Assembly: GCF_900343125.1 (NCBI RefSeq)
Contig: NZ_OPYL01000002.1
Span: 62,001 to 126,000 of the forward strand
Reading direction: 5' to 3'
DNA: 64,000 bases
From: Dysgonomonas sp. Marseille-P4361
Lineage (GTDB): Bacteria; Bacteroidota; Bacteroidia; Bacteroidales; Dysgonomonadaceae
The notes under the pieces are model-generated. The model did not search any database. It was not told where the DNA came from and saw nothing but the letters and a program-made list of their open reading frames with translations. This document shows, in pieces, positions 1-64,000 of the stretch. Each line of letters starts with the position of its first letter. Within the stretch, counting starts at the first letter, position 1. Both the position numbers and the translations under genes were made by a program.

Positions 1-409
1 GTATTTGGATGCTCTGCAGCGAGTTAGATAAGTCGGGCAGATTGACCCAATATACTTCCTGAGTTTCCGGATTGTTGAGTGGCATTCCGTTTAGCGTAAT
101 ATTGATACGGTTAGCATCTGTGCCCCTTATTCTGAAGCTGGTGTTCCCTATGCCTGTCCCGCCCTCGGTATAAGCAACGACCGAAGGTAATGTTTGTAAA
201 ATAGATGGAATGTTTTTAGCTGCGTTTTCTTTTTTAAGATCAGCTTCGCTCAGATTGGAGTAGGCTATCGGAGCCTTGCTTGTAGCACGTGTAGCCGAAA
301 CGGTTACTTCTTCGAGTTTGACCAATTTAAGGCTGTCAGCCTTGTGTTGAGAATACATTGCCGTACAGTAGAACAATGTAATAAGGATTGTGAATAAAAC
401 CTTTTTCAT
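1..409 (-). CDS. TonB-dependent outer-membrane receptor, N-terminal part (probable thiamine receptor)
   Basis: Only the first 136 codons lie in the window; the gene continues beyond the left edge. The start is an ATG at 407-409 giving a signal peptide (about residues 1-20, ending near SQ), then a TonB-box-like segment EEVTVSATR and a plug domain with the typical FRIRGTDANRI and LNGMPLNNPE stretches. There is no CarboxypepD-like N-terminal extension, so it resembles BtuB-type rather than SusC-type receptors. A TPP riboswitch lies in its leader. Thiamine-regulated outer-membrane receptors are known in Bacteroidota, so the likely job is TonB-driven import of thiamine or a precursor across the outer membrane. 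The receptor class is seen; the substrate is inferred from the riboswitch. Confidence 0.88.
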   Translation of the reverse strand, partial: MKKVLFTILITLFYCTAMYSQHKADSLKLVKLEEVTVSATRATSKAPIAYSNLSEADLKKENAAKNIPSILQTLPSVVAYTEGGTGIGNTSFRIRGTDANRINITLNGMPLNNPETQEVYWVNLPDLSNSLQSIQI

Positions 410-535
410 TTAAGTAATAAACTATTTCGTACAATGACAAACAATGGTCATTATACAGTTGTTAAACAAAAAAGGGGTTTTTGATAAGAAATTTCCCGAA
501 ATGAAAATATATGCTTGCGCGCGATTTGCATAATT

Positions 536-614
536 TCTTTTCCCTACGCCGGCATTACCCGGATCAGGTTTAATGGGTGTGATCTCAGCCCGTTATATTA
601 AGGCACCCCTAAGA
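536..614 (-). ncRNA. TPP riboswitch (THI element)
   Basis: On the minus strand all conserved blocks of the thiamine pyrophosphate aptamer occur in order: GGGGTGCC, GGCTGAGA, ACCC, ACCTGATCCGGGTAATGCC and GCGTAGGGA. Helix P1 can form between TCTT (complement of 611-614) and AAGA (complement of 536-539). It sits just downstream of a TAnnTTTG promoter and 126 bases before the receptor start. Binding of TPP should reduce receptor expression. A competing stem is possible between the 3' P1 strand (532-539) and 486-493, a candidate expression platform. Confidence 0.96.
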
Positions 615-621
615 CTTGGGA

Positions 622-629
622 CAAAGGTA
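622..629 (-). promoter_or_regulatory. Promoter -7 element TACCTTTG for the TPP-controlled receptor
   Basis: The minus strand reads TACCTTTG, a perfect match to the Bacteroidota TAnnTTTG element. It lies about 8 bases upstream of the riboswitch, so transcription would start almost exactly at the aptamer. Confidence 0.8.
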
Positions 630-745
630 ATAGTTCATTTTGATAAATAGAGGGATATTGTTTATAAATTTTTTCTATATCTTCGGGGTCTGATGTTACA
701 AATGCAGAAATTTTTAGTCATATAGATTATAAACTAAATTAATTA

Positions 746-753
746 TACCTTTG
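746..753 (+). promoter_or_regulatory. Promoter -7 element TACCTTTG before the lipoprotein/helicase operon
   Basis: Perfect TAnnTTTG match. The expected transcription start is near 760, so the ATG at 766 would have a leader of only about 6 bases and the ATG at 775 about 15. This favours 775 as the translation start. Confidence 0.7.
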
Positions 754-765
754 CACTTATAAAAA

Positions 766-1338
766 ATGAATAGTATGAAAAATTATAAAAATAAACTTTT
801 AGCTACTCTCTTAGCTGTATTTACTTTATTCTCGTTTACATCTTGTGAAACAGATGATTGGTTTAGAGGAGATTATGGATTTAGTACATCTGAATTTGAA
901 GTCCCTCCATATACAGACAATAGAGGCACTTTCAGCCTTTTGGTTGATCTTTATGATACAGATATAAGAGGTTATGATGCTCGCATTGATTACTTAAATG
1001 ATTTTGATATATATAATAGTTGGTTAACTATTTATAGTAAAAAATCTTTTAGAGAAGGTGACCAAATTGATGTTTATTTAGAGTCAAATGGTATCGGTCG
1101 TTATAAAGCAACATTGAGAGTAGATTATAGAGGTGAAGCATATATTGATGGTGGATATGATCCTAATTTACGTAATTTTATGTATCGATTCACTGACAAG
1201 CTATTGGCTAATGGTAGAGCACAACTTCATATCTATGGAGAATTGTATGACCATAGAGGATATCCAATCAATCAGAGCTTACCATTCGATGTAACCCTCG
1301 AAAATAGTTTAGACTTATTGATAGGAGGTCGCAGATAA
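766..1338 (+). CDS. Lipoprotein of unknown function
   Basis: A 190-residue exported protein with a hydrophobic signal and a lipobox FTSC (Cys27 from the first Met), so it should be lipid-anchored. The second in-frame ATG at 775 gives a more usual signal peptide and fits the promoter position better. The mature part is rich in Tyr, Asp and Gly and looks beta-rich; I recognise no family. Its stop is 2 bases before the start of the helicase gene, so the two are almost surely cotranscribed, an unusual pairing of an envelope protein with a DNA enzyme. Base composition looks more AT-rich than the helicase gene. Confidence 0.75.
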   Translation: MNSMKNYKNKLLATLLAVFTLFSFTSCETDDWFRGDYGFSTSEFEVPPYTDNRGTFSLLVDLYDTDIRGYDARIDYLNDFDIYNSWLTIYSKKSFREGDQIDVYLESNGIGRYKATLRVDYRGEAYIDGGYDPNLRNFMYRFTDKLLANGRAQLHIYGELYDHRGYPINQSLPFDVTLENSLDLLIGGRR

Positions 1339-1340
1339 AT

Positions 1341-4300
1341 ATGTCTGTTGATGATAAAATTATCTCTGACTATCTTTTCGAGATACAGTCTATAGATCAG
1401 TCAAACTTATCATTACGAAATAAATACATCCGTTTGAAACGGATATTAGAGCGAAGCTGCAAAGAACTCACAGAAGGTGACTCTTTGCAGTTTCCTTCTT
1501 TATTTTCGCGCATTGTCTTCATAGCCCAGCAATACGATTTGCCAAAAGCTATGGAATGGCAGCTGCAAAATGTGCGAATAAAAGCAGCATTCTTGTTGCG
1601 AAACGAACAGAATCTTGTTTCTCCAGATCAGTATCAGCGTGCAAAAGATGTGCTGGAGGGGTTCTTCTTTTTCCTAAAAGGAGACCAATCGAAAGAGCTA
1701 CCAAATGAAGAAGCTTTACCTAAGTCTGATTCGCTCTTTTGGGAAAAGATACGTGTCGAGGTAGAGGAGGTCGATAAGGAGAAAGAACTTATCCTTTGTC
1801 GTTGCGAGCTGTTTCCCGACGAGGAGATAAAAGTAAAGTATAATGTTGAGGATGTGAATAGTGCCTTCAACGATACAGTGCATCACTTGTGGCAAGGCGC
1901 ACAGTTGAACCTTATAGATGTAAAGGTCGGCAAAGAGGGTGTTTTTGTTCCTAAAATAGTCGTTTTAGAACCCGATTATCTGATCGATGCATCGTCTATT
2001 GCCGAGTGTTTTCAGTCCTACGGAAGCTCGCATTATCATTATCTCCGTCGCAAGCTGGAACCAAATACAAGCAGCAAGCATATTTTGCTGGGAAATCTGG
2101 CTAATTTTTTTCTCGATGAATTGATTTATGCAGACGATATAGATAACCTTACTTTCAAGGAGGTTTTTATGAAATCGTTTCAGTTTATGCCATTCGAATA
2201 CGCTTCGTGTGCAGATATCGCCGAAAATTCGGACTTTAAAGAATTTATGACGAAGACTGAAAGTCAGTTTCGGAATATCAAGAGAGTGGTACAGAACGAC
2301 TTGCAAGTCAATAATTTTGATGCGTCCTTGTGTCTTTTAGAACCATCGTTCTTTTGTGAAAAATATGGTTTTCAGGGACGACTCGACTTGTTGCAGTTGC
2401 CTAGTGACGAAAGACAAGACAGCCGTATCATTGAGTTAAAATCGGGTAAGACACCTTTTCCTCAGGATGATGCTACTAGGATAGCGTCTAACCATGTGAC
2501 GCAAACGGCCGTTTATCGGCTGATGATTCAGACAGTATTCAATACCAATATCAGGCATATTTATCCATATATACTCTATTCATCGGCAGAAAATAAAGGC
2601 GAGAACCTCCGTTATTCAGCAGGTTTTCAGCGTCTGGAAAAAGAAATTATCAACACGCGCAATCTGATTGTTGCTGTCGAACGCAATTTGTATGCAGGGG
2701 ATGTAGTGGCTGTAGAAACTATTTTTGACCAACTATTCAATTTTGACAACTATGGGCGAGTGCCCCAGTTCTTTACAGATAAGCTAGTCGCTATAAAAAA
2801 AGTGCTTGATTCGGCTACATCACTAGAGAAAGCTTACTTTTACCGCTATGTAAGTTTTATCAGCAGGGAGTTGTATTTGCAGAAGACGGGGGATGAAAGT
2901 TACGATTCGTCGATGAGTATTTCAGCCTTGTGGAATACTGCTTTTGCCGAACGGAAAGAAGCCTTGGAGTTGATAGAGAATCTAAGCATTCGCCAGATTG
3001 ACGATAGCGGGAGAGGAATGGTTATTTACTTCGACCGAAAAGACACACTGGAATGTGTAAACTTCAGAGAGGGAGAAATTTGTATTCTCTATCCTCGCCA
3101 ATTGGAAGATGATTCGGTGTTGACCAATCAGATACTGAAAGGAACGGTTGTAGAGGTTTCTGCCAATCAGGTTGTCCTTCGATTCAGGTATAAACAGCGG
3201 AATAAACAGTTCTTTGATAGATATAAATATTGGGCTGTAGAGCACGACAAACTGGATCATGGATATAATGCCATGTTCAAGAGTTTGTTTGCTTTTCTTT
3301 CCGCTTCGGTAGATAAAAAAGAATTGATATTAGGCTTGCGAGAGCCACTATCTTCGTTGCCCTCAATACAAGAGGAAGCAGAAACCAAAGAAGAAAAACA
3401 AAAGCAGGTAATAGATAAAGCCACTGCCGCTGATGATTATTTTCTCATAGTTGGTCCTCCGGGAACGGGCAAAACTTCAATTTTTGCAAAACAACTTATA
3501 GAGCGTTTTTACTCGGATGAAAAAGCCAATATTTTGGTAATGGCTTATACCAACAGGGCTGTTGATGAACTTTGCAGTGCTATAAGTGCAGCCTTCGGAG
3601 AAGAGGAAACTAGATGCGATAAGTATATCCGCATCGGCTCCGAACTCTCGTGTGGAGAAGCTTCTCGTCATCGCTTGTTACAAAACCTTTCGGGCAATGT
3701 GGAGAGTAGGAGAGACTTGCTGCAATTTATAAAAGATACCCGCATCTTTGTAGGGACACTGGCTTCTATAGTAGGTAAGCCGGAATTGTTTGAACTGAAA
3801 AAGTTTAATGTAGCTATCATCGATGAGGCATCGCAGATATTAGAACCTCAGATAGTGGGACTACTTCCTCACTTCGACAAATTTATAATGATTGGCGACC
3901 ATAAGCAGCTGTCAACAATTACGTTGCAAGACGAAACAAAATCTAAGGTAACTGAGTCTAATCTGAATGGGATAGAATTATATGATTGCAGAGAATCGTT
4001 GTTCGAGCGTCTGTTCCGTATTTGCCAACAAAACAAGTGGACACATGCATATGATACATTGACCTATCACGGACGTATGCACAAAGATATAGCCCGCTTG
4101 GTGAATGATATATTTTATGACGGCGAGCTGAAAGTGGCAACTGAAAGGCAGTCAGAGCAGTTGGATTTTGTGGCTTTTGATGAGGCAGACAGATTGCAAC
4201 AAATGGTTGCGACGTCTCGTGTCCGATTTATTCCGGTAAGGAATGCCGATTATACGAATGTGTCGGACAAAATAAATAATGAAGAAGCGGATACTGTGGT

Positions 4301-4709
4301 TGCTCTGGTCAAAGCGCAGATAGAAGTTTATAATAAAAACGGAAAAGTGTTTGATCCGCAAAAGTCGTTAGGAATAATAACCCCTTATCGCAATCAGATA
4401 GCAACAATAAAACACAAGCTAGAAGAAGCAGGAGTTCCCGAATTTGAAAAAATAATGATCGATACGGTCGAACGCTTTCAAGGTAGTCAACGAGATACGA
4501 TTATCCTCTCTTTCTGTTTCAATAAACCCTATCAGCTCTATGCTTTTTGTAATCTGAACAGAGAAAAAACTGTCGATCGTAAGCTGAATGTTGCTCTGAC
4601 TCGTGCCAGAGAACAATTGATAATAGTGGGTAATGATTATATCTTGCGACAACATCCTATCTATCGTAACCTGTTGGAGCAGACAGAAAGGATAAAGAAG
4701 AGTATTTGA
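1341..4709 (+). CDS. Dna2-like superfamily 1 helicase with RecB/Cas4-type nuclease domain
   Basis: The 1122-residue protein combines a PD-(D/E)XK nuclease in the middle (GRLD Asp349, ELK Glu365/Lys367, QTAVY Gln388/Tyr392, the RecB-type QxxxY motif) with a C-terminal SF1B helicase: Walker A GPPGTGKT with Lys711, Walker B DEAS at Asp828/Glu829, and motif VI NVALTRARE near residue 1082. The Cys clusters that bind Fe-S in Dna2 or Cas4 are not evident after QxxxY. Expected activity is ATP-driven unwinding with nuclease processing of DNA ends in the cytoplasm. It follows the lipoprotein gene by 2 bases. A role in repair is the family expectation; a defence role cannot be excluded but nothing nearby supports it. 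Confidence 0.9.
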   Translation: MSVDDKIISDYLFEIQSIDQSNLSLRNKYIRLKRILERSCKELTEGDSLQFPSLFSRIVFIAQQYDLPKAMEWQLQNVRIKAAFLLRNEQNLVSPDQYQRAKDVLEGFFFFLKGDQSKELPNEEALPKSDSLFWEKIRVEVEEVDKEKELILCRCELFPDEEIKVKYNVEDVNSAFNDTVHHLWQGAQLNLIDVKVGKEGVFVPKIVVLEPDYLIDASSIAECFQSYGSSHYHYLRRKLEPNTSSKHILLGNLANFFLDELIYADDIDNLTFKEVFMKSFQFMPFEYASCADIAENSDFKEFMTKTESQFRNIKRVVQNDLQVNNFDASLCLLEPSFFCEKYGFQGRLDLLQLPSDERQDSRIIELKSGKTPFPQDDATRIASNHVTQTAVYRLMIQTVFNTNIRHIYPYILYSSAENKGENLRYSAGFQRLEKEIINTRNLIVAVERNLYAGDVVAVETIFDQLFNFDNYGRVPQFFTDKLVAIKKVLDSATSLEKAYFYRYVSFISRELYLQKTGDESYDSSMSISALWNTAFAERKEALELIENLSIRQIDDSGRGMVIYFDRKDTLECVNFREGEICILYPRQLEDDSVLTNQILKGTVVEVSANQVVLRFRYKQRNKQFFDRYKYWAVEHDKLDHGYNAMFKSLFAFLSASVDKKELILGLREPLSSLPSIQEEAETKEEKQKQVIDKATAADDYFLIVGPPGTGKTSIFAKQLIERFYSDEKANILVMAYTNRAVDELCSAISAAFGEEETRCDKYIRIGSELSCGEASRHRLLQNLSGNVESRRDLLQFIKDTRIFVGTLASIVGKPELFELKKFNVAIIDEASQILEPQIVGLLPHFDKFIMIGDHKQLSTITLQDETKSKVTESNLNGIELYDCRESLFERLFRICQQNKWTHAYDTLTYHGRMHKDIARLVNDIFYDGELKVATERQSEQLDFVAFDEADRLQQMVATSRVRFIPVRNADYTNVSDKINNEEADTVVALVKAQIEVYNKNGKVFDPQKSLGIITPYRNQIATIKHKLEEAGVPEFEKIMIDTVERFQGSQRDTIILSFCFNKPYQLYAFCNLNREKTVDRKLNVALTRAREQLIIVGNDYILRQHPIYRNLLEQTERIKKSI

Positions 4710-4729
4710 AAGTTGCAAAAAAGAGTTTT

Positions 4730-5530
4730 TTACTTCTCGCTATCAGTCAACTTCTCTTTTGTAGCTTTGACACTTATTTCTAGTTCTTCTTTTAATTCAG
4801 AGTCGGAAGCATTTTCGATCAGTTCAAAAGAACTTTCGTAGCTTTCCAATGCCTCTTGGTAACGTTCCATTTCGTAATAAGTATTGCCTCTGTTGAAGTA
4901 AGCTATGGGTGAGCCTTCCAGTTCGATGGCTTTGTCAAAATCTTCGATTGCCTCTTCGTAATGCTCCAGTTTTTCGTGCACCAGTCCGCGATTGTTATAT
5001 GCGCTGGCAAAGTCGGGAATTAGTTCAATGGTTTTATCCAGATCTTGCAGGGCTTTTTCATACATCCCTCTGTTGCTATAGATAGAACCACGATTGTAAA
5101 ATACCATACCATCCGTATCGTCCAGTTCTATCACTTTCGTACACGAGTTAAGGGTTTGTATCTCGTCACCGCTACGGTAATGTATTGTAGCCAGATGCAT
5201 ATGGGCTTTAGCCAACACCTTTTTCTGCCAGTCCTCGTCTTTTTTATATTTTTCGTCATCCTCTATTCTGGCAATGAGCATATTTAGCATGTTGATCTTT
5301 TGTTCTGCTGTGTCAAACTTACTTAGAGCTATGGCTATATCATTGTTGAATTTTACGAGGCTTTTCTCACCTTTTTTCTTCCTTCTGGCAATGAGGAAAA
5401 ACATTAGCCCAAAGAGGATAAACATCAAAACAAAAAGAGCGATGATGCCTGCAAAGCCGATCTCCATTATTCTAGAAGTACAAGATGTGAATAACAAAAG
5501 TGGAAATGGGAGGATATAATAGTATTTCAT
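4730..5530 (-). CDS. Membrane-anchored TPR protein
   Basis: 266 residues. The N-terminus has a short hydrophobic stretch ending in a possible lipobox FTSC (Cys17), followed directly by a transmembrane helix (about 24-46) and a basic cluster ARRKKKGEK. The rest carries about four TPR units (about 100-245) with typical spacing, such as YNRGSIYSNRGMYEKAL and YNNRGLVHEKLEHYEEAI. An alternative start at Met22 would drop the lipobox-like part and leave a single N-terminal anchor with the TPRs in the cytoplasm. A TAnnTTTG element at 5559-5566 supports the longer start. TPRs suggest a scaffolding role; partners are unknown. It converges with the helicase gene. Confidence 0.8.
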   Translation of the reverse strand: MKYYYILPFPLLLFTSCTSRIMEIGFAGIIALFVLMFILFGLMFFLIARRKKKGEKSLVKFNNDIAIALSKFDTAEQKINMLNMLIARIEDDEKYKKDEDWQKKVLAKAHMHLATIHYRSGDEIQTLNSCTKVIELDDTDGMVFYNRGSIYSNRGMYEKALQDLDKTIELIPDFASAYNNRGLVHEKLEHYEEAIEDFDKAIELEGSPIAYFNRGNTYYEMERYQEALESYESSFELIENASDSELKEELEISVKATKEKLTDSEK

Positions 5531-5558
5531 GATAACGATATGCTAGTTTTACTTACTA

Positions 5559-5566
5559 CAAAAGTA
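5559..5566 (-). promoter_or_regulatory. Promoter -7 element TACTTTTG for the TPR gene
   Basis: Perfect TAnnTTTG on the minus strand, 29 bases upstream of the TPR gene start. Confidence 0.65.
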
Positions 5567-5572
5567 TGAAAA

Positions 5573-6484
5573 TCATTTTACAGTGTCGATATACATCTTT
5601 ATGAAAGTCCTTACTTTGTCTATATAGTGAGGCTGAGTTCTGTTCTTGTCGTATGCAAGATAGATGGTGTTGGTTGCTGGGCTATTTCCCTTCCATAATA
5701 CTTTGATCAAACCTTTTTGTAACTGTCTTCCTGCAATAAGGTCGGATGTAATAGCCAGCCGGTCGCTATTGGCTACAGCTTTCAAGATAGCATCATTGTC
5801 GGGTATTGTAGCCTGTAGTTTCAGGATAGGTCTTTTCTTGAAATTTTCTCTCCAAAACCTTCTGATCAAAGCCAGATCGCTACTGTATGCAAACCAATGT
5901 CGTTTCTTGAGCCATTGTTCTATTTTGGTAATATTGTCCTCTGTTGCAAGTTTGTCAAATTCGCTTGTATCGAGATTTGGATTGCAAACAACCATAAACG
6001 ATTCGGTGAACAAAGGCTCGTAGGTGATAGAATCTTCCTGCTTATTCTTCTTGGTGATGATGGCCACGTCGAGCTCGTGATTCAATAATTTTTCTATCAG
6101 TACGTCGGCCAGTCCGTATTCTACATTTAATAACAGATCGGGATGTGATCCCATATGTTCGGCCAGGTAGTTGTTGAATACCTCGGATGGAGTTCCCAAC
6201 TGTATGCTGGGAGCCTTGTTGACTACCGTTCTTTTAAATTCGGACTCTACCCGTTCCAGATTGTCCATCGATTCTACGATCTGTGTATAGAGCATCTTCC
6301 CGTACTCGGTTGGCATCATCTTTCGGGGCATTCTTATAAATAATTGTTGCCCGATATAACTCTCAAGAGAAGCTAGTTGTATACTCACATTCGGCTGAGA
6401 TATCATGAGTTCTTGTGCAGCTCTGGTCAGGGTCCCATATTGATATATAGCCTTAAAAGTTCTATACCATTCTAAATTTACCAT
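5573..6484 (-). CDS. LysR-family transcriptional regulator
   Basis: The N-terminal winged helix-turn-helix (FKAIYQYGTLTRAAQELM, then SQPNVSIQLASLE) is typical of LysR regulators, followed by a substrate-binding domain of about 210 residues; total length near 303 fits the family. I start it at the ATG complement 6482-6484 (MVNLEWYRTF) because the next upstream Met at 6508 lies inside the TAnnTTTG promoter element and adds eight residues not usual for LysR. It is divergent from the YceI lipoprotein gene with a 149-base shared region, the classical arrangement for a LysR regulator and its target; the effector is unknown. Confidence 0.92.
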   Translation of the reverse strand: MVNLEWYRTFKAIYQYGTLTRAAQELMISQPNVSIQLASLESYIGQQLFIRMPRKMMPTEYGKMLYTQIVESMDNLERVESEFKRTVVNKAPSIQLGTPSEVFNNYLAEHMGSHPDLLLNVEYGLADVLIEKLLNHELDVAIITKKNKQEDSITYEPLFTESFMVVCNPNLDTSEFDKLATEDNITKIEQWLKKRHWFAYSSDLALIRRFWRENFKKRPILKLQATIPDNDAILKAVANSDRLAITSDLIAGRQLQKGLIKVLWKGNSPATNTIYLAYDKNRTQPHYIDKVRTFIKMYIDTVK

Positions 6485-6507
6485 AGATCGTATTTTGTAA
6501 TAGTGCA

Positions 6508-6515
6508 CAAATCTA
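6508..6515 (-). promoter_or_regulatory. Promoter -7 element TAGATTTG for the LysR gene
   Basis: Perfect TAnnTTTG on the minus strand. It overlaps the upstream candidate start codon of the LysR gene and so decides for the internal start at 6484. Confidence 0.65.
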
Positions 6516-6633
6516 TAAATTTTTAAATAAATAGATATAAAAACATTAATGAATTAATAATTAAACAAAATGAATGCAATCATTGTTATAGAATCGTAAA
6601 TAAACAATATAAAACTAGAAACGATAAAAAATT

Positions 6634-7293
6634 ATGAAAAAGTATTTAATGATGTTATCCGCAGCTATGTTAATGTTTTCTTGCGGAGGAAATACACCTA
6701 AAAATAAAGTTGACGGAACAGATGCTGAGAAAGCAGCTTCGGGAGAAGGTCAAGAATTGGTAGTGGATACTCAGGCTTCGTCTATCTACTGGAAAGGATC
6801 TAAAGTAGGAGGAGAGCATGATGGTACAATCTCGTTGAAGAGTGGAAGCTTAGCTGTAAATGGAGAAGAAGTTGTATCAGGCTCGTTTGTTGTAGATATG
6901 AACTCGATTGTAAATAACGATCTGACTCAAAAAGAAATGAACGAGATGTTGGTAAATCACCTTAAGAGTGAAGATTTCTTCGATGTAGCTAAATATCCGG
7001 AAAGTTCATTTGCTGTAACTAAAATTGTTCCTGCCGAGGTTGCGACAGATAGTGTTACACATATGGTAAGCGGAAACTTCAAAATGAAAGATGCTGAAAA
7101 GAATATTACATTCGGAGCGAAGATTACGAAAGAAGGAAATGTGTACAAAGCTGTGACAGTACCATTTACAATAGATCGTACACAATGGGGAGTGCAATAT
7201 GGTTCGAAATCAATTTTCTCTGACTTGAAAGAAAATATTGTAAGCGACTTTATCGAACTTCAAATTACAATAGTAGCTACTGGAAAAGAATAA
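6634..7293 (+). CDS. YceI-family lipoprotein
   Basis: 219 residues with signal peptide and lipobox MFSC (Cys17). The mature part has the YceI lipocalin-like pattern: SSIYWKGSKVGGEHDGTISL at the start, LKSEDFFDVAKYPESSF in the middle, and VPFTIDRTQWGVQYGS near the end. YceI proteins bind long-chain isoprenoid or amphiphilic ligands in a beta barrel; members occur as periplasmic or lipid-anchored proteins. It is divergent from the LysR gene, suggesting regulated expression, and is followed by a strong hairpin terminator at 7318-7358. I do not see a perfect TAnnTTTG element upstream. Confidence 0.93.
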   Translation: MKKYLMMLSAAMLMFSCGGNTPKNKVDGTDAEKAASGEGQELVVDTQASSIYWKGSKVGGEHDGTISLKSGSLAVNGEEVVSGSFVVDMNSIVNNDLTQKEMNEMLVNHLKSEDFFDVAKYPESSFAVTKIVPAEVATDSVTHMVSGNFKMKDAEKNITFGAKITKEGNVYKAVTVPFTIDRTQWGVQYGSKSIFSDLKENIVSDFIELQITIVATGKE

Positions 7294-7317
7294 GGTTTAG
7301 TGAGTTTTTAAATAATA

Positions 7318-7358
7318 ATACCGCCTTACGAACAACTGTTTGTAAGGCGGTATTTCTT
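7318..7358. terminator. Hairpin terminator between yceI-like gene and the convergent gene
   Basis: Stem ATACCGCCTTAC paired with GTAAGGCGGTAT, followed by T-rich TTTCTTTT. It can serve the YceI gene and probably also the convergent gene ending at 7376. Confidence 0.9.
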
Positions 7359-7375
7359 TTGCCTTTAAATCTCAA

Positions 7376-8302
7376 TCAATTTGATTTGATAATCTTATCT
7401 CCGCTAAAGGTAAGTTTTCCCATAGGATATACCCATACTTCGTTTTTACCTTCTTTTTCTATTTCCGTGGGCTTTCCCCAAGCCAGCATGGTCATGTCTT
7501 TAGTCATGCCAGTGCGAATCTTGTTTTGCAATATCCGACGGAAGTTGTTAGAGTTATACTTTTTTGTCAATGCAGTAGCTTCTTCTGCAGTAAATACTTT
7601 TCTCATTCCTTCTGTTTCTTCCAAATGAGAGATAGGGATAGAAGTTCTGAGCCCCTGTTTGTTTTTCAGTACAACGGCGATTGCATTTTCTTTATTATCA
7701 ATAGTTACATCTATGCATTCCCATTGTTCGCCCGACTGAAAAACCAGAGCCGTTCCCGTGACTATATTGCGCGATGCTTTAAGTACATTGTCCGAAACAA
7801 CGTATTTCCTGCCATGTAGCAACTCTTTTTGTTTCTCCAGATAACCTCTGACCACAAATGGGAAAGTAAATTCAGCTTTCGTATCGTATCTGTAATAAAC
7901 AATGTCGCTAGAAGATAATTCTTGCAACTTTAGATAAAAAATATCTTGGTACTCTTCAGCCTCATTCACTTTTGGGTGCTCTATCACATCCAAAACATGG
8001 AAGTATTTACTTACCAAGTCTTCGTATCGTGAATTATAGTTGTTATTTGGTTTGTAAATGTTTTTCTCCTCATTCATTATATCATTATCTTCCTTGTAGT
8101 TGAGGATAAAACCGCTATAACCAAAAGAGTGCGAAGACTTACTTAAGCCTTTCAGGTAAAGTTCCTGCCCGTTATATGCCTTGGCGTTTTTACCAACGAA
8201 GTTAGCCAGACTGTCGTATTTTATCTCAGTATCGCCTTGCGCGTATGTATATGCGACACCACCCATCAGGAGTGCGATTGCTATTGTCAAAATCTTTTTC
8301 AT
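7376..8302 (-). CDS. Exported protein of unknown function with BamE/SmpA-like C-terminus
   Basis: 308 residues beginning with a clear signal peptide (MKKILTIAIALLMGG, cleavage near YAQ). The central part is not recognised. The last 45 or so residues, RTGMTKDMTMLAWGKPTEI through the closing strands WVYPMGKLTFSGDKI, resemble the small BamE/SmpA/OmlA fold, where GM-x5-LLG-x-P is followed by a tyrosine-rich strand. That C-terminal unit occurs as a stand-alone outer-membrane assembly factor and as a tail on other exported proteins; here it appears as a tail. It is convergent with the YceI gene and monocistronic. Function unknown. Confidence 0.75.
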   Translation of the reverse strand: MKKILTIAIALLMGGVAYTYAQGDTEIKYDSLANFVGKNAKAYNGQELYLKGLSKSSHSFGYSGFILNYKEDNDIMNEEKNIYKPNNNYNSRYEDLVSKYFHVLDVIEHPKVNEAEEYQDIFYLKLQELSSSDIVYYRYDTKAEFTFPFVVRGYLEKQKELLHGRKYVVSDNVLKASRNIVTGTALVFQSGEQWECIDVTIDNKENAIAVVLKNKQGLRTSIPISHLEETEGMRKVFTAEEATALTKKYNSNNFRRILQNKIRTGMTKDMTMLAWGKPTEIEKEGKNEVWVYPMGKLTFSGDKIIKSN

Positions 8303-8578
8303 AATAAATATTGTTTTGGCTGGTAAAAATACACAAATTGCTTAAACTTGCTATAGGTCGATCTTCGTAATGTTAAAAATGTAAGTGGGTGGTTTTGTTT
8401 ATTCGGCTTTATATTAGTGTGTTATACTGGGATTTGTTTGATTGTGAACAATACCAAAATATTGTTGGTATATATTAAGTAGCAGCTAAAAGGAGAAGAA
8501 TTTTTAAAGTAAAAAGAATCTGTAGCTGTTGTATAATCTAAATATTACTGCTTACTTTGTTATTCAAAGTATGATGAT

Positions 8579-9184
8579 ATGGAAAAGAATCTGGAAGATA
8601 TAAAACACATACGTTTCATGATGGAGCGTTCGAGCAAGTTCTTGTCGTTGAGCGGGCTTTCTGGCATTTCGGCAGGATGTATAGCATTGGTTGGTGCATG
8701 GGTTGCTTATCTGATTTTGGAAGGGAAATTTACGCTAACAAATTCCTTGTTGTATGATTTGGTAATCGTTGCTGTTCTTATTGTTGTAGGAGCAGGACTT
8801 TTTGGTATTTATTTTTCATCAAGAAAAGCTCGTAAGAATAACTCCACATTGTGGCAACCAGTGACAAAACAGATTTTTATCGATCTGAGTATTCCTATGG
8901 CTATAGGTGGTATTATCTGCCTTATCTTTATATACAAAGGCTTGAGTTATCTGATTGCTCCGTTTATGCTGATATTTTATGGTATCAGTCTTATACATGC
9001 CGGAGCCCGTACCTACAAGGATGTGAAAAAACTAGGCATCTGTGAGATCTTATTAGGTCTTGTCGCTCTGGTTGTAGATGAATATAGTCTAGTGTTCTGG
9101 GCAATCGGTTTCGGTGTTTTGCATATTGTGTATGGTATAGTGATGTACTATAAGTATGATGTGAAATCAACAAAAGAGAATTAA
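8579..9184 (+). CDS. Integral membrane protein of unknown function
   Basis: 201 residues with a short soluble N-terminus (MEKNLEDIKHIRFMMERS) and about six hydrophobic segments beginning near residue 29, then 60, 96, 118, 150 and 168. The N-terminal IRxMMERSSKFLSLSGLSG stretch is one I associate with a conserved Bacteroidota membrane protein that travels with a small winged-helix regulator, as here: the regulator starts one base after this stop codon. Role unknown; the pair may form a locally autoregulated unit. It follows a 276-base AT-rich gap with no other gene. Confidence 0.8.
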   Translation: MEKNLEDIKHIRFMMERSSKFLSLSGLSGISAGCIALVGAWVAYLILEGKFTLTNSLLYDLVIVAVLIVVGAGLFGIYFSSRKARKNNSTLWQPVTKQIFIDLSIPMAIGGIICLIFIYKGLSYLIAPFMLIFYGISLIHAGARTYKDVKKLGICEILLGLVALVVDEYSLVFWAIGFGVLHIVYGIVMYYKYDVKSTKEN

Positions 9185-9185
9185 A

Positions 9186-9485
9186 ATGAAAGATATTATA
9201 TCAGGACTTAATAAGGTATTTGATAGCCGAGTGCGCCTGGGGATAATGTCTATATTGATGGTGAACGAGAGTGTCGACTTTAATATGATAAAACAGCTGC
9301 TGGACGTAACAGACGGTAATCTGGCAAGTCACTTGAAAGCACTCGAAAAAGAAGCTGTGATAGAAGTTAAGAAGCAGTTTTTGGGCAGGAAACCCAATAC
9401 ATCATATACAGTAACTCCATTAGGCGAAAAGCTATTTAAGGAGCATATCGATGCCCTCGAAAAGTTAATCAATCCACTATCGTAG
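9186..9485 (+). CDS. Small winged-helix transcriptional regulator (MarR/HTH_34 type)
   Basis: 99 residues made up of one winged helix domain: helix pair around VDFNMIKQLLDVTDGNLASHLKALEKE (recognition helix about residues 37-52), then the wing FLGRKPNTSYTVTPLGEKLFKEH. This is the compact type that often sits in one operon with a membrane protein in Bacteroidota. Separated by one base from the upstream membrane gene, so the two are translated from one mRNA. Likely a local repressor; ligand unknown. Confidence 0.88.
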   Translation: MKDIISGLNKVFDSRVRLGIMSILMVNESVDFNMIKQLLDVTDGNLASHLKALEKEAVIEVKKQFLGRKPNTSYTVTPLGEKLFKEHIDALEKLINPLS

Positions 9486-9495
9486 TATAATCTAA

Positions 9496-10806
9496 TTAAG
9501 CGTACTTTCTTGGGTAGCGAAATACAATTGATAGTATTGCCGCGATTCCTATCAAAAACGGGTAGTAGAGGTGTGGAACAATCTCTATTGCACTAACCTG
9601 TGCCAATCCGGCAGCAATCAATAGTTGTGCTCCGTATGGAATTATTCCTTGAACAAAACACGAGAAGGTGTCTAGCAAACTGGCTACTTTTCGGTTGTCC
9701 AGATCAAACTTGTCACTTATATTTTTCGCTATTGGTCCGCATATGATAAGGGCAATTGTGTTGTTTGCAGTACAAACGTTGGTAAAGGATATTAGTCCGG
9801 CAATAGAAAATTCGGCAGAACGCTTCGAGCGGATATTCTTTGTCATTTTCTGTATCAACCAGTCGATGCCACCGTTGAATCGTATCAGTTCGAACATCCC
9901 GCCAGCCATGAGTGAGACGATGATCAGTTCACCCATATCGTTGACTATGCCTGAACTCATCGCTGCTGTCCAATCCCATACGCCGAAGCCATCGAAACAC
10001 AGACCCACAATTCCCGAAAGGAAAACACCTATTGCCAAAACAAGGATAACATTTATTCCCGATAGTGCGGCTATCAGTACAACCAAATAGGGTAATACTT
10101 TGAGCCACTCCACATCTTCAGCCTTTACTTGATATAGACTTGGAGGAAGTTGTAATCCTTGATACAGATAAATACCCAGTACGATAAAAATAACCGGGAG
10201 TACAATCCGAATATTTACCTTAAACTTGTCTTGCATTTCACACCCTTGTGTGCGGGTAGCAACAATGGTGGTGTCGGATATAAAAGAAAGATTGTCGCCA
10301 AACATAGCGCCTCCTACCACAATACCCAGAAGCAACGGCATATCTATTCCGGTCTGTGAGGCAACTCCTACGGCAATAGGAGCAAGTGCAGCAATTGTGC
10401 CCGTCGAAGTTCCCATTGCCATGGATATAAAGCACCCTGCCACGAAGATACTTGCCAAAATAGTATTCTGAGGCAAAAGGTACAGAATCATATTTACGGT
10501 AGCATCCACAGCACCCATCGCCTTGGCTGTTCCGGCAAAAGCTCCTGCTAAAATGAAAATAATGACCATCAGCATGATGGTTTCGTTGGCTGCTCCCTTG
10601 CAGAACTGAGAAACACGGTTGCTTAGCTTTCCCCCTTTAGAATAGAGAATAGCGACAATAGACGCTGTCATGAATGCGACAGAGACGGGCATCTGATACA
10701 AGTCTCCTGTTGCAATAAAAGTAATTACATAAAGGATGAAAAAGACTGCCAGAGGCATTAGTGCCCAGCCTTTCGAGTCATACCATTTCTTCTTATGCTG
10801 CTTCAT
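9496..10806 (-). CDS. NhaC-family Na+/H+ antiporter
   Basis: 436 residues with about ten or more hydrophobic helices. Family-like features include GTSTGTIAALAPIAVGVA, GIVVGGAMFGDNLSFISDTTI (with the acidic and Ser/Thr-rich stretch usual in NhaC-type carriers) and TNVCTANNTIALIICGPIA. Such carriers exchange Na+ for protons, or organic acids in the related malate/lactate antiporters, at the inner membrane. It lies 94 bases downstream of the GH88 gene on the same strand but has its own TAnnTTTG promoter at 10840-10847, so cotranscription with GH88 need not be the rule. The family call is firm; the substrate is not. Confidence 0.88.
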   Translation of the reverse strand: MKQHKKKWYDSKGWALMPLAVFFILYVITFIATGDLYQMPVSVAFMTASIVAILYSKGGKLSNRVSQFCKGAANETIMLMVIIFILAGAFAGTAKAMGAVDATVNMILYLLPQNTILASIFVAGCFISMAMGTSTGTIAALAPIAVGVASQTGIDMPLLLGIVVGGAMFGDNLSFISDTTIVATRTQGCEMQDKFKVNIRIVLPVIFIVLGIYLYQGLQLPPSLYQVKAEDVEWLKVLPYLVVLIAALSGINVILVLAIGVFLSGIVGLCFDGFGVWDWTAAMSSGIVNDMGELIIVSLMAGGMFELIRFNGGIDWLIQKMTKNIRSKRSAEFSIAGLISFTNVCTANNTIALIICGPIAKNISDKFDLDNRKVASLLDTFSCFVQGIIPYGAQLLIAAGLAQVSAIEIVPHLYYPFLIGIAAILSIVFRYPRKYA

Positions 10807-10839
10807 TGTGTAATGTATGCCAATTTTTTTTTTCGGCTA

Positions 10840-10847
10840 CAAAGGTA
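10840..10847 (-). promoter_or_regulatory. Promoter -7 element TACCTTTG for the NhaC-type antiporter gene
   Basis: Perfect TAnnTTTG on the minus strand, 34 bases before the antiporter start and inside the gap after the GH88 gene. Confidence 0.75.
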
Positions 10848-10900
10848 GTAATTTTAGGGTAAGTATTATTCTTTGCGCAGCACTACTCCAAAGTATAGCT

Positions 10901-12169
10901 TTACTTCATGTTTTTATACCTTATCAATGCTTCCAGAAAATAATAATCGGCGTAGACCAAAGGTTTGTCTATCTCAGACTTGTGAGGTATGCTTCCCACG
11001 CAATGTCTAATAATAAAGTTGACGTTTTCGCCAAGTTTGGCTCGGTATTCGGGTGATGCAAGGGTGTATAGCATATCTATTGCTTTTTCGGTATAAGAAG
11101 GATTATCAGACAATTCACCCAGTTCGAATAGGGCAGAGCAGGTAATTGCGGCAGCAGAAGCATCCCGCAGCTTTTCTTTAAACTTGCTGGCATACGAACG
11201 CTCACCCGGAGTATAACCATCCATGCCCACATTAAAGTCCCAGTAGGGGATGAGATCTTCGGGGAGCCTTTCTATGTAGTAGTCGGCGGCTTTGGTGGCA
11301 GCTTCTAGATAGCGTAGGTCTTTTGTCTCGCGGTATGTCATTGTATAACCATATATCGCCCACGCTTGTCCTCGTGCCCATGTGGAATTGTCGCTGTATC
11401 CTTGCGCAGTGTTTTTGCTCAGGATAGTTCCGTCCGAGTTGTAAGAAACTACATGATAGGTACTGAAATCGTCTCTGAAATGATTCTTCAAAGTGTTGTC
11501 AGAATGTTCGACTGCGATATTGTAAAAATCTTTATTCTCTGATGTCTTTGACGCGTAGAAAAGCATTTCCAGATTCATCATATTATCTATGATCACCGGA
11601 TAGGTATAGACGATAGAATCTGTCCAAGGCTTAAAGGCATTCCATGATTTAATGACACCCGTTTCTTTATTAAATCTGGTTGATAGTGAATGCGCACTCT
11701 TAAGCAATATATCCTTATACTCAGGCTTGGGTGCTAATCGATCTGCATTTCCGTAGCTGCAATATACCATGAAGCCCAGATCGTGATGATCGGTAAAGTC
11801 CCTCAGCTTTTCTAGCGAATTAGTCCATTCCTCTGCAGCAGTTTTCCATTTGTCTTCCTTTGTAAGTTCGTACAGATGCCATAATGTACCGGGGAAAAAG
11901 CCCGAAGTCCATCCCGTAATGTTTGTAAACTGTATGGTGCTGTCGTTCTTCATCGAATGAGGGTAGTTCTTAGTTGTGGGCTTTCCTGCTCGTTGGAGCA
12001 TCAACTCTGTTTGAGCAGCAGCAAATTCAATGTTTTCTTTTATGAATTGTTCTTTGTTAATGTTGCTTTTTTGTGTTCCGGAATTAGTTGTCTGGGCTTT
12101 GGGGCATGCTATAGGCAGGGACACTAAGCTAATGATAAGTATAAAGTAGCAGGTTCTTGTATTTCTCAT
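10901..12169 (-). CDS. GH88 unsaturated glucuronyl hydrolase, lipoprotein
   Basis: 422 residues with signal peptide and possible lipobox LPIAC (Cys22). GH88 hallmarks: Asp130 in HHDLGFMVYCSYG and Asp195 in PVIIDNMMNLEML, matching the two catalytic aspartates of the family (Asp88 and Asp149 in the Bacillus enzyme), and STWARGQAWAIYGYTMTYRET. These enzymes hydrate the 4,5-unsaturated uronic acid left by polysaccharide lyases, cleaving it from the oligosaccharide. No lyase lies nearby, so the substrate (host glycosaminoglycan, gellan-like or rhamnogalacturonan fragments) is open. The NhaC-type antiporter gene follows. Confidence 0.93.
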   Translation of the reverse strand: MRNTRTCYFILIISLVSLPIACPKAQTTNSGTQKSNINKEQFIKENIEFAAAQTELMLQRAGKPTTKNYPHSMKNDSTIQFTNITGWTSGFFPGTLWHLYELTKEDKWKTAAEEWTNSLEKLRDFTDHHDLGFMVYCSYGNADRLAPKPEYKDILLKSAHSLSTRFNKETGVIKSWNAFKPWTDSIVYTYPVIIDNMMNLEMLFYASKTSENKDFYNIAVEHSDNTLKNHFRDDFSTYHVVSYNSDGTILSKNTAQGYSDNSTWARGQAWAIYGYTMTYRETKDLRYLEAATKAADYYIERLPEDLIPYWDFNVGMDGYTPGERSYASKFKEKLRDASAAAITCSALFELGELSDNPSYTEKAIDMLYTLASPEYRAKLGENVNFIIRHCVGSIPHKSEIDKPLVYADYYFLEALIRYKNMK

Positions 12170-12397
12170 ATTCTTAAGGTATAACTAAATCTGTTTCGGT
12201 GGCTCTAACTATATAAAAGTACCACTATCGGATGATATTTTGCAGGTCATTAGTCAGTTCTTTATGTTAATAATGGTTAAATATTAAATTTGTCTGTTGT
12301 GTGTAATATATTGTATTTTAATTATTTGAATACTTTGCATGAGATAGAATAAAATATTTCATGGTACTTTGTATTGCATGGTACTGATTTTATTTTG

Positions 12398-12405
12398 TAT
12401 GTTTG
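12398..12405 (+). promoter_or_regulatory. Promoter -7 element TATGTTTG of the PspC/PadR operon
   Basis: Perfect TAnnTTTG, 35 bases before the first gene of the operon. It overlaps the left arm of an inverted repeat (12400-12416). Confidence 0.7.
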
Positions 12406-12416
12406 TAATGCAAACA
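12400..12416. promoter_or_regulatory. Candidate operator TGTTTG-TAATG-CAAACA
   Basis: A perfect 6-base inverted repeat with a 5-base spacer covers the end of the -7 element and the expected transcription start. The operon it controls encodes a PadR regulator, which makes it a candidate autoregulatory site. A direct repeat CATGGTACT also occurs just upstream, at 12360-12368 and 12377-12385. Confidence 0.4.
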
Positions 12417-12440
12417 ACATAGTATAAAATAATATAGATT

Positions 12441-13031
12441 ATGAAAAAAGTGATAGACGTCAGCGTAGGAGGGGTAAACTTCATAATGGAAGAGGATGCC
12501 TACAATCGTTTGCAAGGTTATTTACAACGATTCGAGAATACGATTACAGATAAAAATGAAGCGAAAGAAATAATGGAAGATGTAGAAGCACGTGTGGCTG
12601 AAATATTCCAGAAGGAAAGGAAGTATGCCAATCAGGTGATTGATACGACTATCGTGCAAACTGTAATTGATCTGCTGGGTGAGGTAGAAGAATCTTCGGC
12701 TGAGCCGTTGCATGAAGCAACTGCTGAGGGTGGTTATAAAGACGAGGATGGTTATACAATAGGGAAGAAGAAGTGGTATAGGGATACGGACAATAAAATG
12801 ATCGGAGGGGTATGTAGCGGTATCAGCGCATATTTTGGTATCGATGTAACCCTGATTCGGATTTTAGCAGTCTTTTCTTTGATTTTTTATGGAGTTACCT
12901 TCTTCGTGTATGTAGTGTTGTGGTTGGTAATACCTAAAACTCGTTCGATTCTGGACAAGATGAGGATGTATGGTTATGCTCCTACGGCCGATAATATTAG
13001 AAAATTTAAAAACGAACACAAGCAACGTTAA
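12441..13031 (+). CDS. PspC-domain membrane protein (short form)
   Basis: 196 residues. Residues 1-85 form a conserved acidic N-terminal module (VSVGGVNFIMEEDAY..LQGYLQRFENTI..KEIMEDVEARVAEIF) that also starts the second PspC protein of this operon. A PspC domain follows (about 108-172): RDTDNKMIGGVCSGISAYFGIDVTLIRI, then one transmembrane hairpin YVVLWLVIPK. PspC proteins link to envelope stress responses. The PadR gene starts 4 bases later and a longer paralogue follows it, so the three form one operon with paralogous PspC genes flanking the regulator. Confidence 0.9.
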   Translation: MKKVIDVSVGGVNFIMEEDAYNRLQGYLQRFENTITDKNEAKEIMEDVEARVAEIFQKERKYANQVIDTTIVQTVIDLLGEVEESSAEPLHEATAEGGYKDEDGYTIGKKKWYRDTDNKMIGGVCSGISAYFGIDVTLIRILAVFSLIFYGVTFFVYVVLWLVIPKTRSILDKMRMYGYAPTADNIRKFKNEHKQR

Positions 13032-13034
13032 GAT

Positions 13035-13370
13035 ATGGAACCAATTAATGTAGATAATATAAAAGCTCAAATGCGAAAAGGAATACTTGAATACTGTATT
13101 CTCAGCATTTTGTCGAAGGGAGATGCATATGCATCGGTGATTATAAACGAACTGAAGGAATCGGAGATGATAGTGGTTGAGGGAACACTGTACCCACTGC
13201 TGACCCGTCAGAAGAATCAAGGATTGTTGAGCTATCGTTGGGAAGAGTCTACACAAGGGCCACCTCGTAAATATTACGAGATAACAGACAGAGGACGAGC
13301 TGTGCTTGAAGAGCTTGATGTAGCGTGGGCAGACTTGGTAAGGGTGATAGATAATATAAGAAACAAATAA
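13035..13370 (+). CDS. PadR-family transcriptional regulator
   Basis: 111 residues with the PadR winged helix: MRKGILEYCILSILSKGDAYASVIINEL, then IVVEGTLYPLLTRQKNQGLLSYRWEE, and the wing GPPRKYYEITDRGRAVLEEL. PadR proteins are usually repressors of nearby membrane or stress genes. It is flanked within 4 bases upstream and 13 bases downstream by PspC-domain genes, so it very likely controls this operon; the inverted repeat over the operon promoter is a candidate binding site. Confidence 0.95.
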   Translation: MEPINVDNIKAQMRKGILEYCILSILSKGDAYASVIINELKESEMIVVEGTLYPLLTRQKNQGLLSYRWEESTQGPPRKYYEITDRGRAVLEELDVAWADLVRVIDNIRNK

Positions 13371-13382
13371 AAAAATAAAGAT

Positions 13383-14798
13383 ATGAAACCTACAGTCAAA
13401 GTTAGTATAGGAGGTTTTGCATTCAGTCTGGAAGAAGACGCTTATAGTCTGCTGAATGGTTATTTGGAATCGTTGAAGAATCATTTTCGGGGAAGTGCCG
13501 AGTCGGAAGAAATTATAGCAGATATAGAGTTCCGAATGAGCGAGCTGTTGCAAATGAGAATGGAAAATGCAGAGAGTGTAGTCTCGTTGGAGGATGCAGA
13601 AGAGATTATGAAAATTATGGGTAATCCCAAGGATTTTGGAGATGCCGGTTCGGGCGAAACTTCTCATCCAAAGGAAGCTACTGCGTATCAGGAAGAAGAC
13701 TCTTTTCGCAAGAGAAGATTGTTTCGGGACCTTAATGATAAGGTGATTGGTGGAGTTTGTAGTGGTTTAGGGCACTATTTCCGAATCGACGTTACTTTGG
13801 TTCGTCTGTTGTTCGTAGGGCTTTTCTTCATTCTGTTTTTCTCTTTGCTCGATACACCGTCGTGTATGGTCGTGGTGTTTATTTATGGAGTATTGTGGCT
13901 TGTAATGCCTGCGGCTAAAACTTTCAATCAGAAGCTGGCAATGGGAGGAAAAGACCTCTCGATAGAAAATATTGAGGACAGATCGCAACCTGTAAACAGA
14001 GCATACAGAGGTAGCGGAGCAGCTAACTTCTTCAAGGTGTTGATAAATGTAATACTGGGTGTCGTTATTTTCTCTGTTGCTGTTGCTGCTGTGGCGCTTG
14101 TTGTTGTATTTGTGTGGTTGTGTCTTGATGAAAATGTTTTAGGATTGACAAATTATTTGATCCTTACGGGATATAATACTGTTTATGCGAAAGTTGCGCT
14201 TGCTTTGTCACTGTTTCTTCCGGTTTTAGGGTTATTGTGTCTGTTGATAAAACTATTCCGCCGTTCCGATTTTACAACAGGTACTCTGATCTATTTTCTG
14301 ATGGGTGCGCTATTGTGGGCAGGGTCTTTTGTTTATCTTGGGTCCAAAGGTTTTAGTACGGTTTATCAACGTCAATATGGTGAGACAGTAGAAGAGATTG
14401 TCGATATAAAATCGTCATCCGATACATTATATGTCAGGCTGGGTGATGAGTATCAGGATGCAGAGCCATTGCCGAATATGTCAATGATATTTTATAAAGG
14501 TGAGGATATTGCCAAACGAAAAGTATTTATTGCTCCCGAGATCAATGTTTATGAAGATAGTACCTTGGTAGATTATAGAATGGAAATAGAAAAACTTAGC
14601 GGAGGAAAAGGTGAATATGCAGCAAGGCTTAATGCCGAGAAAATGAAATTGAACTATTCGCAGACAGATTCTCTTCTTCTTATCATGCCTGATTTATATG
14701 ACAACGACAATCCTTGGCGCTATGAGTCTTACGAGGTGAATATTTATACACCTGCAGGAAAGGCTGTCGTTTTGGATTATCCTAGCGAGTATTACTAA
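13383..14798 (+). CDS. PspC-domain membrane protein (long form)
   Basis: 471 residues. It starts with the same module as the short PspC protein (VSIGGFAFSLEEDAYSLLNGYLESLKNHF..EIIADIEFRMSELL), has a PspC domain near 115-185 (RDLNDKVIGGVCSGLGHYFRIDVTLVRLLF), several further transmembrane segments between about 220 and 325, and a C-terminal beta-rich soluble domain of about 140 residues ending VVLDYPSEYY. The C-terminal part presumably faces the periplasm and may sense envelope state. It is the third gene of the operon. The paralogous N-termini indicate a duplication followed by growth of this copy. Confidence 0.9.
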   Translation: MKPTVKVSIGGFAFSLEEDAYSLLNGYLESLKNHFRGSAESEEIIADIEFRMSELLQMRMENAESVVSLEDAEEIMKIMGNPKDFGDAGSGETSHPKEATAYQEEDSFRKRRLFRDLNDKVIGGVCSGLGHYFRIDVTLVRLLFVGLFFILFFSLLDTPSCMVVVFIYGVLWLVMPAAKTFNQKLAMGGKDLSIENIEDRSQPVNRAYRGSGAANFFKVLINVILGVVIFSVAVAAVALVVVFVWLCLDENVLGLTNYLILTGYNTVYAKVALALSLFLPVLGLLCLLIKLFRRSDFTTGTLIYFLMGALLWAGSFVYLGSKGFSTVYQRQYGETVEEIVDIKSSSDTLYVRLGDEYQDAEPLPNMSMIFYKGEDIAKRKVFIAPEINVYEDSTLVDYRMEIEKLSGGKGEYAARLNAEKMKLNYSQTDSLLLIMPDLYDNDNPWRYESYEVNIYTPAGKAVVLDYPSEYY

Positions 14799-14845
14799 AT
14801 GAAAGGTTTCCCAAAACATAAATCAAAACTCAAACAATTAGAATC

Positions 14846-15301
14846 ATGAGCATATACGATGACTTAGAAAAACTAAAAGCCTTAAGAGATAAAGGTGCCA
14901 TATCTGAAGAAGAGTTTCAGCATGAAAAACAACGGATATTGGGAGGAAATGCAGATGTACAGTATCAAACTGATAATTCGGGGTACATTGCCTTGATGCA
15001 TCTGTCGCAATTTGCGGGATTTATTATTTGCGGATTAGGTTTTCTTCTTCCTGTTATTTTGTGGGTTTCGCGATCCAAAGAGAGCAGCGAGGTGGATATG
15101 CATGGAAAGAATATAATGAACTTTATGCTAAGTATGCTTATTTATACCATTTTGCTGATTCCTCTATGTTTCTTGATCGTAGGCATTCCTCTTTTAATAG
15201 TTTTAGGAATTCTCGAAATCATATTTATTATAATAGCCGCAGTAAAAGCAGCTAATGGTGAGTATTGGAAATATCCTTTATCTATAACTTTCTTTTCTTA
15301 A
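14846..15301 (+). CDS. SHOCT plus DUF4870-type membrane protein
   Basis: 151 residues. A short helical SHOCT-like motif (YDDLEKLKALRDKGAISEEEFQHEKQRIL, about residues 3-32) precedes a DUF4870-like membrane part: LMHLSQFAGFIICGLGFLLPVILW, then the conserved HGKNIMNFMLSMLIY and hydrophobic segments up to the conserved KAANGEYWKYPLSI. It follows the long PspC gene after 47 bases and is probably the last gene of that operon, since a hairpin terminator lies at 15428-15467. Function not established for the family. Confidence 0.88.
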   Translation: MSIYDDLEKLKALRDKGAISEEEFQHEKQRILGGNADVQYQTDNSGYIALMHLSQFAGFIICGLGFLLPVILWVSRSKESSEVDMHGKNIMNFMLSMLIYTILLIPLCFLIVGIPLLIVLGILEIIFIIIAAVKAANGEYWKYPLSITFFS

Positions 15302-15427
15302 ATAAAGTTAAATTTACAGGTGGTTATTTTAGGCTTTGAGCTTGTATGCTTGCTTTAAATGATTGTGTCAATATCTACTGTATTTATATTGTTATCTAAT
15401 TTATAAATAGTGAATTATGTTATTTCT

Positions 15428-15467
15428 GTATCGGGTGGTGATCGTCTTGCTATCCGATACTTTTTTT
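15428..15467 (+). terminator. Hairpin terminator after the PspC/PadR operon
   Basis: GTATCGGGT pairs with ATCCGATAC (one wobble) over a 15-base loop and is followed by seven T. It lies 127 bases after the last gene of the operon. Confidence 0.8.
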
Positions 15468-15522
15468 AGATAAAAATGCAATAAACTTCTTGTATATTTC
15501 GTTCTATATGTATATATTTGTA

Positions 15523-15530
15523 AAATAAAC
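15523..15530 (+). promoter_or_regulatory. Promoter -7 element TATATTTG before the small lipoprotein
   Basis: Perfect TAnnTTTG placed 15 bases before the start codon, giving a very short leader. Confidence 0.6.
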
Positions 15531-15545
15531 TTAAATTGTTGGGTT

Positions 15546-16022
15546 ATGAAAATTAGGTGCCTGACATATCTTCTTTTATTAGTGATGACTTTAGGCCTTC
15601 TATTCACGTCGTGTGACGGAGATGATGGATCAAGTGTTCAAAACATTGAGGGACATTGGGTATATTCGGGGACAAAGGCGGATGTTTATGCAATCGATTC
15701 AGTCGATCAGGCAAGAATTGAAAATTATATTCAGAATAGAACCAGCGACTTAAAGCTAAGCTACGAGTTTAAGAATGATAAGACATACTATTACTATCAG
15801 AGTTTGGAAGAGCCGATGAAAGGTATTGTAAAACCGATAGATAAGGAGTATTTTATTATGGATGATGCAAAAGGTAAGAAAACGCTGGCTGCTCAAGATT
15901 CCCTTATATATGTAGTGTCGGACTTGAAAGAAGAGATTGTCAGAGAATTAGAGATTGATGAACGCAGACTTGTTAAAGCGTTGGCGGTAGATACATTTAC
16001 GAGAGGTTTGTATGTTGAATAA
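15546..16022 (+). CDS. Small lipoprotein of unknown function
   Basis: 158 residues with signal peptide and lipobox FTSC (Cys23), followed by DGDDGSS. The phrase NIEGHWVYSGTKADVYAID followed by LSYEFKNDKTYYYY recalls small lipocalin-like stress proteins of Bacteroidota (one short beta-rich domain), but I cannot assign a family. The last 40 residues are helical and charged. It stands between the terminator of the PspC operon and a hairpin at 16058-16086, so it is probably monocistronic. Confidence 0.75.
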   Translation: MKIRCLTYLLLLVMTLGLLFTSCDGDDGSSVQNIEGHWVYSGTKADVYAIDSVDQARIENYIQNRTSDLKLSYEFKNDKTYYYYQSLEEPMKGIVKPIDKEYFIMDDAKGKKTLAAQDSLIYVVSDLKEEIVRELEIDERRLVKALAVDTFTRGLYVE

Positions 16023-16057
16023 TATCGCCGGGTGATACGATGTAAAAAAAATATAGG

Positions 16058-16086
16058 ATGGAATAATCTTAATAGGATTATTCCAT
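16058..16086. terminator. 11-bp inverted repeat, weak terminator candidate
   Basis: ATGGAATAATC and GATTATTCCAT form a perfect 11-base stem with a 7-base loop. The T-run after it is poor (TTGAAAT), so it may instead be an operator or mRNA-stability hairpin. Confidence 0.45.
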
Positions 16087-16200
16087 TTGAAATATAAAGA
16101 GTAAAAGGAGACAATAAAATGGTCGTAGGATTAAAAGTTTTTGTAACTTTGGATCCGAAAAGTGACAAAAATTAGTAAGTCGTTTGAAAAAGTATAAAAA

Positions 16201-17154
16201 ATGACAAGACAACACACAATTTTACAGAAATATATTATTCCGTTCATTCTTTTATCGCCAGCCATTATTTTTCTATTTATAACGGCATGTAAGCCTTTTG
16301 ATAAAGAAATAAAGCAAGATCAGCATATTGCAGCATTCAGACTCCAGTTGAGCAGAGTGCAGGATAGTATTGACGACATATCGGGAAGGGTGGTTGCTTA
16401 TCAGACAATAATTGGTCAGATTGCAAAAGACAAAGGTCTGATTGCCGAGCGTAAGAAAAACAATCTCCTGATAGAAGGAAATGTATATTTGTGTAACGAA
16501 TATCTTATCTCCGGAGGGTACGATAAAGCAATTGATGTATCCAATGAGATTTTGCGTATCGACTCTACGCTAGCTAAAGGGTATTACAAAAGAGGATCGA
16601 TATATCAACTGATGAATAATGATAGTTTGGCTCTTCTGGATTATGCAAAAACTCTAGAATTGAACCCTGACTATACAGATGCTTTTTACAACAGAGGAAT
16701 TATCTATCAGGATGCAGGTTCGTACGAATTGGCATTAAAGGATTATACCAGAGCTATAAAGAAAGAACCTTTGTATATAGGCGATGCGTATAATAACAGA
16801 GGAAATGTTTATCTTGCAACTAATGAGGTCGAAAAAGCGTTGGCTGATTATGATAAAGCGCTCGAATACGATTCAACTAATGCTAAAATATATTGCAACA
16901 GGGCATGGGCTCACTATATGTGTGACGACTTTGACAAAGCCTTGTCTGATTGTAATAAGGCCTTGAGTCTTGATTCGTTGAATATAAACGCTATAACCAA
17001 ACGAGCATCTATTTACGAGAAAAAGGAACAATACGCAGAAGCTATAAAAGATTATAAGAATGTAATCAAATTAGACTCGTTGGACGCATATAATACTCAC
17101 GCAGACTCAAGAAAATCAATTACACGCCTTAAGGCTCTGAAGTCAAAAGGTTAA
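16201..17154 (+). CDS. TPR-repeat lipoprotein
   Basis: 317 residues. A long hydrophobic N-terminus ends in lipobox ITAC (Cys30). A coiled-coil-like stretch follows (about 40-70), then about six TPR units (about 95-310), each with the YYKRGSIYQLMNNDSLAL or FYNRGIIYQDAGSYELAL pattern. It resembles the other TPR protein of this window in repeat style but not in its anchor. It probably acts as an envelope scaffold; no partner is evident. Its last 4 bases overlap the convergent DUF1287 gene. Confidence 0.85.
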   Translation: MTRQHTILQKYIIPFILLSPAIIFLFITACKPFDKEIKQDQHIAAFRLQLSRVQDSIDDISGRVVAYQTIIGQIAKDKGLIAERKKNNLLIEGNVYLCNEYLISGGYDKAIDVSNEILRIDSTLAKGYYKRGSIYQLMNNDSLALLDYAKTLELNPDYTDAFYNRGIIYQDAGSYELALKDYTRAIKKEPLYIGDAYNNRGNVYLATNEVEKALADYDKALEYDSTNAKIYCNRAWAHYMCDDFDKALSDCNKALSLDSLNINAITKRASIYEKKEQYAEAIKDYKNVIKLDSLDAYNTHADSRKSITRLKALKSKG

Positions 17155-17741
17155 TCTCCGCTATAACGGTAATGCCCCGTAATCTTAAAAGAGAATAAGC
17201 AATCTTCCAAAACCTGTCCTCTGCCTATATTGTGAACAATCAAAGGTCGTTTCCCATCGCGTGACATACGATCTGTAACAATACCTACATGTTTCAGCCC
17301 TTTAGGGAGATCCCATGTGACAATGTCGCCGGGAAGATAATCTTTTCCGTTGTCGGATATTTTCAGGATGGTGCCGAAGCGTGAAAAGAATTTAGCCTGA
17401 TTGGGTACCCTTCGGTGATCTATATTTCTATTTGGTTTCTTCAGTCCCCAATTTTTAGGATATACTGCAAAATTAGCCTTCATATCCTCATGTATTTTTT
17501 GCTGGAGGTCTATTCCTAGCTTTCGGTAAGCTCTGATAACGACATCGGTGCAGACTCCCCGGTCGGCAGGAACATCCCCATTAGGATAAGCTATTGTATA
17601 ATAACTAGGGTCGTAAATAACTTTGTTTTTGGTAAGGCTGATGGTGGCATCAGATAATCGCTTCGAGAAACTATCCTGCTGTGCAAATAGTGCCGAAAAG
17701 CAAGCGCTAAGGATGATCGTAAGGAGTAGCTTTGTCTTCAT
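17151..17741 (-). CDS. DUF1287-family exported protein
   Basis: 196 residues with a signal peptide cleaved near FAQ. The body is typical of DUF1287: YDPSYYTIAYPNGDVPADRGVCTDVVIRAYRKLGIDLQ near residues 44-78 (with a conserved Cys in RGVCTD), DHRRVPNQAKFF, and YLPGDIVTWDLPKGLKHVGIV. The Cys plus later His arrangement recalls NlpC/P60-like amidase folds, so a periplasmic peptide or cell-wall hydrolase is possible; this is inference. It lies 48 bases downstream of the beta-barrel gene on the same strand, with a perfect AT-rich palindrome in between. Confidence 0.9.
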   Translation of the reverse strand: MKTKLLLTIILSACFSALFAQQDSFSKRLSDATISLTKNKVIYDPSYYTIAYPNGDVPADRGVCTDVVIRAYRKLGIDLQQKIHEDMKANFAVYPKNWGLKKPNRNIDHRRVPNQAKFFSRFGTILKISDNGKDYLPGDIVTWDLPKGLKHVGIVTDRMSRDGKRPLIVHNIGRGQVLEDCLFSFKITGHYRYSGD

Positions 17742-17744
17742 AAA

Positions 17745-17776
17745 CTATTTAATTAGATATTAATCTAATTAAATAG
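17745..17776. repeat. Perfect 14-bp AT-rich inverted repeat
   Basis: CTATTTAATTAGAT and ATCTAATTAAATAG are perfect inverse complements separated by ATTA. It fills most of the gap between two minus-strand genes and ends four bases before the DUF1287 start codon. It has no G/C-rich stem or T-run, so an operator or an mRNA-processing hairpin is likelier than a terminator. Confidence 0.7.
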
Positions 17777-17789
17777 AGTGAATTGAGTC

Positions 17790-18584
17790 TTAGTTTCCAT
17801 AAAAGACAGGAGCAATAAACGGTCTATTTACCCATTTTCCGTTAAAAGGATTTAGTTCTCTTATCAATCCTCCTTCTACACCAAACTTATCTGTTACTTT
17901 TACTTCTATCGATCCTCCGTAGTAAGTTTGAGGATACATGTGCATCATTGGACCCGAAATGCGGTTTTTGTCTCCATGTGCGGAGTACTGACCAAATACA
18001 TTGAATCGGATTCTGTCATGTACAATGAATTTTACATGAGCATTTGCTCCTACATCATTGTAGTATCTGTTTTGCAAGCCTCCGTATATATGGCTGTACT
18101 TGGCTCCATATACTCCCCCCGAAATAATTAACCAGTTTGCAGGCCGGTAGTTAAGATTCGCATTTATCACACGGTTTTCGCCCAATGTAGGGTAGGTTGT
18201 ATGACCCGATGAAGTGGATATCCATACATTATCAGCCAGACCCAATCCTGACGAAAACTTGTAATCGTTAGCAAAAGGGTTGTGAATAAGTGGTGATAAA
18301 GTCAAAGGTGGACTTGAAGGCTCGCGTAAAGCTGGAGTTGTGAAATCGAAAGTCTTCATTTCAGTCTCTCCTAATGTAGGTTTTATATTCAGGCTGTTTG
18401 TGAAAATATCAGAAGATTTGTCTGTATGGGGGGTGTCTTCAATGTTGAGATAATGATTCAACTTTTCGTTTGGCTGTTTCAGTTCTTCTTTGATAATAGG
18501 GATACTGTCTTTCTTGGCATCCGATTGCGCATAAGAAGAAAGAACAGAGACTGAAAGGAGTAATGTGAATAGTAGATTTTTCAT
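17790..18584 (-). CDS. Probable outer-membrane beta-barrel protein of unknown function
   Basis: 264 residues with a signal peptide (cleavage near YAQ), a low-complexity N-terminal region of about 80 residues rich in Ser, Thr and Pro, and then alternating aromatic strands such as YKFSSGLGLADNVWISTSSGHT, NLNYRPANWLIISGGVYGAKYS, VKFIVHDRIRFNVFGQYS and YYGGSIEVKVTDKFGVEGGLIREL, which look like outer-membrane strands. The end FIAPVFYGN resembles a barrel end. Function unknown. Promoter candidate TAAATTTG at 18618-18625. Confidence 0.75.
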   Translation of the reverse strand: MKNLLFTLLLSVSVLSSYAQSDAKKDSIPIIKEELKQPNEKLNHYLNIEDTPHTDKSSDIFTNSLNIKPTLGETEMKTFDFTTPALREPSSPPLTLSPLIHNPFANDYKFSSGLGLADNVWISTSSGHTTYPTLGENRVINANLNYRPANWLIISGGVYGAKYSHIYGGLQNRYYNDVGANAHVKFIVHDRIRFNVFGQYSAHGDKNRISGPMMHMYPQTYYGGSIEVKVTDKFGVEGGLIRELNPFNGKWVNRPFIAPVFYGN

Positions 18585-18617
18585 AATTGTCCACTTTATT
18601 ACTTAACAGTAAAGTTA

Positions 18618-18625
18618 CAAATTTA
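18618..18625 (-). promoter_or_regulatory. Promoter -7 element TAAATTTG for the beta-barrel gene
   Basis: Perfect TAnnTTTG on the minus strand, 34 bases upstream of the start codon, in an AT-rich stretch, so chance is possible. Confidence 0.5.
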
Positions 18626-18752
18626 TTTCATATCATAAATTTATTTAGATGTTAGTTCGTTTAGTTTTTCTTGATTTATAATCTTATTTATCTATAAATA
18701 TATTTATGAATATGTATTATTTTTATTATTTTGATAATAGATATAGAGGTGT

Positions 18753-18760
18753 TATCTTTG
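18753..18760 (+). promoter_or_regulatory. Promoter of the pirin gene (TATCTTTG with upstream TTTG)
   Basis: Perfect TAnnTTTG with a TTTG at 18730-18733, 19 bases upstream, which matches the -33 element of Bacteroidota promoters. Confidence 0.75.
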
Positions 18761-18803
18761 TAGTGTAAAAAAAGAAAATAATCAAATAAGAAAGGGAAAT
18801 AGT

Positions 18804-19526
18804 ATGAACACAACTTTATTTCGCGCATCTTCAAGAGGTCATGCAAACCATGGATGGTTAGACTCTCGTCATACATTTAGTTTTGCAAATTATTATAACC
18901 CCGATCGCATCAACTTTGGTGCATTGAGAGTAGTAAATGATGATATAGTAGCCGGAGGCGAAGGTTTTGGAACGCACCCTCACGACAATATGGAAATCGT
19001 ATCTATACCGTTGTACGGAGACTTGGAACACAAAGATAGTATGGGGCATACAGAAGTTATCCGTTCGGGCGAAGTGCAAGTAATGAGTGCCGGAACAGGT
19101 ATCACGCATAGCGAGTACAATGCGAACAAAGAAAAACCGGTAAGCTTCTTCCAAATATGGGTATTCCCTAACGAAAGAAATGTAACTCCTCGTTACGATC
19201 AACGTAAGTTCGATTTCTTGGAAAAGAAGAATCAATTGGTTCAGCTAGTAGGGCCTAAAGACGATAAAGAAAACACCGGTATGTGGATGCACCAAGATGC
19301 TTGGTTTAGCATGGGAACATACGACAAAGGCGTTGAATTCGAGTATAAACCAAAGAAAGCAGGTAATGGAGTATTTGCAATGGTGGTAGAAGGTGAATTT
19401 ACAGTAGCTGGTCAGAAACTAAATCATAGAGATGCTTTAGGTGTATCGGATACAGATGTTGTAAAACTGACAGCTGATACAGATAACGCACGTATCTTAT
19501 TAATAGACGTACCGATGGTATTCTAA
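18804..19526 (+). CDS. Pirin-family bicupin protein (YhhW-like)
   Basis: 240 residues, the usual length for bacterial pirins. The N-terminal cupin carries the metal ligands in the expected places: His58 and His60 in THPHDNMEI, His102 and Glu104 in GITHSEYN. Also typical are RGHANHGWLDSRHTFSF near the start and FQIWVFPNERNVTPRYDQ in the middle. YhhW and relatives bind a metal and some cleave quercetin; the physiological substrate in anaerobes is not established. It has its own promoter and is followed by a strong hairpin, so it is monocistronic. Confidence 0.95.
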   Translation: MNTTLFRASSRGHANHGWLDSRHTFSFANYYNPDRINFGALRVVNDDIVAGGEGFGTHPHDNMEIVSIPLYGDLEHKDSMGHTEVIRSGEVQVMSAGTGITHSEYNANKEKPVSFFQIWVFPNERNVTPRYDQRKFDFLEKKNQLVQLVGPKDDKENTGMWMHQDAWFSMGTYDKGVEFEYKPKKAGNGVFAMVVEGEFTVAGQKLNHRDALGVSDTDVVKLTADTDNARILLIDVPMVF

Positions 19527-19549
19527 AATAGTGAAGTTTTGTATATTAG

Positions 19550-19582
19550 AAAGTCCGAGCAGAATTAATCTACTCGGACTTT
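19550..19582. terminator. Bidirectional hairpin terminator between pirin and tatD genes
   Basis: AAAGTCCGAG pairs with CTCGGACTTT, followed by TTGCTTTT on the plus strand and preceded by A/T on the other side, so it can act on both converging transcripts. Confidence 0.85.
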
Positions 19583-19607
19583 TGCTTTTATATTCGTTTT
19601 CTGAATT

Positions 19608-20384
19608 TTAATAATCTAAGGAAAATAAGTCTTTTGCATTTTTTGTAGTTATTTCACCTACCTTTTCCGGGCTGATATTATATTTCCCAGCCAGTCTTTC
19701 CACTACATTTACGGTGTAAGAAGACTCGTTTCGCTTTCCTCTGTAGGGAACTGGAGCCAGGTAAGGTGAATCGGTCTCTATTATGATATGCGATAAATCA
19801 GTCTCTTGCAAAACGGTTGGGAGCGTAGAATTCTTAAAAGTTACAACTCCATTGATACCCAGTAAAAAGTTTTTCAAGTCGAGAATGTCCCGCAACTCTG
19901 TTTCTGTTCCTCCAAAACTATGAAATACACCTCTCAATTTTTCCGCACCTACATTTTTTATACACTCTACGCATTCTGCAATAGCATCGCGCGAGTGGAT
20001 GGCAACAGGCAGGTCAAACTCGATGCTCCAGCGAAGTTGCTCTTCGAAAGCATATCTCTGCTCTTTTTCGAATGTTTTGTCCCAATACAGATCGATGCCT
20101 ATTTCGCCTATTGCTATATACTTCCTTTTGTCCAGCTGTTCTCTTGTAACTTCTAGCTGATGCATATAATCTTCTTTTACGCTGGTAGGGTGTAGCCCCA
20201 TCATAGGGATACAATAGCCGTCGTATCGGTCTGCTACAGCATGCAGTCGGTCAAGCGATTCTATATCAATGTTTGGCAATAAAATTTTTTCTACTCCTGC
20301 TTGTTTAGCTCGGTTGATGACATCAGGTAGGTCGTTGTCAAATTCCTCGGAGTATATATGGGAATGAGTATCAATTATTTTCAC
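19608..20384 (-). CDS. TatD-family metal-dependent deoxyribonuclease
   Basis: 258 residues with all TatD metal-site residues: His7 and His9 in DTHSH, Glu94 in IGEIGID, His130 in AIHSRDA, His155 in VFHSFGG and Asp205 in ETDSPYLAP. The family are TIM-barrel nucleases (3'-5' exonuclease/DNase) acting in the cytoplasm on DNA, possibly in repair. The gene overlaps the upstream unknown gene by 14 bases and is the last of a three-gene operon with polyprenyl synthetase. Confidence 0.95.
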   Translation of the reverse strand: MKIIDTHSHIYSEEFDNDLPDVINRAKQAGVEKILLPNIDIESLDRLHAVADRYDGYCIPMMGLHPTSVKEDYMHQLEVTREQLDKRKYIAIGEIGIDLYWDKTFEKEQRYAFEEQLRWSIEFDLPVAIHSRDAIAECVECIKNVGAEKLRGVFHSFGGTETELRDILDLKNFLLGINGVVTFKNSTLPTVLQETDLSHIIIETDSPYLAPVPYRGKRNESSYTVNVVERLAGKYNISPEKVGEITTKNAKDLFSLDY

Positions 20385-21078
20385 TGTTTTCCTTTTCTCT
20401 TTCTTCTTTTCTTAAATAATAAACTATTCCATATTCTTTACATCGTTCAATCTTTTCATTGCTTGGGAGCGAAGAAAAAGCCGCTTCTACTTGGTTCCAT
20501 AATGTAGCAAGTATGAAATCTATATCTTCACGCTGTTGACTCAACGTGTCCAGTTGTCTGGCTGTTGTGTTCTGATGTGTCTTCTGAGAGAAGTAAGCGT
20601 CTTTAAACTGCGAAAAGGCAACGTTTACCCTTGCTATAGTGGGATTGTAAATCGGTATTCCTCCTTGTGCCAACCGGGTTTGTTCACCTTTTACAATGCT
20701 GTCTCCCCAGTAGAGGATCGCATCATTGCTAGTTAGATCCGGAACGGCGAAGTTGTCTGGTTCAAGATTGTAAAACTGTTTATGTTCTTTTTTTATCTCA
20801 TTTCTGATTACACACAAGTTCAAAACTTGGATAAAATGCGAGATGTACAACTTTGCATTCTTTACTAATTTTTGAAACCTTCTGTTTGCCGATGCTTGTA
20901 TCTCCAGACTGTCCTTGTAGCGAATCTGCGCACTCTCGAAATTGCGAAGCATAATCTCCAGTTTTCGGACGTCCATCGAAATTACATTCTGTCCAAAAAG
21001 CGAATTATGTTTCTCAATAGCAGCTCGTAGAGCTTTTATTCTTGCATTGTCAGTATTAGGCAGCCGGCGATATGGCAT
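20371..21078 (-). CDS. Conserved-looking cytoplasmic protein of unknown function
   Basis: 235 residues, no signal peptide, no transmembrane segment, largely helical and charged. N-terminus MPYRRLPNTDNARIKALRAAI; a central NLEPDNFAVPDLTSNDAILYWGD segment; C-terminus YGIVYYLRKEEREKE. I do not recognise a domain. It is sandwiched between polyprenyl synthetase (10-base gap) and tatD (14-base overlap), which implies translational coupling and a role tied to one of them. From memory this order recurs in Bacteroidales; that needs a search. Confidence 0.8.
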   Translation of the reverse strand: MPYRRLPNTDNARIKALRAAIEKHNSLFGQNVISMDVRKLEIMLRNFESAQIRYKDSLEIQASANRRFQKLVKNAKLYISHFIQVLNLCVIRNEIKKEHKQFYNLEPDNFAVPDLTSNDAILYWGDSIVKGEQTRLAQGGIPIYNPTIARVNVAFSQFKDAYFSQKTHQNTTARQLDTLSQQREDIDFILATLWNQVEAAFSSLPSNEKIERCKEYGIVYYLRKEEREKENSENN

Positions 21079-21088
21079 AATAATACGT

Positions 21089-22066
21089 TTATGAAGTTCT
21101 AGATATAAGGGTGATTGCCAGTTTGTGCAGCTCTTCTTTTCTCTCTTTTGCTACACTTACTTTGTCGAGGCAGTCCATTGCCTTGTTGCAATAGTCATTT
21201 ATCAGTTTTTCTGATTTCTCTTTTAGATCTAGTCTGTTATATATATCAGTCACAGCTTTTATCTTTTCCTCTTCTACAACGTTTTCTTTATTCATCCACA
21301 TCGTAAGCTCATCTTTGGTGGAAGGGTCAGATAAGGCATTAATAAGGAGGAATGTTTTCTTGTTGCAGAGGATGTCACCACCAATTTTTTTTCCAAAGGT
21401 TTCACTGTTTCCATATACATCCAGCAGATCGTCTTTTAACTGGAATCCTAAGCCGACATTGATACCAAAGTCGTAGAGATAATCTCCGTCTTCTTTCGAT
21501 GCTCCGGCTATTATAGCGCCTTCTTTCAGGGCGCATCCCAATAGTACAGCAGTCTTCAGGCGGATCATTTCTATATATTCCGGAATTGTTACATCCATTC
21601 TCTGCTCAAACTCCATATCGTATTGTTGTCCGCAACATATTTCAGTAGCTGTAGTCGTAAACAGTTCAAGAGCCTGCGGTAAGAATTGAGTCTCTGTTTT
21701 CGCTATTTCTCTGTATGCTTCTATAAGCATAGCATCACCAGACAATACAGCGGTGTTATCGTCCCACTTAATATGCACAGTAGGTTTTCCTCTTCTCATG
21801 TCAGCCTTGTCCATTAGGTCGTCGTGTAAGAGTGTGAAATTGTGGAAAATTTCTATAGCCAAGGCTATTGGCATGATGCGGGTGAGATCGTCTTTGTACA
21901 GATTGTATGACATGAGCGACAGTGCCGGACGTACTCTTTTCCCTCCTAACGAAAGGATGTAGGATATTGGTTCGAAAAGTGACTCAGGTTTTGTCTCAAA
22001 CTTGATAGTCTCTATAGTGGCATTAACGATATCTAATACTTCTTCAAAAGTTTGTAATGATTTCAT
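21089..22066 (-). CDS. Polyprenyl (isoprenyl diphosphate) synthase
   Basis: 325 residues with the two aspartate-rich motifs of trans-prenyltransferases: DDLMD at 82-86 followed by RRGKPT, and DDLLD at 212-216 in GLGFQLKDDLLDVYG, plus GGKRVRP near residue 41. It condenses isopentenyl diphosphate onto an allylic diphosphate, for quinone or other isoprenoid synthesis. The residue five before the first motif is Phe77, where long-chain enzymes such as IspB have Ala; in short-chain enzymes an aromatic residue here stops chain growth, so a product near C20 is possible (inference). First gene of the operon with its own promoter. Confidence 0.94.
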   Translation of the reverse strand: MKSLQTFEEVLDIVNATIETIKFETKPESLFEPISYILSLGGKRVRPALSLMSYNLYKDDLTRIMPIALAIEIFHNFTLLHDDLMDKADMRRGKPTVHIKWDDNTAVLSGDAMLIEAYREIAKTETQFLPQALELFTTTATEICCGQQYDMEFEQRMDVTIPEYIEMIRLKTAVLLGCALKEGAIIAGASKEDGDYLYDFGINVGLGFQLKDDLLDVYGNSETFGKKIGGDILCNKKTFLLINALSDPSTKDELTMWMNKENVVEEEKIKAVTDIYNRLDLKEKSEKLINDYCNKAMDCLDKVSVAKERKEELHKLAITLISRTS

Positions 22067-22147
22067 TATTAGGATGTATGGTTTAAAATGGTGAAACAGT
22101 AAAACTTAGCGTTTTTTTATATTCGAAAACATGTATCGAAGTCCCAA

Positions 22148-22155
22148 CAAAGGTA
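22148..22155 (-). promoter_or_regulatory. Promoter -7 element TACCTTTG of the polyprenyl synthase/tatD operon
   Basis: Perfect TAnnTTTG on the minus strand; implies a leader of about 75 bases. Confidence 0.75.
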
Positions 22156-22252
22156 GTCTTTAATGAATAAAAATCAAAATATTAGAAAATAGAAGATTCT
22201 AAGAAAATTATTCCTATTTTTATGCCCTCTAATGTTAATTTAAACGTACGAA

Positions 22253-23245
22253 ATGAAAAAAAGTTTTCTATTTATTATTGTCTGTTTGATTGGATTTCAA
22301 GCGTGTGGGACAAAGAAAGAAGAGTCAACAGTAAAAGCAAAATCTGGGAATCCTATTTTTGAAGGTTGGTGTGCCGACCCTGAAGGTATCATTTTTGGTG
22401 ATGAATACTGGATTTTTCCAACCCATTCAGACCTGTATGAAAAACAAGTCTTTCTAGATGCTTATTCTTCTCCTGATTTGGTAAACTGGACAAAGCATGA
22501 GCGTGTTGTAGATACAGCAGCTGTAAAATGGATTCACAAAGCTATGTGGGCTCCGGCAATAGTAGAAAAAGACAGCAAATATTACTTGTTCTTTGGCGGA
22601 AATGATATTCAAAGCGATGATGAATATGGTGGTATTGGTGTAGCAGTTGCTGATAAACCTGGAGGCCCTTACAAAGATCATCTAGGAAAACCTCTTATCG
22701 ATAAATTCCATAATGGAGCTCAGCCAATCGATCAATTCGTATTCAAAGATAAAGATGGAAGTCACTATATCTATTATGGCGGATGGCGTCATTGTAACGT
22801 TGCTAAACTTAACGAAGATTTCACCGGATTTATTCCATTCGAAGACGGAACTATCTTTAAAGAAGTTACTCCTGAAAACTATGTAGAAGGTCCGTTTATG
22901 TTTATCCGCGATGGCAAATATTATTTCATGTGGTCGGAAGGCGGATGGGGTGGTCCTAACTACAGTGTAGCCTATGCTATCGCTGATTCTCCGTTTGGTC
23001 CGTTTGAAAGAATCGGAAAGATATTGGAACAAGACCCGGAAGTGGCTACAAGTGCAGGGCATCACTCAGTGATTCACGAACCTAAATCAGATAAATATTA
23101 TATCGTATATCACCGTCGTCCGAAAGGTGAAACAGCTAGAGATTATCGTGTAACTTGTATCGATGAAATGACTTTTGATGAAAATGGTCATATCAACCAA
23201 GTGAAAATAACTTTTGAAGGAGTAGAAGCTAATCCATTAAAATAA
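22253..23245 (+). CDS. GH43-family glycosidase, lipoprotein
   Basis: 330 residues with lipobox FQAC (Cys18). The five-bladed propeller signature of GH43 is clear: Asp42 (general base) in GWCADPEGI, Asp160 (pKa modulator) in AQPIDQFVF and Glu212 (general acid) in NYVEGPFMF. Motifs WAPAIVEKDSKYYLFFGG and HHSVIHEPKSDKYYIVYHR are typical. GH43 enzymes release arabinose, xylose or galactose side groups; the specific activity is not readable. An aldose 1-epimerase lipoprotein follows after 15 bases, so both work on the same released sugar at the cell surface or periplasm. Confidence 0.94.
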   Translation: MKKSFLFIIVCLIGFQACGTKKEESTVKAKSGNPIFEGWCADPEGIIFGDEYWIFPTHSDLYEKQVFLDAYSSPDLVNWTKHERVVDTAAVKWIHKAMWAPAIVEKDSKYYLFFGGNDIQSDDEYGGIGVAVADKPGGPYKDHLGKPLIDKFHNGAQPIDQFVFKDKDGSHYIYYGGWRHCNVAKLNEDFTGFIPFEDGTIFKEVTPENYVEGPFMFIRDGKYYFMWSEGGWGGPNYSVAYAIADSPFGPFERIGKILEQDPEVATSAGHHSVIHEPKSDKYYIVYHRRPKGETARDYRVTCIDEMTFDENGHINQVKITFEGVEANPLK

Positions 23246-23260
23246 ACATAGAAATAGATT

Positions 23261-24403
23261 ATGAAGAAAACATTAATTGCTGCATTCGCTGCATTCCTAC
23301 TAGTAGGATGTAAAGGTAATGCACCAGTAGAAGAAGCTACAAAGTCTGGCTTGCTGAAGAAAAACTTCCAGACAGAGCATCAAGGAAAACAAACTGACCT
23401 GTATGTATTGACAAATGCTTCCGGAATGGAAGTGTGTATCACTAACTATGGTGGTCGTATTGCATCTATCCTTGTGCCGGATAAAGACGGAAAAATGAGA
23501 GATGTATCGGTAGGGTTCGAGTCTATCAAGGATCATATCAGTGTTGCAGGAAACAACTATGGCGCACTTATCGGACGTTACGGAAACCGTATCGGCAATG
23601 GTACTTTTGAAATTGATGGTGTGAAATACGATCTTCCTAAAAATAACTATGGTCATACACTTCACGGAGGTGATAACGGTTTCCACACTGTAGTGTGGGA
23701 TGCAAAACAAGTAGACAATAGTACACTTGAACTTACTTACCTGTCTAAAGACGGTGAAGAAGGATTTCCAGGAAACCTGACTTGTAAAGTTGTGTATCAC
23801 TTAGGAGCAGATAACGATCTTCATATCAAATATGAAGCGGAAACAGACAAGCCTACAGTTGTGAACTTGACTAACCACTGTTATTTCAACATGGATGGTG
23901 ATGTAGCTGTGAAGAACTCTGATTGGGTACTATACCTGAATGCTGATCAATATACTCCGGTAGATTCTACATTTATGACTACTGGCGAGATTCTGACAGT
24001 AGAAGGTACAGATATGGACTTCCGCACACCGACAGTTATAGGTAAGAGAATCGACAACTTCGAATTCGACCAATTGAAGAATGGAAAAGGATATGATCAC
24101 AACTGGGTGTTGAATACTAAAGGTGATATTACTAAAGTTGCAGCTACACTAGAGTCTCCGGCTTCGGGTATTGCTATGGATGTATTTACTACCGAACCGG
24201 GTGTTCAATTCTATGCAGGTAACTTTATGGACGGAAAAGATACAGGTAAGAAAGGTGTTCCTAACGGACATCGTGGAGCTGTATGTCTTGAAACTCAAAA
24301 ATATCCTGATACTCCTAACAAGAAAGATTGGCCATCTACAGAACTTCGTCCCGGAGAGAAATATACTACAGAAACTATCTATAAGTTTTATGTAAAAAAA
24401 TAA
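23261..24403 (+). CDS. galM: Aldose 1-epimerase, lipoprotein
   Basis: 380 residues with lipobox LVGC (Cys17). GalM features: NYGGRIASILVPDKDG, LIGRYGNRIGNGTFEIDG, LHGGDNGFHTVVWD, the catalytic His in VVNLTNHCYFNMDG and the catalytic Glu in GAVCLETQKYPDTPN. It interconverts alpha and beta anomers of hexoses or pentoses. The export signal is unlike cytoplasmic GalM and fits a role beside the GH43 enzyme of the same operon, converting the released anomer to the one taken up. A hairpin terminator follows. Confidence 0.95.
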   Translation: MKKTLIAAFAAFLLVGCKGNAPVEEATKSGLLKKNFQTEHQGKQTDLYVLTNASGMEVCITNYGGRIASILVPDKDGKMRDVSVGFESIKDHISVAGNNYGALIGRYGNRIGNGTFEIDGVKYDLPKNNYGHTLHGGDNGFHTVVWDAKQVDNSTLELTYLSKDGEEGFPGNLTCKVVYHLGADNDLHIKYEAETDKPTVVNLTNHCYFNMDGDVAVKNSDWVLYLNADQYTPVDSTFMTTGEILTVEGTDMDFRTPTVIGKRIDNFEFDQLKNGKGYDHNWVLNTKGDITKVAATLESPASGIAMDVFTTEPGVQFYAGNFMDGKDTGKKGVPNGHRGAVCLETQKYPDTPNKKDWPSTELRPGEKYTTETIYKFYVKK

Positions 24404-24424
24404 AATTCTATACAGAATTAATAA

Positions 24425-24467
24425 ACAAAGGCTAGCTTCGTAACAGGAGTTAGCCTTTGTCTTTTTA
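24425..24467 (+). terminator. Hairpin terminator after the GH43/galM operon
   Basis: ACAAAGGCTA pairs with TAGCCTTTGT over 16 bases, followed by CTTTTT. It also lies near the end of the convergent membrane-protein gene. Confidence 0.85.
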
Positions 24468-24487
24468 GATGTTTTTGTAATGAGAGT

Positions 24488-25021
24488 TTACTCATATTTT
24501 GCAGGGACATAACGCACTAGCTTTTCCAGCAGCTTTATGTATATATGCAAGAGGATAAGAGGGATTATGCCGAAGAAACCAAAAGAGCAATCGATCAGTC
24601 TCCACCAAAAAGGAATATCTCTGATTGCCCCGCAGATAAGTGCAAGAGGTATTACTCCGATACAAGCTATCATCCCAAAATGCACAATCCATATATTCCT
24701 GATAGGCTTTTTGTAAAGCCCAATGAAAGCAGCGGCAATAACTAAATGTGAGAATGCCAACCAATCTGTACCATAGCTTAGAAAAGGGTATGTCTGATTG
24801 GTGTTAATAACTCCTGCAGCTACAGTTGCTATCCACCCTCTCAGACCATCGTATGTATCGGGTGGCACGTCTAGCGAAATATCAAGCACCTGGCAAGCTA
24901 TTTGAATCTCACTCTCGATAGGAAATGCCGTCACCCCTGAGGCAACAAGAGCCAGCATGTAGAAAATTGTCAAAGATCTGATCTTGAACAATACCTTTTT
25001 TTCTAAACTATTACTTTCCAT
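24488..25021 (-). CDS. Membrane protein of unknown function
   Basis: 177 residues with four hydrophobic helices (about 14-34, 79-100, 107-130 and 145-167) and a short loop between the first two containing FPIESEIQIACQVLDISLD. The charged ends suggest inner-membrane location. It resembles small unnamed Bacteroidota membrane proteins; no catalytic motif is visible. Convergent with the galM gene and divergent from serine acetyltransferase. Confidence 0.75.
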   Translation of the reverse strand: MESNSLEKKVLFKIRSLTIFYMLALVASGVTAFPIESEIQIACQVLDISLDVPPDTYDGLRGWIATVAAGVINTNQTYPFLSYGTDWLAFSHLVIAAAFIGLYKKPIRNIWIVHFGMIACIGVIPLALICGAIRDIPFWWRLIDCSFGFFGIIPLILLHIYIKLLEKLVRYVPAKYE

Positions 25022-25216
25022 AATTATTTATTAAAAGAACTTTGTGTTACAAAGTAAATAAAAGTTTTTGATTTGCGCTTCTTTTTATAAGAAAATATTA
25101 TGAAAGAGATCTCTTAACTTGAAGATGTTGGCTAAACTATGAGTTTGATTTCGGATGATACAGGAGGAGTTGTAAATTTAGTGTAACTAATTCTGTGTTA
25201 TTGATCTTTAATTTTT

Positions 25217-25224
25217 TAATTTTG
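25217..25224 (+). promoter_or_regulatory. Promoter -7 element TAATTTTG for serine acetyltransferase
   Basis: Perfect TAnnTTTG 20 bases before the start codon. Confidence 0.6.
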
Positions 25225-25244
25225 TTTGTAGAACCCAGAATATT

Positions 25245-26063
25245 ATGACGAAAATTTACGATATAACTAATAAATTGAGAGCCGAATCGAAACTGATCCC
25301 GATTAATCGCTTAGAACTTGAAGATGCTCTCAATACGCTTATAAATAGAGTATTGTTCCCAATATGCGATCAGGAGAAGTCGCGCGAGAAGAAACTCTAT
25401 TATTTCTATTCGGTATTGGTAGAAAATATAACAGCTCTGCTGGATAGAAAGCAAGCTGAGGAAACGGTTGATACTTTTATAGCCAAGCTGCCCGAAATTC
25501 AAGATCGCTTGTTTAAAGAAGCTGCTGTGTACTACGAAAATGATCCTGCCGCCAAATCGGTAGAAGAAGTGATTTTGACTTATCCCGGTTTTTTCGCTCA
25601 GGTGGTTTATCGTATTTCACACGAATTTTATAAGATGAAAACCCCGATAATACCAAGACTATTTTCTGAATATGCACATTCTAAGGTAGGAGTGGATATT
25701 AATCCGGGAGCAGAGATTGGAGATAATCTTTATATCGACCATGGTACAGGTATCGTAATAGGTGAAACAACCATTATAGGGAAGAATGTGAAGATTTATC
25801 AAGGGGTAACACTAGGAGCATTGTTTGTAACCAAGAGTTTATCGAACGAAAAGCGTCATCCTACCATAGAAGATAATGTGGTTATCTATGCCGGAGCAAC
25901 TATTCTAGGAGGAACAACAGTAGTTGGTCACGACTCGGTGATAGGGGGTAATGCCTGGCTGACGAAAAGTGTGGTTCCTTATTCTCTTGTACAACAAAAT
26001 GCAGAGATCAGAATACATAATACACTCAATTCGAAAGGCGATATATTAGATTTTAATATATAA
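25245..26063 (+). CDS. cysE: Serine O-acetyltransferase
   Basis: 272 residues: a helical N-terminal domain (about 1-140) and a left-handed parallel beta-helix. Catalytic Asp151 (VDINPGAEIG) and His166 (YIDHGTGIVIG) are 15 residues apart, as Asp143/His158 in the E. coli enzyme. It transfers acetyl from acetyl-CoA to serine, the first step of cysteine synthesis. The hexapeptide turns run through GVTLGALF and GATILGGTTVVGHDSVIGGNAWL. The enlarged N-terminal region and the NIEKRHPTIEDNV-type loop fit the EpsC-like group. No cysteine synthase gene is adjacent. Confidence 0.94.
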   Translation: MTKIYDITNKLRAESKLIPINRLELEDALNTLINRVLFPICDQEKSREKKLYYFYSVLVENITALLDRKQAEETVDTFIAKLPEIQDRLFKEAAVYYENDPAAKSVEEVILTYPGFFAQVVYRISHEFYKMKTPIIPRLFSEYAHSKVGVDINPGAEIGDNLYIDHGTGIVIGETTIIGKNVKIYQGVTLGALFVTKSLSNEKRHPTIEDNVVIYAGATILGGTTVVGHDSVIGGNAWLTKSVVPYSLVQQNAEIRIHNTLNSKGDILDFNI

Positions 26064-26130
26064 AATTTAAATAGGTCTATAATTCAATTTTTTTACTACT
26101 TTCGTAGATTACTTCAAACATCGTCATAGT

Positions 26131-26586
26131 ATGGAAGCAAGCGCAAATAGAGATGCAGTAACGCTGGTTAAGGATACGTTTCAGGAAGCTATAGATATTT
26201 TAGCAAAAGAGTATCAAGGTAGTTCCTTGACAGATATTTTTATTACAGTAGATAAAGAGAGTGGAGAGGTTGCTTTTTTCGACGATGAGGAGAATAAGGT
26301 AGCCGAAATAGTGATTTTCAATTGGGTTGATAAAGTAGATTCACTCGATGATCGGGAGGTTATTTCTGTATTGAGGAATGCTACAGAGCAACTAGACGAT
26401 GAGGATAAATTCTCTTCCCTCGATATATATAAACCGTTTTCGGTGAATTATGCCGATGAGAATATGGCTGTTATAGAAGAGCTGTTGCTGATAAACGAAG
26501 ACTCGGTTGTAGAGTTGAGTAATGACCTGCTCGATAAATTAGATAAAGAATTCGACGATTTTCTAGATAAATTATTGAAAGAGTAA
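26131..26586 (+). CDS. Small acidic protein of unknown function
   Basis: 151 residues, very acidic, no signal peptide or membrane segment. Notable stretches are TDIFITVDKESGEVAFFDDEENKVAEIVIFNWVD and a C-terminus LSNDLLDKLDKEFDDFLDKLLKE that looks like an amphipathic helix. I recognise no domain. It stands alone between serine acetyltransferase and the convergent nuclease gene. A near-match promoter TACTTTCG lies at 26097-26104. The regular acidic composition suggests a protein-binding or regulatory role, but that is a guess. Confidence 0.8.
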   Translation: MEASANRDAVTLVKDTFQEAIDILAKEYQGSSLTDIFITVDKESGEVAFFDDEENKVAEIVIFNWVDKVDSLDDREVISVLRNATEQLDDEDKFSSLDIYKPFSVNYADENMAVIEELLLINEDSVVELSNDLLDKLDKEFDDFLDKLLKE

Positions 26587-26595
26587 ATATAAAAT

Positions 26596-27069
26596 TTACT
26601 CTTTCTTTTTCTTTCTGAACTCGAATGGAGACATAGGGTTCTTTTTACTCCATATATTCAATTTCTCGCTTCTGGCTATTTGCTCCAATGAGTCAAGTCT
26701 GGGATTGTCTACAAAGTGGCTGTAATACCAAGCCAATCCGTTTCTGACCATTTCTTCGTTCACGTTTATTCCATCAACATATACTGTGCCTAAGGTGCGG
26801 TCGTATTGGTCTATATCTTCAACGGTTACTTCGACTAACTTTCCATAGCATAGATCGTTCAGTAGTTGTCGCGACTTAGTGCCGAAATCTTGTCCTCTTT
26901 CGGGAGCATCTATTCCGTACAAACGAACTTTTATCTTCTCGTTGGTGATTGTCTTCATCGTGAAAGTATCACCGTCGGCAACACTCACAACTTCACCTGT
27001 TATCGTGTTCGAATTGGGATCGCAGGATGTTAATAATGCGATGATAAAAAGAAATATCAATTTGTACAT
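26596..27069 (-). CDS. Thermonuclease (SNase-family) lipoprotein
   Basis: 157 residues with lipobox LTSC (Cys16). The SNase site is complete: Arg49 and Glu57 (KVRLYGIDAPERG, spacing of 8 as Arg35/Glu43 in the staphylococcal enzyme) and Arg91 (QYDRTLGTVYVDG), with Asp32 and Asp34 in VADGDTF for calcium. It should cut DNA and RNA outside the inner membrane, for nucleic-acid scavenging or defence. It starts 5 bases after the end of the phosphatase gene on the same strand, suggesting one transcript. Confidence 0.94.
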   Translation of the reverse strand: MYKLIFLFIIALLTSCDPNSNTITGEVVSVADGDTFTMKTITNEKIKVRLYGIDAPERGQDFGTKSRQLLNDLCYGKLVEVTVEDIDQYDRTLGTVYVDGINVNEEMVRNGLAWYYSHFVDNPRLDSLEQIARSEKLNIWSKKNPMSPFEFRKKKKE

Positions 27070-27074
27070 AATAG

Positions 27075-27785
27075 TTATAGTTTAGATGCTATTTCTTTCC
27101 CTTTGTTTACATAGCTCATATCTGCCATAGAGTGTACGGTGAACTCCCCATCTTGATAAGTAACTTCGCATACAGCAGCATTCTCTAGCGGTTTTTCGAA
27201 GTATTTATCACCACCAAGCCCAAGCAACATGGCAAGGATACTCATGCCGTGAGAAACGACTAAAATATTTCCGTCTCCTTGCTCTATTTCTCGTATCGCT
27301 ATCTCTCTCAAGCTTTCCTGAGTACGAGCTTCTACCTGAGAAAAACTCTCAGCCATATTTAGTCTGTCGATTGCTTTAACTGCATTAAGGACTTCTTTGT
27401 AGCTAATCTTCTTAGCCAGAATATCTTTCACCATTTCGTCCATCGATACATAATGAAGATAAAGAGCGGCACTGTTCCACATCACATGATTGTAGTCAGC
27501 CTCGAAGCTTCCAAAACAAGCTTCGCGTAACCCGGGCATCTCTACGATAGGTAGGTCATCTTGTTCTTTCGCTCCAAGTATGATTTGCGAAGTTTGTCTT
27601 GTTCTGCGTAAATCGCTGCAATAAGCTGTTCTGAAATTAATATCACTAAGTCCGTATCCTAAGTGACGAGCAGCTTCTATGCCCTCATTTGTAAGGGGTG
27701 AATCGCACCACCCTTGTACTTTGTCGAGTGTGTTCATCAATGTTTTCCCATGACGAACCACATATATTCTAAGTTTATTTGACAT
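27075..27785 (-). CDS. Histidine phosphatase family protein (phosphoglycerate mutase-like)
   Basis: 236 residues. The catalytic RHG motif is Arg11-His12-Gly13 in VVRHGKTLMN, with GWCDSPLTNEG, CSDLRRTRQTSQII and the late His in VSHGMSILAML completing the phosphate pocket; Glu in REACFGSFE is the likely proton donor. These enzymes remove phosphate from small molecules; substrate is not predictable. It is followed by the nuclease lipoprotein gene after 5 bases. No export signal, so cytoplasmic, in contrast to its operon partner. Confidence 0.93.
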   Translation of the reverse strand: MSNKLRIYVVRHGKTLMNTLDKVQGWCDSPLTNEGIEAARHLGYGLSDINFRTAYCSDLRRTRQTSQIILGAKEQDDLPIVEMPGLREACFGSFEADYNHVMWNSAALYLHYVSMDEMVKDILAKKISYKEVLNAVKAIDRLNMAESFSQVEARTQESLREIAIREIEQGDGNILVVSHGMSILAMLLGLGGDKYFEKPLENAAVCEVTYQDGEFTVHSMADMSYVNKGKEIASKL

Positions 27786-27814
27786 TATATATTTTAAATT
27801 ATAACACTAATAGC

Positions 27815-28420
27815 CTAAAACCTATAATTAGCTCCTATCTTCAAACCATACTCCGAAAAACGTTGATGATATGATGATAAAGGAAACGGTATCCACACAT
27901 GCATTTTATGATAAGGATTTACAAAAATAGAAAGTCCTGAATCGAAGTCATATTTACCTCCAATACCTAAAACAGTTCCTAGGCCGGATTGTTTATTAAC
28001 AGAATTATTTTTCGATACTTCGAAGTCTAATAGGAAACCTGCATTTAAGAAGATGTATTTTCCTAAATTTATATTTGTTGTAAGAGGTATCGTTAGTAGT
28101 TTTATATTTTCGTTCCATGACGAGTGATTATACTTTTCTCCCATGTATGGAGGAGTGATTCTTATTTTAGATCTGGAAAATTCTAAACCACTTTGTAGCT
28201 CTATACGTTTGCTTAGGATGAAAGTGTAGCTGGCACCTAATGTGTAAAAACCTTTTCCATCTATACTGGCATCTCCATCTTCTTCACACGCAAAAGAATC
28301 GTTCCCTCCTATAAAAGTTGTATGAATACCCACTTTATGTTTGGAAGTCTTTTCAATATTTTGAGCATTGATACTCACCGAAAAACAGAATAATAATATG
28401 TAGCTTAAATAAAATTTCAT
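27815..28420 (-). CDS. Outer-membrane beta-barrel protein (small, OmpW/OmpA-like barrel)
   Basis: 201 residues with a signal peptide cleaved near INAQ. The rest shows alternating strands and turns: GFYTLGASYTFILSKRIELQSGLEFSRS, TIPLTTNINLGKYIFLNAGFLLDFEVS, LGIGGKYDFDSGLSIFVNPY and the end YGLKIGANYRF with terminal Phe, the usual barrel C-terminus. It matches the general porin-family/outer-membrane beta-barrel type of Bacteroidota. Function unknown. It lies 31 bases after the thioesterase gene on the same strand. Confidence 0.82.
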   Translation of the reverse strand: MKFYLSYILLFCFSVSINAQNIEKTSKHKVGIHTTFIGGNDSFACEEDGDASIDGKGFYTLGASYTFILSKRIELQSGLEFSRSKIRITPPYMGEKYNHSSWNENIKLLTIPLTTNINLGKYIFLNAGFLLDFEVSKNNSVNKQSGLGTVLGIGGKYDFDSGLSIFVNPYHKMHVWIPFPLSSYHQRFSEYGLKIGANYRF

Positions 28421-28451
28421 AATAATTATCTTTTCAGAAGATAGGTTAAAT

Positions 28452-28859
28452 TTATTTCCAAGTTAAATAGTCAACAAATACTTTGTCAAACATTTCGGGC
28501 ATCACAACCTTCCCGTCGACAAGGCAGACTACTTCTATATCGGCCTTTGCACACAACGTATTGTCAGGTATTCGGGTTATCTCCTGATGAAAATAATAGC
28601 GCACACCTTCGCGCACTGCAGTCGCTGTACAAACAAATTCCTCTGAGCCTCTTAACGAATTACGATAATTGATATTTACATTCCGTACCACGGGGATAAT
28701 GTTTGCTTCGGTGAGGTCGCGTAGGCGAAGTCCGCACTGCTCCATCAATTCGTGGCGAGTAGCCTCAAAATAATGTAGGTAGATGGCATTGTTGACCACT
28801 CCTTGCGAATCGCACTCGTAGTCGCGCACCTTCATTTTGTTTTCGTATATTTTTGCCAT
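28452..28859 (-). CDS. Acyl-CoA thioesterase (4HBT hot-dog), copy 2
   Basis: 135 residues forming a single hot-dog domain. The active-site region is KMKVRDYECDSQGVVNNAIYLHYFEATRHELMEQ, with Asp in CDSQG at the nucleophile/base position of 4-hydroxybenzoyl-CoA thioesterase-type enzymes, and later YRNSLRGSEEFVCTATAV. It hydrolyses an acyl-CoA or related thioester; the substrate is unknown. It is a clear paralogue of the thioesterase encoded 277 bases upstream; the small membrane gene sits between them. Confidence 0.92.
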   Translation of the reverse strand: MAKIYENKMKVRDYECDSQGVVNNAIYLHYFEATRHELMEQCGLRLRDLTEANIIPVVRNVNINYRNSLRGSEEFVCTATAVREGVRYYFHQEITRIPDNTLCAKADIEVVCLVDGKVVMPEMFDKVFVDYLTWK

Positions 28860-28882
28860 AGTTTGTATTCTTAATGTGTTAA

Positions 28883-29128
28883 CTATTTTTTTCTAAAACT
28901 TCTGTAAAGCAAATAAGTCAGACCTATTGTGATGATGATGAAAACAGATGAAATGATACCGAAGACTTCTATGGCTTGCTCATGATATACAACTATACCA
29001 TTAAAATATCGTCCTTCCGAATTGTAAGGAAGATTCATACGATTTATAAACGCAGTTGTAAATAAGACGCTAAGACCCACCGATACCAGCAATAAAAAGG
29101 AAAGGATAATTTTTCTTACTGTTTTCAT
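28883..29128 (-). CDS. Small two-helix membrane protein
   Basis: 81 residues: helix one at about 8-29 (IILSFLLLVSVGLSVLFTTAF), an outside loop with RMNLPYNSEGRYFNGIVVYHEQAIEV, and helix two at about 54-74 (IISSVFIIITIGLTYLLY) ending in RSFRKK. It looks like a real gene because its start and stop fit exactly between the two thioesterase genes (8- and 23-base gaps). No family recognised. Confidence 0.72.
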   Translation of the reverse strand: MKTVRKIILSFLLLVSVGLSVLFTTAFINRMNLPYNSEGRYFNGIVVYHEQAIEVFGIISSVFIIITIGLTYLLYRSFRKK

Positions 29129-29136
29129 AATTCAAC

Positions 29137-29571
29137 TCAATCGATTAGAAATTTACCTAGCTTCTCGTCAAACAAATCGGGCTTGCCAACTTTTCCATTT
29201 ACCATACATGCCGTTTCTACTTTGGCTGTAGAGCAAACTTTATTGTCCTTCAATCGGATAATCTTTTGATGAAATATGTAACGGATACCTTCTTTTTCTA
29301 TTTTGTCTACTGTACAGATAAAGTCGTTTGCCCCTCTCAGAGAATGCTTGTAACGGATGTACACACTCACCACAACAGCATCTATTCCCTCTTGATGCAG
29401 TTCGTAAAAGTTTAATCCGTTCTCTTCCAGAAATTCGTGGCGAACTACCTCGTAGTAGTGTTGATAGTTGGCATTGTTCACAATACCTTGTGCGTCGCAT
29501 TCGTAGTCGCGCACCTTCATTTTGAATTCGTATAGTGGTTTGTTTTCTTTCATGTCGGTTTGTGTATTCAT
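29137..29571 (-). CDS. Acyl-CoA thioesterase (4HBT hot-dog), copy 1
   Basis: 144 residues, one hot-dog domain with KMKVRDYECDAQGIVNNANYQHYYEVVRHEFLEE as the active-site helix region and RYKHSLRGANDFICTVDKI after it. It is strongly similar to the downstream copy along the whole length. An alternative start at the seventh residue (MKENKPLYEF) is equally plausible. It follows purL by 45 bases on the same strand, so read-through from purL could express it. Substrate unknown; possible house-cleaning of acyl-CoA or tolerance to stalled acyl intermediates. Confidence 0.92.
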   Translation of the reverse strand: MNTQTDMKENKPLYEFKMKVRDYECDAQGIVNNANYQHYYEVVRHEFLEENGLNFYELHQEGIDAVVVSVYIRYKHSLRGANDFICTVDKIEKEGIRYIFHQKIIRLKDNKVCSTAKVETACMVNGKVGKPDLFDEKLGKFLID

Positions 29572-29616
29572 AAAAATGGCACAGAAGTCTCCGTGCCATT
29601 CTTATATAAATGTCTG

Positions 29617-32600
29617 TTATTTCTTAATATTCTTTATCCATTCTCTGGCATTCACAAAGGCTTCCATCCAAGGTGTGAAATCATCTTTGCGATTCTCGAA
29701 TGGATAGTGCGCACATTGCCAAGGGAACAACGAACGCTCTAAGTGAGGCATGATAGCCAAGTGGCGACCATCTTTAGATACTACTCCGGCTGTATCAAAG
29801 TCCGAACCATTCGGATTGCCCGGATATTCACTGTAGCAATATTTAGCAACAATGTTGTACTCCGATTCTGGTTTAGGCATTGCGAAACGTCCTTCACCGT
29901 GTGCCACCCAGATACCAAGCTTGCTACCCGATAGAGAGCCAAACATCACAGATGAGTTCTGAGGAATCTCTACACTAATATAGGTAGACTCAAACTTGTG
30001 AGAGGCGTTATGTTCCATCTTAGGTTTTACATCATGCTCTGGATAAACCAATCCCAGTTCCATCATCAACTGGCAACCGTTACATACACCAAGGCTTAGC
30101 GTGTCTTTGCGTTCGTAGTATTTACGAAGCGTTTCTTTCGCTTTCTCGTTGTACATAAAGCTTCCTGCCCATCCTTTAGCAGATCCAAGTACGTCAGAGT
30201 TTGAGAATCCTCCACAGAAAACAATCAGATTGATGTCTTCCAGTGTTTCTCTCCCCGATGCAAGGTCTGTCATGTGAACGTCTTTTACGTCAAAGCCAGC
30301 AAGGTATAGCGAATAAGCCATTTCGCGTTCTCCATTCGTTCCTTTTTCGCGGATGATAGCTGCTTTTAAGCCTGTAGCTTCTCTTCTGTTAGGATCAATG
30401 TTGAATTGAGCAAATCGTCCGGTAAAAGAAGGACTATAGTTGAATTGCAATGGTTGTTTTTTGTAGTTTTCGAAACGTTCGGCAGCCAATTTCTCTCCCG
30501 TTTGTTTACGATCCAATAAGTATGAAGGTTCGAACCAAGTATCGCGTAACGCATCGATGTCGAATTCTTGTACAAATGCATCTTTTTGGATAACCAACTT
30601 GCGATCTTCGATAGGGCGTGCAACGATAGCAAATCCGATACCATAATCATCCAATATTTTTTCTACCAAATGATGATGTTTTACTTGGATCAATACTCCT
30701 GGATTTTCGGAGAATAATATTTTGATTAGGTCTGCATGATGAAGCTTGTCTAAACGAGCCTCCAAACCTCCTTGCGGATTAGCAAAGCACATTTCAAGCA
30801 TTGTGGTTATCATACCTCCTGCCGAGATGTCGTGACCTGCCAATACCAATCCTCTGTCGATCAGTTCCTGAACAGCAGAGAATGCATTTTTGAAATATTC
30901 GGGGTCTTGTACTGTCGGAGCTTCTTCACCTACTTTACTCAACGTTTGGGCAAAAGCAGAGCCTCCTAACTTGAACGTGTCGAAAGAAAAGTCGATATAG
31001 TATAGGTATGTCCCTTTTATGTAAGCTAATACCGGAGAAACAATCTTGCGAATGTTCTTCACTTCACCGGCAGCAGAAATAATCACTGTTCCCGGAGAAT
31101 ATACTTTCTCGTCACCATATTTTTGAGTCATCGACAAGGAGTCTTTTCCTGTCGGTATATTAATGCCCAATTCGCATGCAAAGTCGGAACAAGCTTCTAC
31201 GGCTTTGTACAATCTTGCATCTTCTCCCGGATTCTTACAAGGCCACATCCAGTTAGCACTCAATGATATGCCTTTCAGTCCGTCTTCGATAGGAGCAAAC
31301 ACGATATTTGTCAACGATTCGGCAATAGCAAGTACAGAACCAGCAGCCGGATCTACCATCGCTGCCTGAGGAGCATGACCGATAGATGTCGCAATACCCA
31401 CTTTCCCTTTATAGTCTAGGGCAACAGCACCAAGGTCGCTCAATGGTAATTGAATTTCTCCTTGCGTTTGTTGACGTGCTACCTTACCCGTTACCGAACG
31501 GTCAACTTTGTTTGTCAACCAGTCTTTACAAGCTACAGCCTCTAGTTGAAGAACATTTTTTACATATTCGTCAAGCTGTGTAATATCATATTCTGGGTTT
31601 GTATATGTTTCGTCAAGCGTTTCGTCGCGCATGATTGTTTTAGGCGCTTTACCGAAGAAATCTTCTAGTTTAAGATCAATCGGACGTTTTCCGTCAGCTT
31701 GTTCAAATACGAATTTCATATCGTCGGTAGTTTCACCCACAACGTACATCGGCGAGCGTTCGCGGTCGGCTATACGCTTGATCATATCTGTTGCTTCTTC
31801 CGGAATCAAAAGCCCCATACGCTCCTGACTCTCATTTCCCACTATTTCTTTCGAAGATAGGGTAGGGTCGCCCACAGGCAATTTCGATACGTCGATTTTT
31901 CCTCCGGTAGCTTCTACAAGCTCCGACAGACAGTTTAGGTGTCCGCCTGCACCGTGGTCGTGTATCGATACGATTGGGTTATTATCTGCTTCTGCCAGCG
32001 CACGGATAACGTTTGCTGTACGTTTTTGCATTTCAGGATTTGCACGTTGTACGGCATTCAATTCAATTCCGCTCGAAAATTCACCGGTGTCAACAGACGA
32101 TACAGCTCCACCACCCATTCCGATGCGGTAGTTGTCTCCTCCAAGTATCACTACTTTTTCTCCCGGTTTAGGATCACCTTTCAGCGCATCGCGTCTGTTA
32201 GCATATCCTACACCGCCGGCAAGCATGATTACTTTGTCGTAGGCAAATTTCTTCCTGTTCTCTTCGTGTTCGAATGTCAATAAGGAGCCACAGATAAGCG
32301 GTTGCCCAAATTTGTTTCCGAAGTCCGATGCTCCATTAGAAGCTTTAATTAGTATTTCCTCAGGTGTCTGATACAGCCAAGGTCTTTCCTGCATTGTTTC
32401 TTCCCATGCTTTACCCGCTTTGGTGCGAGGGTAAGATGTCATATAAACAGCCGTTCCTGCTATTGGGAGTGATGCTTTACCTCCACCCAGACGGTCGCGA
32501 ATTTCACCTCCCGAACCTGTAGCAGCACCATTGAAAGGTTCTACAGTTGTAGGGAAGTTGTGAGTCTCTGCTTTCAGCGAAATAACCGATTTGATTGGTT

Positions 32601-33306
32601 TTACTTCAAAGAAGCTAGGCTTATCGCCATCTGTAGGGGCAAATTGTTCTATTTCGGGTCCTTGGTTAAAGGCTACGTTGTCTTTGTAAGCCGAAACTAG
32701 TTTGTTCGGGTTAGTTTGCGATGTTTTCTTGATCAATTTGAAAAGAGAACTTTCTTTCTCTTCACCATCGATGATAAATACACCGTTGAATATTTTGTGA
32801 CGGCAGTGTTCTGAGTTTACTTGCGAGAAGCCGAAAACTTCGCTGTCTGTTAGTTTTCTGCCCAAACGTTCGCTCACACTGTTCAGGTACTCTATTTCAT
32901 CTTCGCTAAGCGCCAATCCTTCTTGCTGATTGTATGCGTTGATATCATCTATTTCGATGATAGGCTCAGGCTGTCTCGAGATAGTAAATACATCCTGATT
33001 CAATCCGTCATAAATGCGTTGAAGCATCGGATCATGCTCAGCATTGCTGTTGTCAACAGGGAAAAACTCTTCGATACGAATGATACCTTCGATACCCATG
33101 TTTTGAGTAATTTCTACAGCATTCGTACTCCAAGGAGTAATCATCTCTCTGCGCGGTCCTACGAAAAAACCGGTCAGCTTGTCTGCTTCTAATAATACAG
33201 CTTCGCTAAACGCCCAAGTTAGTCGTTGGATAGATTCGTCGCTAAGTGTAGTGTTTGATTGAACAGCAATAATGCTTTTAGAGGGGGTTTGAAAGAAGAA
33301 AACCAT
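29617..33306 (-). CDS. purL: Phosphoribosylformylglycinamidine synthase (large single-chain form)
   Basis: 1229 residues, the long PurL that fuses synthetase and glutaminase. The synthetase part includes SEHCRHKIFNG near residue 168 and AETHNFPTTVEPFNGAATGSGGEIRD; the C-terminal glutaminase has the Cys nucleophile in LGVCNGCQLMMELG near residue 1070, WVAHGEGRFAMP and the closing MPHLERSLFPWQ. It converts FGAR to FGAM with glutamine and ATP in purine synthesis. It has its own promoter at 33349-33356. Other pur genes are not adjacent, as is common in Bacteroidota. Confidence 0.98.
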   Translation of the reverse strand: MVFFFQTPSKSIIAVQSNTTLSDESIQRLTWAFSEAVLLEADKLTGFFVGPRREMITPWSTNAVEITQNMGIEGIIRIEEFFPVDNSNAEHDPMLQRIYDGLNQDVFTISRQPEPIIEIDDINAYNQQEGLALSEDEIEYLNSVSERLGRKLTDSEVFGFSQVNSEHCRHKIFNGVFIIDGEEKESSLFKLIKKTSQTNPNKLVSAYKDNVAFNQGPEIEQFAPTDGDKPSFFEVKPIKSVISLKAETHNFPTTVEPFNGAATGSGGEIRDRLGGGKASLPIAGTAVYMTSYPRTKAGKAWEETMQERPWLYQTPEEILIKASNGASDFGNKFGQPLICGSLLTFEHEENRKKFAYDKVIMLAGGVGYANRRDALKGDPKPGEKVVILGGDNYRIGMGGGAVSSVDTGEFSSGIELNAVQRANPEMQKRTANVIRALAEADNNPIVSIHDHGAGGHLNCLSELVEATGGKIDVSKLPVGDPTLSSKEIVGNESQERMGLLIPEEATDMIKRIADRERSPMYVVGETTDDMKFVFEQADGKRPIDLKLEDFFGKAPKTIMRDETLDETYTNPEYDITQLDEYVKNVLQLEAVACKDWLTNKVDRSVTGKVARQQTQGEIQLPLSDLGAVALDYKGKVGIATSIGHAPQAAMVDPAAGSVLAIAESLTNIVFAPIEDGLKGISLSANWMWPCKNPGEDARLYKAVEACSDFACELGINIPTGKDSLSMTQKYGDEKVYSPGTVIISAAGEVKNIRKIVSPVLAYIKGTYLYYIDFSFDTFKLGGSAFAQTLSKVGEEAPTVQDPEYFKNAFSAVQELIDRGLVLAGHDISAGGMITTMLEMCFANPQGGLEARLDKLHHADLIKILFSENPGVLIQVKHHHLVEKILDDYGIGFAIVARPIEDRKLVIQKDAFVQEFDIDALRDTWFEPSYLLDRKQTGEKLAAERFENYKKQPLQFNYSPSFTGRFAQFNIDPNRREATGLKAAIIREKGTNGEREMAYSLYLAGFDVKDVHMTDLASGRETLEDINLIVFCGGFSNSDVLGSAKGWAGSFMYNEKAKETLRKYYERKDTLSLGVCNGCQLMMELGLVYPEHDVKPKMEHNASHKFESTYISVEIPQNSSVMFGSLSGSKLGIWVAHGEGRFAMPKPESEYNIVAKYCYSEYPGNPNGSDFDTAGVVSKDGRHLAIMPHLERSLFPWQCAHYPFENRKDDFTPWMEAFVNAREWIKNIKK

Positions 33307-33637
33307 ACTTTTGCTTATTGTTTATATTTGATGTTTTTAATAGGCATACAAAGGTAGTAAAAAATGATAGTTTAATCTAATAAGGAAAGGATAAAAAAGG
33401 CTTACTTCTCATGTAAAAGTGTTAAGGGGCGGATTGAAATTGTGAACACAGCCGAATGATATGAATATCAATCTGTTTTAAGTGATAATATTTGTTGTAA
33501 AACATTATTCAATGTTTTGTTACACACTAATTAATAAATATCTTTACTGCATGTTGGACTATGTTATTGAAATAGTCAGCAAATAATGCCCATCTTCATT
33601 TTTAACGTCATAAACTGACACTAACCAGATCTATACT
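33307..33637. other. Divergent intergenic region between purL and GH78
   Basis: 331 bases. The left end holds the purL promoter. Positions 33420-33637 are AT-rich with no gene, no perfect TAnnTTTG toward GH78 and no clear hairpin; a regulated promoter lacking the consensus is likely there. Confidence 0.6.
33349..33356 (-). promoter_or_regulatory. Promoter -7 element TACCTTTG of purL
   Basis: Perfect TAnnTTTG on the minus strand; implies a leader of about 35 bases. Confidence 0.75.
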
Positions 33638-36385
33638 ATGAGAAAGAAACTGTTTTTTTGTACAATTCTCTTTTGTTCTTTAGTCCTTATTTCTTGTAAC
33701 AATCATAAGACAACGATTGTCCCTTACGAGCTGAGGTGTGAATATTTAGATAACCCTCTTAATCTGGATGAGGAGAAGCCTCGCTTTAGCTGGAAGCTGA
33801 ACGCCACAAATACTTCCGATTTTGGTCAAAAACAACTTGGATATCGTATTATTGTCTCTCAATCTAAAGCTGCGATAGGAAATGATACCGGAGATATGTG
33901 GGACTCCGGTTGGGTGGATTCCGATAATAGTCAGAATATTACTTACGAAGGGAAGCAATTACTTTCGGACAGAACATATTACTGGAAAATTCAGGTAAAA
34001 GACGAGAAAGGTGAAATCTCGGATTGGAGCGAAGTCTTGTTTTGGAATACCGGCAATTTTGAAGTATCGGATTGGACTGCAAAATGGATTGGTAGTAACG
34101 AGGTGTTTGATAATCAGGGAGAGGATTGCAATATATGGGATCCTTGGATCAGAAAGGTCGTAGAATTGGATAGGAAGCCTGCTAAAGCAATTATGTTCGT
34201 AGCTTCGGTAGGTTATCACGAATTATATGTAAATGGAGAAAAAGTTTCGGAAGATGTTCTTTCTCCTTTGGTGGTTAGTCACTCGCATAGAGCGAGCTAT
34301 GTAGGTTATGATATTGCTCCATATCTTGAACCGGGAAAGAATGTGATCGCCTTTTGGTTGGGTACATCATGGTCTATTTTTAAAGAATATGAAGGGAATA
34401 ACAAACCGTTAACGCCTATTGTGTTAGCTCAAGCAGATGTCTATTATTCAGATTCTAGTATAGAAGCAGTAAAAGCGGATATGCGTATAATAACCGATTC
34501 TAGCTGGAAGACAAAAGCGAGCTCCAGTAAACTTCTAGGAACATGGAAAACATGGAACTTTGGAGGTGAACTTTGGGACGAATCAAGATATATTTCCGAC
34601 TGGAATACAATTTCGCTAGACGATAATATATGGGCGAATGCAACCGAATATCAGCCGGAATTGAAATTGTCTGCAGAACGTGCTCAGGGAAACCGGATCT
34701 TGGATGAAATTAGACCAATCTCTATTGAAGAAAACGAAGATGGCTCTTACAGAGTTGATATGGGAGTAAACTTTGCCGGATGGACAGAGGTGAAAGTGAA
34801 AGGGAATCCCGGAGATACAATTCTGTTCAGATACTCGGAGAGAGAGCAGGAGGAAATGACCTTCCGTCTTAGAAGTGCTTGCGTAATAGGTGAGTCGGGT
34901 ATGTCAACTTTCAAAAACAGGTTTAATTATAGTTCAGGACGTTGGATTACAATCAGAGGATTGAAAGAGAAACCGCAATTATCGGATATTAAAGGATGGT
35001 TGGTGAGAACGAATTATGAAACGGCGAGCACTTTCGAATGTTCCGACCCGTTACAGAACTGGATTTATGACCGTGTGCTATGGACTTTCGAAAATCTGTC
35101 GATAGGAGGGTATATTGTTGATTGCCCGCAACGAGAAAGATTAGGTTATGGAGGTGATGCTCATGCTACTTCAGAGACTGGGCTTTTCAACTATAAGATG
35201 GGTGCATTCTATACAAAATGGATGCAGGACTGGCGCGATGTTCAAGGTTGGGAATCGATGGGTGGCGGTTATGTAGGTGGCGGAATTTTACCACATACAG
35301 CTCCAACCCGAAATGGTGGTGGTGGCCCTGCTTGGGGAGGTATATGTATATCTCTGCCTTGGTTTGTTTACCAACACGAAGGCGATGTGCGTATTCTTGA
35401 ATCTAACTTCGAAATGATGACGAAATGGCTTGAATTTTTGACTTCGCATACCGAGAACGGAATATTGAAAAGATTTGGCGGACCATGGGACTTCTTAGGC
35501 GACTGGCTTTGGCCTAACGCAACGGCAGAAGGGATGAATAATAATTCTCCGCAAACAGAATGCCTGAATAGTTGCTATTATGTGTTCAATCTTCGTACAG
35601 CAGCTAAAATAGCCCATATTATAGGAAAGACGAAGGAGGCCGAAGAGTGGGAAAGACAAGCCGAATTGTCGTCAAAAGCAATTAATGATAAGTTTTACGA
35701 TAAAGAAGATTATAGTTACTCCGACAAATCGATGGGTAATCTGGCAGCCGCACTGGTGGCCGATGTACCTCCTGTAGACTTGCGAGCTGGAGTGATGAAG
35801 CGTCTGGAAAAAGAAATATTGGAAGTTCGCAACGGACATATTCATGTAGGTATTACAGCCGGAGCTTTATTGTTTAAATTGCTGAGAGATGAAGGACGTG
35901 ATGATTTGATTTATTCGATGACTTCACAAACCACTTATCCTAGTTGGGGTTATATGAAAGAAAATGATGCAACTACAATCTGGGAAATGTGGGAAAAAGA
36001 TCTGCCGGGACATTCTCTGCTTCATAGCTCATATTTGTATCCGGGAGCATGGTATATTGATGGACTGGCTGGTATTAAGAGAAGTCCTGATGTGCCGGGA
36101 TTTAAAGAGTTCGTTATCCGTCCGCCGCGATTGAAGGCTTTAACAATCGATTGGGTGAAATCTTCTTTCGATTCACCTGTCGGGCTGATTAAGTCTGAGT
36201 GGAAAAAAGAAGGCGATAAGTTTATGATGAATGTCACTATTCCTGCGAATTCCAAAGCAATACTATACTTCCCTTCTGAAGGTGAGATTATGGAGGCTTC
36301 TGGGTTTGCTAAAGAGATAAAGAAAGAAAATGGTTACACTCAGTTTGAGTTGCCCGCCGGTAGTTACTCTTTGTCAAATAAATAA
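33638..36385 (+). CDS. GH78 alpha-L-rhamnosidase, lipoprotein
   Basis: 915 residues with lipobox LISC. GH78 layout is complete: N-terminal beta-sandwich (RFSWKLNATNTSDFGQKQLGYRI), a carbohydrate-binding-like domain with FVASVGYHELYVNGEKV, and the (alpha/alpha)6 barrel with VDCPQRERLGYGGDAHA, where Asp495 and Glu500 lie at the acid position, and TTIWEMWEKD with the probable base Glu783. It releases terminal rhamnose from plant glycosides, pectin or bacterial polysaccharides at the cell surface. It stands alone with no SusCD or other rhamnose genes, and a strong terminator follows. Confidence 0.96.
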   Translation: MRKKLFFCTILFCSLVLISCNNHKTTIVPYELRCEYLDNPLNLDEEKPRFSWKLNATNTSDFGQKQLGYRIIVSQSKAAIGNDTGDMWDSGWVDSDNSQNITYEGKQLLSDRTYYWKIQVKDEKGEISDWSEVLFWNTGNFEVSDWTAKWIGSNEVFDNQGEDCNIWDPWIRKVVELDRKPAKAIMFVASVGYHELYVNGEKVSEDVLSPLVVSHSHRASYVGYDIAPYLEPGKNVIAFWLGTSWSIFKEYEGNNKPLTPIVLAQADVYYSDSSIEAVKADMRIITDSSWKTKASSSKLLGTWKTWNFGGELWDESRYISDWNTISLDDNIWANATEYQPELKLSAERAQGNRILDEIRPISIEENEDGSYRVDMGVNFAGWTEVKVKGNPGDTILFRYSEREQEEMTFRLRSACVIGESGMSTFKNRFNYSSGRWITIRGLKEKPQLSDIKGWLVRTNYETASTFECSDPLQNWIYDRVLWTFENLSIGGYIVDCPQRERLGYGGDAHATSETGLFNYKMGAFYTKWMQDWRDVQGWESMGGGYVGGGILPHTAPTRNGGGGPAWGGICISLPWFVYQHEGDVRILESNFEMMTKWLEFLTSHTENGILKRFGGPWDFLGDWLWPNATAEGMNNNSPQTECLNSCYYVFNLRTAAKIAHIIGKTKEAEEWERQAELSSKAINDKFYDKEDYSYSDKSMGNLAAALVADVPPVDLRAGVMKRLEKEILEVRNGHIHVGITAGALLFKLLRDEGRDDLIYSMTSQTTYPSWGYMKENDATTIWEMWEKDLPGHSLLHSSYLYPGAWYIDGLAGIKRSPDVPGFKEFVIRPPRLKALTIDWVKSSFDSPVGLIKSEWKKEGDKFMMNVTIPANSKAILYFPSEGEIMEASGFAKEIKKENGYTQFELPAGSYSLSNK

Positions 36386-36415
36386 TATAAGTATCTTGGT
36401 TTAATAAAAATAATA

Positions 36416-36453
36416 AAAACCCGTATCGTACAGCTGTTACGGGTTTTGTTTTT
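36416..36453 (+). terminator. Hairpin terminator after GH78
   Basis: AAAACCCGTA pairs with TACGGGTTTT, followed by GTTTTTT. Confidence 0.9.
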
Positions 36454-36476
36454 TATATAAATTGAAAAAATAATCG

Positions 36477-36484
36477 TATCTTTG
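36477..36484 (+). promoter_or_regulatory. Promoter -7 element TATCTTTG of the UDP-glucose dehydrogenase gene
   Basis: Perfect TAnnTTTG, 52 bases before the start codon. Confidence 0.7.
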
Positions 36485-36536
36485 CAGGCTTACAAACATT
36501 TGCAACTATCAGTCAAAATTAATACAAATACAATTA

Positions 36537-37856
36537 ATGAAAATAGCTATCGTTGGTACAGGTTATGTCGGTTTAGTTACAGGAACCTGCTTTGCCGAAA
36601 TGGGGACAGAAGTCTATTGTGTGGACGTTAACCAAGAAAAGATCGAAAATCTTAAGAACGGGATTATTCCAATTTTCGAACCAGGGTTGGACGAAATGGT
36701 AGAGCGTAACCATAATGCAGGACGTCTGCATTTTACTACCGATCTTGCTTCTATCTTAAACGATGTGGATATCGTATTCTCTGCAGTAGGAACGCCTCCT
36801 GATGAAGATGGTAGTGCAGACCTGAAATATGTATTGGAAGTAGCTCGTACGATAGGACAGAATTTGACAAAATATATGGTTGTAGTAACTAAGAGTACAG
36901 TGCCTGTTGGTACTGCCAACCTGGTGAAGAAAACCATACAAGACGAATTAGACAAAAGAGGTTTGTCTGACTTGAAATTCGACGTGGCTTCTAATCCAGA
37001 ATTCTTGAAAGAGGGAGCAGCTATAACAGACTTTATGCAGCCTGATCGTGTGGTTGTTGGTTTGGAATCGGAAGAGGCTCGCAAATTGATGGAAAAACTC
37101 TACAAGCCGTTTACTCTAAATAATTACCGTATTATATATACCGATATTCCTTCGGCGGAAATGATTAAATATGCAGCTAATGCAATGTTGGCTACACGTA
37201 TCAGCTTTATGAACGATATTGCCAATTTGTGCGAAATTGTAGGGGCGGACGTTACTATGGTTCGCAAGGGAATAGGAGCAGATGCTCGTATTGGTGCAAA
37301 ATTCCTTTATGCAGGGTGCGGTTATGGAGGTAGCTGTTTTCCTAAAGACGTGAAAGCTTTGATAAAAACTGCAAGAGATTTAGGTCACGATATGCATATC
37401 CTTGAAGCTGTAGAGAAAGTGAATGACAGACAAAAAGAAGTGTTATTCGAAAAGCTAATGAAATATTACAACAATGATATAAAGGGTAAGACCATCGCAT
37501 TGTGGGGATTGGCATTTAAGCCTAAGACTGATGATATGCGCGAGGCTCCATCATTGGTGCTGATAGATAAGATTTTGAATGCTGGTGGTAAGGTGAGAGC
37601 TTACGATCCGGTTGCTATGAAAGAAGCGAAACGTCACTTGGGAGATAGCATAGCTTATGCCAAAGATATATATGATGCCACACTAGATGCCGATGCTATT
37701 CTGATGGTGACAGAGTGGAATGAATTTCGCCTTCCGGCTTGGCAGGTGATAAAGAAAACAATGATCAAGCCTGTAGTGTTCGATGGTCGTAATATATACA
37801 GTAAGCAAGAAATGAATGAATTAGGTTTCGACTATTTTGGTATAGGGACGAAATGA
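36537..37856 (+). CDS. ugd: UDP-glucose 6-dehydrogenase
   Basis: 439 residues. N-terminal NAD-binding GTGYVGLVTGTCFAEMG, the linking segment with AEMIKYAANAMLATRISFMNDIANLCE, the catalytic Cys267 in GCGYGGSCFPKDVKAL, and the C-terminal domain with WGLAFKPKTDDMREAPS. It oxidises UDP-glucose to UDP-glucuronate for capsule, exopolysaccharide or nucleotide-sugar pathways in the cytoplasm. It is monocistronic between the GH78 terminator and the tRNA-like gene, with its own promoter. Confidence 0.97.
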   Translation: MKIAIVGTGYVGLVTGTCFAEMGTEVYCVDVNQEKIENLKNGIIPIFEPGLDEMVERNHNAGRLHFTTDLASILNDVDIVFSAVGTPPDEDGSADLKYVLEVARTIGQNLTKYMVVVTKSTVPVGTANLVKKTIQDELDKRGLSDLKFDVASNPEFLKEGAAITDFMQPDRVVVGLESEEARKLMEKLYKPFTLNNYRIIYTDIPSAEMIKYAANAMLATRISFMNDIANLCEIVGADVTMVRKGIGADARIGAKFLYAGCGYGGSCFPKDVKALIKTARDLGHDMHILEAVEKVNDRQKEVLFEKLMKYYNNDIKGKTIALWGLAFKPKTDDMREAPSLVLIDKILNAGGKVRAYDPVAMKEAKRHLGDSIAYAKDIYDATLDADAILMVTEWNEFRLPAWQVIKKTMIKPVVFDGRNIYSKQEMNELGFDYFGIGTK

Positions 37857-37871
37857 AATCAATAATATTTT

Positions 37872-37894
37872 TATAGATTTGCATAAAATCTATA
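37872..37894. repeat. 9-bp inverted repeat over the promoter of the tRNA-like gene
   Basis: TATAGATTT and AAATCTATA are perfect inverse complements separated by GCATA. The left arm contains the -7 element TAGATTTG (37874-37881) and the right arm ends one base before the tRNA-like sequence. Confidence 0.65.
37874..37881 (+). promoter_or_regulatory. Promoter -7 element TAGATTTG of the tRNA-like gene
   Basis: Perfect TAnnTTTG 14 bases before the first tRNA base. Confidence 0.65.
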
Positions 37895-37895
37895 A

Positions 37896-37968
37896 GGGGC
37901 ATTAGCTCATCTGGCTAGAGCGTTAGACTGGCAGTCTAAAGGAGATCAGCTCTAGTCTTATATGCTTC
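37896..37968 (+). tRNA. tRNA-Ala(GGC)-like gene with aberrant T arm
   Basis: The 5' two thirds are a standard tRNA: acceptor strand GGGGCAT, D stem GCTC/GAGC with loop ATCTGGCTA, and anticodon arm TTAGA-CTGGCAG-TCTAA giving anticodon GGC for alanine. The 3' third is abnormal: the T loop reads CTCTAGT instead of TTCRANY, the T stem ATCAG/CTTAT has a C-T mismatch, and the acceptor 3' strand ATGCTTC pairs with two G-T wobbles, with C rather than A as the next base. It has its own promoter and terminator. It may be a decayed tRNA, or a charged but degraded or regulatory tRNA-like RNA. Confidence 0.6.
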
Positions 37969-37984
37969 CATATTTCTAAAACAG

Positions 37985-38019
37985 AATCCTCAAGCAGAAA
38001 TGTTTTGGGGATTTTCTTT
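37985..38019 (+). terminator. Hairpin terminator of the tRNA-like gene
   Basis: AATCCTCAA pairs with TTGGGGATT (one G-T wobble), followed by TTCTTT, 17 bases after the tRNA-like sequence. Confidence 0.75.
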
Positions 38020-38278
38020 AGGCTGTTTCAATAATATTTAATAATAAGAAAGAATTGTATGGTAAAAATGAGCTACACCACACATTTTTTACTCCTGTAA
38101 TTGGTGTGGGCTCTTCCTCTATAATTTCCTTTTGAAGTTTGTCTATAATTCGTTGAGGAAATATTGATGTATCAAGAGTAGCTACCCAAATTTTTAGTGC
38201 ATCATATATATCTTTCTCTACATGTTGTGAAATATATGTTCCTCCTCGAAATTCTGCGATAAATGTATATCTCTTCAT
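38018..38278 (-). CDS. Small protein of unknown function
   Basis: 86 residues, no signal peptide. The start MKRYTFIAEFRGGTYISQHVEKDIYDALKIW looks like a beta-hairpin plus helix and recalls a small uncharacterised Bacteroidota family; I cannot name it. The last third (VWCSSFLPYNSFLLLNIIETA) is more hydrophobic. It stands alone between the tRNA-like gene and the ABC ATPase gene; some members of such small families act as immunity proteins, but there is no toxin gene here. Confidence 0.6.
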   Translation of the reverse strand: MKRYTFIAEFRGGTYISQHVEKDIYDALKIWVATLDTSIFPQRIIDKLQKEIIEEEPTPITGVKNVWCSSFLPYNSFLLLNIIETA

Positions 38279-38456
38279 CCTCTATAAATTAAAATTACTC
38301 ATAAAGCTAATAATTATATTCCAATCCTCAATAAGTGAGTTAGAGGCTTTGATATTATATACCATCCTTATTTAGAATCCTTGATCAGAATGCATAAAAA
38401 CCAGATACAACAAGTTACTCTCCATTTTTAATTTCTTCTTGGTAGATATAGAAGAG

Positions 38457-38494
38457 GGCTACATAAAAGTTTTTATCTTTGTGTAGCCTTTTTT
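38457..38494 (+). terminator. Hairpin with T-run enclosing a promoter element
   Basis: GGCTACA and TGTAGCC pair across an 18-base loop and are followed by TTTTTT. The loop contains TATCTTTG (38474-38481). No complete plus-strand gene ends directly upstream, so it is either an orphan terminator or part of the promoter region of the ABC gene. Confidence 0.5.
38474..38481 (+). promoter_or_regulatory. Promoter -7 element TATCTTTG of the ABC ATPase/dprA operon
   Basis: Perfect TAnnTTTG 29 bases before the ATPase start. Confidence 0.7.
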
Positions 38495-38510
38495 ATATAA
38501 TGACATAAAT

Positions 38511-39182
38511 ATGATAACAGTAGAAGGAATAACTAAAAGCTTTGGCAGTTTGCAAGTTCTTAAAGGGATCAACCTGCATGTAGAAAAGAAAGAGATAATC
38601 TCGATTGTAGGAGCCAGTGGTGCAGGTAAGACAACTCTGCTGCAAATAATGGGAACACTGGACAAAGCTGATAGAGGGACTGTTACTATCAATAACGAAA
38701 ATGTAAGTAAACTGAGTGATTCTAAGTTGTCTGACTTTAGGAATAAAAATATAGGTTTCGTATTTCAGTTTCATCAATTGTTGCCCGAATTTACGGCACT
38801 GGAAAATGTAATGATTCCAGCTCTGATTGCGAAAGTAAAAGAATCCGAAGCTAAGGCAAGAGCTAAAGAATTGCTGGATATGCTTGGTCTAGCTGATAGA
38901 ATAGAGCATAAGCCGAATGAGCTATCGGGAGGAGAAAAACAACGAGCTGCTGTTGCCCGTGCTTTGATCAATAACCCTGCTGTGATATTAGCCGATGAGC
39001 CATCCGGTAGTTTAGATACCGAGAATAAAGAAGAATTACATCAGTTATTTTTCAAACTGCGAGATACACTCGGGCAAACATTTGTAATCGTTACTCACGA
39101 CGAGCATTTGGCATCTATAACAGATCGTACTGTGCATATGCGAGACGGACTGATTGTAGAGAACGATTCATCAATGCCATAG
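38511..39182 (+). CDS. ABC transporter ATP-binding protein (LolD/MacB type)
   Basis: 223 residues, one nucleotide-binding domain: Walker [10 protein letters not shown] at 34-42, Q-loop [22 protein letters not shown] as in LolD, signature [16 protein letters not shown] near 139, Walker [13 protein letters not shown]. The Q-loop and length match the LolD/MacB group that drives lipoprotein or peptide export by an FtsX-type permease, but no permease is adjacent. It is followed after 3 bases by dprA, so the pair is one operon. Confidence 0.93.
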
Positions 39183-39185
39183 AAT

Positions 39186-40304
39186 ATGAATGTCGAAGAT
39201 AAGTTTCTTTATCAAATAGCCCTAACTCAGATAAGAGGGGTCGGGGATATCACTGCTCGCAATCTGTTGCAGGTAGTAGGAGATGAAGAAGAAATCTTTA
39301 AATCGAGCCGTAAATCATTATCAAGCATACAAGGGATAGCATCCAAAACAATAGATGAAATTCTAAATCCCGAAGTATTGAGACGGGCAGAAAAAGAATT
39401 ATCTTTTGTCATAAATAACAAAATAACTACATATTTTATTTCGGAAGAAGGATATCCAAAGCGACTGCGGGATTGTTCCGATGCTCCTGTCCTTTTATAT
39501 TTTAAAGGGAATACGAATCTTAATGCTGAAAAGATTATAAGTATAGTCGGTACACGAAAATCAACAGCCTATGGGAATAGTTTTTGTGATACATTTCTTC
39601 AAGAGATAGCTTCCGCTTTGCCCGATACGCTTATTGTTAGCGGCTTGGCATATGGTATCGATATACAAGCACATCGCTTTGCTCTAAAGTATGGACTTCC
39701 TACTATAGGCGTAATGGCTCATGGCTTGGATAGAATCTATCCGTCAGCACATAGGCAGACAGCTAAAGAAATGGTGGGGAATGGCGGAATTATAACCGAG
39801 TTTCCGAGCGAAACGGAACCCGATCGTTTCAACTTTGTTCGACGCAATCGGATTGTAGCGGGGATGGCTGATGCTGTTATTGTCGTCGAATCGGATGATA
39901 AGGGAGGTTCGCTGATTACTGCCGAAATAGCGAACTCTTATTGTAAAGACGTGTTTGCCTTGCCCGGCAAAGCAACAGATAAATACTCTAAAGGATGCAA
40001 TAAATTGATCGCTTCGCATAAAGCAGATTTGTTATTATCGACAGAATATTTCTTAGAGCAAATGGGATGGGATAGCGTGTCTTCCAAAAAGACAAAACAG
40101 CCTCGTCAACAAGAGTTGTTTGTAGAACTAACAAGTGAAGAATCTATTATCGTAGATCAGCTTAAAAATCAAGAAGCTATTCATATCGATCAGTTGGCAA
40201 GAGAATTAAGTACTCCAACTTATCAATTGTTTTCTACTTTACTCGAATTGGAAATGAAGGGAATGGTGAAAAATCTGCCGGGTAATCTATATAGTCTGAA
40301 TTAA
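39186..40304 (+). CDS. dprA: DNA-processing protein DprA
   Basis: 372 residues. An N-terminal helix-hairpin-helix-like part (IRGVGDITARNLLQVVG) precedes the Rossmann-like DprA domain: ISIVGTRKSTAYG, VSGLAYGIDIQAHRFAL, GVMAHGLDRIYPSAHR, ITEFPSETEPDRFNFVRRNRIVAGMADAVIVVES and DVFALPGKATDKYSKGCNKLI. A C-terminal winged-helix domain (IIVDQLKNQEAIHIDQLARELS) completes it. DprA loads RecA on incoming single-stranded DNA during natural transformation. It is cotranscribed with the LolD-like ATPase. Confidence 0.97.
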   Translation: MNVEDKFLYQIALTQIRGVGDITARNLLQVVGDEEEIFKSSRKSLSSIQGIASKTIDEILNPEVLRRAEKELSFVINNKITTYFISEEGYPKRLRDCSDAPVLLYFKGNTNLNAEKIISIVGTRKSTAYGNSFCDTFLQEIASALPDTLIVSGLAYGIDIQAHRFALKYGLPTIGVMAHGLDRIYPSAHRQTAKEMVGNGGIITEFPSETEPDRFNFVRRNRIVAGMADAVIVVESDDKGGSLITAEIANSYCKDVFALPGKATDKYSKGCNKLIASHKADLLLSTEYFLEQMGWDSVSSKKTKQPRQQELFVELTSEESIIVDQLKNQEAIHIDQLARELSTPTYQLFSTLLELEMKGMVKNLPGNLYSLN

Positions 40305-40363
40305 AAAAGGTATCATAACCTTAAAGCTATAATACCTCTTTTTGTTGTGCGAGAACTGATTTT

Positions 40364-40792
40364 TTACTCTTTTGCTTTATCCTTGTCTTCTTTACGATCT
40401 TTCTTTTCTATAAAATACGCAATGATCAAACCGATTCCACCAAACACTGCAGCAAGTGCAGGGTATAATGCATTAATTGTATTCTTATATTCATGATAAA
40501 GATTGCTGCCATCAATAAGAGGAGAGTAATTTAAATCTATAAATGCAGCTAAAACAACACCAAACCCGATACCCACAAGTAATAATCCAATACGAATTGG
40601 CCATGAACTATTGCTTATTTCTACATTAAAAGATGATCTAAGAGGCGATAATTGATCTTGAGAAATAGAGCTTCCTTCAGTCATTTTCTCTATCATAGCC
40701 ATGCGCTCTTTCTTGCGAGCAAACAATTCAAATAATTTGTAAATAGTAAGAGCTATTGTAGCTACTATTACCATTGCTGTTATTTCTCCCAT
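40364..40792 (-). CDS. DUF6249-like membrane protein
   Basis: 142 residues: an N-terminal helix (TAMVIVATIALTIYKLFELFARKKERMAMIEKM) whose basic, Met-rich end is typical of DUF6249 proteins, then a soluble loop, and two more helices (about 66-88 and 107-130) with GLLLVGIGFGVVLAAFIDL and ALAAVFGGIGLIIAYFIEKK, ending in charged residues. In Bacteroidota this family often sits beside an ECF sigma factor and a small anti-sigma-like membrane protein, as here (divergent neighbours). It may belong to that stress circuit. Confidence 0.88.
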   Translation of the reverse strand: MGEITAMVIVATIALTIYKLFELFARKKERMAMIEKMTEGSSISQDQLSPLRSSFNVEISNSSWPIRIGLLLVGIGFGVVLAAFIDLNYSPLIDGSNLYHEYKNTINALYPALAAVFGGIGLIIAYFIEKKDRKEDKDKAKE

Positions 40793-40907
40793 GATTTTTT
40801 ATGTTTTTTAATTAATATTCATTTTAGTTCGTTTGTACATTTTGACGCGGTACTTATTTAAAGGTTACAAGTTTTAAGGAAAAAATAATATAGAGGAAAT
40901 TTTATAC

Positions 40908-40915
40908 TTAGATTT
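40908..40915 (+). promoter_or_regulatory. Promoter -7 element TAGATTTG of the ECF sigma operon
   Basis: Perfect TAnnTTTG, 33 bases before the sigma factor start. Confidence 0.6.
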
Positions 40916-40948
40916 GTAACCTATCTACAATCCTAGCGTCATACCGAT

Positions 40949-41503
40949 ATGACAGATTTGGACGACATCTATTATATACGTCAGATTCAACGAGGCGATG
41001 CAGATGCATTTGTGTACATTGTACGTCGCTACGAAAGAATGGTTTTCTCCATTGTCGGAAAAATTGTCTCTAGTCGTGTAGAAGTAGAAGATATTATTCA
41101 GGAAGTTTTTATTAAAGTTTATCTGTCTTTAGATAAATTCAGACAAGAGTCCGGATTTGGAACATGGCTCTATCGTATAGCCTATAATACAACTATATCG
41201 GAGTTGCGAAAGCGGAAATATCAGTTTATTTCTATAGAAGACTCTTATGTAGAACTTCAGAATGAGGAGCTGGCTGACGATATAGACGAACTGGCTACTG
41301 AAGAGAAATTGCATAATCTGGAAACAGTATTGAAGAAAATGTCTCCGGACGATGCTTTACTGATAACTATGTTTTACTTAAACAATCATAGCATACAGGA
41401 AATAAGTGAAATTGCAGACCTGTCTGTCGCAAATGTAAAAGTTAAGTTGCATAGAATAAGAAAATATATGAACTTTGAAATGAATAAACTTATGCAAGAA
41501 TGA
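40949..41503 (+). CDS. ECF-type RNA polymerase sigma factor
   Basis: 184 residues: region 2 with IRQIQRGDADAFVYIVRRYERMVFSIVGKI and the DIIQEVFIKVY and FGTWLYRIAYNTTI segments, then region 4 with ITMFYLNNHSIQEISEIADLSVANVKVKLHRIRKYM. It directs RNA polymerase to specific promoters, usually for envelope stress. The next gene overlaps its end by 4 bases (ATGA), the classical coupling of a sigma factor to its membrane-bound control protein. Confidence 0.95.
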   Translation: MTDLDDIYYIRQIQRGDADAFVYIVRRYERMVFSIVGKIVSSRVEVEDIIQEVFIKVYLSLDKFRQESGFGTWLYRIAYNTTISELRKRKYQFISIEDSYVELQNEELADDIDELATEEKLHNLETVLKKMSPDDALLITMFYLNNHSIQEISEIADLSVANVKVKLHRIRKYMNFEMNKLMQE

Positions 41504-41871
41504 AAAAAGAAGAAGATAAATTGAGAAGTTTATTTCAGAATGTAAAATTGGACGAACCGTCAACAGCTTTCGAAAGTAAGCTGATGGGACGTATATATGC
41601 TATAGAGAAGAAGAAGGAAAGGCGCGAAGTAGTAAAATCATATATAGCAGTAGCATGTGGAATTGTGGCTATATTGGGAATCCCGTCCCTATTGCTATGG
41701 ATGCTCGATGTTAAACTGTCTCTTCCTGGAGTTTTTGATTTTGATGTGAATTTGCCTCAATTGGCAATTGATCCATTCATTGTTTCTATTGCAGGAGTGG
41801 TTCTTTTACTACTAATTGGTGATACACTAATCAGAAAGCGAATAAGAGAGAAAGAAGAAAAAGATAAGTAA
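41500..41871 (+). CDS. Small membrane protein, probable anti-sigma or sigma-associated factor
   Basis: 123 residues. A cytoplasmic N-terminus with LFQNVKLDEPSTAFESKLMGRIYAIEKKKERREV (typical for small Bacteroidota proteins paired with ECF sigma factors) precedes two transmembrane helices (about 46-69 and 92-111), and the end is highly charged. It lacks the zinc His-x3-Cys-x2-Cys motif of ZAS anti-sigma factors. Its start overlaps the sigma gene by 4 bases, so it is probably its regulator; this is inferred from context. Confidence 0.85.
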   Translation: MKKEEDKLRSLFQNVKLDEPSTAFESKLMGRIYAIEKKKERREVVKSYIAVACGIVAILGIPSLLLWMLDVKLSLPGVFDFDVNLPQLAIDPFIVSIAGVVLLLLIGDTLIRKRIREKEEKDK

Positions 41872-41876
41872 TTAGA

Positions 41877-42419
41877 TTAAATATCTAATTTCCCCTCTTT
41901 CTCCATTTTATATTTTTGCGACAATAGTCGTAGAAACGAGCTTATCTGTGCTACAGCAGCCTGAGTCTCTCCCGAAATTTCCTTTCCTTGCAATTTCATA
42001 AGCAGGTAGCCATATAAGGCGCCAAAGCATGTCTCAATCTCAGGAATATCTTTATCCGAAGATTTAGCCCTCAATTCTACAATAAAGGGTAATGTTTTAT
42101 AATAAATTTCGCTATAATCCCCTTGTGTTCCAGATTTCAATAAACGCAAATGCAAGTCGGTAAGGTCAAGAATAACATTCTTGTTGATGATGAGATGACC
42201 TTTTTCGGTAACCTCCTCGCGATGCATCATATCAATAAGATTCTCGTACCACTCTCTTATCTCTAGCTTTACATCCTCAGGTTGGTCAAAACGAGAGATA
42301 ATTTGTTGCTCTGTTTTTTCTATGTCAAGATTGTTGGCACGTATAAGGTCTTCTATCTGCCACATATATAGCAGGTATTCGCTTATATTTTCATCCTTTA
42401 GTTTTTTTGCTATAATCAT
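41877..42419 (-). CDS. DUF4924-family protein
   Basis: 180 residues, all helical and cytoplasmic. The start MIIAKKLKDENISEYLLYMWQIEDLIRANNLD and ISRFDQPEDVKLEIREWYENLIDMMHREEV are characteristic of DUF4924, a Bacteroidota family with no known function. It ends 5 bases from the convergent anti-sigma gene. No membrane segment or catalytic motif is visible. Confidence 0.9.
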   Translation of the reverse strand: MIIAKKLKDENISEYLLYMWQIEDLIRANNLDIEKTEQQIISRFDQPEDVKLEIREWYENLIDMMHREEVTEKGHLIINKNVILDLTDLHLRLLKSGTQGDYSEIYYKTLPFIVELRAKSSDKDIPEIETCFGALYGYLLMKLQGKEISGETQAAVAQISSFLRLLSQKYKMEKEGKLDI

Positions 42420-42748
42420 TGCTGTTTATTTCATTTGGGAATGTAAAATTAGCAATAAAATTTATGTCACAAAAGGTCTTTCTTTTTTGTCTTAACTTAA
42501 AGTAGATTAAAAGATAATGGAATATAGTTTCGAATTTAGCTGTTTGGATTATTTATAGATGTTATCTATTTAAAAATAACGAAAATATATCGTTTTTTGA
42601 GCGAACAAAGATATCGGTTATTGTGTTTAATAGACAAAGCAGGTAAATTACTTTTTTCATAGTGTGTTAAATAGATGTTTAGTTGATTTAATATTACCTG
42701 TTTTTGATCATAGTATATGTTAGTTTTATATTAGTGTTAAGGTCCGAG

Positions 42749-42785
42749 AAGAGATGGTTGTGAAACCGTCTCTTCTTTATTTTTA
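42749..42785 (+). terminator. Orphan hairpin terminator or attenuator
   Basis: GAAGAGATGGTT pairs with AACCGTCTCTTC (one wobble, 4-base loop GTGA) and is followed by TTTATTTTT. There is no plus-strand gene for more than 850 bases upstream. Confidence 0.75.
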
Positions 42786-42800
42786 GAAATTTATTTCTTT

Positions 42801-42840
42801 TAACTAAAGAAATTAGTTTATAACTAAATCTTTTAGTTTA
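42801..42840. promoter_or_regulatory. Two tandem 20-bp operator-like dyads before the BlaI gene
   Basis: Two adjacent 20-base units, each reading TAACTAAA...TTAGTTTA with 4 variable central bases, form perfect or near-perfect inverted repeats (42801-42820 and 42821-42840). The second ends on a near-consensus -7 element TTTATTTG (42837-42844). BlaI/MecI repressors bind such A/T-rich dyads as dimers over the promoter, so this is very likely the autoregulatory site. Confidence 0.75.
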
Positions 42841-42862
42841 TTTGTATAATAAGCTTGCAACT

Positions 42863-43225
42863 ATGAAACAGTTAACTAAGAAAGAAGAAGAGATAATGAC
42901 CATCCTATGGGAAAAAGGTCCAATGCTTGTAAAAGAAATACAAGAGATTTATGAAGAACCGAAGCCCCATGTTAATACTATATCTACAATTATCCGAATA
43001 TTAGAAGATAAAGGTTTTATTAGTCATAAATCTTTGGGTAAAACCTATCAATATTTTCCTCTGATGAGTAGAGACGAGTATAGGAAAAGAACTTTGAGTG
43101 GGTTGATTAGTAAATACTTTGATGATTCCTATCTGGAAGTTGTTTCTTCTTTTATAAAAAAGGAAGAGATATCAATAGCAGAGTTAAAAGAGTTAATTGC
43201 ACAAGTTGAGAAAAATAATAACTAG
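42863..43225 (+). CDS. BlaI/MecI-family repressor
   Basis: 120 residues from the ATG at 42863; a TTG seven codons upstream is in frame but lies next to the promoter and is unlikely to be used. The winged helix LTKKEEEIMTILWEKGPMLVKEIQEIYEE, then HVNTISTIIRILEDKGFISHKSLGKTYQYFPL, and the C-terminal dimerisation helices are typical. Repression is normally relieved when the partner M56 protease signals. The partner gene starts 6 bases later, so repressor and sensor are one operon, probably self-repressed by the twin dyads upstream. Confidence 0.95.
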   Translation: MKQLTKKEEEIMTILWEKGPMLVKEIQEIYEEPKPHVNTISTIIRILEDKGFISHKSLGKTYQYFPLMSRDEYRKRTLSGLISKYFDDSYLEVVSSFIKKEEISIAELKELIAQVEKNNN

Positions 43226-43231
43226 ATTATT

Positions 43232-44566
43232 ATGGGTGTATTATTTACTTATAATTTAAAGTTATCCCTATGCTTTATATTGTTTTATTTTGTATATAAA
43301 ATAATATTTAGTAGAGAAACTTTCTATAGAGCCAATAGATTGATATTGATAGGCTTCTGTTTGTTTGCTTTATTAATTCCATTTATAGAACTTAATATAG
43401 GTCGGTGGCATATACACGATACAATTAATCGCTATGAAACTTTTTTAGCCAATACATCTTCTGAATATATAAATCAATACCAGATAGGAACGCCAGCTTT
43501 AAACGAGAAAGGCCAAAACGTAGTTCCTTTTGCCGACGAAAGAATAGTACCTGAGAAAACAGAACAGTTTGCAAATCTTACTTTAGTGAATATTATCCTT
43601 CTTTTATATTTAGTTGGAATCGTATTTTTCTCAATTAAGATCATTTATCCCAATATTCTAATAATTAGATTAATATATAAATATAAAAAAAGGAAATTGG
43701 GAAAAGTGAGATTAATAATTCATGATGAGAATTATACTCCGTTTTCGTGGATGAATTATATAATTATTTCTAGAACCGATTATGTTGCGAATGGAAAGAT
43801 GATAATACAACATGAATTAGCCCATGTAAAACAATTTCATGCCATCGACTTAGTAATAATTAAGCTGCTGACAATACTTCAATGGTATAATCCCGCTATG
43901 TGGTTAATAGATAAAGAACTGCAAGATATTCATGAATATGAGGCTGATAGTTTTGTCATTGATTCAGGTATTGATGCTAAACAATATCAACTATTATTAA
44001 TAAAAGAGACCGTTGGTTCATCGCTCTTCAATTCAATGACCAACAGTCTCAATCACAGTAAACTAAAAAAAAGAATAACTATGATGTTAAAAGAAAAATC
44101 TAAAACACAGAACAGGTGGAAGTATTTATTAATACTTCCTCTAGTAGCAATTTCAGTTGCAACTTTTGCTTACGTGGAAATTCCTAAAGGTATTGAAGGT
44201 ATTCCAAGTGCCGAAATTAATGAAAAAAACCAAGAAAGAAAAAAAATTGAAGGTACATGGAGATTGGTCGAAACTAAGAATTTTGATCAAAGTACAAATG
44301 ATCAAAGTGTAAAACTGATTACAGAGGATAGTTTCGTTTGGTATCGTTATGATGCGGACGGAAATGTGCTGACTGGAGCCGGAGGAAAGTATACTTTCGA
44401 AAATGGAGAGTATGTAGAGCAAATTGATTTTACTCTTCCTACAATGAAATATTGGAAAGGGAAAAAAGCAGTAGTGAAAATTGAATTTAAAGATAATCGG
44501 ATGATTTGTAATGGGGTACTTGATGGAAAAGTGAATATAGTCGAAGAATGGGAACGGGTTAAGTAA
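43232..44566 (+). CDS. BlaR1-like M56 membrane metalloprotease with C-terminal lipocalin-like domain
   Basis: 444 residues. Transmembrane helices at about 6-24, 35-53 and 112-135, then the M56 zinc site: His194-Glu195-x2-His198 (HELAHVKQFHAID) with Glu237 in HEYEADSFVI as third ligand, and a fourth helix at about 299-316. After it comes an exported 108-residue beta domain (337-444) starting IEGTWRLVETKNFD and ending MICNGVLDGKVNIVEEWERVK, resembling DUF4488/lipocalin-like proteins. In BlaR1 this position holds a penicillin-binding sensor domain, so the beta domain is probably the signal-sensing part. It ends before a perfect hairpin. Confidence 0.9.
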   Translation: MGVLFTYNLKLSLCFILFYFVYKIIFSRETFYRANRLILIGFCLFALLIPFIELNIGRWHIHDTINRYETFLANTSSEYINQYQIGTPALNEKGQNVVPFADERIVPEKTEQFANLTLVNIILLLYLVGIVFFSIKIIYPNILIIRLIYKYKKRKLGKVRLIIHDENYTPFSWMNYIIISRTDYVANGKMIIQHELAHVKQFHAIDLVIIKLLTILQWYNPAMWLIDKELQDIHEYEADSFVIDSGIDAKQYQLLLIKETVGSSLFNSMTNSLNHSKLKKRITMMLKEKSKTQNRWKYLLILPLVAISVATFAYVEIPKGIEGIPSAEINEKNQERKKIEGTWRLVETKNFDQSTNDQSVKLITEDSFVWYRYDADGNVLTGAGGKYTFENGEYVEQIDFTLPTMKYWKGKKAVVKIEFKDNRMICNGVLDGKVNIVEEWERVK

Positions 44567-44572
44567 ATAAAA

Positions 44573-44608
44573 AAAACAGGGTAGAAATTTCTACCCTGTT
44601 TTTTTTAT
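44573..44608. terminator. Hairpin terminator after the BlaI/M56 operon
   Basis: AAACAGGGTAGAAA and TTTCTACCCTGTTT form a perfect palindrome (14-base arms with no spacer; the central bases make the loop) followed by TTTTT. Confidence 0.88.
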
Positions 44609-44655
44609 GCCATAAAATCACCTTATGTTCTTTTTGAAATAACTATATTAGCGAT

Positions 44656-45474
44656 ATGTTTGATATTCATATTTTAAATACGGGTTATTTTATGGCCGAT
44701 GGGGGTGCTATGTTTGGCGCCGTACCGAAAAAGGCCTGGCAACGGAAATATTCAGCCAATGCTGATAATTTATGTCCTTTAGTTATGCGTTGCGTTTTGG
44801 CTGTGTCCGATAAAAAGAAAATTTTAATTGATACCGGTTTAGGTGATAAGTATTTAGATAAAATAGCGTATTACCAACCTCACAAATTAGTCTCTATTCC
44901 CGAAGCTTTAGCTGAATTGGGATATACAACTGACGATATAACAGATGTGGTGCTAACCCATCTGCATTTCGACCATTGTGGCTATGCTACATATATCGAC
45001 AGCGAGAATAAACTTGTGCCTTCTTTCGCGAATGCAAAATATTGGTTGAGCGAAAAGCAGTGGAGAAATTACTTATTACCCAATCGTTTGGAGAGAGATG
45101 CAATATTTGAAGAGAATATTCTTCCAGTCTTCGAAGCTGGGCAGTTATTTTTTGTAGAGAATGATGCATCTATATACGACGGGTTTAGTTTGCGTCTCTT
45201 TAATGGACATAGCGAGGGACAGTTGGTGCCTTATATTGAAACGAAGAATGGAGTTTTTACTTTTCCGGGAGACGTTGTCCCTACAGCAGCTCATGTGTCT
45301 CTTGAGTGGATATCGGCTTATGATATTTCTGCAATAATATCGTTAAGGGAAAAAGAGAGGTTCTTATCCGAAGCACAAAAAGAAGGTTATACATTGGTCT
45401 ATTGTCACGACTCTAAAATAGAAACAAGTAAAGTAAAGACTCTGGGAGATAACTATAAAGCATTGAAGGTATAG
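44656..45474 (+). CDS. Metallo-beta-lactamase-fold hydrolase (lactonase-like)
   Basis: 272 residues. The zinc motif HLHFDHCG is His102, His104, Asp106, His107, with later His in FNGHSEGQLVP and Asp in TFPGDVVPTAAH; final His in YCHDSK. The start FDIHILNTGYFMADGGAMFGAVPKKAW resembles lactonase-like MBL proteins such as AiiA relatives, and no signal peptide is present. Substrate unknown; small-ester or lactone hydrolysis is likely from the family. It lies alone between the BlaI/M56 terminator and the XylR-type regulator. Confidence 0.93.
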   Translation: MFDIHILNTGYFMADGGAMFGAVPKKAWQRKYSANADNLCPLVMRCVLAVSDKKKILIDTGLGDKYLDKIAYYQPHKLVSIPEALAELGYTTDDITDVVLTHLHFDHCGYATYIDSENKLVPSFANAKYWLSEKQWRNYLLPNRLERDAIFEENILPVFEAGQLFFVENDASIYDGFSLRLFNGHSEGQLVPYIETKNGVFTFPGDVVPTAAHVSLEWISAYDISAIISLREKERFLSEAQKEGYTLVYCHDSKIETSKVKTLGDNYKALKV

Positions 45475-45600
45475 GAAGGAGGATGAATGTGTCTGTGGTT
45501 TCGTTTAAAATCTGCTCTATTTCATTCTTTCAAAAGTACCTATATTATACAACTAAAATAAAACTACTATCTTAGTTGAGTTTTATAAAAAATATTTGTT

Positions 45601-46770
45601 TTGGCGCGCGTAATTCTACTTACAGATTTTGGTGAAGAATATTCTAATAATCTTATGAAGGGTATTGTGCAATACTCTAGGGAGACAAGTCCATGGGTAC
45701 TCTGTAAAATGCCTCTTTCGTATAGAGATGTACATGGTATCGAAGGGGTGTTGAGATGGGCTAAAGAATGGAAAGCTGATGCTATTATCGGTCAATTCTA
45801 TAATACAGACAATGTAAGTCTGTTTAAGGAAGAAAACGTAATAGCGGTAGCTCAGGATTTTAAAGATCGCTTTACCAATATTCCTAATATAACCGGAAAT
45901 CATATTCGAGCAGGAGAAATAGGCGCAGAGCATTTTATTCAGAAAGGATTTAAGAACTATGCTTTTTTGGGAATAAAAAATGCAATATGGTCATCCGAAC
46001 GCTGCGAAGGGTTCAAAAAAGCTTTAAACAAAGTAGGGTTACTTCACAGTTTTTACGAATATCAGAAAGATGTTAGAGAAGAACTCTGGTATTATGAAGA
46101 AGACCTTGAAAAATGGTTGATAGAGCTACCAAAGCCTGTAGCTATAATGGCATGTGATGATAACCAAGCGCATCATATATCCGAAATATGCAAGTTACAT
46201 GATATTAAGATTCCGAGCGAAGTCTCTTTATTGGGAGTAGATAATGACCAAATGATATGCTTGTTATCCGATCCGCCTATTTCTTCAATAAATCAAAATA
46301 CAATAAAAGGAGGGTATCAGGTTGCAAACCTGATTGATAAATTAACCAATAACCCTCAATATAGATGGGCTAATATTGTTGTTGAGCCTACTTACATTAC
46401 TACGAGGGCATCTTCTAATATATTTTCAACCAATAATCCTCATATATCTATTGTTTTGCAATATATACATGAGAACATAAAATCTAAACTTTCGGTGCAA
46501 AGTCTGGTAAATCTTGTGCCTCTTTCGAGGCGTTCGTTAGAGCAATTGTTCAGAGAGGTTACAGGAGACTCTATTTATTCTTATATTTTAAAGTTGCGAA
46601 TCGAGAGATTCGCTTCAGAGCTGATAGAAACAGATAATCCCATTGTAGATATAGCTTTGGAACTGGGTTATATCGATTATAAAAATATCTCTCGCCAATT
46701 TAAATCATTAAAGGGGTGTACCCCTTCGGAATACCGAGAACAGAATCGAATTGACGTTTACGCAATTTGA
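45601..46770 (+). CDS. XylR/AraC-type transcriptional regulator with sugar-binding domain (TTG start)
   Basis: 389 residues: a LacI/periplasmic-binding-like N-terminal sensor (VILLTDFGEEYSNNLMKGIVQYS, then VAIMACDDNQAHHISEIC and SEVSLLGVDNDQMICLLSDPPISSI) and a C-terminal AraC domain with two helix-turn-helix units (LSVQSLVNLVPLSRRSLEQLF and IVDIALELGYIDYKNISRQF). The first in-frame start fitting the conserved opening is TTG at 45601; no ATG occurs upstream within the frame. XylR-type regulators respond to a sugar and activate catabolic genes. It lies 332 bases before the GH92 operon in the same orientation and is its probable regulator. Confidence 0.92.
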   Translation: MARVILLTDFGEEYSNNLMKGIVQYSRETSPWVLCKMPLSYRDVHGIEGVLRWAKEWKADAIIGQFYNTDNVSLFKEENVIAVAQDFKDRFTNIPNITGNHIRAGEIGAEHFIQKGFKNYAFLGIKNAIWSSERCEGFKKALNKVGLLHSFYEYQKDVREELWYYEEDLEKWLIELPKPVAIMACDDNQAHHISEICKLHDIKIPSEVSLLGVDNDQMICLLSDPPISSINQNTIKGGYQVANLIDKLTNNPQYRWANIVVEPTYITTRASSNIFSTNNPHISIVLQYIHENIKSKLSVQSLVNLVPLSRRSLEQLFREVTGDSIYSYILKLRIERFASELIETDNPIVDIALELGYIDYKNISRQFKSLKGCTPSEYREQNRIDVYAI

Positions 46771-47102
46771 GGATGTTAACACGTAAATAAAGATGCTTTG
46801 TTTGCATCTATTCATATATATTCGTAGAGTGATTTTGTTCTGTTTTCAACTCTTGTTAGAGGATGTAAATAGATGTATAACCATGGGAAATATAATCCTT
46901 TTAAGAAATACAAAAACTTTTAGACTATTAAAGATTTGGAGCAACAAACGAAATATGCCTCAGAATATTGATTGTATGCGTAAATTTTAATGGTAGTAAA
47001 GTCGGTTCAATCGTTTTATTTTATAATTATTTTATACCTAAATCTGTTTCTGCGGAGCCGAATCGGTATAAATAACAAAAAAATCAATTTATAAAGATTC
47101 TT
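46771..47102. other. Intergenic region before the GH92 operon
   Basis: 332 bases with no convincing gene; a 65-codon open frame at 46793-46990 has no coding character. No perfect TAnnTTTG toward the operon is present. A weak 7-base dyad TTATACC/GGTATAA spans 47032-47071, just before the GH92 gene, and is a possible activator-site region. Confidence 0.55.
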
Positions 47103-50036
47103 ATGAAAGCTATCTTTTCTTCATTCATTTTGTTATTCGTTATCTTGACGAGTTGTTCTTCACCAGCTAAATCTCCGATCGACTATGTAGATCCATTTAT
47201 CGGTACAGGGTTTCATGGGCATACATATCCGGGAGCAACAGTTCCATATGGTGCAGTTCAATTAAGTCCTGATACCCGTACTGGAAACTGGGATGCGTGT
47301 TCGGGCTATCATTATAGCGATAGTACAATAATAGGCTTTTCTCACACTCACCTAAGTGGAACAGGGTGTGCCGATTTGGCGGATGTGCTTTTTCATCCTA
47401 CCACCAAAGAACTGAAATTAGAACCTAAAGGCTATATTTTCGAACCCTTAGCGTTTTCTCATAAAGACGAGAAAGCTTCTGCAGGTTACTATTCAGTCAA
47501 CTTTAGACAAGATGGCATAAAGGCAGAATTAACAGCAACTCAATATGCAGGAATACATCGATATACATTCGAAAAAGATAAAAACTCAAAAATAATAATC
47601 GATCACTCCCATTTGTTAGAAAATGAAGTGATCGATATGGCATCATTCAGCGTAAATGGTAAAACAGAAGTAAGCGGAATGCGTCGCACACAGGGGTGGG
47701 TTACGAATCAGTATGTTTATTTTGTTGCCCAATTCTCAAAAGAGTTTGAAAAAGCTCAATTGATAAATAACGGGAAGGAAATAAGCCTTGACGCAACTCC
47801 TGAGGCAGGAGGTAACTTGCAAATGGTATTAGATTTCGGAACTTCGGATGGTACACCTGTTATAGTAAAAGTTGGTATATCTATAGTAAGTGAAGAAAAT
47901 GCACGAGAAAACTTAAATAATGATGTAAAAGACTTCGATTTTGATGCAGTACATCAGAAAGCAAGAGATCTTTGGACAAAGGCTCTATCCGACATCGTGG
48001 TCGAAGGTGGAACAGAAGCTCAGTTGAAAAACTTCTATACTGCTCAATATCACACAAAAATAGTTCCTAACATAGCGAGCGATGTAAATGGTCAATACAG
48101 AAGACACGATATGTCTATCGGTAATTCTGATGCACCTCGATATTCTACATTGTCGTTGTGGGATACCTTCCGAGCATGGAATCCGTTAGTAACGCTAACA
48201 AATAAAGCTTTAGTTAATGATATGGTTAACTCTATGCTGGAAATGTATCAATACAGTGCAAAAAAAGAACTTCCAATATGGCCGCTATCGGCAGGAGAGA
48301 CCGGGACTATGATTGGTTACCACGCAGTATCTGTTATTGGCGATGCTTATATGAAAGGCATAAGAGACTATGACATAGAGTTAGCATTTGAGGCAATGAA
48401 ACGCTCTTCTAATATCAATGCCAAAGCATCTGATTACTATATAAAGTATGGTTTCATACCATCAAACATAAAAAGAGAATCAGTCTCTTGCCTGCTCGAA
48501 TATGCTTATGATGACTGGGTAATAGCACAAGTGGCTAAAGACCTGGGCAAAGAAGAAGACTATAAAGAATACATGAAAAGAGCCCACAACTACATCAATG
48601 TATTTGATGGAGCAACTAAGTTTTTCAGAGGAAAGCAAATGGACGGGAATTGGGAGCCTAATTTCAACCCGTTCGAACCGGCAAGAGCTTATACTGAAGC
48701 TACAGCATGGCAATATCGTTTCTTTGTACCTCACGACGTGAATGGCATGATTCAGCTTTTTGGAGGCAAGGATGCATTTATAGAAGAACTGGATAAACTA
48801 TTTACGGTAGAGCAAGGAGTAGACGGTGAAATGGTTGATATTACCGGACTTATCGGTCAGTATGCACATGGAAATGAACCTAGCCACCATATGGCATATC
48901 TTTACAACTATGTAGGTCAACCTTGGAAAACGCAAGAAATGACACGTCGTATTCTTGACGAAATGTATTCCCCAACGCCTGAAGGTATAATTGGAAACGA
49001 AGACTGTGGACAAATGTCGGCATGGTATATTCTTACCAGTTTGGGTATGTATCCTGTAGCTCCGGGTTCGAATGAATTCGCTTTGACTACACCTCTTTTC
49101 GAAAAAGCAACGTTCAATCTTACTAATGGAAAAGTGTTAGAAATAAAAGCAAACAATCCGGCAAAGAATATCTACATAGACAAAGTTATTCTGAATGGAA
49201 ATGAGATAAAAGAAAGCTTTATCAGTTACTATCAAATAATGGAAGGCGGATTGCTTGAATTCCAACTTTCGTCTACCCCTAACAAGGAGAGGGGGACAGA
49301 CGAATCCGCATATCCTCACTCTATGACCGAAGGAGAAGTTGTTTCTATTCCATATACAACGATCTACCTTAATCTGTTCGAGACGGAAATAAAGGTTGAT
49401 TTAGGTACAGCAACAGAGGGAGCCGAAATATATTATACGATCGATGGCACTGCTCCAAGCAAGAACACATTAAAATATGAGTCTCCATTTACTATCTCAA
49501 AAACAACAGACATTAAGGCAATTGCTTTTAAAGAAGGTTTTGTAGATAGTCGTATCTTCGAGATAAAAGCAACTAAGGCAGTTTATAAAAATTCGGCTAC
49601 TATTTCCGGACAGCAAAATGGAGTGAATTATACCTATCATCATGGCAAGTTTAGCAATGTAGCAGAACTTGCAGCTTCTAAAGTTGTGGAACAAGGTACA
49701 ATGTCCGAACCTGATATCAAAAATGCAAAACAGGAAGATCATTATGGATTTGTTTACACAGGTTATATTCACGTACCCGAAGACGGAGTATATGGCTTCC
49801 TTACTCAGTCTGATGACGGTAGCGTATTGTATGTAGCGGGAGAGAAGGTTGTAGATAATGATGGTTCGCATGCAGCCATTATATCTACAGGCGAAATAGC
49901 ACTCAAGGCAGGATATCATCCCTTCAAGCTTCTTTACTTCGAAGACTATGAAGGACAAGCCTTAGCTTGGAAGTGGAGACTGCCTAAGGCTCAGGAATTT
50001 GTTCAGATTCCTGTCGAAAACTTGTTTACTAAATAA
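47103..50036 (+). CDS. GH92 alpha-mannosidase with C-terminal PA14 module, lipoprotein
   Basis: 977 residues with lipobox LTSC (Cys18). The GH92 core (about 25-750) shows FIGTGFHGHTYPGATVPYGAVQLSPD, the general acid Glu532 in TEATAWQYRFFVPHD (Glu533 in BT3990), GNEPSHHMAYLYNY and the base region GNEDCGQMSAWY with Asp634. After it come a CHB_HEX/Fn3-like strand unit (YYTIDGTAPSKNTLKYESPF, about 760-815) and a PA14-like module (about 835-977, VPEDGVYGFLTQSDDGSVLY). GH92 enzymes are calcium-dependent exo-alpha-mannosidases. First gene of a six-gene operon; its PA14 module matches that of the metallophosphoesterase three genes later. Confidence 0.96.
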   Translation: MKAIFSSFILLFVILTSCSSPAKSPIDYVDPFIGTGFHGHTYPGATVPYGAVQLSPDTRTGNWDACSGYHYSDSTIIGFSHTHLSGTGCADLADVLFHPTTKELKLEPKGYIFEPLAFSHKDEKASAGYYSVNFRQDGIKAELTATQYAGIHRYTFEKDKNSKIIIDHSHLLENEVIDMASFSVNGKTEVSGMRRTQGWVTNQYVYFVAQFSKEFEKAQLINNGKEISLDATPEAGGNLQMVLDFGTSDGTPVIVKVGISIVSEENARENLNNDVKDFDFDAVHQKARDLWTKALSDIVVEGGTEAQLKNFYTAQYHTKIVPNIASDVNGQYRRHDMSIGNSDAPRYSTLSLWDTFRAWNPLVTLTNKALVNDMVNSMLEMYQYSAKKELPIWPLSAGETGTMIGYHAVSVIGDAYMKGIRDYDIELAFEAMKRSSNINAKASDYYIKYGFIPSNIKRESVSCLLEYAYDDWVIAQVAKDLGKEEDYKEYMKRAHNYINVFDGATKFFRGKQMDGNWEPNFNPFEPARAYTEATAWQYRFFVPHDVNGMIQLFGGKDAFIEELDKLFTVEQGVDGEMVDITGLIGQYAHGNEPSHHMAYLYNYVGQPWKTQEMTRRILDEMYSPTPEGIIGNEDCGQMSAWYILTSLGMYPVAPGSNEFALTTPLFEKATFNLTNGKVLEIKANNPAKNIYIDKVILNGNEIKESFISYYQIMEGGLLEFQLSSTPNKERGTDESAYPHSMTEGEVVSIPYTTIYLNLFETEIKVDLGTATEGAEIYYTIDGTAPSKNTLKYESPFTISKTTDIKAIAFKEGFVDSRIFEIKATKAVYKNSATISGQQNGVNYTYHHGKFSNVAELAASKVVEQGTMSEPDIKNAKQEDHYGFVYTGYIHVPEDGVYGFLTQSDDGSVLYVAGEKVVDNDGSHAAIISTGEIALKAGYHPFKLLYFEDYEGQALAWKWRLPKAQEFVQIPVENLFTK

Positions 50037-50051
50037 TTAAAATATACAACC

Positions 50052-50915
50052 ATGAAAAAAAGTATTTACATCTTTTTACTCTCTGTTTTATGTTTAGGAT
50101 TATTCTCATGTAAGGATAAACCGTTGGAACTAAATGTAATGAGTTTTAATGTACGATATGATAATCCGGAAGATAGCCTGAATAGCTGGTCTTACCGAAA
50201 AGATGTTGCAAGTCAAACTATATTGAATTACGATGCAGATATAGTTGGTACTCAAGAAGTATTATCGCATCAGCTGGCTGATCTGAAGGCAGCTCTTCCT
50301 GGTTATACAGCGGTTGGTGTCGGAAGAGAAGACGGTAAAGAAGCCGGAGAGTATAGTGCATTGTTATATAAAAAAGATCGCTTCAAAGAGGTAGAATCTG
50401 GAACTTTCTGGCTAAGCGAAACTCCCGAAGTCGCAGGCTCTAAAGGATGGGATGGAGCATGCGAACGTGTTGCAACCTGGGCATTCTTGGAAGAAATAGA
50501 AAGTGGTAAAAGATTCTTTTTTATTAATACACACTTAGATCATGTAGGGAAGCTAGCTCGAATCAATGGTGCAAAACTGATGCTTGAGAAAGCAACTGCA
50601 ATAGCTGGCGATCTTCCTATGATTCTGACTGGCGATTTTAACTCAGAGCCATCTTCAGATGTTGTTCAATACCTACTAAGCGAAACTTCTACAAAAGTAT
50701 TAGTAAGTGCAGGAGATCAGGCAAAAGAGAAAAAAGGAAATAAAGGGACATTCCATAGCTTTGGTAGAATTCCTTTAGAGAAAAGACCTTTGATTGATTA
50801 TATCTTTGTAAGCAAAGGAGCAGAGATTTTGAGTTATGAAGTAATAGACGATAAATTGAATGATGTTTTCATTTCAGATCATAACCCGCTTTTCAGTAAA
50901 ATCCAAATTAAATAA
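50052..50915 (+). CDS. EEP-family phosphatase/phosphodiesterase lipoprotein
   Basis: 287 residues with lipobox LFSC (Cys20). The endonuclease/exonuclease/phosphatase fold is complete: LNVMSFNVRYDNPED, VGTQEVLSHQ, FINTHLDHVG, MILTGDFNSEPSS, LIDYIFVS and FISDHNPLF. In exported Bacteroidota members the substrate is usually a phosphate mono- or diester on a sugar or lipid rather than DNA; EEP proteins also occur, to my recollection, in yeast-mannan loci of Bacteroides. It lies 15 bases after GH92 and 9 bases before the phosphodiesterase/alkaline-phosphatase fusion. Confidence 0.93.
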   Translation: MKKSIYIFLLSVLCLGLFSCKDKPLELNVMSFNVRYDNPEDSLNSWSYRKDVASQTILNYDADIVGTQEVLSHQLADLKAALPGYTAVGVGREDGKEAGEYSALLYKKDRFKEVESGTFWLSETPEVAGSKGWDGACERVATWAFLEEIESGKRFFFINTHLDHVGKLARINGAKLMLEKATAIAGDLPMILTGDFNSEPSSDVVQYLLSETSTKVLVSAGDQAKEKKGNKGTFHSFGRIPLEKRPLIDYIFVSKGAEILSYEVIDDKLNDVFISDHNPLFSKIQIK

Positions 50916-50924
50916 TATATACCG

Positions 50925-52901
50925 ATGAAAAAAAATATATTAAAAGGTATCAGTTTGATAGGATTCTTATTCCTTTCTTTCCAATTATTGGCACAAGAGA
51001 GAATATTGATTCACTCTCATAATGATTACCAAAGAAGAGTTCCTCTTTATCAAGCTTATTCACAACAATTATCTTCTATCGAAATTGATATTTATGAGCG
51101 AAACGGAGAATTAGTTGTTGCTCACGACCGTCATGAAGTAGCCACAGCAAAAACTATAGACGAACTTTACATCGAGCCTATCGTTGGATTCTTTAAAGAC
51201 AACGGAGGGAAACCTTGGGCCGATTCTGAGAATACCTTCTCTATTCTTGTGGATCTAAAAACACCTGCAAACCCAACATTGGATATATTGACCGAAAAGT
51301 TAGCAAAATATCAGGAAGTATTTAATGTGGAAAAGAATCCTTACGGAGTAAAGGTTATTATTTCAGGTAATAGACCAGATCCTAAAGATTTCCATAAATA
51401 TCCGTCATTTATTTATTTCGATGGAGATAAATTGGATTATACAGAAAAAGAATTAGAAAAAATTGCAATGATAAGCTTCTCTCTGAAAGAAAATGCTGAT
51501 TGGAATGGAAAAGGTATGTTCAAAAAACCACATCAAGAAAAAGTAGAAGCCTTGATAGAGGGAGTGCATAGACTAGGTAAACCAATCCGTTTTTGGGCAG
51601 CACCCGATGGTGTGAATGCTTGGAACAAATTGCATACAATGGGTGTGGACTACATCAATACCGATATGCCTGAGGCATGTGCTGACTTTTTTAGAAACTT
51701 TGCAAATAAAAATTATACGATAGCTGGGCATGATTCCGATTCGGATGATGAAACTCAACGTTACAAAAAGCTAGATAAAGTTACTGCTAACTTTGAAGGT
51801 TTTAAGAACAAAAAGTTACAGTTGAGTAAAACTATAGATATCTATCAGCCTACCTATAAGAACGATGGAAGTCAAAAGAAAGTAAAGAATGTAATCTTGC
51901 TTATAGGCGATGGTACCGGACTCAATCAATTGCAAGTAGCAGCTACAGCTAACAATCCGGGTTATAAAAATGGTCAAGGGCTTAGCATATTCAATATGAA
52001 ATATCTAGGTTTCCATAATACCAGCGCTCAAGATTCCTATACAACAGACTCCGCAGCAGGAGGTAGTGCTTTGGCTACTGGAGAACTTCACGACAATCGT
52101 CATATCAGTATGAGTAATACTGGCGAATCATACCCTTCTTTGACAGACTATATGTACAATGCAGGATATGCATGTGGTGTAATTACATTAGGAAATTTGG
52201 CAGATGCCACTCCTGCGGCTTTTTATGGTCATGCTACAGAGAGAGATGATTCTGATAAAATAACAGAGTATCTGTTGGAAGGAAAACTGACTTTGCTTAA
52301 TGGTTCAGGAATGAATGTGTTTACAAAAAGAGCAGATGGTAGAGACATTTTAAAAGAATTGGAAAATAAAGGATACCGTATAGCAACAGAAATAGATGAT
52401 ATTAACGATGATAATAAAAAGGTCATCTGTGTAGACGAATCTATGGAGTTAGCCGCAACAGAAGAATCATTGGAACTATTGGCCGAAGCAACCAAAGAAG
52501 GTATTGAAAAGTTGACTAAAACAAACAATAAAGGATTCTTCTTGATGGTAGAAGGAGCAAAAATAGACTATGCCGGACATGCTAACTCTCTTCCTGGATC
52601 TATCGTAGAAACCTTAAGTTTCGACTTGGCTGTAGCTGAAGCGCTTAAATTTGCAGACCAAAACGGAGAAACGCTTGTTATTGTTACAGGTGATCACGAA
52701 ACAGGAGGTTTAACACTTGTAGATGGTGATGTAAAAACCGGACACATTACAGCACGTTATATGACAGATGACCATACAGCTCAAATGCTACCAGTATTTG
52801 CTTATGGTCCGGGAGCTAGTGAATTTATCGGTGTTTATAAAAACACAGAGATCTTTCATAAAATAATGAAAGTAAAAGGTCTATCTAAAAATAAAAAATA
52901 G
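50925..52901 (+). CDS. Glycerophosphodiesterase/PI-PLC-like domain fused to alkaline phosphatase
   Basis: 658 residues, signal peptide cleaved near LLAQ (24). The N-terminal domain (about 25-260) has the GDPD-like site: His30 and His32 in LIHSHNDYQ, Glu53 and Asp55 in IEIDIYERNG, His67 in VVAHDRHE. The C-terminal domain (about 318-650) is alkaline phosphatase: Asp329 in LIGDGTG, nucleophile Ser376 in TTDSAAGGSALATG, metal ligands in VEGAKIDYAGHAN, VTGDHETGGLT and DDHTAQMLPVFAYG. One polypeptide could thus cleave a phosphodiester and then remove the phosphate. It sits in the GH92 operon, 3 bases before the next gene. Confidence 0.93.
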   Translation: MKKNILKGISLIGFLFLSFQLLAQERILIHSHNDYQRRVPLYQAYSQQLSSIEIDIYERNGELVVAHDRHEVATAKTIDELYIEPIVGFFKDNGGKPWADSENTFSILVDLKTPANPTLDILTEKLAKYQEVFNVEKNPYGVKVIISGNRPDPKDFHKYPSFIYFDGDKLDYTEKELEKIAMISFSLKENADWNGKGMFKKPHQEKVEALIEGVHRLGKPIRFWAAPDGVNAWNKLHTMGVDYINTDMPEACADFFRNFANKNYTIAGHDSDSDDETQRYKKLDKVTANFEGFKNKKLQLSKTIDIYQPTYKNDGSQKKVKNVILLIGDGTGLNQLQVAATANNPGYKNGQGLSIFNMKYLGFHNTSAQDSYTTDSAAGGSALATGELHDNRHISMSNTGESYPSLTDYMYNAGYACGVITLGNLADATPAAFYGHATERDDSDKITEYLLEGKLTLLNGSGMNVFTKRADGRDILKELENKGYRIATEIDDINDDNKKVICVDESMELAATEESLELLAEATKEGIEKLTKTNNKGFFLMVEGAKIDYAGHANSLPGSIVETLSFDLAVAEALKFADQNGETLVIVTGDHETGGLTLVDGDVKTGHITARYMTDDHTAQMLPVFAYGPGASEFIGVYKNTEIFHKIMKVKGLSKNKK

Positions 52902-52904
52902 AAA

Positions 52905-54401
52905 ATGAACAAGCTTTGCTATATATTCTTATTTGTTCTTTTACTGTTTGGAGTATCCTGCACGGATGTTTCAAAGACGGAGTCTCAATCTTCTTCTGCC
53001 ATTCTGAAATTTGACGATAAGGGAGAATTTAAAATAGCTCAATTTACCGACATTCATTGGGACGAATCAGCAACTAGTAATGACTCTACAAGAACGATAA
53101 TAAAAAATGTATTGGAAACTGAGAAACCCGATTTGGCTATATTAAGTGGAGATATTGTATGCTACGAGCCAGCTGAAGAAGGATGGTTGAGTATTGCAAA
53201 AATGTTTGGAGAGAAAAATATTCCATGGGTTGTTCTGATGGGAAATCATGATGAGGAGCAAGAGATGACTCGTCAGCAGATTGACTCCTTATTAGAACTT
53301 CAACCTAATTATTTGAAATTAGAGGATGTTTGTCATAAAAACGAAAGTGGCGATTTTTATTTGTTGGTGAAATCATCAGACAACAAAAAGAATGCAGCTT
53401 CCATATATTGTTTCAACTCTAATACTTATCCCGACAATACTTTGCTGTATGGCAAATATGACTGGATTCATTCCGATCAGATAGCATGGTACAGAGAGCA
53501 TAGCCTGGCTTTGACCAAGCAGAATGGAGAAGTACCTCTCCCTTCATTGGCGTATTTTCATATCCCTCTCCCAGAATACAATACTCTAATTGCTAAAGGA
53601 GATTTCTATGGAATGAATAGAGAAGGGCGTGCATCTTCTCCGGATATTAATTCGGGGTTATTCGCTTCTTTGATAGAGATGGGCGATGTGATGGCGACTT
53701 TTGTCGGTCACGATCATGATAATTGTTTCATCGGACAAATGAATGGAATCGGTCTTTCGTACGGACGTGTATCCGGGTTAAGGGCTTACGGAGACCTTGA
53801 AAGAGGTGCTCGTATCGTGAAACTTTATGAAGGGAAACGTCAATTCGATACATGGATCAGAACCAATTCAGGAAAATTTGAAATGTATTATTATCCATCG
53901 GGTATAACCAAAGCCGAAGAAGAATCGGCAAAGTATCTCGACCCAGTAGATCTTACCAATCCTAAACAAGGAGTAAGATATAAGTATTTCGAATACGAGG
54001 GGAAAATAATATCAGTAGAGGCATTGACTGACCCCAAAATAGCTACACTAAAGGAGGAGGGCATACTAAAAAACTTTTCTCTAGAGCCTGCTAAACGCAA
54101 AGACTATTTTGGTCTAGAATTCGAAGCTTATCTGAAAGTGCCTAAAGATGGTATCTATAACTTTTATACTTATACGGATGATGGATCGGTATTGTATATA
54201 GGCGATCAGTTGGTTGTCGATAATGACGGTTCTCATAGTGCTAAGTTGATGGAAGGAAAAGTTGGATTAAAAGCTGGATATCATAAAATAAGACTAAAAT
54301 ATTTTGAAAGCTACATGGGGGAACAAATCGAGGTTGGAATCTCTGGAAGAGATATACCGAGAACCATCATAGCTGACGATATGCTTTACATTGTTGAGTA
54401 A
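52905..54401 (+). CDS. Metallophosphoesterase with C-terminal PA14 module, lipoprotein
   Basis: 498 residues with lipobox GVSC (Cys19). The calcineurin-like site is full: QFTDIHWDE, AILSGDIVCY, LMGNHDEEQ, YFHIPLPEY and VGHDHDNCF. The C-terminal third (about 385-498) is a PA14-like module with VPKDGIYNFYTYTDDGSVLYIGDQLVVDNDGSHSA, closely similar to the module on the GH92 enzyme (DDGSVLY and VVDNDGSH shared). The module probably binds the same glycan, holding phosphoesterase and mannosidase on one substrate. Third phosphate-ester hydrolase of the operon. Confidence 0.93.
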   Translation: MNKLCYIFLFVLLLFGVSCTDVSKTESQSSSAILKFDDKGEFKIAQFTDIHWDESATSNDSTRTIIKNVLETEKPDLAILSGDIVCYEPAEEGWLSIAKMFGEKNIPWVVLMGNHDEEQEMTRQQIDSLLELQPNYLKLEDVCHKNESGDFYLLVKSSDNKKNAASIYCFNSNTYPDNTLLYGKYDWIHSDQIAWYREHSLALTKQNGEVPLPSLAYFHIPLPEYNTLIAKGDFYGMNREGRASSPDINSGLFASLIEMGDVMATFVGHDHDNCFIGQMNGIGLSYGRVSGLRAYGDLERGARIVKLYEGKRQFDTWIRTNSGKFEMYYYPSGITKAEEESAKYLDPVDLTNPKQGVRYKYFEYEGKIISVEALTDPKIATLKEEGILKNFSLEPAKRKDYFGLEFEAYLKVPKDGIYNFYTYTDDGSVLYIGDQLVVDNDGSHSAKLMEGKVGLKAGYHKIRLKYFESYMGEQIEVGISGRDIPRTIIADDMLYIVE

Positions 54402-54417
54402 TTTAAATTTTAAAAAT

Positions 54418-56034
54418 ATGACAAGATTTCAAAAAGGGTTATCATTAGCCGTATTTTTCATGCTGAGTTCTTTAAGTATGCTATTTGCACAAGAAAAAGA
54501 AGAACTTACTGTTTACAATTTGCCTTATAAAAACACGTATGTAAGGGAAGCTCTCGTAGCAGAGAATGAATATCGTGTAGCAAAGATGAAGTTTCAGGAA
54601 CCAAAAAGTTTCGACGAAGCTAAAAAGATTCTTCCTAGTCCGGTATGGGAAGGACACAGCAAAGAGATAGAAATGTACTGGAGAGCATGGCAAATTGCTA
54701 TTGGCAATATCAGACAGCCGCTCGAAGGTTCGGGTTTTGTAACTCCATACCTCGATACAGCCTACAACGGAAATATCTTTATGTGGGACTCTGCTTTCAT
54801 GATGATGTTTGCGCGTTATGGTTTCCGTTTCTTCCCTTTCCAAGAAACCTTGGATAACTTCTATGCAAAGCAGCATCCCGACGGTTTTATCTGCCGCGAG
54901 ATTATGCGCAATGGTGCAGACTGTTTCGAAAGATATGATCCAACTAGTACCGGTCCTAACCTTTTACCTTGGAGCGAAATGATGTACTTCAAGCAATATG
55001 GAGATATGGATCGTCTGCATAAGATTTTCCCTGTACTTTGTTCTTATTATAAGTGGTTGAAACTAAATCATACATGGCAAAACGGAACATACTGGTCGAG
55101 CGGATGGGGCACAGGTATGGATAACATGCCTCGTGTAAAACCAGAATACAATATGATCTATAGCCACGGACATATGACATGGTTGGATGCTAACCTTCAA
55201 CAAATATTTACGGCAAGTATATTGCTCGAGATGGGTTTTTATCTTGAAAGATGGCAAGAAATTGAAGATTTCGAAGATGAAATCAAATACCTTACTAAAT
55301 ATGTAAGAGAAAATATGTGGGACGAAGAAACAGGTTTCTTATACGATCAGTATGCGGATGGAAGTTTGTCTAAAACAAAAGGAATCATCGCTTACTGGTC
55401 TTTGTATACAGATGTTCTGAATCCGACACAATTGGATAGATTGGTGAAAGAATTAGATAATCCAAAAACATTCAATCGTCCTCACCGTGTGCCTTCTCTG
55501 TCTGCCGATAATTCGAAATACAACGAAAAAGGACGCTACTGGCAAGGTGGTGTATGGCCGGGAGCAAACTATATGGTTATCTCAGGATTGAACGAAAAAG
55601 GCTTTACTAAAAAAGCTCACGAGATAGCTGAAAATCATTATAAGAATGTATTTGAGGTTTACAAAGCTACAGGAACATTCTATGAATATTATGCACCGGA
55701 AGGAGCAGAAGCCGGATTTATGGCTCGTGACGAGTTTGTTGGTTGGGCTGGTCTTCCTCCTATTGCTGTGTTTATCGAATACATTTTGGGTATTAAATCA
55801 GATTTTTCTAAAAATACAGTTGTTTGGGATATTACAAAATTGGAGTCTCACGGAATAGATCGCTATCCTTTCGGACCAGAGGGTACTGTTGACTTCAGAG
55901 TAAACAAACGTAGCTCTGCGGAACAAGCTCCTAGTATAACAATAGACTCGAATGTTGATTTTGATTTAGTTATCAACTGGGGAGAAAAGAATACTAAAAC
56001 AATTAAAGTAAAAAAAGGAAAACAAACAATCTAA
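54418..56034 (+). CDS. Trehalase/GH63-like (alpha/alpha)6 glycoside hydrolase, exported
   Basis: 538 residues from the ATG at 54418; an in-frame TTG nine codons upstream lies inside the previous gene and is unlikely. The signal peptide is cleaved near MLFAQ. The barrel shows NGNIFMWDSAFMMMFARYGF, YWSSGWGTGMDNMPR, YSHGHMTWLDANLQQIF, YWQGGVWPGANYMVI and FYEYYAPEGAEAG, typical of GH63/GH37-type and MGH1-like enzymes acting on alpha-linked gluco- or mannosides. It lies 16 bases after the metallophosphoesterase gene. Exact linkage specificity cannot be read. Confidence 0.88.
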   Translation: MTRFQKGLSLAVFFMLSSLSMLFAQEKEELTVYNLPYKNTYVREALVAENEYRVAKMKFQEPKSFDEAKKILPSPVWEGHSKEIEMYWRAWQIAIGNIRQPLEGSGFVTPYLDTAYNGNIFMWDSAFMMMFARYGFRFFPFQETLDNFYAKQHPDGFICREIMRNGADCFERYDPTSTGPNLLPWSEMMYFKQYGDMDRLHKIFPVLCSYYKWLKLNHTWQNGTYWSSGWGTGMDNMPRVKPEYNMIYSHGHMTWLDANLQQIFTASILLEMGFYLERWQEIEDFEDEIKYLTKYVRENMWDEETGFLYDQYADGSLSKTKGIIAYWSLYTDVLNPTQLDRLVKELDNPKTFNRPHRVPSLSADNSKYNEKGRYWQGGVWPGANYMVISGLNEKGFTKKAHEIAENHYKNVFEVYKATGTFYEYYAPEGAEAGFMARDEFVGWAGLPPIAVFIEYILGIKSDFSKNTVVWDITKLESHGIDRYPFGPEGTVDFRVNKRSSAEQAPSITIDSNVDFDLVINWGEKNTKTIKVKKGKQTI

Positions 56035-56106
56035 TTCCTGTATTGGAAGAAGATACTTCAGTACAGAAATTAAAAAATTATAAAAGCGAATCAAAAAGAA
56101 CAATAT

Positions 56107-56931
56107 ATGAAGATTGGTATAGATATGGGTGGGACTAATATCAGAGTCGGTTTAGTCGATGGTGATGATATTGTCAAAAAAGTAGAGAAAGCTACACTTG
56201 CCCATAGGAGCGAGAAAGAGATTTTAGATGATCTTATAGCTGCAATAAAAGAGGCAATAACACCCGAGGTGAAAAGCATCGGAGTAGGCGTTCCGTCTGT
56301 TGTTGATATCAAGGCTGGTATTGTTTACAATGTTGCAAATATTGATTCATGGAAAGAAGTTCATCTGAAAGAGATACTAGAGACAGAATTTAAAATTCCG
56401 GTAGCAATTAATAACGATGCAAACTGTTTTGCACTTGGTGAACAAAAGCATGGTGAAGCTAAAGGAAGTTGCAATATGGTAGGTGTAACAATAGGAACCG
56501 GAGTAGGAGCAGGGCTTATACTTAACGGTCAGTTGTATTCGGGTACTAATACTGGAGCCGGGGAGATAGGCCACTTCCCATACCTTGACAAGAATGCCGA
56601 ATATTACTGTAGTGGACAGTTTTTCTCATGTGAACATAATGTAAAAGGACACGAAGTTGCGCGAAAAGCTGCTGAGGGTGATGCCGAAGCCTTAAAGCTG
56701 TTTAACGATTTTGGTAAGCATATAGGAAATCTGATGAAAACAGTTCTTTTTGCATATGACCCTGAGGTTATAGTTCTAGGTGGAAGTGTTTCTAAGGCTT
56801 ATCAATTCTTCTCGGAGGAGATGTATAATGTCATTAATACTTTTCCATACGAAAATACAGTTAAAAACCTGAAAATATTTGTATCCAAGAGAGAAGATAT
56901 TGGTATTTTGGGTGCTGCTGAATTGATCTGA
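56107..56931 (+). CDS. ROK-family sugar kinase
   Basis: 274 residues. ATP site IGIDMGGTNIRVGLVDG, sugar site INNDANCFALGE with GTGVGAGLILNGQLYSG, and GAGEIGHFPYL. The usual ROK zinc motif CxCGxxGCxE is altered to YYCSGQFFSCEH, as in a subgroup of Bacteroidota ROK kinases without the classical zinc site. It would phosphorylate the hexose (glucose or mannose) released by the extracellular enzymes of the operon. Last gene, 72 bases after the glycosidase, followed by a strong hairpin. Confidence 0.93.
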   Translation: MKIGIDMGGTNIRVGLVDGDDIVKKVEKATLAHRSEKEILDDLIAAIKEAITPEVKSIGVGVPSVVDIKAGIVYNVANIDSWKEVHLKEILETEFKIPVAINNDANCFALGEQKHGEAKGSCNMVGVTIGTGVGAGLILNGQLYSGTNTGAGEIGHFPYLDKNAEYYCSGQFFSCEHNVKGHEVARKAAEGDAEALKLFNDFGKHIGNLMKTVLFAYDPEVIVLGGSVSKAYQFFSEEMYNVINTFPYENTVKNLKIFVSKREDIGILGAAELI

Positions 56932-56964
56932 ATTGCGATAGCTTAGACTATCTAAATAAATAAG

Positions 56965-57012
56965 AAAGCTACTAACTAAGTCTGACAAAGCAGATAGTTA
57001 GTAGCTTTTTGT
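56965..57012. terminator. Hairpin terminator closing the GH92 operon
   Basis: AAAGCTACTAACTA and TAGTTAGTAGCTTT are perfect inverse complements with a 16-base loop, followed by TTGTTT. It also faces the end of the convergent AraC gene. Confidence 0.9.
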
Positions 57013-57040
57013 TTATTCAAAGAAAACAAATTCTTCTATC

Positions 57041-57913
57041 TTATTTAGCTTTTGAAAATTGCTCTCTAAAATGTGTCGGAGTGATTTGTTTGTATTTTTT
57101 GAAAGAACGATTATAATAAGGAATATCTCTGAATCCGGAGGCGAAACAAATTTCTGCGATCGATTTAGATGTATTCAGAAGCATTTCGCACGAAGAATCA
57201 ATTCTGTAGTTTCTTAGATAAGAAAAGAAAGAAGTACCAGTCTCTTTCTTGAAGAATACACAAAAGGAAGACCTCTCCATCCCTATGAACCTAGAAATCT
57301 CTTTAAGAGTGATATCGCGATGATAGTTATTCATTACATATAGATATATGTTCTGTAATGCCCTTGTTTGCTTATCCTCAACTATAGGATGCCCAACGAT
57401 ATTCGTCTCTTTATCTATAGAGGCTATTGTTTGAAATATCTGTAAGAGAGAAGATATCCGGTCCAATTGATTTTGTCGGGTCATGGATAGCATCAGATTC
57501 TTAAAGTTTTCAAGAACTTTGTCTGAAAAAGAAATTGCATTTTTGTTTTTTAGTATATCGTTTACCGTTTCTGCATATTCTGGAAATACAATTCTTAAAC
57601 CTTCTAATAGCTTATTGGAAAATATAATTGTGATATTTTCAATTTTGCCCTCTTCGTCATGAACAGATTTATCAAAAGTCCAGCAGTGTGGAATATTTGG
57701 AGGGATTAGGACAATTTCTCCTGCATCAAAATCCTCGACAGTATCACCTATCATCCTGGAGCCTTTTCCTGTAATAACATAAGACAGTTCCCATGAATCC
57801 TGTTGGTGAAGAGTTAACTGATTTTCGGCAACAATGTGTACATGGTCAAAGAAGAAAGAGATATTTTCCTTTTCGGGTCTCAGTGTAAATTTTATACTTC
57901 CCAGCTTGTTCAT
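57041..57913 (-). CDS. AraC-family regulator with cupin sensor
   Basis: 290 residues. A cupin domain (about 25-110: LHQQDSWELSYVITGKGSRMIGD, GEIVLIPPNIPHCW) precedes an AraC double helix-turn-helix (DITLKEISRFIGMERSSFCVFFKKETGTSF and SIAEICFASGFRDIPYYNRSFKKYKQITP). Such regulators sense a small sugar-like molecule and usually act on adjacent genes: here the convergent GH92 operon or the divergent acyltransferase and DUF1080 genes. Start at 57913 gives a normal cupin N-terminus. Confidence 0.93.
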   Translation of the reverse strand: MNKLGSIKFTLRPEKENISFFFDHVHIVAENQLTLHQQDSWELSYVITGKGSRMIGDTVEDFDAGEIVLIPPNIPHCWTFDKSVHDEEGKIENITIIFSNKLLEGLRIVFPEYAETVNDILKNKNAISFSDKVLENFKNLMLSMTRQNQLDRISSLLQIFQTIASIDKETNIVGHPIVEDKQTRALQNIYLYVMNNYHRDITLKEISRFIGMERSSFCVFFKKETGTSFFSYLRNYRIDSSCEMLLNTSKSIAEICFASGFRDIPYYNRSFKKYKQITPTHFREQFSKAK

Positions 57914-57988
57914 CTAATATTAATTTAAGGTGTAAATATAAGACAATTAAAATAAAATTTAAGACAATATTTCCTGTTTGATAACTCC

Positions 57989-57996
57989 TATTTTTG
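57989..57996 (+). promoter_or_regulatory. Promoter -7 element TATTTTTG of the acyltransferase gene
   Basis: Perfect TAnnTTTG. It lies downstream of an in-frame upstream start at 57978 and so supports the ATG at 58038 as the real start. Confidence 0.55.
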
Positions 57997-58037
57997 CAAT
58001 CTGGTCAACTAATTATAATATATTTGATAAAATAATA

Positions 58038-59180
58038 ATGAAACAAACAATAAGTTTAGCGGAGTCTAAGCCACATTACGAAATATTAGACGGATTGAGA
58101 GGTGTGGCTGCTGTACTAGTAGTTCTCTTTCATATATTTGAGGTGCATGCGGGTGGCGATCATTCGAAGCAACTGATAAATCACGGTTATCTGGCAGTAG
58201 ATTTTTTCTTTCTTCTTTCTGGATTTGTAATAAGTTATGCTTACGACGACCGTTGGGATAAGATGACATTAAAGGACTTTGCCAAACGACGTTTGATTCG
58301 TCTGCAACCAATGATTATTATCGGGTCTATTATCGGTGCAGCGCTATTTTATTTTCAAACTTCTCCCGGTCAAGGCTGGGGAGGTATACAGGATGTGCCG
58401 GTATGGAAGATGCTTTTGGTTATGGTGATTGGTTTTACTCTTATTCCCGTAGGCAGAGGATTGGATATTAGAGGGTGGGGCGAAATGCATCCTCTAAATG
58501 GACCGGCATGGTCTCTTTTTTTCGAGTATATTGCTAATATTGTTTATGCCCTTATATTACGCCATTTGTCAAAAATTCTGTTAGCAGTTTGTGTAATTAT
58601 AGCTGCAGGAGTTACAATCCATTTTGCTTTTACTAATCCTAATGGAGATATAATAGGAGGGTGGTCTATCAGCGATCCGTATCAGTTGCGTATCGGTTTT
58701 ACTCGATTAGCATTCCCTTTTTTGGCAGGAATGTTACTTGCCCGAGTGGGTAAGCTACGTCATATCCCAAAGGCTTTTCTTGTAGCAAGTCTCCTTCTTG
58801 TTGGATTACTCTCGGTACCTCGATTAGGGGGAATAGACAGTCAATGGATGAATAGCCTTTATGAATGTTTCTGCCTGATGATAATGTTTCCTTTCATCGT
58901 ATGGCTGGGAGCAGGAGGAAAGGTAAAGGGTGTTAAAGCTTCTAAGTTATGTAAGTTTTTAGGTGACATATCTTATCCTATCTATATCACTCATTTCCCT
59001 ATAGTGTATGTCTATATGGCTTGGGTTACAAACAACAACTATACGTTGGCAGAAACATGGCCATATGGTTTGTTGGTACTAGTTATATCTATTGTCGTAG
59101 CTTATGTTTCGATGAGGTTTTACGATATACCAGTAAGAACATGGTTGCAAAAACGTTTTTTGAAGAAAAAAGAAGGTTAA
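58038..59180 (+). CDS. Acyltransferase 3 family membrane protein (OafA-like)
   Basis: 380 residues from ATG 58038. About ten transmembrane helices. The first carries the catalytic-region His in GLRGVAAVLVVLFHIFEVHAG and DFFFLLSGFVISYAYDDRW; later NGPAWSLFFEYIANIVYAL and GDISYPIYITHFPIVYVYM are typical. These proteins acetylate sugars of polysaccharide or lipopolysaccharide at the inner membrane. It is divergent from the AraC regulator and 124 bases before the DUF1080 fusion gene on the same strand. Confidence 0.93.
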   Translation: MKQTISLAESKPHYEILDGLRGVAAVLVVLFHIFEVHAGGDHSKQLINHGYLAVDFFFLLSGFVISYAYDDRWDKMTLKDFAKRRLIRLQPMIIIGSIIGAALFYFQTSPGQGWGGIQDVPVWKMLLVMVIGFTLIPVGRGLDIRGWGEMHPLNGPAWSLFFEYIANIVYALILRHLSKILLAVCVIIAAGVTIHFAFTNPNGDIIGGWSISDPYQLRIGFTRLAFPFLAGMLLARVGKLRHIPKAFLVASLLLVGLLSVPRLGGIDSQWMNSLYECFCLMIMFPFIVWLGAGGKVKGVKASKLCKFLGDISYPIYITHFPIVYVYMAWVTNNNYTLAETWPYGLLVLVISIVVAYVSMRFYDIPVRTWLQKRFLKKKEG

Positions 59181-59304
59181 AATATTTAATAAAGCGTTAT
59201 ATTTGATAGTTAATGTTTTATATCAATAAATAAGGAGTGATATCGTTAACCTCATAAATCTTTTTTCGAATCGATTATAATTCTAATATAATAAAGCTTA
59301 GCTT

Positions 59305-60693
59305 ATGAAAAATGTTTTAACTGTGTTGATAACGATTTGTTTGTTGTCAATGTATTCATGTTCTGCTCCCCAAAGCGGTGACTTGTTTAACGGAGCCAGT
59401 CTTGATAATTGGAAGACTTCGGGTGATGTTGCGGTAGAAGATGGAGTCCTAGTTTTGAAAGGAAAAGAGTCATTGGCTCTTTTAAAAAGTGGAGGATATA
59501 AAGATTTTATCTTGAGTATGGAATTGCGTACTGTTGAGAAAGGAAAAGGAAGTATTGGCTTTCATACAGGGGCCGATGGTAAAGGATATGCTATAGCGCT
59601 TAATAATGATATGGCAGATCCGGTATGGTGGAGAATGACAGGAAGTTTGATGTCGGTACGCAATCTTACAAAAAGCTTTGTGAAGGATGGTGACTGGTTC
59701 AAGATGGATATTAAAGTAGAAGGGCAGGCTATAACAGTAATGATAAACGGAGAGCCGGTTGTTGAATATATCGAACCATCTAAGCCATTCAGAAATGATA
59801 TTAATGCAAGATCTGTTCTTTCGGAAGGTACATTTTCTCTTGTAAGTAGCGGAGAGGGTGCATTAGAATTCAAAAATATAGCAGTAGACGTTTTGGACAG
59901 AAAAGATATAGATATTGCAGCACAGTTGAGCAAAGCTCAAGATGAGCAAGCCGATCCTATTATCCGTCTACACCAAGATGATTTTCCTGTACTCGATTAT
60001 CATGTACACTTAAAAGGTGGATTAACTAAAGAAGGTGCAGCAGAACAATCTCGCAGGCTTGGTATCAATTATGTGATTGCTCCTAACTGTGGTATTGGTT
60101 TCCCAATTACTGACGATGCGGGTATTTACGACTTCCTTAAAACAATGCGTTCAGAACCTTTCATCTTAGCTATGCAGGGAGAAGGACGTGAGTGGGTTAC
60201 TACTTTCTCGAAAGAAGCAAGGGAAGAGTTTGACTTTGTGTTTACAGATGCTCTTACTTTCGATGACCGAAAAGGTCGCCGTGTTCGTTTGTGGATCAAC
60301 GATGAGGTTATTATCGACGATGAACAAAAATATATGGATCTGATTGTAGAAAAAACATGTGCAGTCCTACAAGAGCCCGCCGATGTGTTTGTAAATCCGT
60401 TTTTCTTACCCGAAGCTATGGTTGACCGTTATGACGAATTCTGGACAGAGGAGCGTATGAATAAGGTAATAGATGCTTTGGCTAAAAGCGGAAAAGCTTT
60501 GGAAATAAATGAGCTTTATGATATTCCTAACAAGGCGTTATTGATGAAAGCTAAAGAAGCAGGAGTGAAATTTACTTTCGGCTCAAATAATGTAACACCG
60601 GACGTTAGCGATCTGGCTTATAGCCTTCGTATGAAAGAAGAATGTGGTCTTACACCTCAGGATATGTACAAGCCTAAGATTAAGATAAATTGA
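59305..60693 (+). CDS. DUF1080 (LamG-like/3-keto-disaccharide hydrolase) domain fused to a metal-dependent hydrolase
   Basis: 462 residues with lipobox MYSC. Residues about 24-207 form a DUF1080 beta-sandwich (DLFNGASLDNWKTSGDVAVED, SMELRTVEKGKGSIGFHTGADG). Residues about 225-462 form a TIM-barrel-type hydrolase starting with His233-x-His235 (FPVLDYHVHLKGG), with later INELYDIPNKALLMKAKEAG and FTFGSNNVTPDVSDL, like amidohydrolase/PHP-type enzymes. DUF1080 usually stands alone; fusion to this hydrolase is unusual. It likely acts on a sugar derivative in the envelope. Cotranscription with the acyltransferase is possible; a hairpin follows. Confidence 0.85.
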   Translation: MKNVLTVLITICLLSMYSCSAPQSGDLFNGASLDNWKTSGDVAVEDGVLVLKGKESLALLKSGGYKDFILSMELRTVEKGKGSIGFHTGADGKGYAIALNNDMADPVWWRMTGSLMSVRNLTKSFVKDGDWFKMDIKVEGQAITVMINGEPVVEYIEPSKPFRNDINARSVLSEGTFSLVSSGEGALEFKNIAVDVLDRKDIDIAAQLSKAQDEQADPIIRLHQDDFPVLDYHVHLKGGLTKEGAAEQSRRLGINYVIAPNCGIGFPITDDAGIYDFLKTMRSEPFILAMQGEGREWVTTFSKEAREEFDFVFTDALTFDDRKGRRVRLWINDEVIIDDEQKYMDLIVEKTCAVLQEPADVFVNPFFLPEAMVDRYDEFWTEERMNKVIDALAKSGKALEINELYDIPNKALLMKAKEAGVKFTFGSNNVTPDVSDLAYSLRMKEECGLTPQDMYKPKIKIN

Positions 60694-60727
60694 TCGTAGT
60701 CTATTTAGAAAAATCTATATAAATAAA

Positions 60728-60765
60728 ATAGCCCGATACCTAATTGTATCGGGCTATTATTTTTT
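60728..60765. terminator. Hairpin terminator after the DUF1080 fusion gene
   Basis: ATAGCCCGATAC pairs with GTATCGGGCTAT over 6 bases, followed by TATTTTTT. It also faces the convergent DUF493 gene. Confidence 0.9.
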
Positions 60766-60776
60766 CTCAACTTTGT

Positions 60777-61094
60777 TTATAATGCCATCAATCCTTCTAT
60801 AGAGGCTGTTTGTCGATAGTAGATGATAATATCATCGGCATCATTTACTGGAACTTTAATAGTTACGCAGGTGTACTTGCCGTTTTTACTGTCTCTGGTA
60901 GTGAAACTACTGTAAGCACTCTCAAAGATCGAATGCAAACGAGCTATCGCACTCTGTTCCGAAGGTGTTATATATTTAAAAATATAGTCTGAAGGGAACG
61001 AATGAGCTTGCTCTAATTTCTCTTTAAACTTAACATAAAAATCATCAGTATGTTGATTTTTATCATTTCCTAAAACTTCAAATCTTTTATCCAT
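60777..61094 (-). CDS. DUF493-family protein (YbeD-like)
   Basis: 105 residues, a small ferredoxin-like fold typical of DUF493: FYVKFKEKLEQAHSFPSDYIFKYITPSE, then the conserved SSFTTRDSKNGKYTCVTIKVPVNDADDIIIYY. These small cytoplasmic proteins occur widely next to lipoate or cell-wall genes; function unresolved. It is followed by no other gene on the strand before the terminator and lies 93 bases after the small membrane gene. Confidence 0.88.
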   Translation of the reverse strand: MDKRFEVLGNDKNQHTDDFYVKFKEKLEQAHSFPSDYIFKYITPSEQSAIARLHSIFESAYSSFTTRDSKNGKYTCVTIKVPVNDADDIIIYYRQTASIEGLMAL

Positions 61095-61187
61095 AGTAAT
61101 CTATAAACAATCATTATACCAATACTATCTTTCTGTCAAACTGACAGGGTACTAATTGCTAATCGCAGTTTTTGATAATTCCTATTT

Positions 61188-61394
61188 TTATATGTAAGGA
61201 CCTCGTCCTAAAGCTTCAAAAAAGAAGAATAAGCACAATAATGAGATAATAGTTAATACAATGCCTATAATGCATAAAGAACTCATCGATTTAGTTTTCT
61301 TTTGTATTAGTCTTCTTACCGAAATAGAGAGTAAAACGACTCCTACAATAAACAAAATAATGAAAGCTATAAGTATAAAATAAAAAATATCCAT
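61188..61394 (-). CDS. Small two-helix membrane protein
   Basis: 68 residues with two helices (about 3-24 and 43-63) joined by SVRRLIQKKTKSM and ending in FEALGRGPYI. It starts 11 bases after the GH92/LamG stop, so may be cotranscribed with it. No family recognised; hydrophobic pattern and placement support a real gene. Confidence 0.62.
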   Translation of the reverse strand: MDIFYFILIAFIILFIVGVVLLSISVRRLIQKKTKSMSSLCIIGIVLTIISLLCLFFFFEALGRGPYI

Positions 61395-61405
61395 TGTACC
61401 AAACT

Positions 61406-64000
61406 TTATTTCCTATCAAACAATGTTATTATATCTTCATCAGTCAAAGCCTCTTTATAGATTTGGATATTTCCAATCATGCCCTCATAGCGGCGAGAAT
61501 ATGGCATCTCTGCATTTCTTCCTATATTCCAAGGTACTACGGTCTCATAAATATTCTCTCCTGCTATAGGCTCTATTTTCTGTAATTTCCCGTCTATATA
61601 TATACGCAACTCTTTCCCGTCACATACTCCGGCTACATGGTGCCAATTGTTGAGCCAGTTGCTTGGTAGCGAGGTAGAACAAGTTCCACGTCCCCATCCT
61701 CCGGCAAAAAACTCGAGCGAATTTCCTGATGTTTTGAGCATCATATTGTCTCCTTTGCTAAAGAAGTCAATATAGCCTCTGTCTGCCTTAGTAGGGAAAA
61801 CCCATGCTACCATAGATACAGTCTTTCCTGTTATGTTTAAGCTCGCCGAATTAGGTAGTGAAATATACGATGATTCATCTATCTTCAACGCTGCATCAAA
61901 AATACCCTGCTTAGATGATGTTGCTGTTCCGTGGATTGTAGCATGATTGTCAAAACCTGAATTATCTATTCCGATGTTTTTATCTATACCTTCAAAAGAA
62001 ATATTAGCTACAACAGATTCTAGAGGTTCATTGTAAATCTTTACTTTATGTTCTGTATTCAATACCGAAACGGTGTGCATTCCTGTGCCTTCGAAAATAA
62101 TATAATCTTGAATCTCTCTTTTTTCTCCGGGTTCTAATTCTACAGATAGCTTATGACCTGACTTCCCATTCATTTCTAATGGTATTTCTCCGATGTACTT
62201 AGAGTCTGAAATATTTTGTAATTCAATCCTTAGCCTTATTGTAGAGCCTAATTTGGCTATAGCTGATGATGTTAAGTTTATACAAGTAATAGGGTTTTTC
62301 TGTATCGACGGTTTTACCTCTACATTTAGAGTTTGTCCTCCTATGTTGAGAGAGTGTGTTCCTTTACGATATAAACGAAAGGCTATACTGTCTTTCACAC
62401 TTTCACCTTTGTCTACCAAGATGTTTTTATGAGCTACTACCTGATTATTATCGTCAGTTATAGAGAGCTGAAAAACCCCTCTGGCTCCTTTATTTGTCAC
62501 TTCGCAATAAGCATAAAGTTCTTCATTTGCAACAGCTTTATCTGCCGATAGCTTAACATTGCTTACTTCAGCATCCAAACATTCTTTAGTAAGCGAGTAG
62601 GGACGCTCCCAATCATCGTAGTTGTCCGATTTACCGGCACTGAAGTTTAGTTTGCCTCCATCCTTTATCTGTTCGTGCGTAATGAAAACTTGATTTAGAG
62701 GTTTATCATTTAATTTTAACTCCGAAAATGATTTGTAGTTAGTGTTTGTCTCTGCATTTATGTGTAATTTTTTTCCATCCGAAAGATTAATCGTAGCTTG
62801 AGGAAATAATGGCATATTTAAGACGTACTCGCCACTACCCGGACATGCAGGGAAAAAGCCTAGTGAACTAAATACTAGCCAACTTGACATTGATCCTAAA
62901 TCGTCGTTGCCTGTTATGCCTCCGGGAGTAGTTGTATAAGCATTCTTACGAATATGATCTACCCATTGACAAGTTAAGTCAGGTCGTCCGGCATAACTAA
63001 ATAAATACGGATAATGAACTACAGGCTCGTTGTCGTGAATAATGTGACCAGCTTCTATAGCATCGTTAAGACGTTTTACGAATAATTCATCTCCTCCCAT
63101 TAAGTTGATGAGATCTTGTATATTGTGCGGAACAAACCAAGTAGTAGTCCATTTATTTGACTCTTTATAGCCCATTTCGCCTGGTTCTTTAACGAAACCA
63201 TTCGAATTTCGAGGCAACATAAAACCGGTTTCGTAATCAAATAGATTTCTGTAACTGAGAGAACGATTGTAAAATAGCTGTGCTTCTTCTTTTCTTTCTA
63301 TAGCTTCCAGAAATGCGCCTAATGTCCAGTCGTTATAAGCATAATCAAGCGTAACGGAAACAGATTCTTCTATAGAATCGTTTAAATACCCTTCAGCTAT
63401 GTATTTATAGGTATCCTGACGTGGAATTTGGTTTCCTGAAAGCGTTTTACTCATAGCCTCCAGAGCCAAAGAAGTATCGAAATCTGTTATTCCTTTCCTA
63501 TAACTGTCTGTAATAACAGGCAATGAGTAATAACCGATCATAGGAGTATATGGTAGTTGTCCTTCTTGCTGATAGATATGCAGCATAGACCGTAGCATGT
63601 CTCTTTGGCGTTCGGGTTTGAGCAGGCATAGGAGAGGGTGGAGGCTACGGAAAGTATCCCACGTAGAAAATGTAGTGTATTCATTCTTGCCTTCAGTCCC
63701 GTATATCTTTCTATCCTTTCCCCGGTAACGTCCATCTACATCAGATGAAATACATGGTATAAGAAAGGAATGATAAAGAGCTGTATATACTTTTTCAACA
63801 TCATCGGCATCGCCTGTGGGAATATCCAAAACACTTAGTTCTTTACACCATTCATTATAAGTTTTATTTCTCATCTCTTCAAAATCCCAAAGTGGGCATT
63901 CCGCCTGTAGGTTTTTGCGGCTCCCTTCTTCATCCACTGTAGAAAAACCAACTTTGCATAAAAGAGGTGTATTTGCAGGCAGACTCTCAAATTCTAAGAT
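61406..64000 (-). CDS. GH92-family glycosidase with C-terminal LamG module (5' end outside window)
   Basis: The reading frame is open to the right edge; the part upstream of the GTG at 63937 (LPANTPLLCKVGFSTVDEEGSRKNL) is still GH92-like, so the gene starts beyond the window. The visible part has the acid region KESNKWTTTWFVPHN, NEPVVHYPYLFSY (the usual NEPSHH is changed to NEPVVH), and the base region GNDDLGSMSSWLVFSSLGFFPACPGSGEY. Two beta-sandwich units follow the catalytic core, then a LamG/concanavalin-like module (about the last 190 residues). Probably an exo-alpha-mannosidase or related enzyme with different linkage preference. Confidence 0.94.
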   Translation of the reverse strand: MLEFESLPANTPLLCKVGFSTVDEEGSRKNLQAECPLWDFEEMRNKTYNEWCKELSVLDIPTGDADDVEKVYTALYHSFLIPCISSDVDGRYRGKDRKIYGTEGKNEYTTFSTWDTFRSLHPLLCLLKPERQRDMLRSMLHIYQQEGQLPYTPMIGYYSLPVITDSYRKGITDFDTSLALEAMSKTLSGNQIPRQDTYKYIAEGYLNDSIEESVSVTLDYAYNDWTLGAFLEAIERKEEAQLFYNRSLSYRNLFDYETGFMLPRNSNGFVKEPGEMGYKESNKWTTTWFVPHNIQDLINLMGGDELFVKRLNDAIEAGHIIHDNEPVVHYPYLFSYAGRPDLTCQWVDHIRKNAYTTTPGGITGNDDLGSMSSWLVFSSLGFFPACPGSGEYVLNMPLFPQATINLSDGKKLHINAETNTNYKSFSELKLNDKPLNQVFITHEQIKDGGKLNFSAGKSDNYDDWERPYSLTKECLDAEVSNVKLSADKAVANEELYAYCEVTNKGARGVFQLSITDDNNQVVAHKNILVDKGESVKDSIAFRLYRKGTHSLNIGGQTLNVEVKPSIQKNPITCINLTSSAIAKLGSTIRLRIELQNISDSKYIGEIPLEMNGKSGHKLSVELEPGEKREIQDYIIFEGTGMHTVSVLNTEHKVKIYNEPLESVVANISFEGIDKNIGIDNSGFDNHATIHGTATSSKQGIFDAALKIDESSYISLPNSASLNITGKTVSMVAWVFPTKADRGYIDFFSKGDNMMLKTSGNSLEFFAGGWGRGTCSTSLPSNWLNNWHHVAGVCDGKELRIYIDGKLQKIEPIAGENIYETVVPWNIGRNAEMPYSRRYEGMIGNIQIYKEALTDEDIITLFDRK

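Follow-up and report, generated by a model that had tools for sequence, protein, structure and literature searches.

Our favoured interpretation, which we hold with moderate confidence, is that a six-gene operon of Dysgonomonas sp. Marseille-P4361 forms the enzyme half of a split hybrid between a glycan PUL and a phosphate utilisation system (PUS), built on a PUSII-type core and directed at a phosphodiester-bearing mannose glycan, most likely a phosphoinositol-mannose headgroup of the GPI type. The operon lies in a stretch of 64,000 nucleotides that was analysed as a whole (contig NZ_OPYL01000002.1, positions 62,001 to 126,000; hereafter the window), where six consecutive ORFs on the forward strand (47103-56931) encode in this order a GH92 protein, an EEP-family phosphatase, a GDPD-like/alkaline phosphatase fusion, a metallophosphoesterase, an MGH1-like glycosidase, and a ROK kinase (Table 1). 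The ORFs and the RNA fold bear out the six same-strand genes, the gaps of 15, 9, 3, 16, and 72 bases, and the terminal hairpin described in the initial annotation; the 16-base gap requires the fifth ORF to start at ATG 54418, while the mechanical ORF list starts it at TTG 54391. A consensus scan placed no terminator between the operon genes and likewise missed the terminal hairpin, its total being 7 terminator sites versus 6.7 expected by chance, and the promoter-like and terminator-like sites in the scan were not above chance. The regulator gene, whose product we take to be XylR-like, is 332 bp upstream of the operon, and no Bacteroides-type TTTG/TAnnTTTG promoter was found between it and the GH92 gene.

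Table 1. Features of the locus, in window positions except where C4 coordinates are given.
Feature	Position	Strand	Match or support
Regulator, LacI-type sugar-binding domain and AraC HTH	45601..46770	+	Pfam Peripla_BP_3 9e-28, HTH_18 6.5e-20
GH92 alpha-mannosidase with Fn3-associated/CHB_HEX and PA14	47103..50036	+	Pfam GH92 3.4e-174, PA14 1.3e-17
EEP-family phosphatase, lipoprotein-type signal	50052..50915	+	3g6s 5.4e-72, 3mpr 1.6e-53, 4c1r 1.2e-52; PF22669 1.9e-7
Fusion of GDPD/PI-PLC-like domain (~residues 26-265) and PhoA-type alkaline phosphatase (~311-653)	50925..52901	+	
Calcineurin-like metallophosphoesterase with PA14, lipoprotein-type signal	52905..54401	+	Pfam Metallophos 1.7e-15, PA14 5.4e-15
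MGH1-like/GH63-type glycosidase, cleavable-type signal	54418..56034	+	PF22422 4.4e-33, GH63 3.4e-11
ROK-family sugar kinase, no signal peptide seen	56107..56931	+	PF00480 1e-50
Terminal hairpin with T-run	56955..57017	+	RNA fold of 56932-57040, -32.8 kcal/mol
SusC-SusD pair of the same genome	C4:127128-132097 (SusD C4:130433-132097)		

The gene set was found again outside this strain, in searched sets of 150 and 395 genomes that include its own. Among 17 related loci (the 3.2 kb contig of G004 standing outside this set, and G021, which is the same contig as L003, being counted once) the six-gene order recurs in six, and the operon is therefore more than a chance grouping. GH92 is found in 12 of these loci, the EEP gene in 11, the metallophosphoesterase in 13, the MGH1-like gene in 12, and the ROK kinase in seven. 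Conservation of order and content extends across genera and to another family, where a regulator with 51% identity adjoins the same module (G148); the conserved content supports the original view of a dedicated set of genes for mannose and phosphodiesters. The module is nevertheless variable, with GH125 added in G031 and G148 and GDPD encoded by a gene of its own in G031 and G060. Since no GH92 was found in the stretches seen of G060, G088, G046, G022, and G052 (a 6.5 kb contig), the core does not depend on mannose.

The operon had been described as a system without its own SusCD transporter, which is true only inside the window. SusC-SusD lies upstream, on the same strand and in the same gene run, in 14 of the 17 related loci, with the fusion found without SusCD in G046 and in G080, whose copy of it is truncated, and without GH92 or SusCD in G022. 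In the genome studied here, a SusC-SusD-LamG trio begins 8,196 bp downstream of the ROK gene, beyond the right edge of the window; the genes between ROK and the trio encode AraC, acyltransferase, 3KDH-PHP, and another GH92 protein. Its SusD matches seven other genomes of the 150 searched (E<=1e-60), in all of which it stands in a co-directional run with an alkaline phosphatase (ALP) or GDPD-ALP gene, at most ~6.3 kb apart. When the SusC of G088 was used as query, the C4 SusC was clearly the best match in the genome (1208 bits versus 454 for the next), whereas with the SusC of G010 two C11 SusCs ranked above it. Most carriers of the GH92-type module have another SusCD type, the SusD proteins of G003 and G020 sharing 32-33% identity with the one here. 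From the distribution of SusD and the G088 match, we infer that the pair probably serves the operon.

The locus has features of both kinds of system. As in a PUL, carbohydrate-active enzymes (GH92 and MGH1-like/GH63-type) are co-localised with SusC-SusD, located upstream in relatives and at 8,196 bp here. As in a PUS, SusCD stands beside phosphomono- and diesterases in relatives, and in the genome studied here only at a distance of 8.2 kb; a PUS has phosphoesterases instead of CAZymes, whereas this operon has GH92 and the MGH1-like enzyme. PUSII of Flavobacterium johnsoniae consists of PusCD2 and a PhoA1 with pf13653, is induced by Pi depletion, and is, together with PUSI, set against CAZyme-bearing PULs (PMC8115612). 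What the two have in common is their architecture, in which SusCD adjoins an alkaline phosphatase that carries a GDPD_2 domain. The present locus differs in adding GH92, EEP, metallophosphoesterase, MGH1-like, and ROK proteins, in its sugar-sensing type regulator, and in the SusCD detached from the operon.

The initial annotation spoke of three phosphate-ester hydrolases, a count that stands for the proteins, while the phosphoesterase domains are four. The EEP protein is of the same sequence family as the solved 'mannosyl-6-phosphatase' 4c1r, which we take to come from a Bacteroides alpha-mannan/N-glycan PUL, and is a predicted member of that phosphatase family; this relationship supports a phosphate on mannose C6. 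A PGAP2IP/CWH43-type EEP was also considered, and PF23226 was matched solely by the distant EEP of G060 and by none of eight module EEPs, that of the window included. The N-terminal domain of the fusion shows a TIM barrel with two His and an E-x-D metal site and has the fold common to GDPD and PI-PLC; GDPDs match it at least as well as PI-PLC does, and its fold ties with Ca-dependent PI-PLC. The structure model of the fusion is of low overall quality (mean pLDDT 51), and the 50 VIA rows, holding only alkaline phosphatases, GDPDs, PI-PLCs, and one glucanase, exclude nothing. The GDPD_2 motif of the N-terminal domain, at residues 220-250, has a full-protein score of 26.5 bits, against a cut-off of 27, and a score of 27.8 bits when the domain is taken by itself; E53, H67, and D247 are retained in 44 of 45 GDPD-like domains, G021 being the single exception. 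The alkaline phosphatase part (TAB5 AP match 2.3e-58) contains TTDSAA, EGAKIDYAGH, and TGDHE, presumably the Ser nucleophile and metal ligands of a PhoA-type enzyme, and the metallophosphoesterase has D49, H51, D83, N114, H115, H269, and H271, all invariant in 15 sequences.

The GH92 protein, which we read as bearing a putative lipoprotein-type signal, has both GH92 Pfam domains, its closest structures being 6f8z (BT3130), 6f91 (BT3965), and 7zgm. Glu532 and Asp634 are invariant among 16 sequences and, in alignments to 6f8z, 6f91, and 2wvx, fall on the acid and on a base region, as in a two-domain GH92 with Glu as acid and Asp as base. CcMan5 is reported to lack the catalytic acid; a role as an uncapping enzyme that has lost this residue was ruled out here, the acid Glu being retained in the structure alignments and in the 16 sequences. 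His584-Glu585 of BT3990 is the +1 subsite pair of a GH92 alpha-1,2-mannosidase (PMC10167667). The window protein has Val578-Asp579 at this place, as judged from pairwise alignments with hand-counted positions, a weak ground on which alpha-1,2 specificity was rejected. In a hand-counted alignment, the protein is also without the short insertion ahead of the catalytic acid that holds Pro520/Trp526 in its second-best structural relative BT3965, an alpha-1,4-mannosidase from a PUL of unknown function (PMC5930347). In the MGH1-like enzyme, Asp244 and Glu432 (numbered from 54391) are invariant in 19 sequences, and GH63 alignments lead us to read them as the putative acid and base. The best solved matches of the ROK kinase are a GlcNAc kinase, a hypothetical sugar kinase, and a glucokinase. 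Neither a gene for handling inositol nor one for a glucosaminidase was recognised among the six.

PI-PLC-X (PF00388) is rare, occurring in 6 genomes of the set of 150 and in 12 of the set of 395, and 4 of the 18 PI-PLC genes found are in or beside the module: within it in G021 and G060, and as a convergent neighbour outside the operon, with GDPD motifs intact, in G359 and G413. For this association a rough binomial calculation gives 4e-8 to 4e-5, with a distance that was chosen after seeing the data. The PI-PLC of G021 resembles secreted bacterial PI-PLCs (1.2e-17), retains the His/Arg/His/Asp motifs, and shares its locus with a GDPD-like domain that has lost catalytic-type residues, a combination seen in a single genome. 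Due to these module-associated PI-PLCs and the degenerate GDPD-like domain, the phosphoinositol/GPI part of the original substrate proposal gains support. The PF00388 loci of G110, G116, G129, and G130 have no module neighbours. Neighbourhoods were inspected in 8 of the 12 phylum genomes with PF00388, namely G359 and G413, G491 with a fusion ~12 kb from the gene, G303, G483, G468, and G244 with no fusion beside it, and G170 with a SusC/FecR/sigma set only; for G241, G288, G352, and G529, a search for GDPD-like domains, which does not cover lone phosphatases, found none beside the gene. The genome studied here has no PF00388 match, and its likeness to the secreted PI-PLCs lies in the fold of the GDPD-like domain.

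Bacteroides PULs for alpha-mannan and N-glycans combine GH92, GH76, and GH125 enzymes. The present operon could accordingly be thought to remove Man-alpha-1-P-6-Man caps from yeast or fungal phosphomannan, leaving the remainder to mannan enzymes encoded elsewhere, in agreement with the EEP match and with three GH76 and two GH125 matches elsewhere in the genome. The nearest relative of the GH92 protein, BT3130, is strongly active on yeast mannan (PMC5930347). The mannan and N-glycan PULs share SusCD (here in relatives), GH92, and an EEP of the mannosyl-6-phosphatase family with our locus. However, this substrate, also proposed initially, is weakened because G021 (82% complete), G031, G060, and G148 carry the module without any GH76 match and no GH76 match was closer than 20 kb to any copy of the fusion, the nearest being ~22 kb away in G022. 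The module further differs from the mannan PULs in its several phosphodiesterase domains and in the PI-PLC of some relatives; phosphomannan would leave the PI-PLC association and the MGH1-like enzyme unexplained, and the GH92 protein keeps its catalytic acid. We consider phosphomannan an unlikely target.

Scavenging of phosphorus from phosphodiesters under Pi starvation, with the sugar enzymes as accessories, seems equally improbable to us. It would fit the match of the core to the PUSII architecture outlined above, and among 20 phylum loci (where L155 and L169 are not phosphatase fusions) a labelled SusC-SusD directly precedes the fusion in seven, without sugar enzymes and in five cases with sigma and FecR genes, the others having SusC and an unlabelled gene, an intervening gene, or none. 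In contrast, the regulators of sugar-sensing type in the window and in G148, and the ECF sigma and FecR genes that 10 of the 17 related loci have next to SusC, would point away from it, and GH92, MGH, and in part ROK are kept in synteny. Very improbable, finally, are glycerophosphate-containing glycans or teichoic-type polymers from which GDPD would free glycerol phosphate before phosphatases and glycosidases finish; the GDPD matches of the fusion and a glycosidase family named after mannosylglycerate hydrolase speak for them, but the mannose enzymes, the EEP type, and the PI-PLC neighbours would be unexplained. It is possible, if doubtful, that the locus is dedicated to GPI-anchor (phosphoinositol-mannose) glycans, combining a PUSII core with mannose-6-phosphatase, mannosidases, and a sugar-inositol hydrolase, the GDPD-like domain doing the job of PI-PLC and, in one lineage, having given way to a true PI-PLC.

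Under the favoured hybrid model, the SusCD proteins encoded beyond the window edge would capture and import a phospho-oligosaccharide, whose phosphodiesters would be cut by the GDPD/PI-PLC-like domain and the metallophosphoesterase and whose remaining phosphates would be removed by the EEP protein together with the alkaline phosphatase part of the fusion. GH92, aided by GH125 in G031 and G148, would then trim mannose, the MGH1-like enzyme may cut the last sugar off a polyol such as inositol, and the ROK kinase would phosphorylate the hexose. Control would be exerted here by the sugar-sensing type regulator, a role that ECF sigma/FecR would take in many of the relatives.

Cells of host, dietary, fungal, and protozoan origin carry GPI and phosphoinositol-mannose structures. 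Among the matches listed from the open-licence literature, the titles and abstract openings describe no bacterial locus consuming them. The proposed locus would bring together the phosphate utilisation system and the glycan PUL, both of them already described. The genes and residues named above, and the candidate natural replacement of the GDPD-like domain by PI-PLC, offer a direct way to test the substrate.

The ORF list and RNA folding agreed with the initial annotation on the six genes, on the gaps that separate them and on the hairpin at the end. For the MGH1-like gene, ATG 54418 is the most likely start and yields the 16-base gap; a longer alternative start (TTG 54391) overlaps the stop of the preceding gene. 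A consensus scan of the operon found no intergenic terminators, and the same scan also missed the terminal hairpin.

Features of the operon and its surroundings (window positions unless prefixed C4, the source contig; domains by Pfam; signals predicted from protein starts)
Feature	Position	Strand	Domains or remarks	N-terminal signal
YtnP lactonase model match	44656-45474		just upstream of regulator; below cut-off (180.7 of 425 bits)	
Regulator	45601-46770		LacI-sensor/AraC; upstream of operon	
Operon	47103-56931	+	six genes, listed next in order	
GH92			GH92, Fn3-associated, PA14	lipoprotein-type
EEP			EEP	lipoprotein-type
Fusion			N-terminal GDPD-like, then PhoA-type alkaline phosphatase	cleavable-type
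MPE			calcineurin-like phosphoesterase, PA14	lipoprotein-type
MGH			MGH1-like/GH63-type glycosidase	cleavable-type
ROK			ROK kinase	none seen
Three genes between operon and SusCD	57041-60693	-, +, +	AraC regulator (-); acyltransferase-type gene (+); 3-keto-disaccharide hydrolase domain fused to PHP-like part (+)	
Second GH92, between operon and SusCD	61406-64000, extending to C4:126633	-	with LamG domain	
SusC	C4:127128-130412			
SusD	C4:130433-132097			
Big_2/LamG protein	C4:132132-133118			

A search of 150 genomes, own included, recovered a near full-length fusion in 17 others and a truncated copy in G080; 17 loci were read, leaving out G004 (3.2 kb contig). On the strand of the fusion we found SusC and SusD in 14/17 loci, MPE in 13, GH92 and MGH in 12 each, EEP in 11 and ROK in seven, and the complete six-gene order recurred in six (G003, G010, G020, G029, G054, and G058). 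GH92 was absent from the stretch seen in G060, G088, G046, G022, and G052, while the G101 contig was too short to judge. An ECF sigma factor and FecR lay upstream of SusC in 10/17 loci (G003, G010, G013, G015, G018, G019, G020, G029, G054, and G088), a count leaving out this region in G021, G052, and G058; G057 had FecR alone. The order SusC-SusD-GH92-EEP-alkaline phosphatase-MGH-GH125, without the fused domain, occurred in another genus (G031) and another family (G148), the latter also having MPE, a ROK homolog (47%) upstream of SusC and an adjoining regulator 51% identical to that of the window. The gene set is real, conserved and informative. In G057, a type I phosphodiesterase/nucleotide pyrophosphatase with PA14 (L051:13599-15215) sits between SusD and GH92, possibly as an alternative diesterase.

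The operon had been described as lacking its own SusCD, which was not borne out: a SusC-SusD pair begins 8,196 bp downstream of ROK, beyond the window edge (region read, C4:124000-143900). The pair is 53% (SusC) and 60% (SusD) identical to that of G088, which precedes a Big_2/LamG gene, the fusion and MPE. When the own genome was searched with the G088 SusC, the C4 copy scored 1208 bits, far ahead of the runner-up (454). The SusD of G010 likewise matched best at C4:130529-131938, past the right window edge (4.4e-35; next 1.6e-22); by contrast, its SusC ranked two SusCs of another own contig, C11, on top (40% and 37%). At E<=1e-60, the own SusD matched seven other genomes of the 150 (47-63% identity in five, 32-33% in G003 and G020), and in all seven SusD shares a co-directional run with an alkaline phosphatase or fusion, zero to three genes and at most about 6.3 kb away (L045, L046, L038, L050, L086, L085, and L029). 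Given these linked runs and the G088 matches, the C4 pair is probably the cognate transporter, and the locus probably split rather than transporter-free; the proposed mannose and phosphate chemistry is plausible.

According to PMC8115612, phosphate utilisation systems (PUS) are SusCD clusters induced by Pi starvation, and PUSII combines PusCD2 with a PhoA1 carrying an extra pf13653 domain. The GDPD-like domain occurred in 44/395 genomes of a phylum sample, and among 20 phylum loci fetched, labelled SusC-SusD lay directly upstream of the fusion in seven (with sigma and FecR in five of these), and of the 20 only L164 has a GH92 nearby (29% identity). The operon therefore resembles PUSII in its core and adds a mannose extension. 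Since this core is PUS-like, phosphorus scavenging is a possible role; the same paper contrasts PUS with CAZyme-bearing clusters, and our operon differs in holding CAZymes. In genus g80 (L165, L145, and L149), the fusions have unusual alkaline phosphatase motifs (IPDG, EASQTDGGGH) and intact GDPD motifs.

Yeast phosphomannan is likewise a possible substrate, in line with three GH76 and two GH125 matches elsewhere in the own genome, but the module carriers G021, G031, G060, and G148 gave no GH76 match. In a structure-database comparison, the window GH92 was closest to BT3130, to BT3965 (an alpha-1,4 GH92 according to PMC5930347) and to 7zgm, assumed to be the alpha-1,3 enzyme that PMC9522356 describes; by hand count on pairwise alignments it has Val-Asp where alpha-1,2 enzymes carry His-Glu.

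In the G021 locus (L003:10001-11977 and L003:4722-6935), the GDPD-like domain deviates at the catalytic-type residues E53/H67/D247, and the locus has its own PI-PLC gene. Natural replacement by PI-PLC is a possible reading of these sequences; against it, G021 is a single genome, and G413 and G359 keep intact GDPD motifs though PI-PLC adjoins. A gene run in G060 (L085, 9167-19901) joins SusCD to EEP, PI-PLC, alkaline phosphatase and GDPD, has no labelled glycosidase and looks like a phosphoinositide utilisation locus; its EEP matches a PGAP2IP/CWH43 nuclease-like Pfam family (1.2e-7).

In conclusion, the evidence suggests a hybrid of polysaccharide utilisation locus (PUL) and PUS for phosphodiester-bearing mannose glycans, with the phosphoinositol type favoured at about even chances; a strictly GPI substrate would be rather unlikely.
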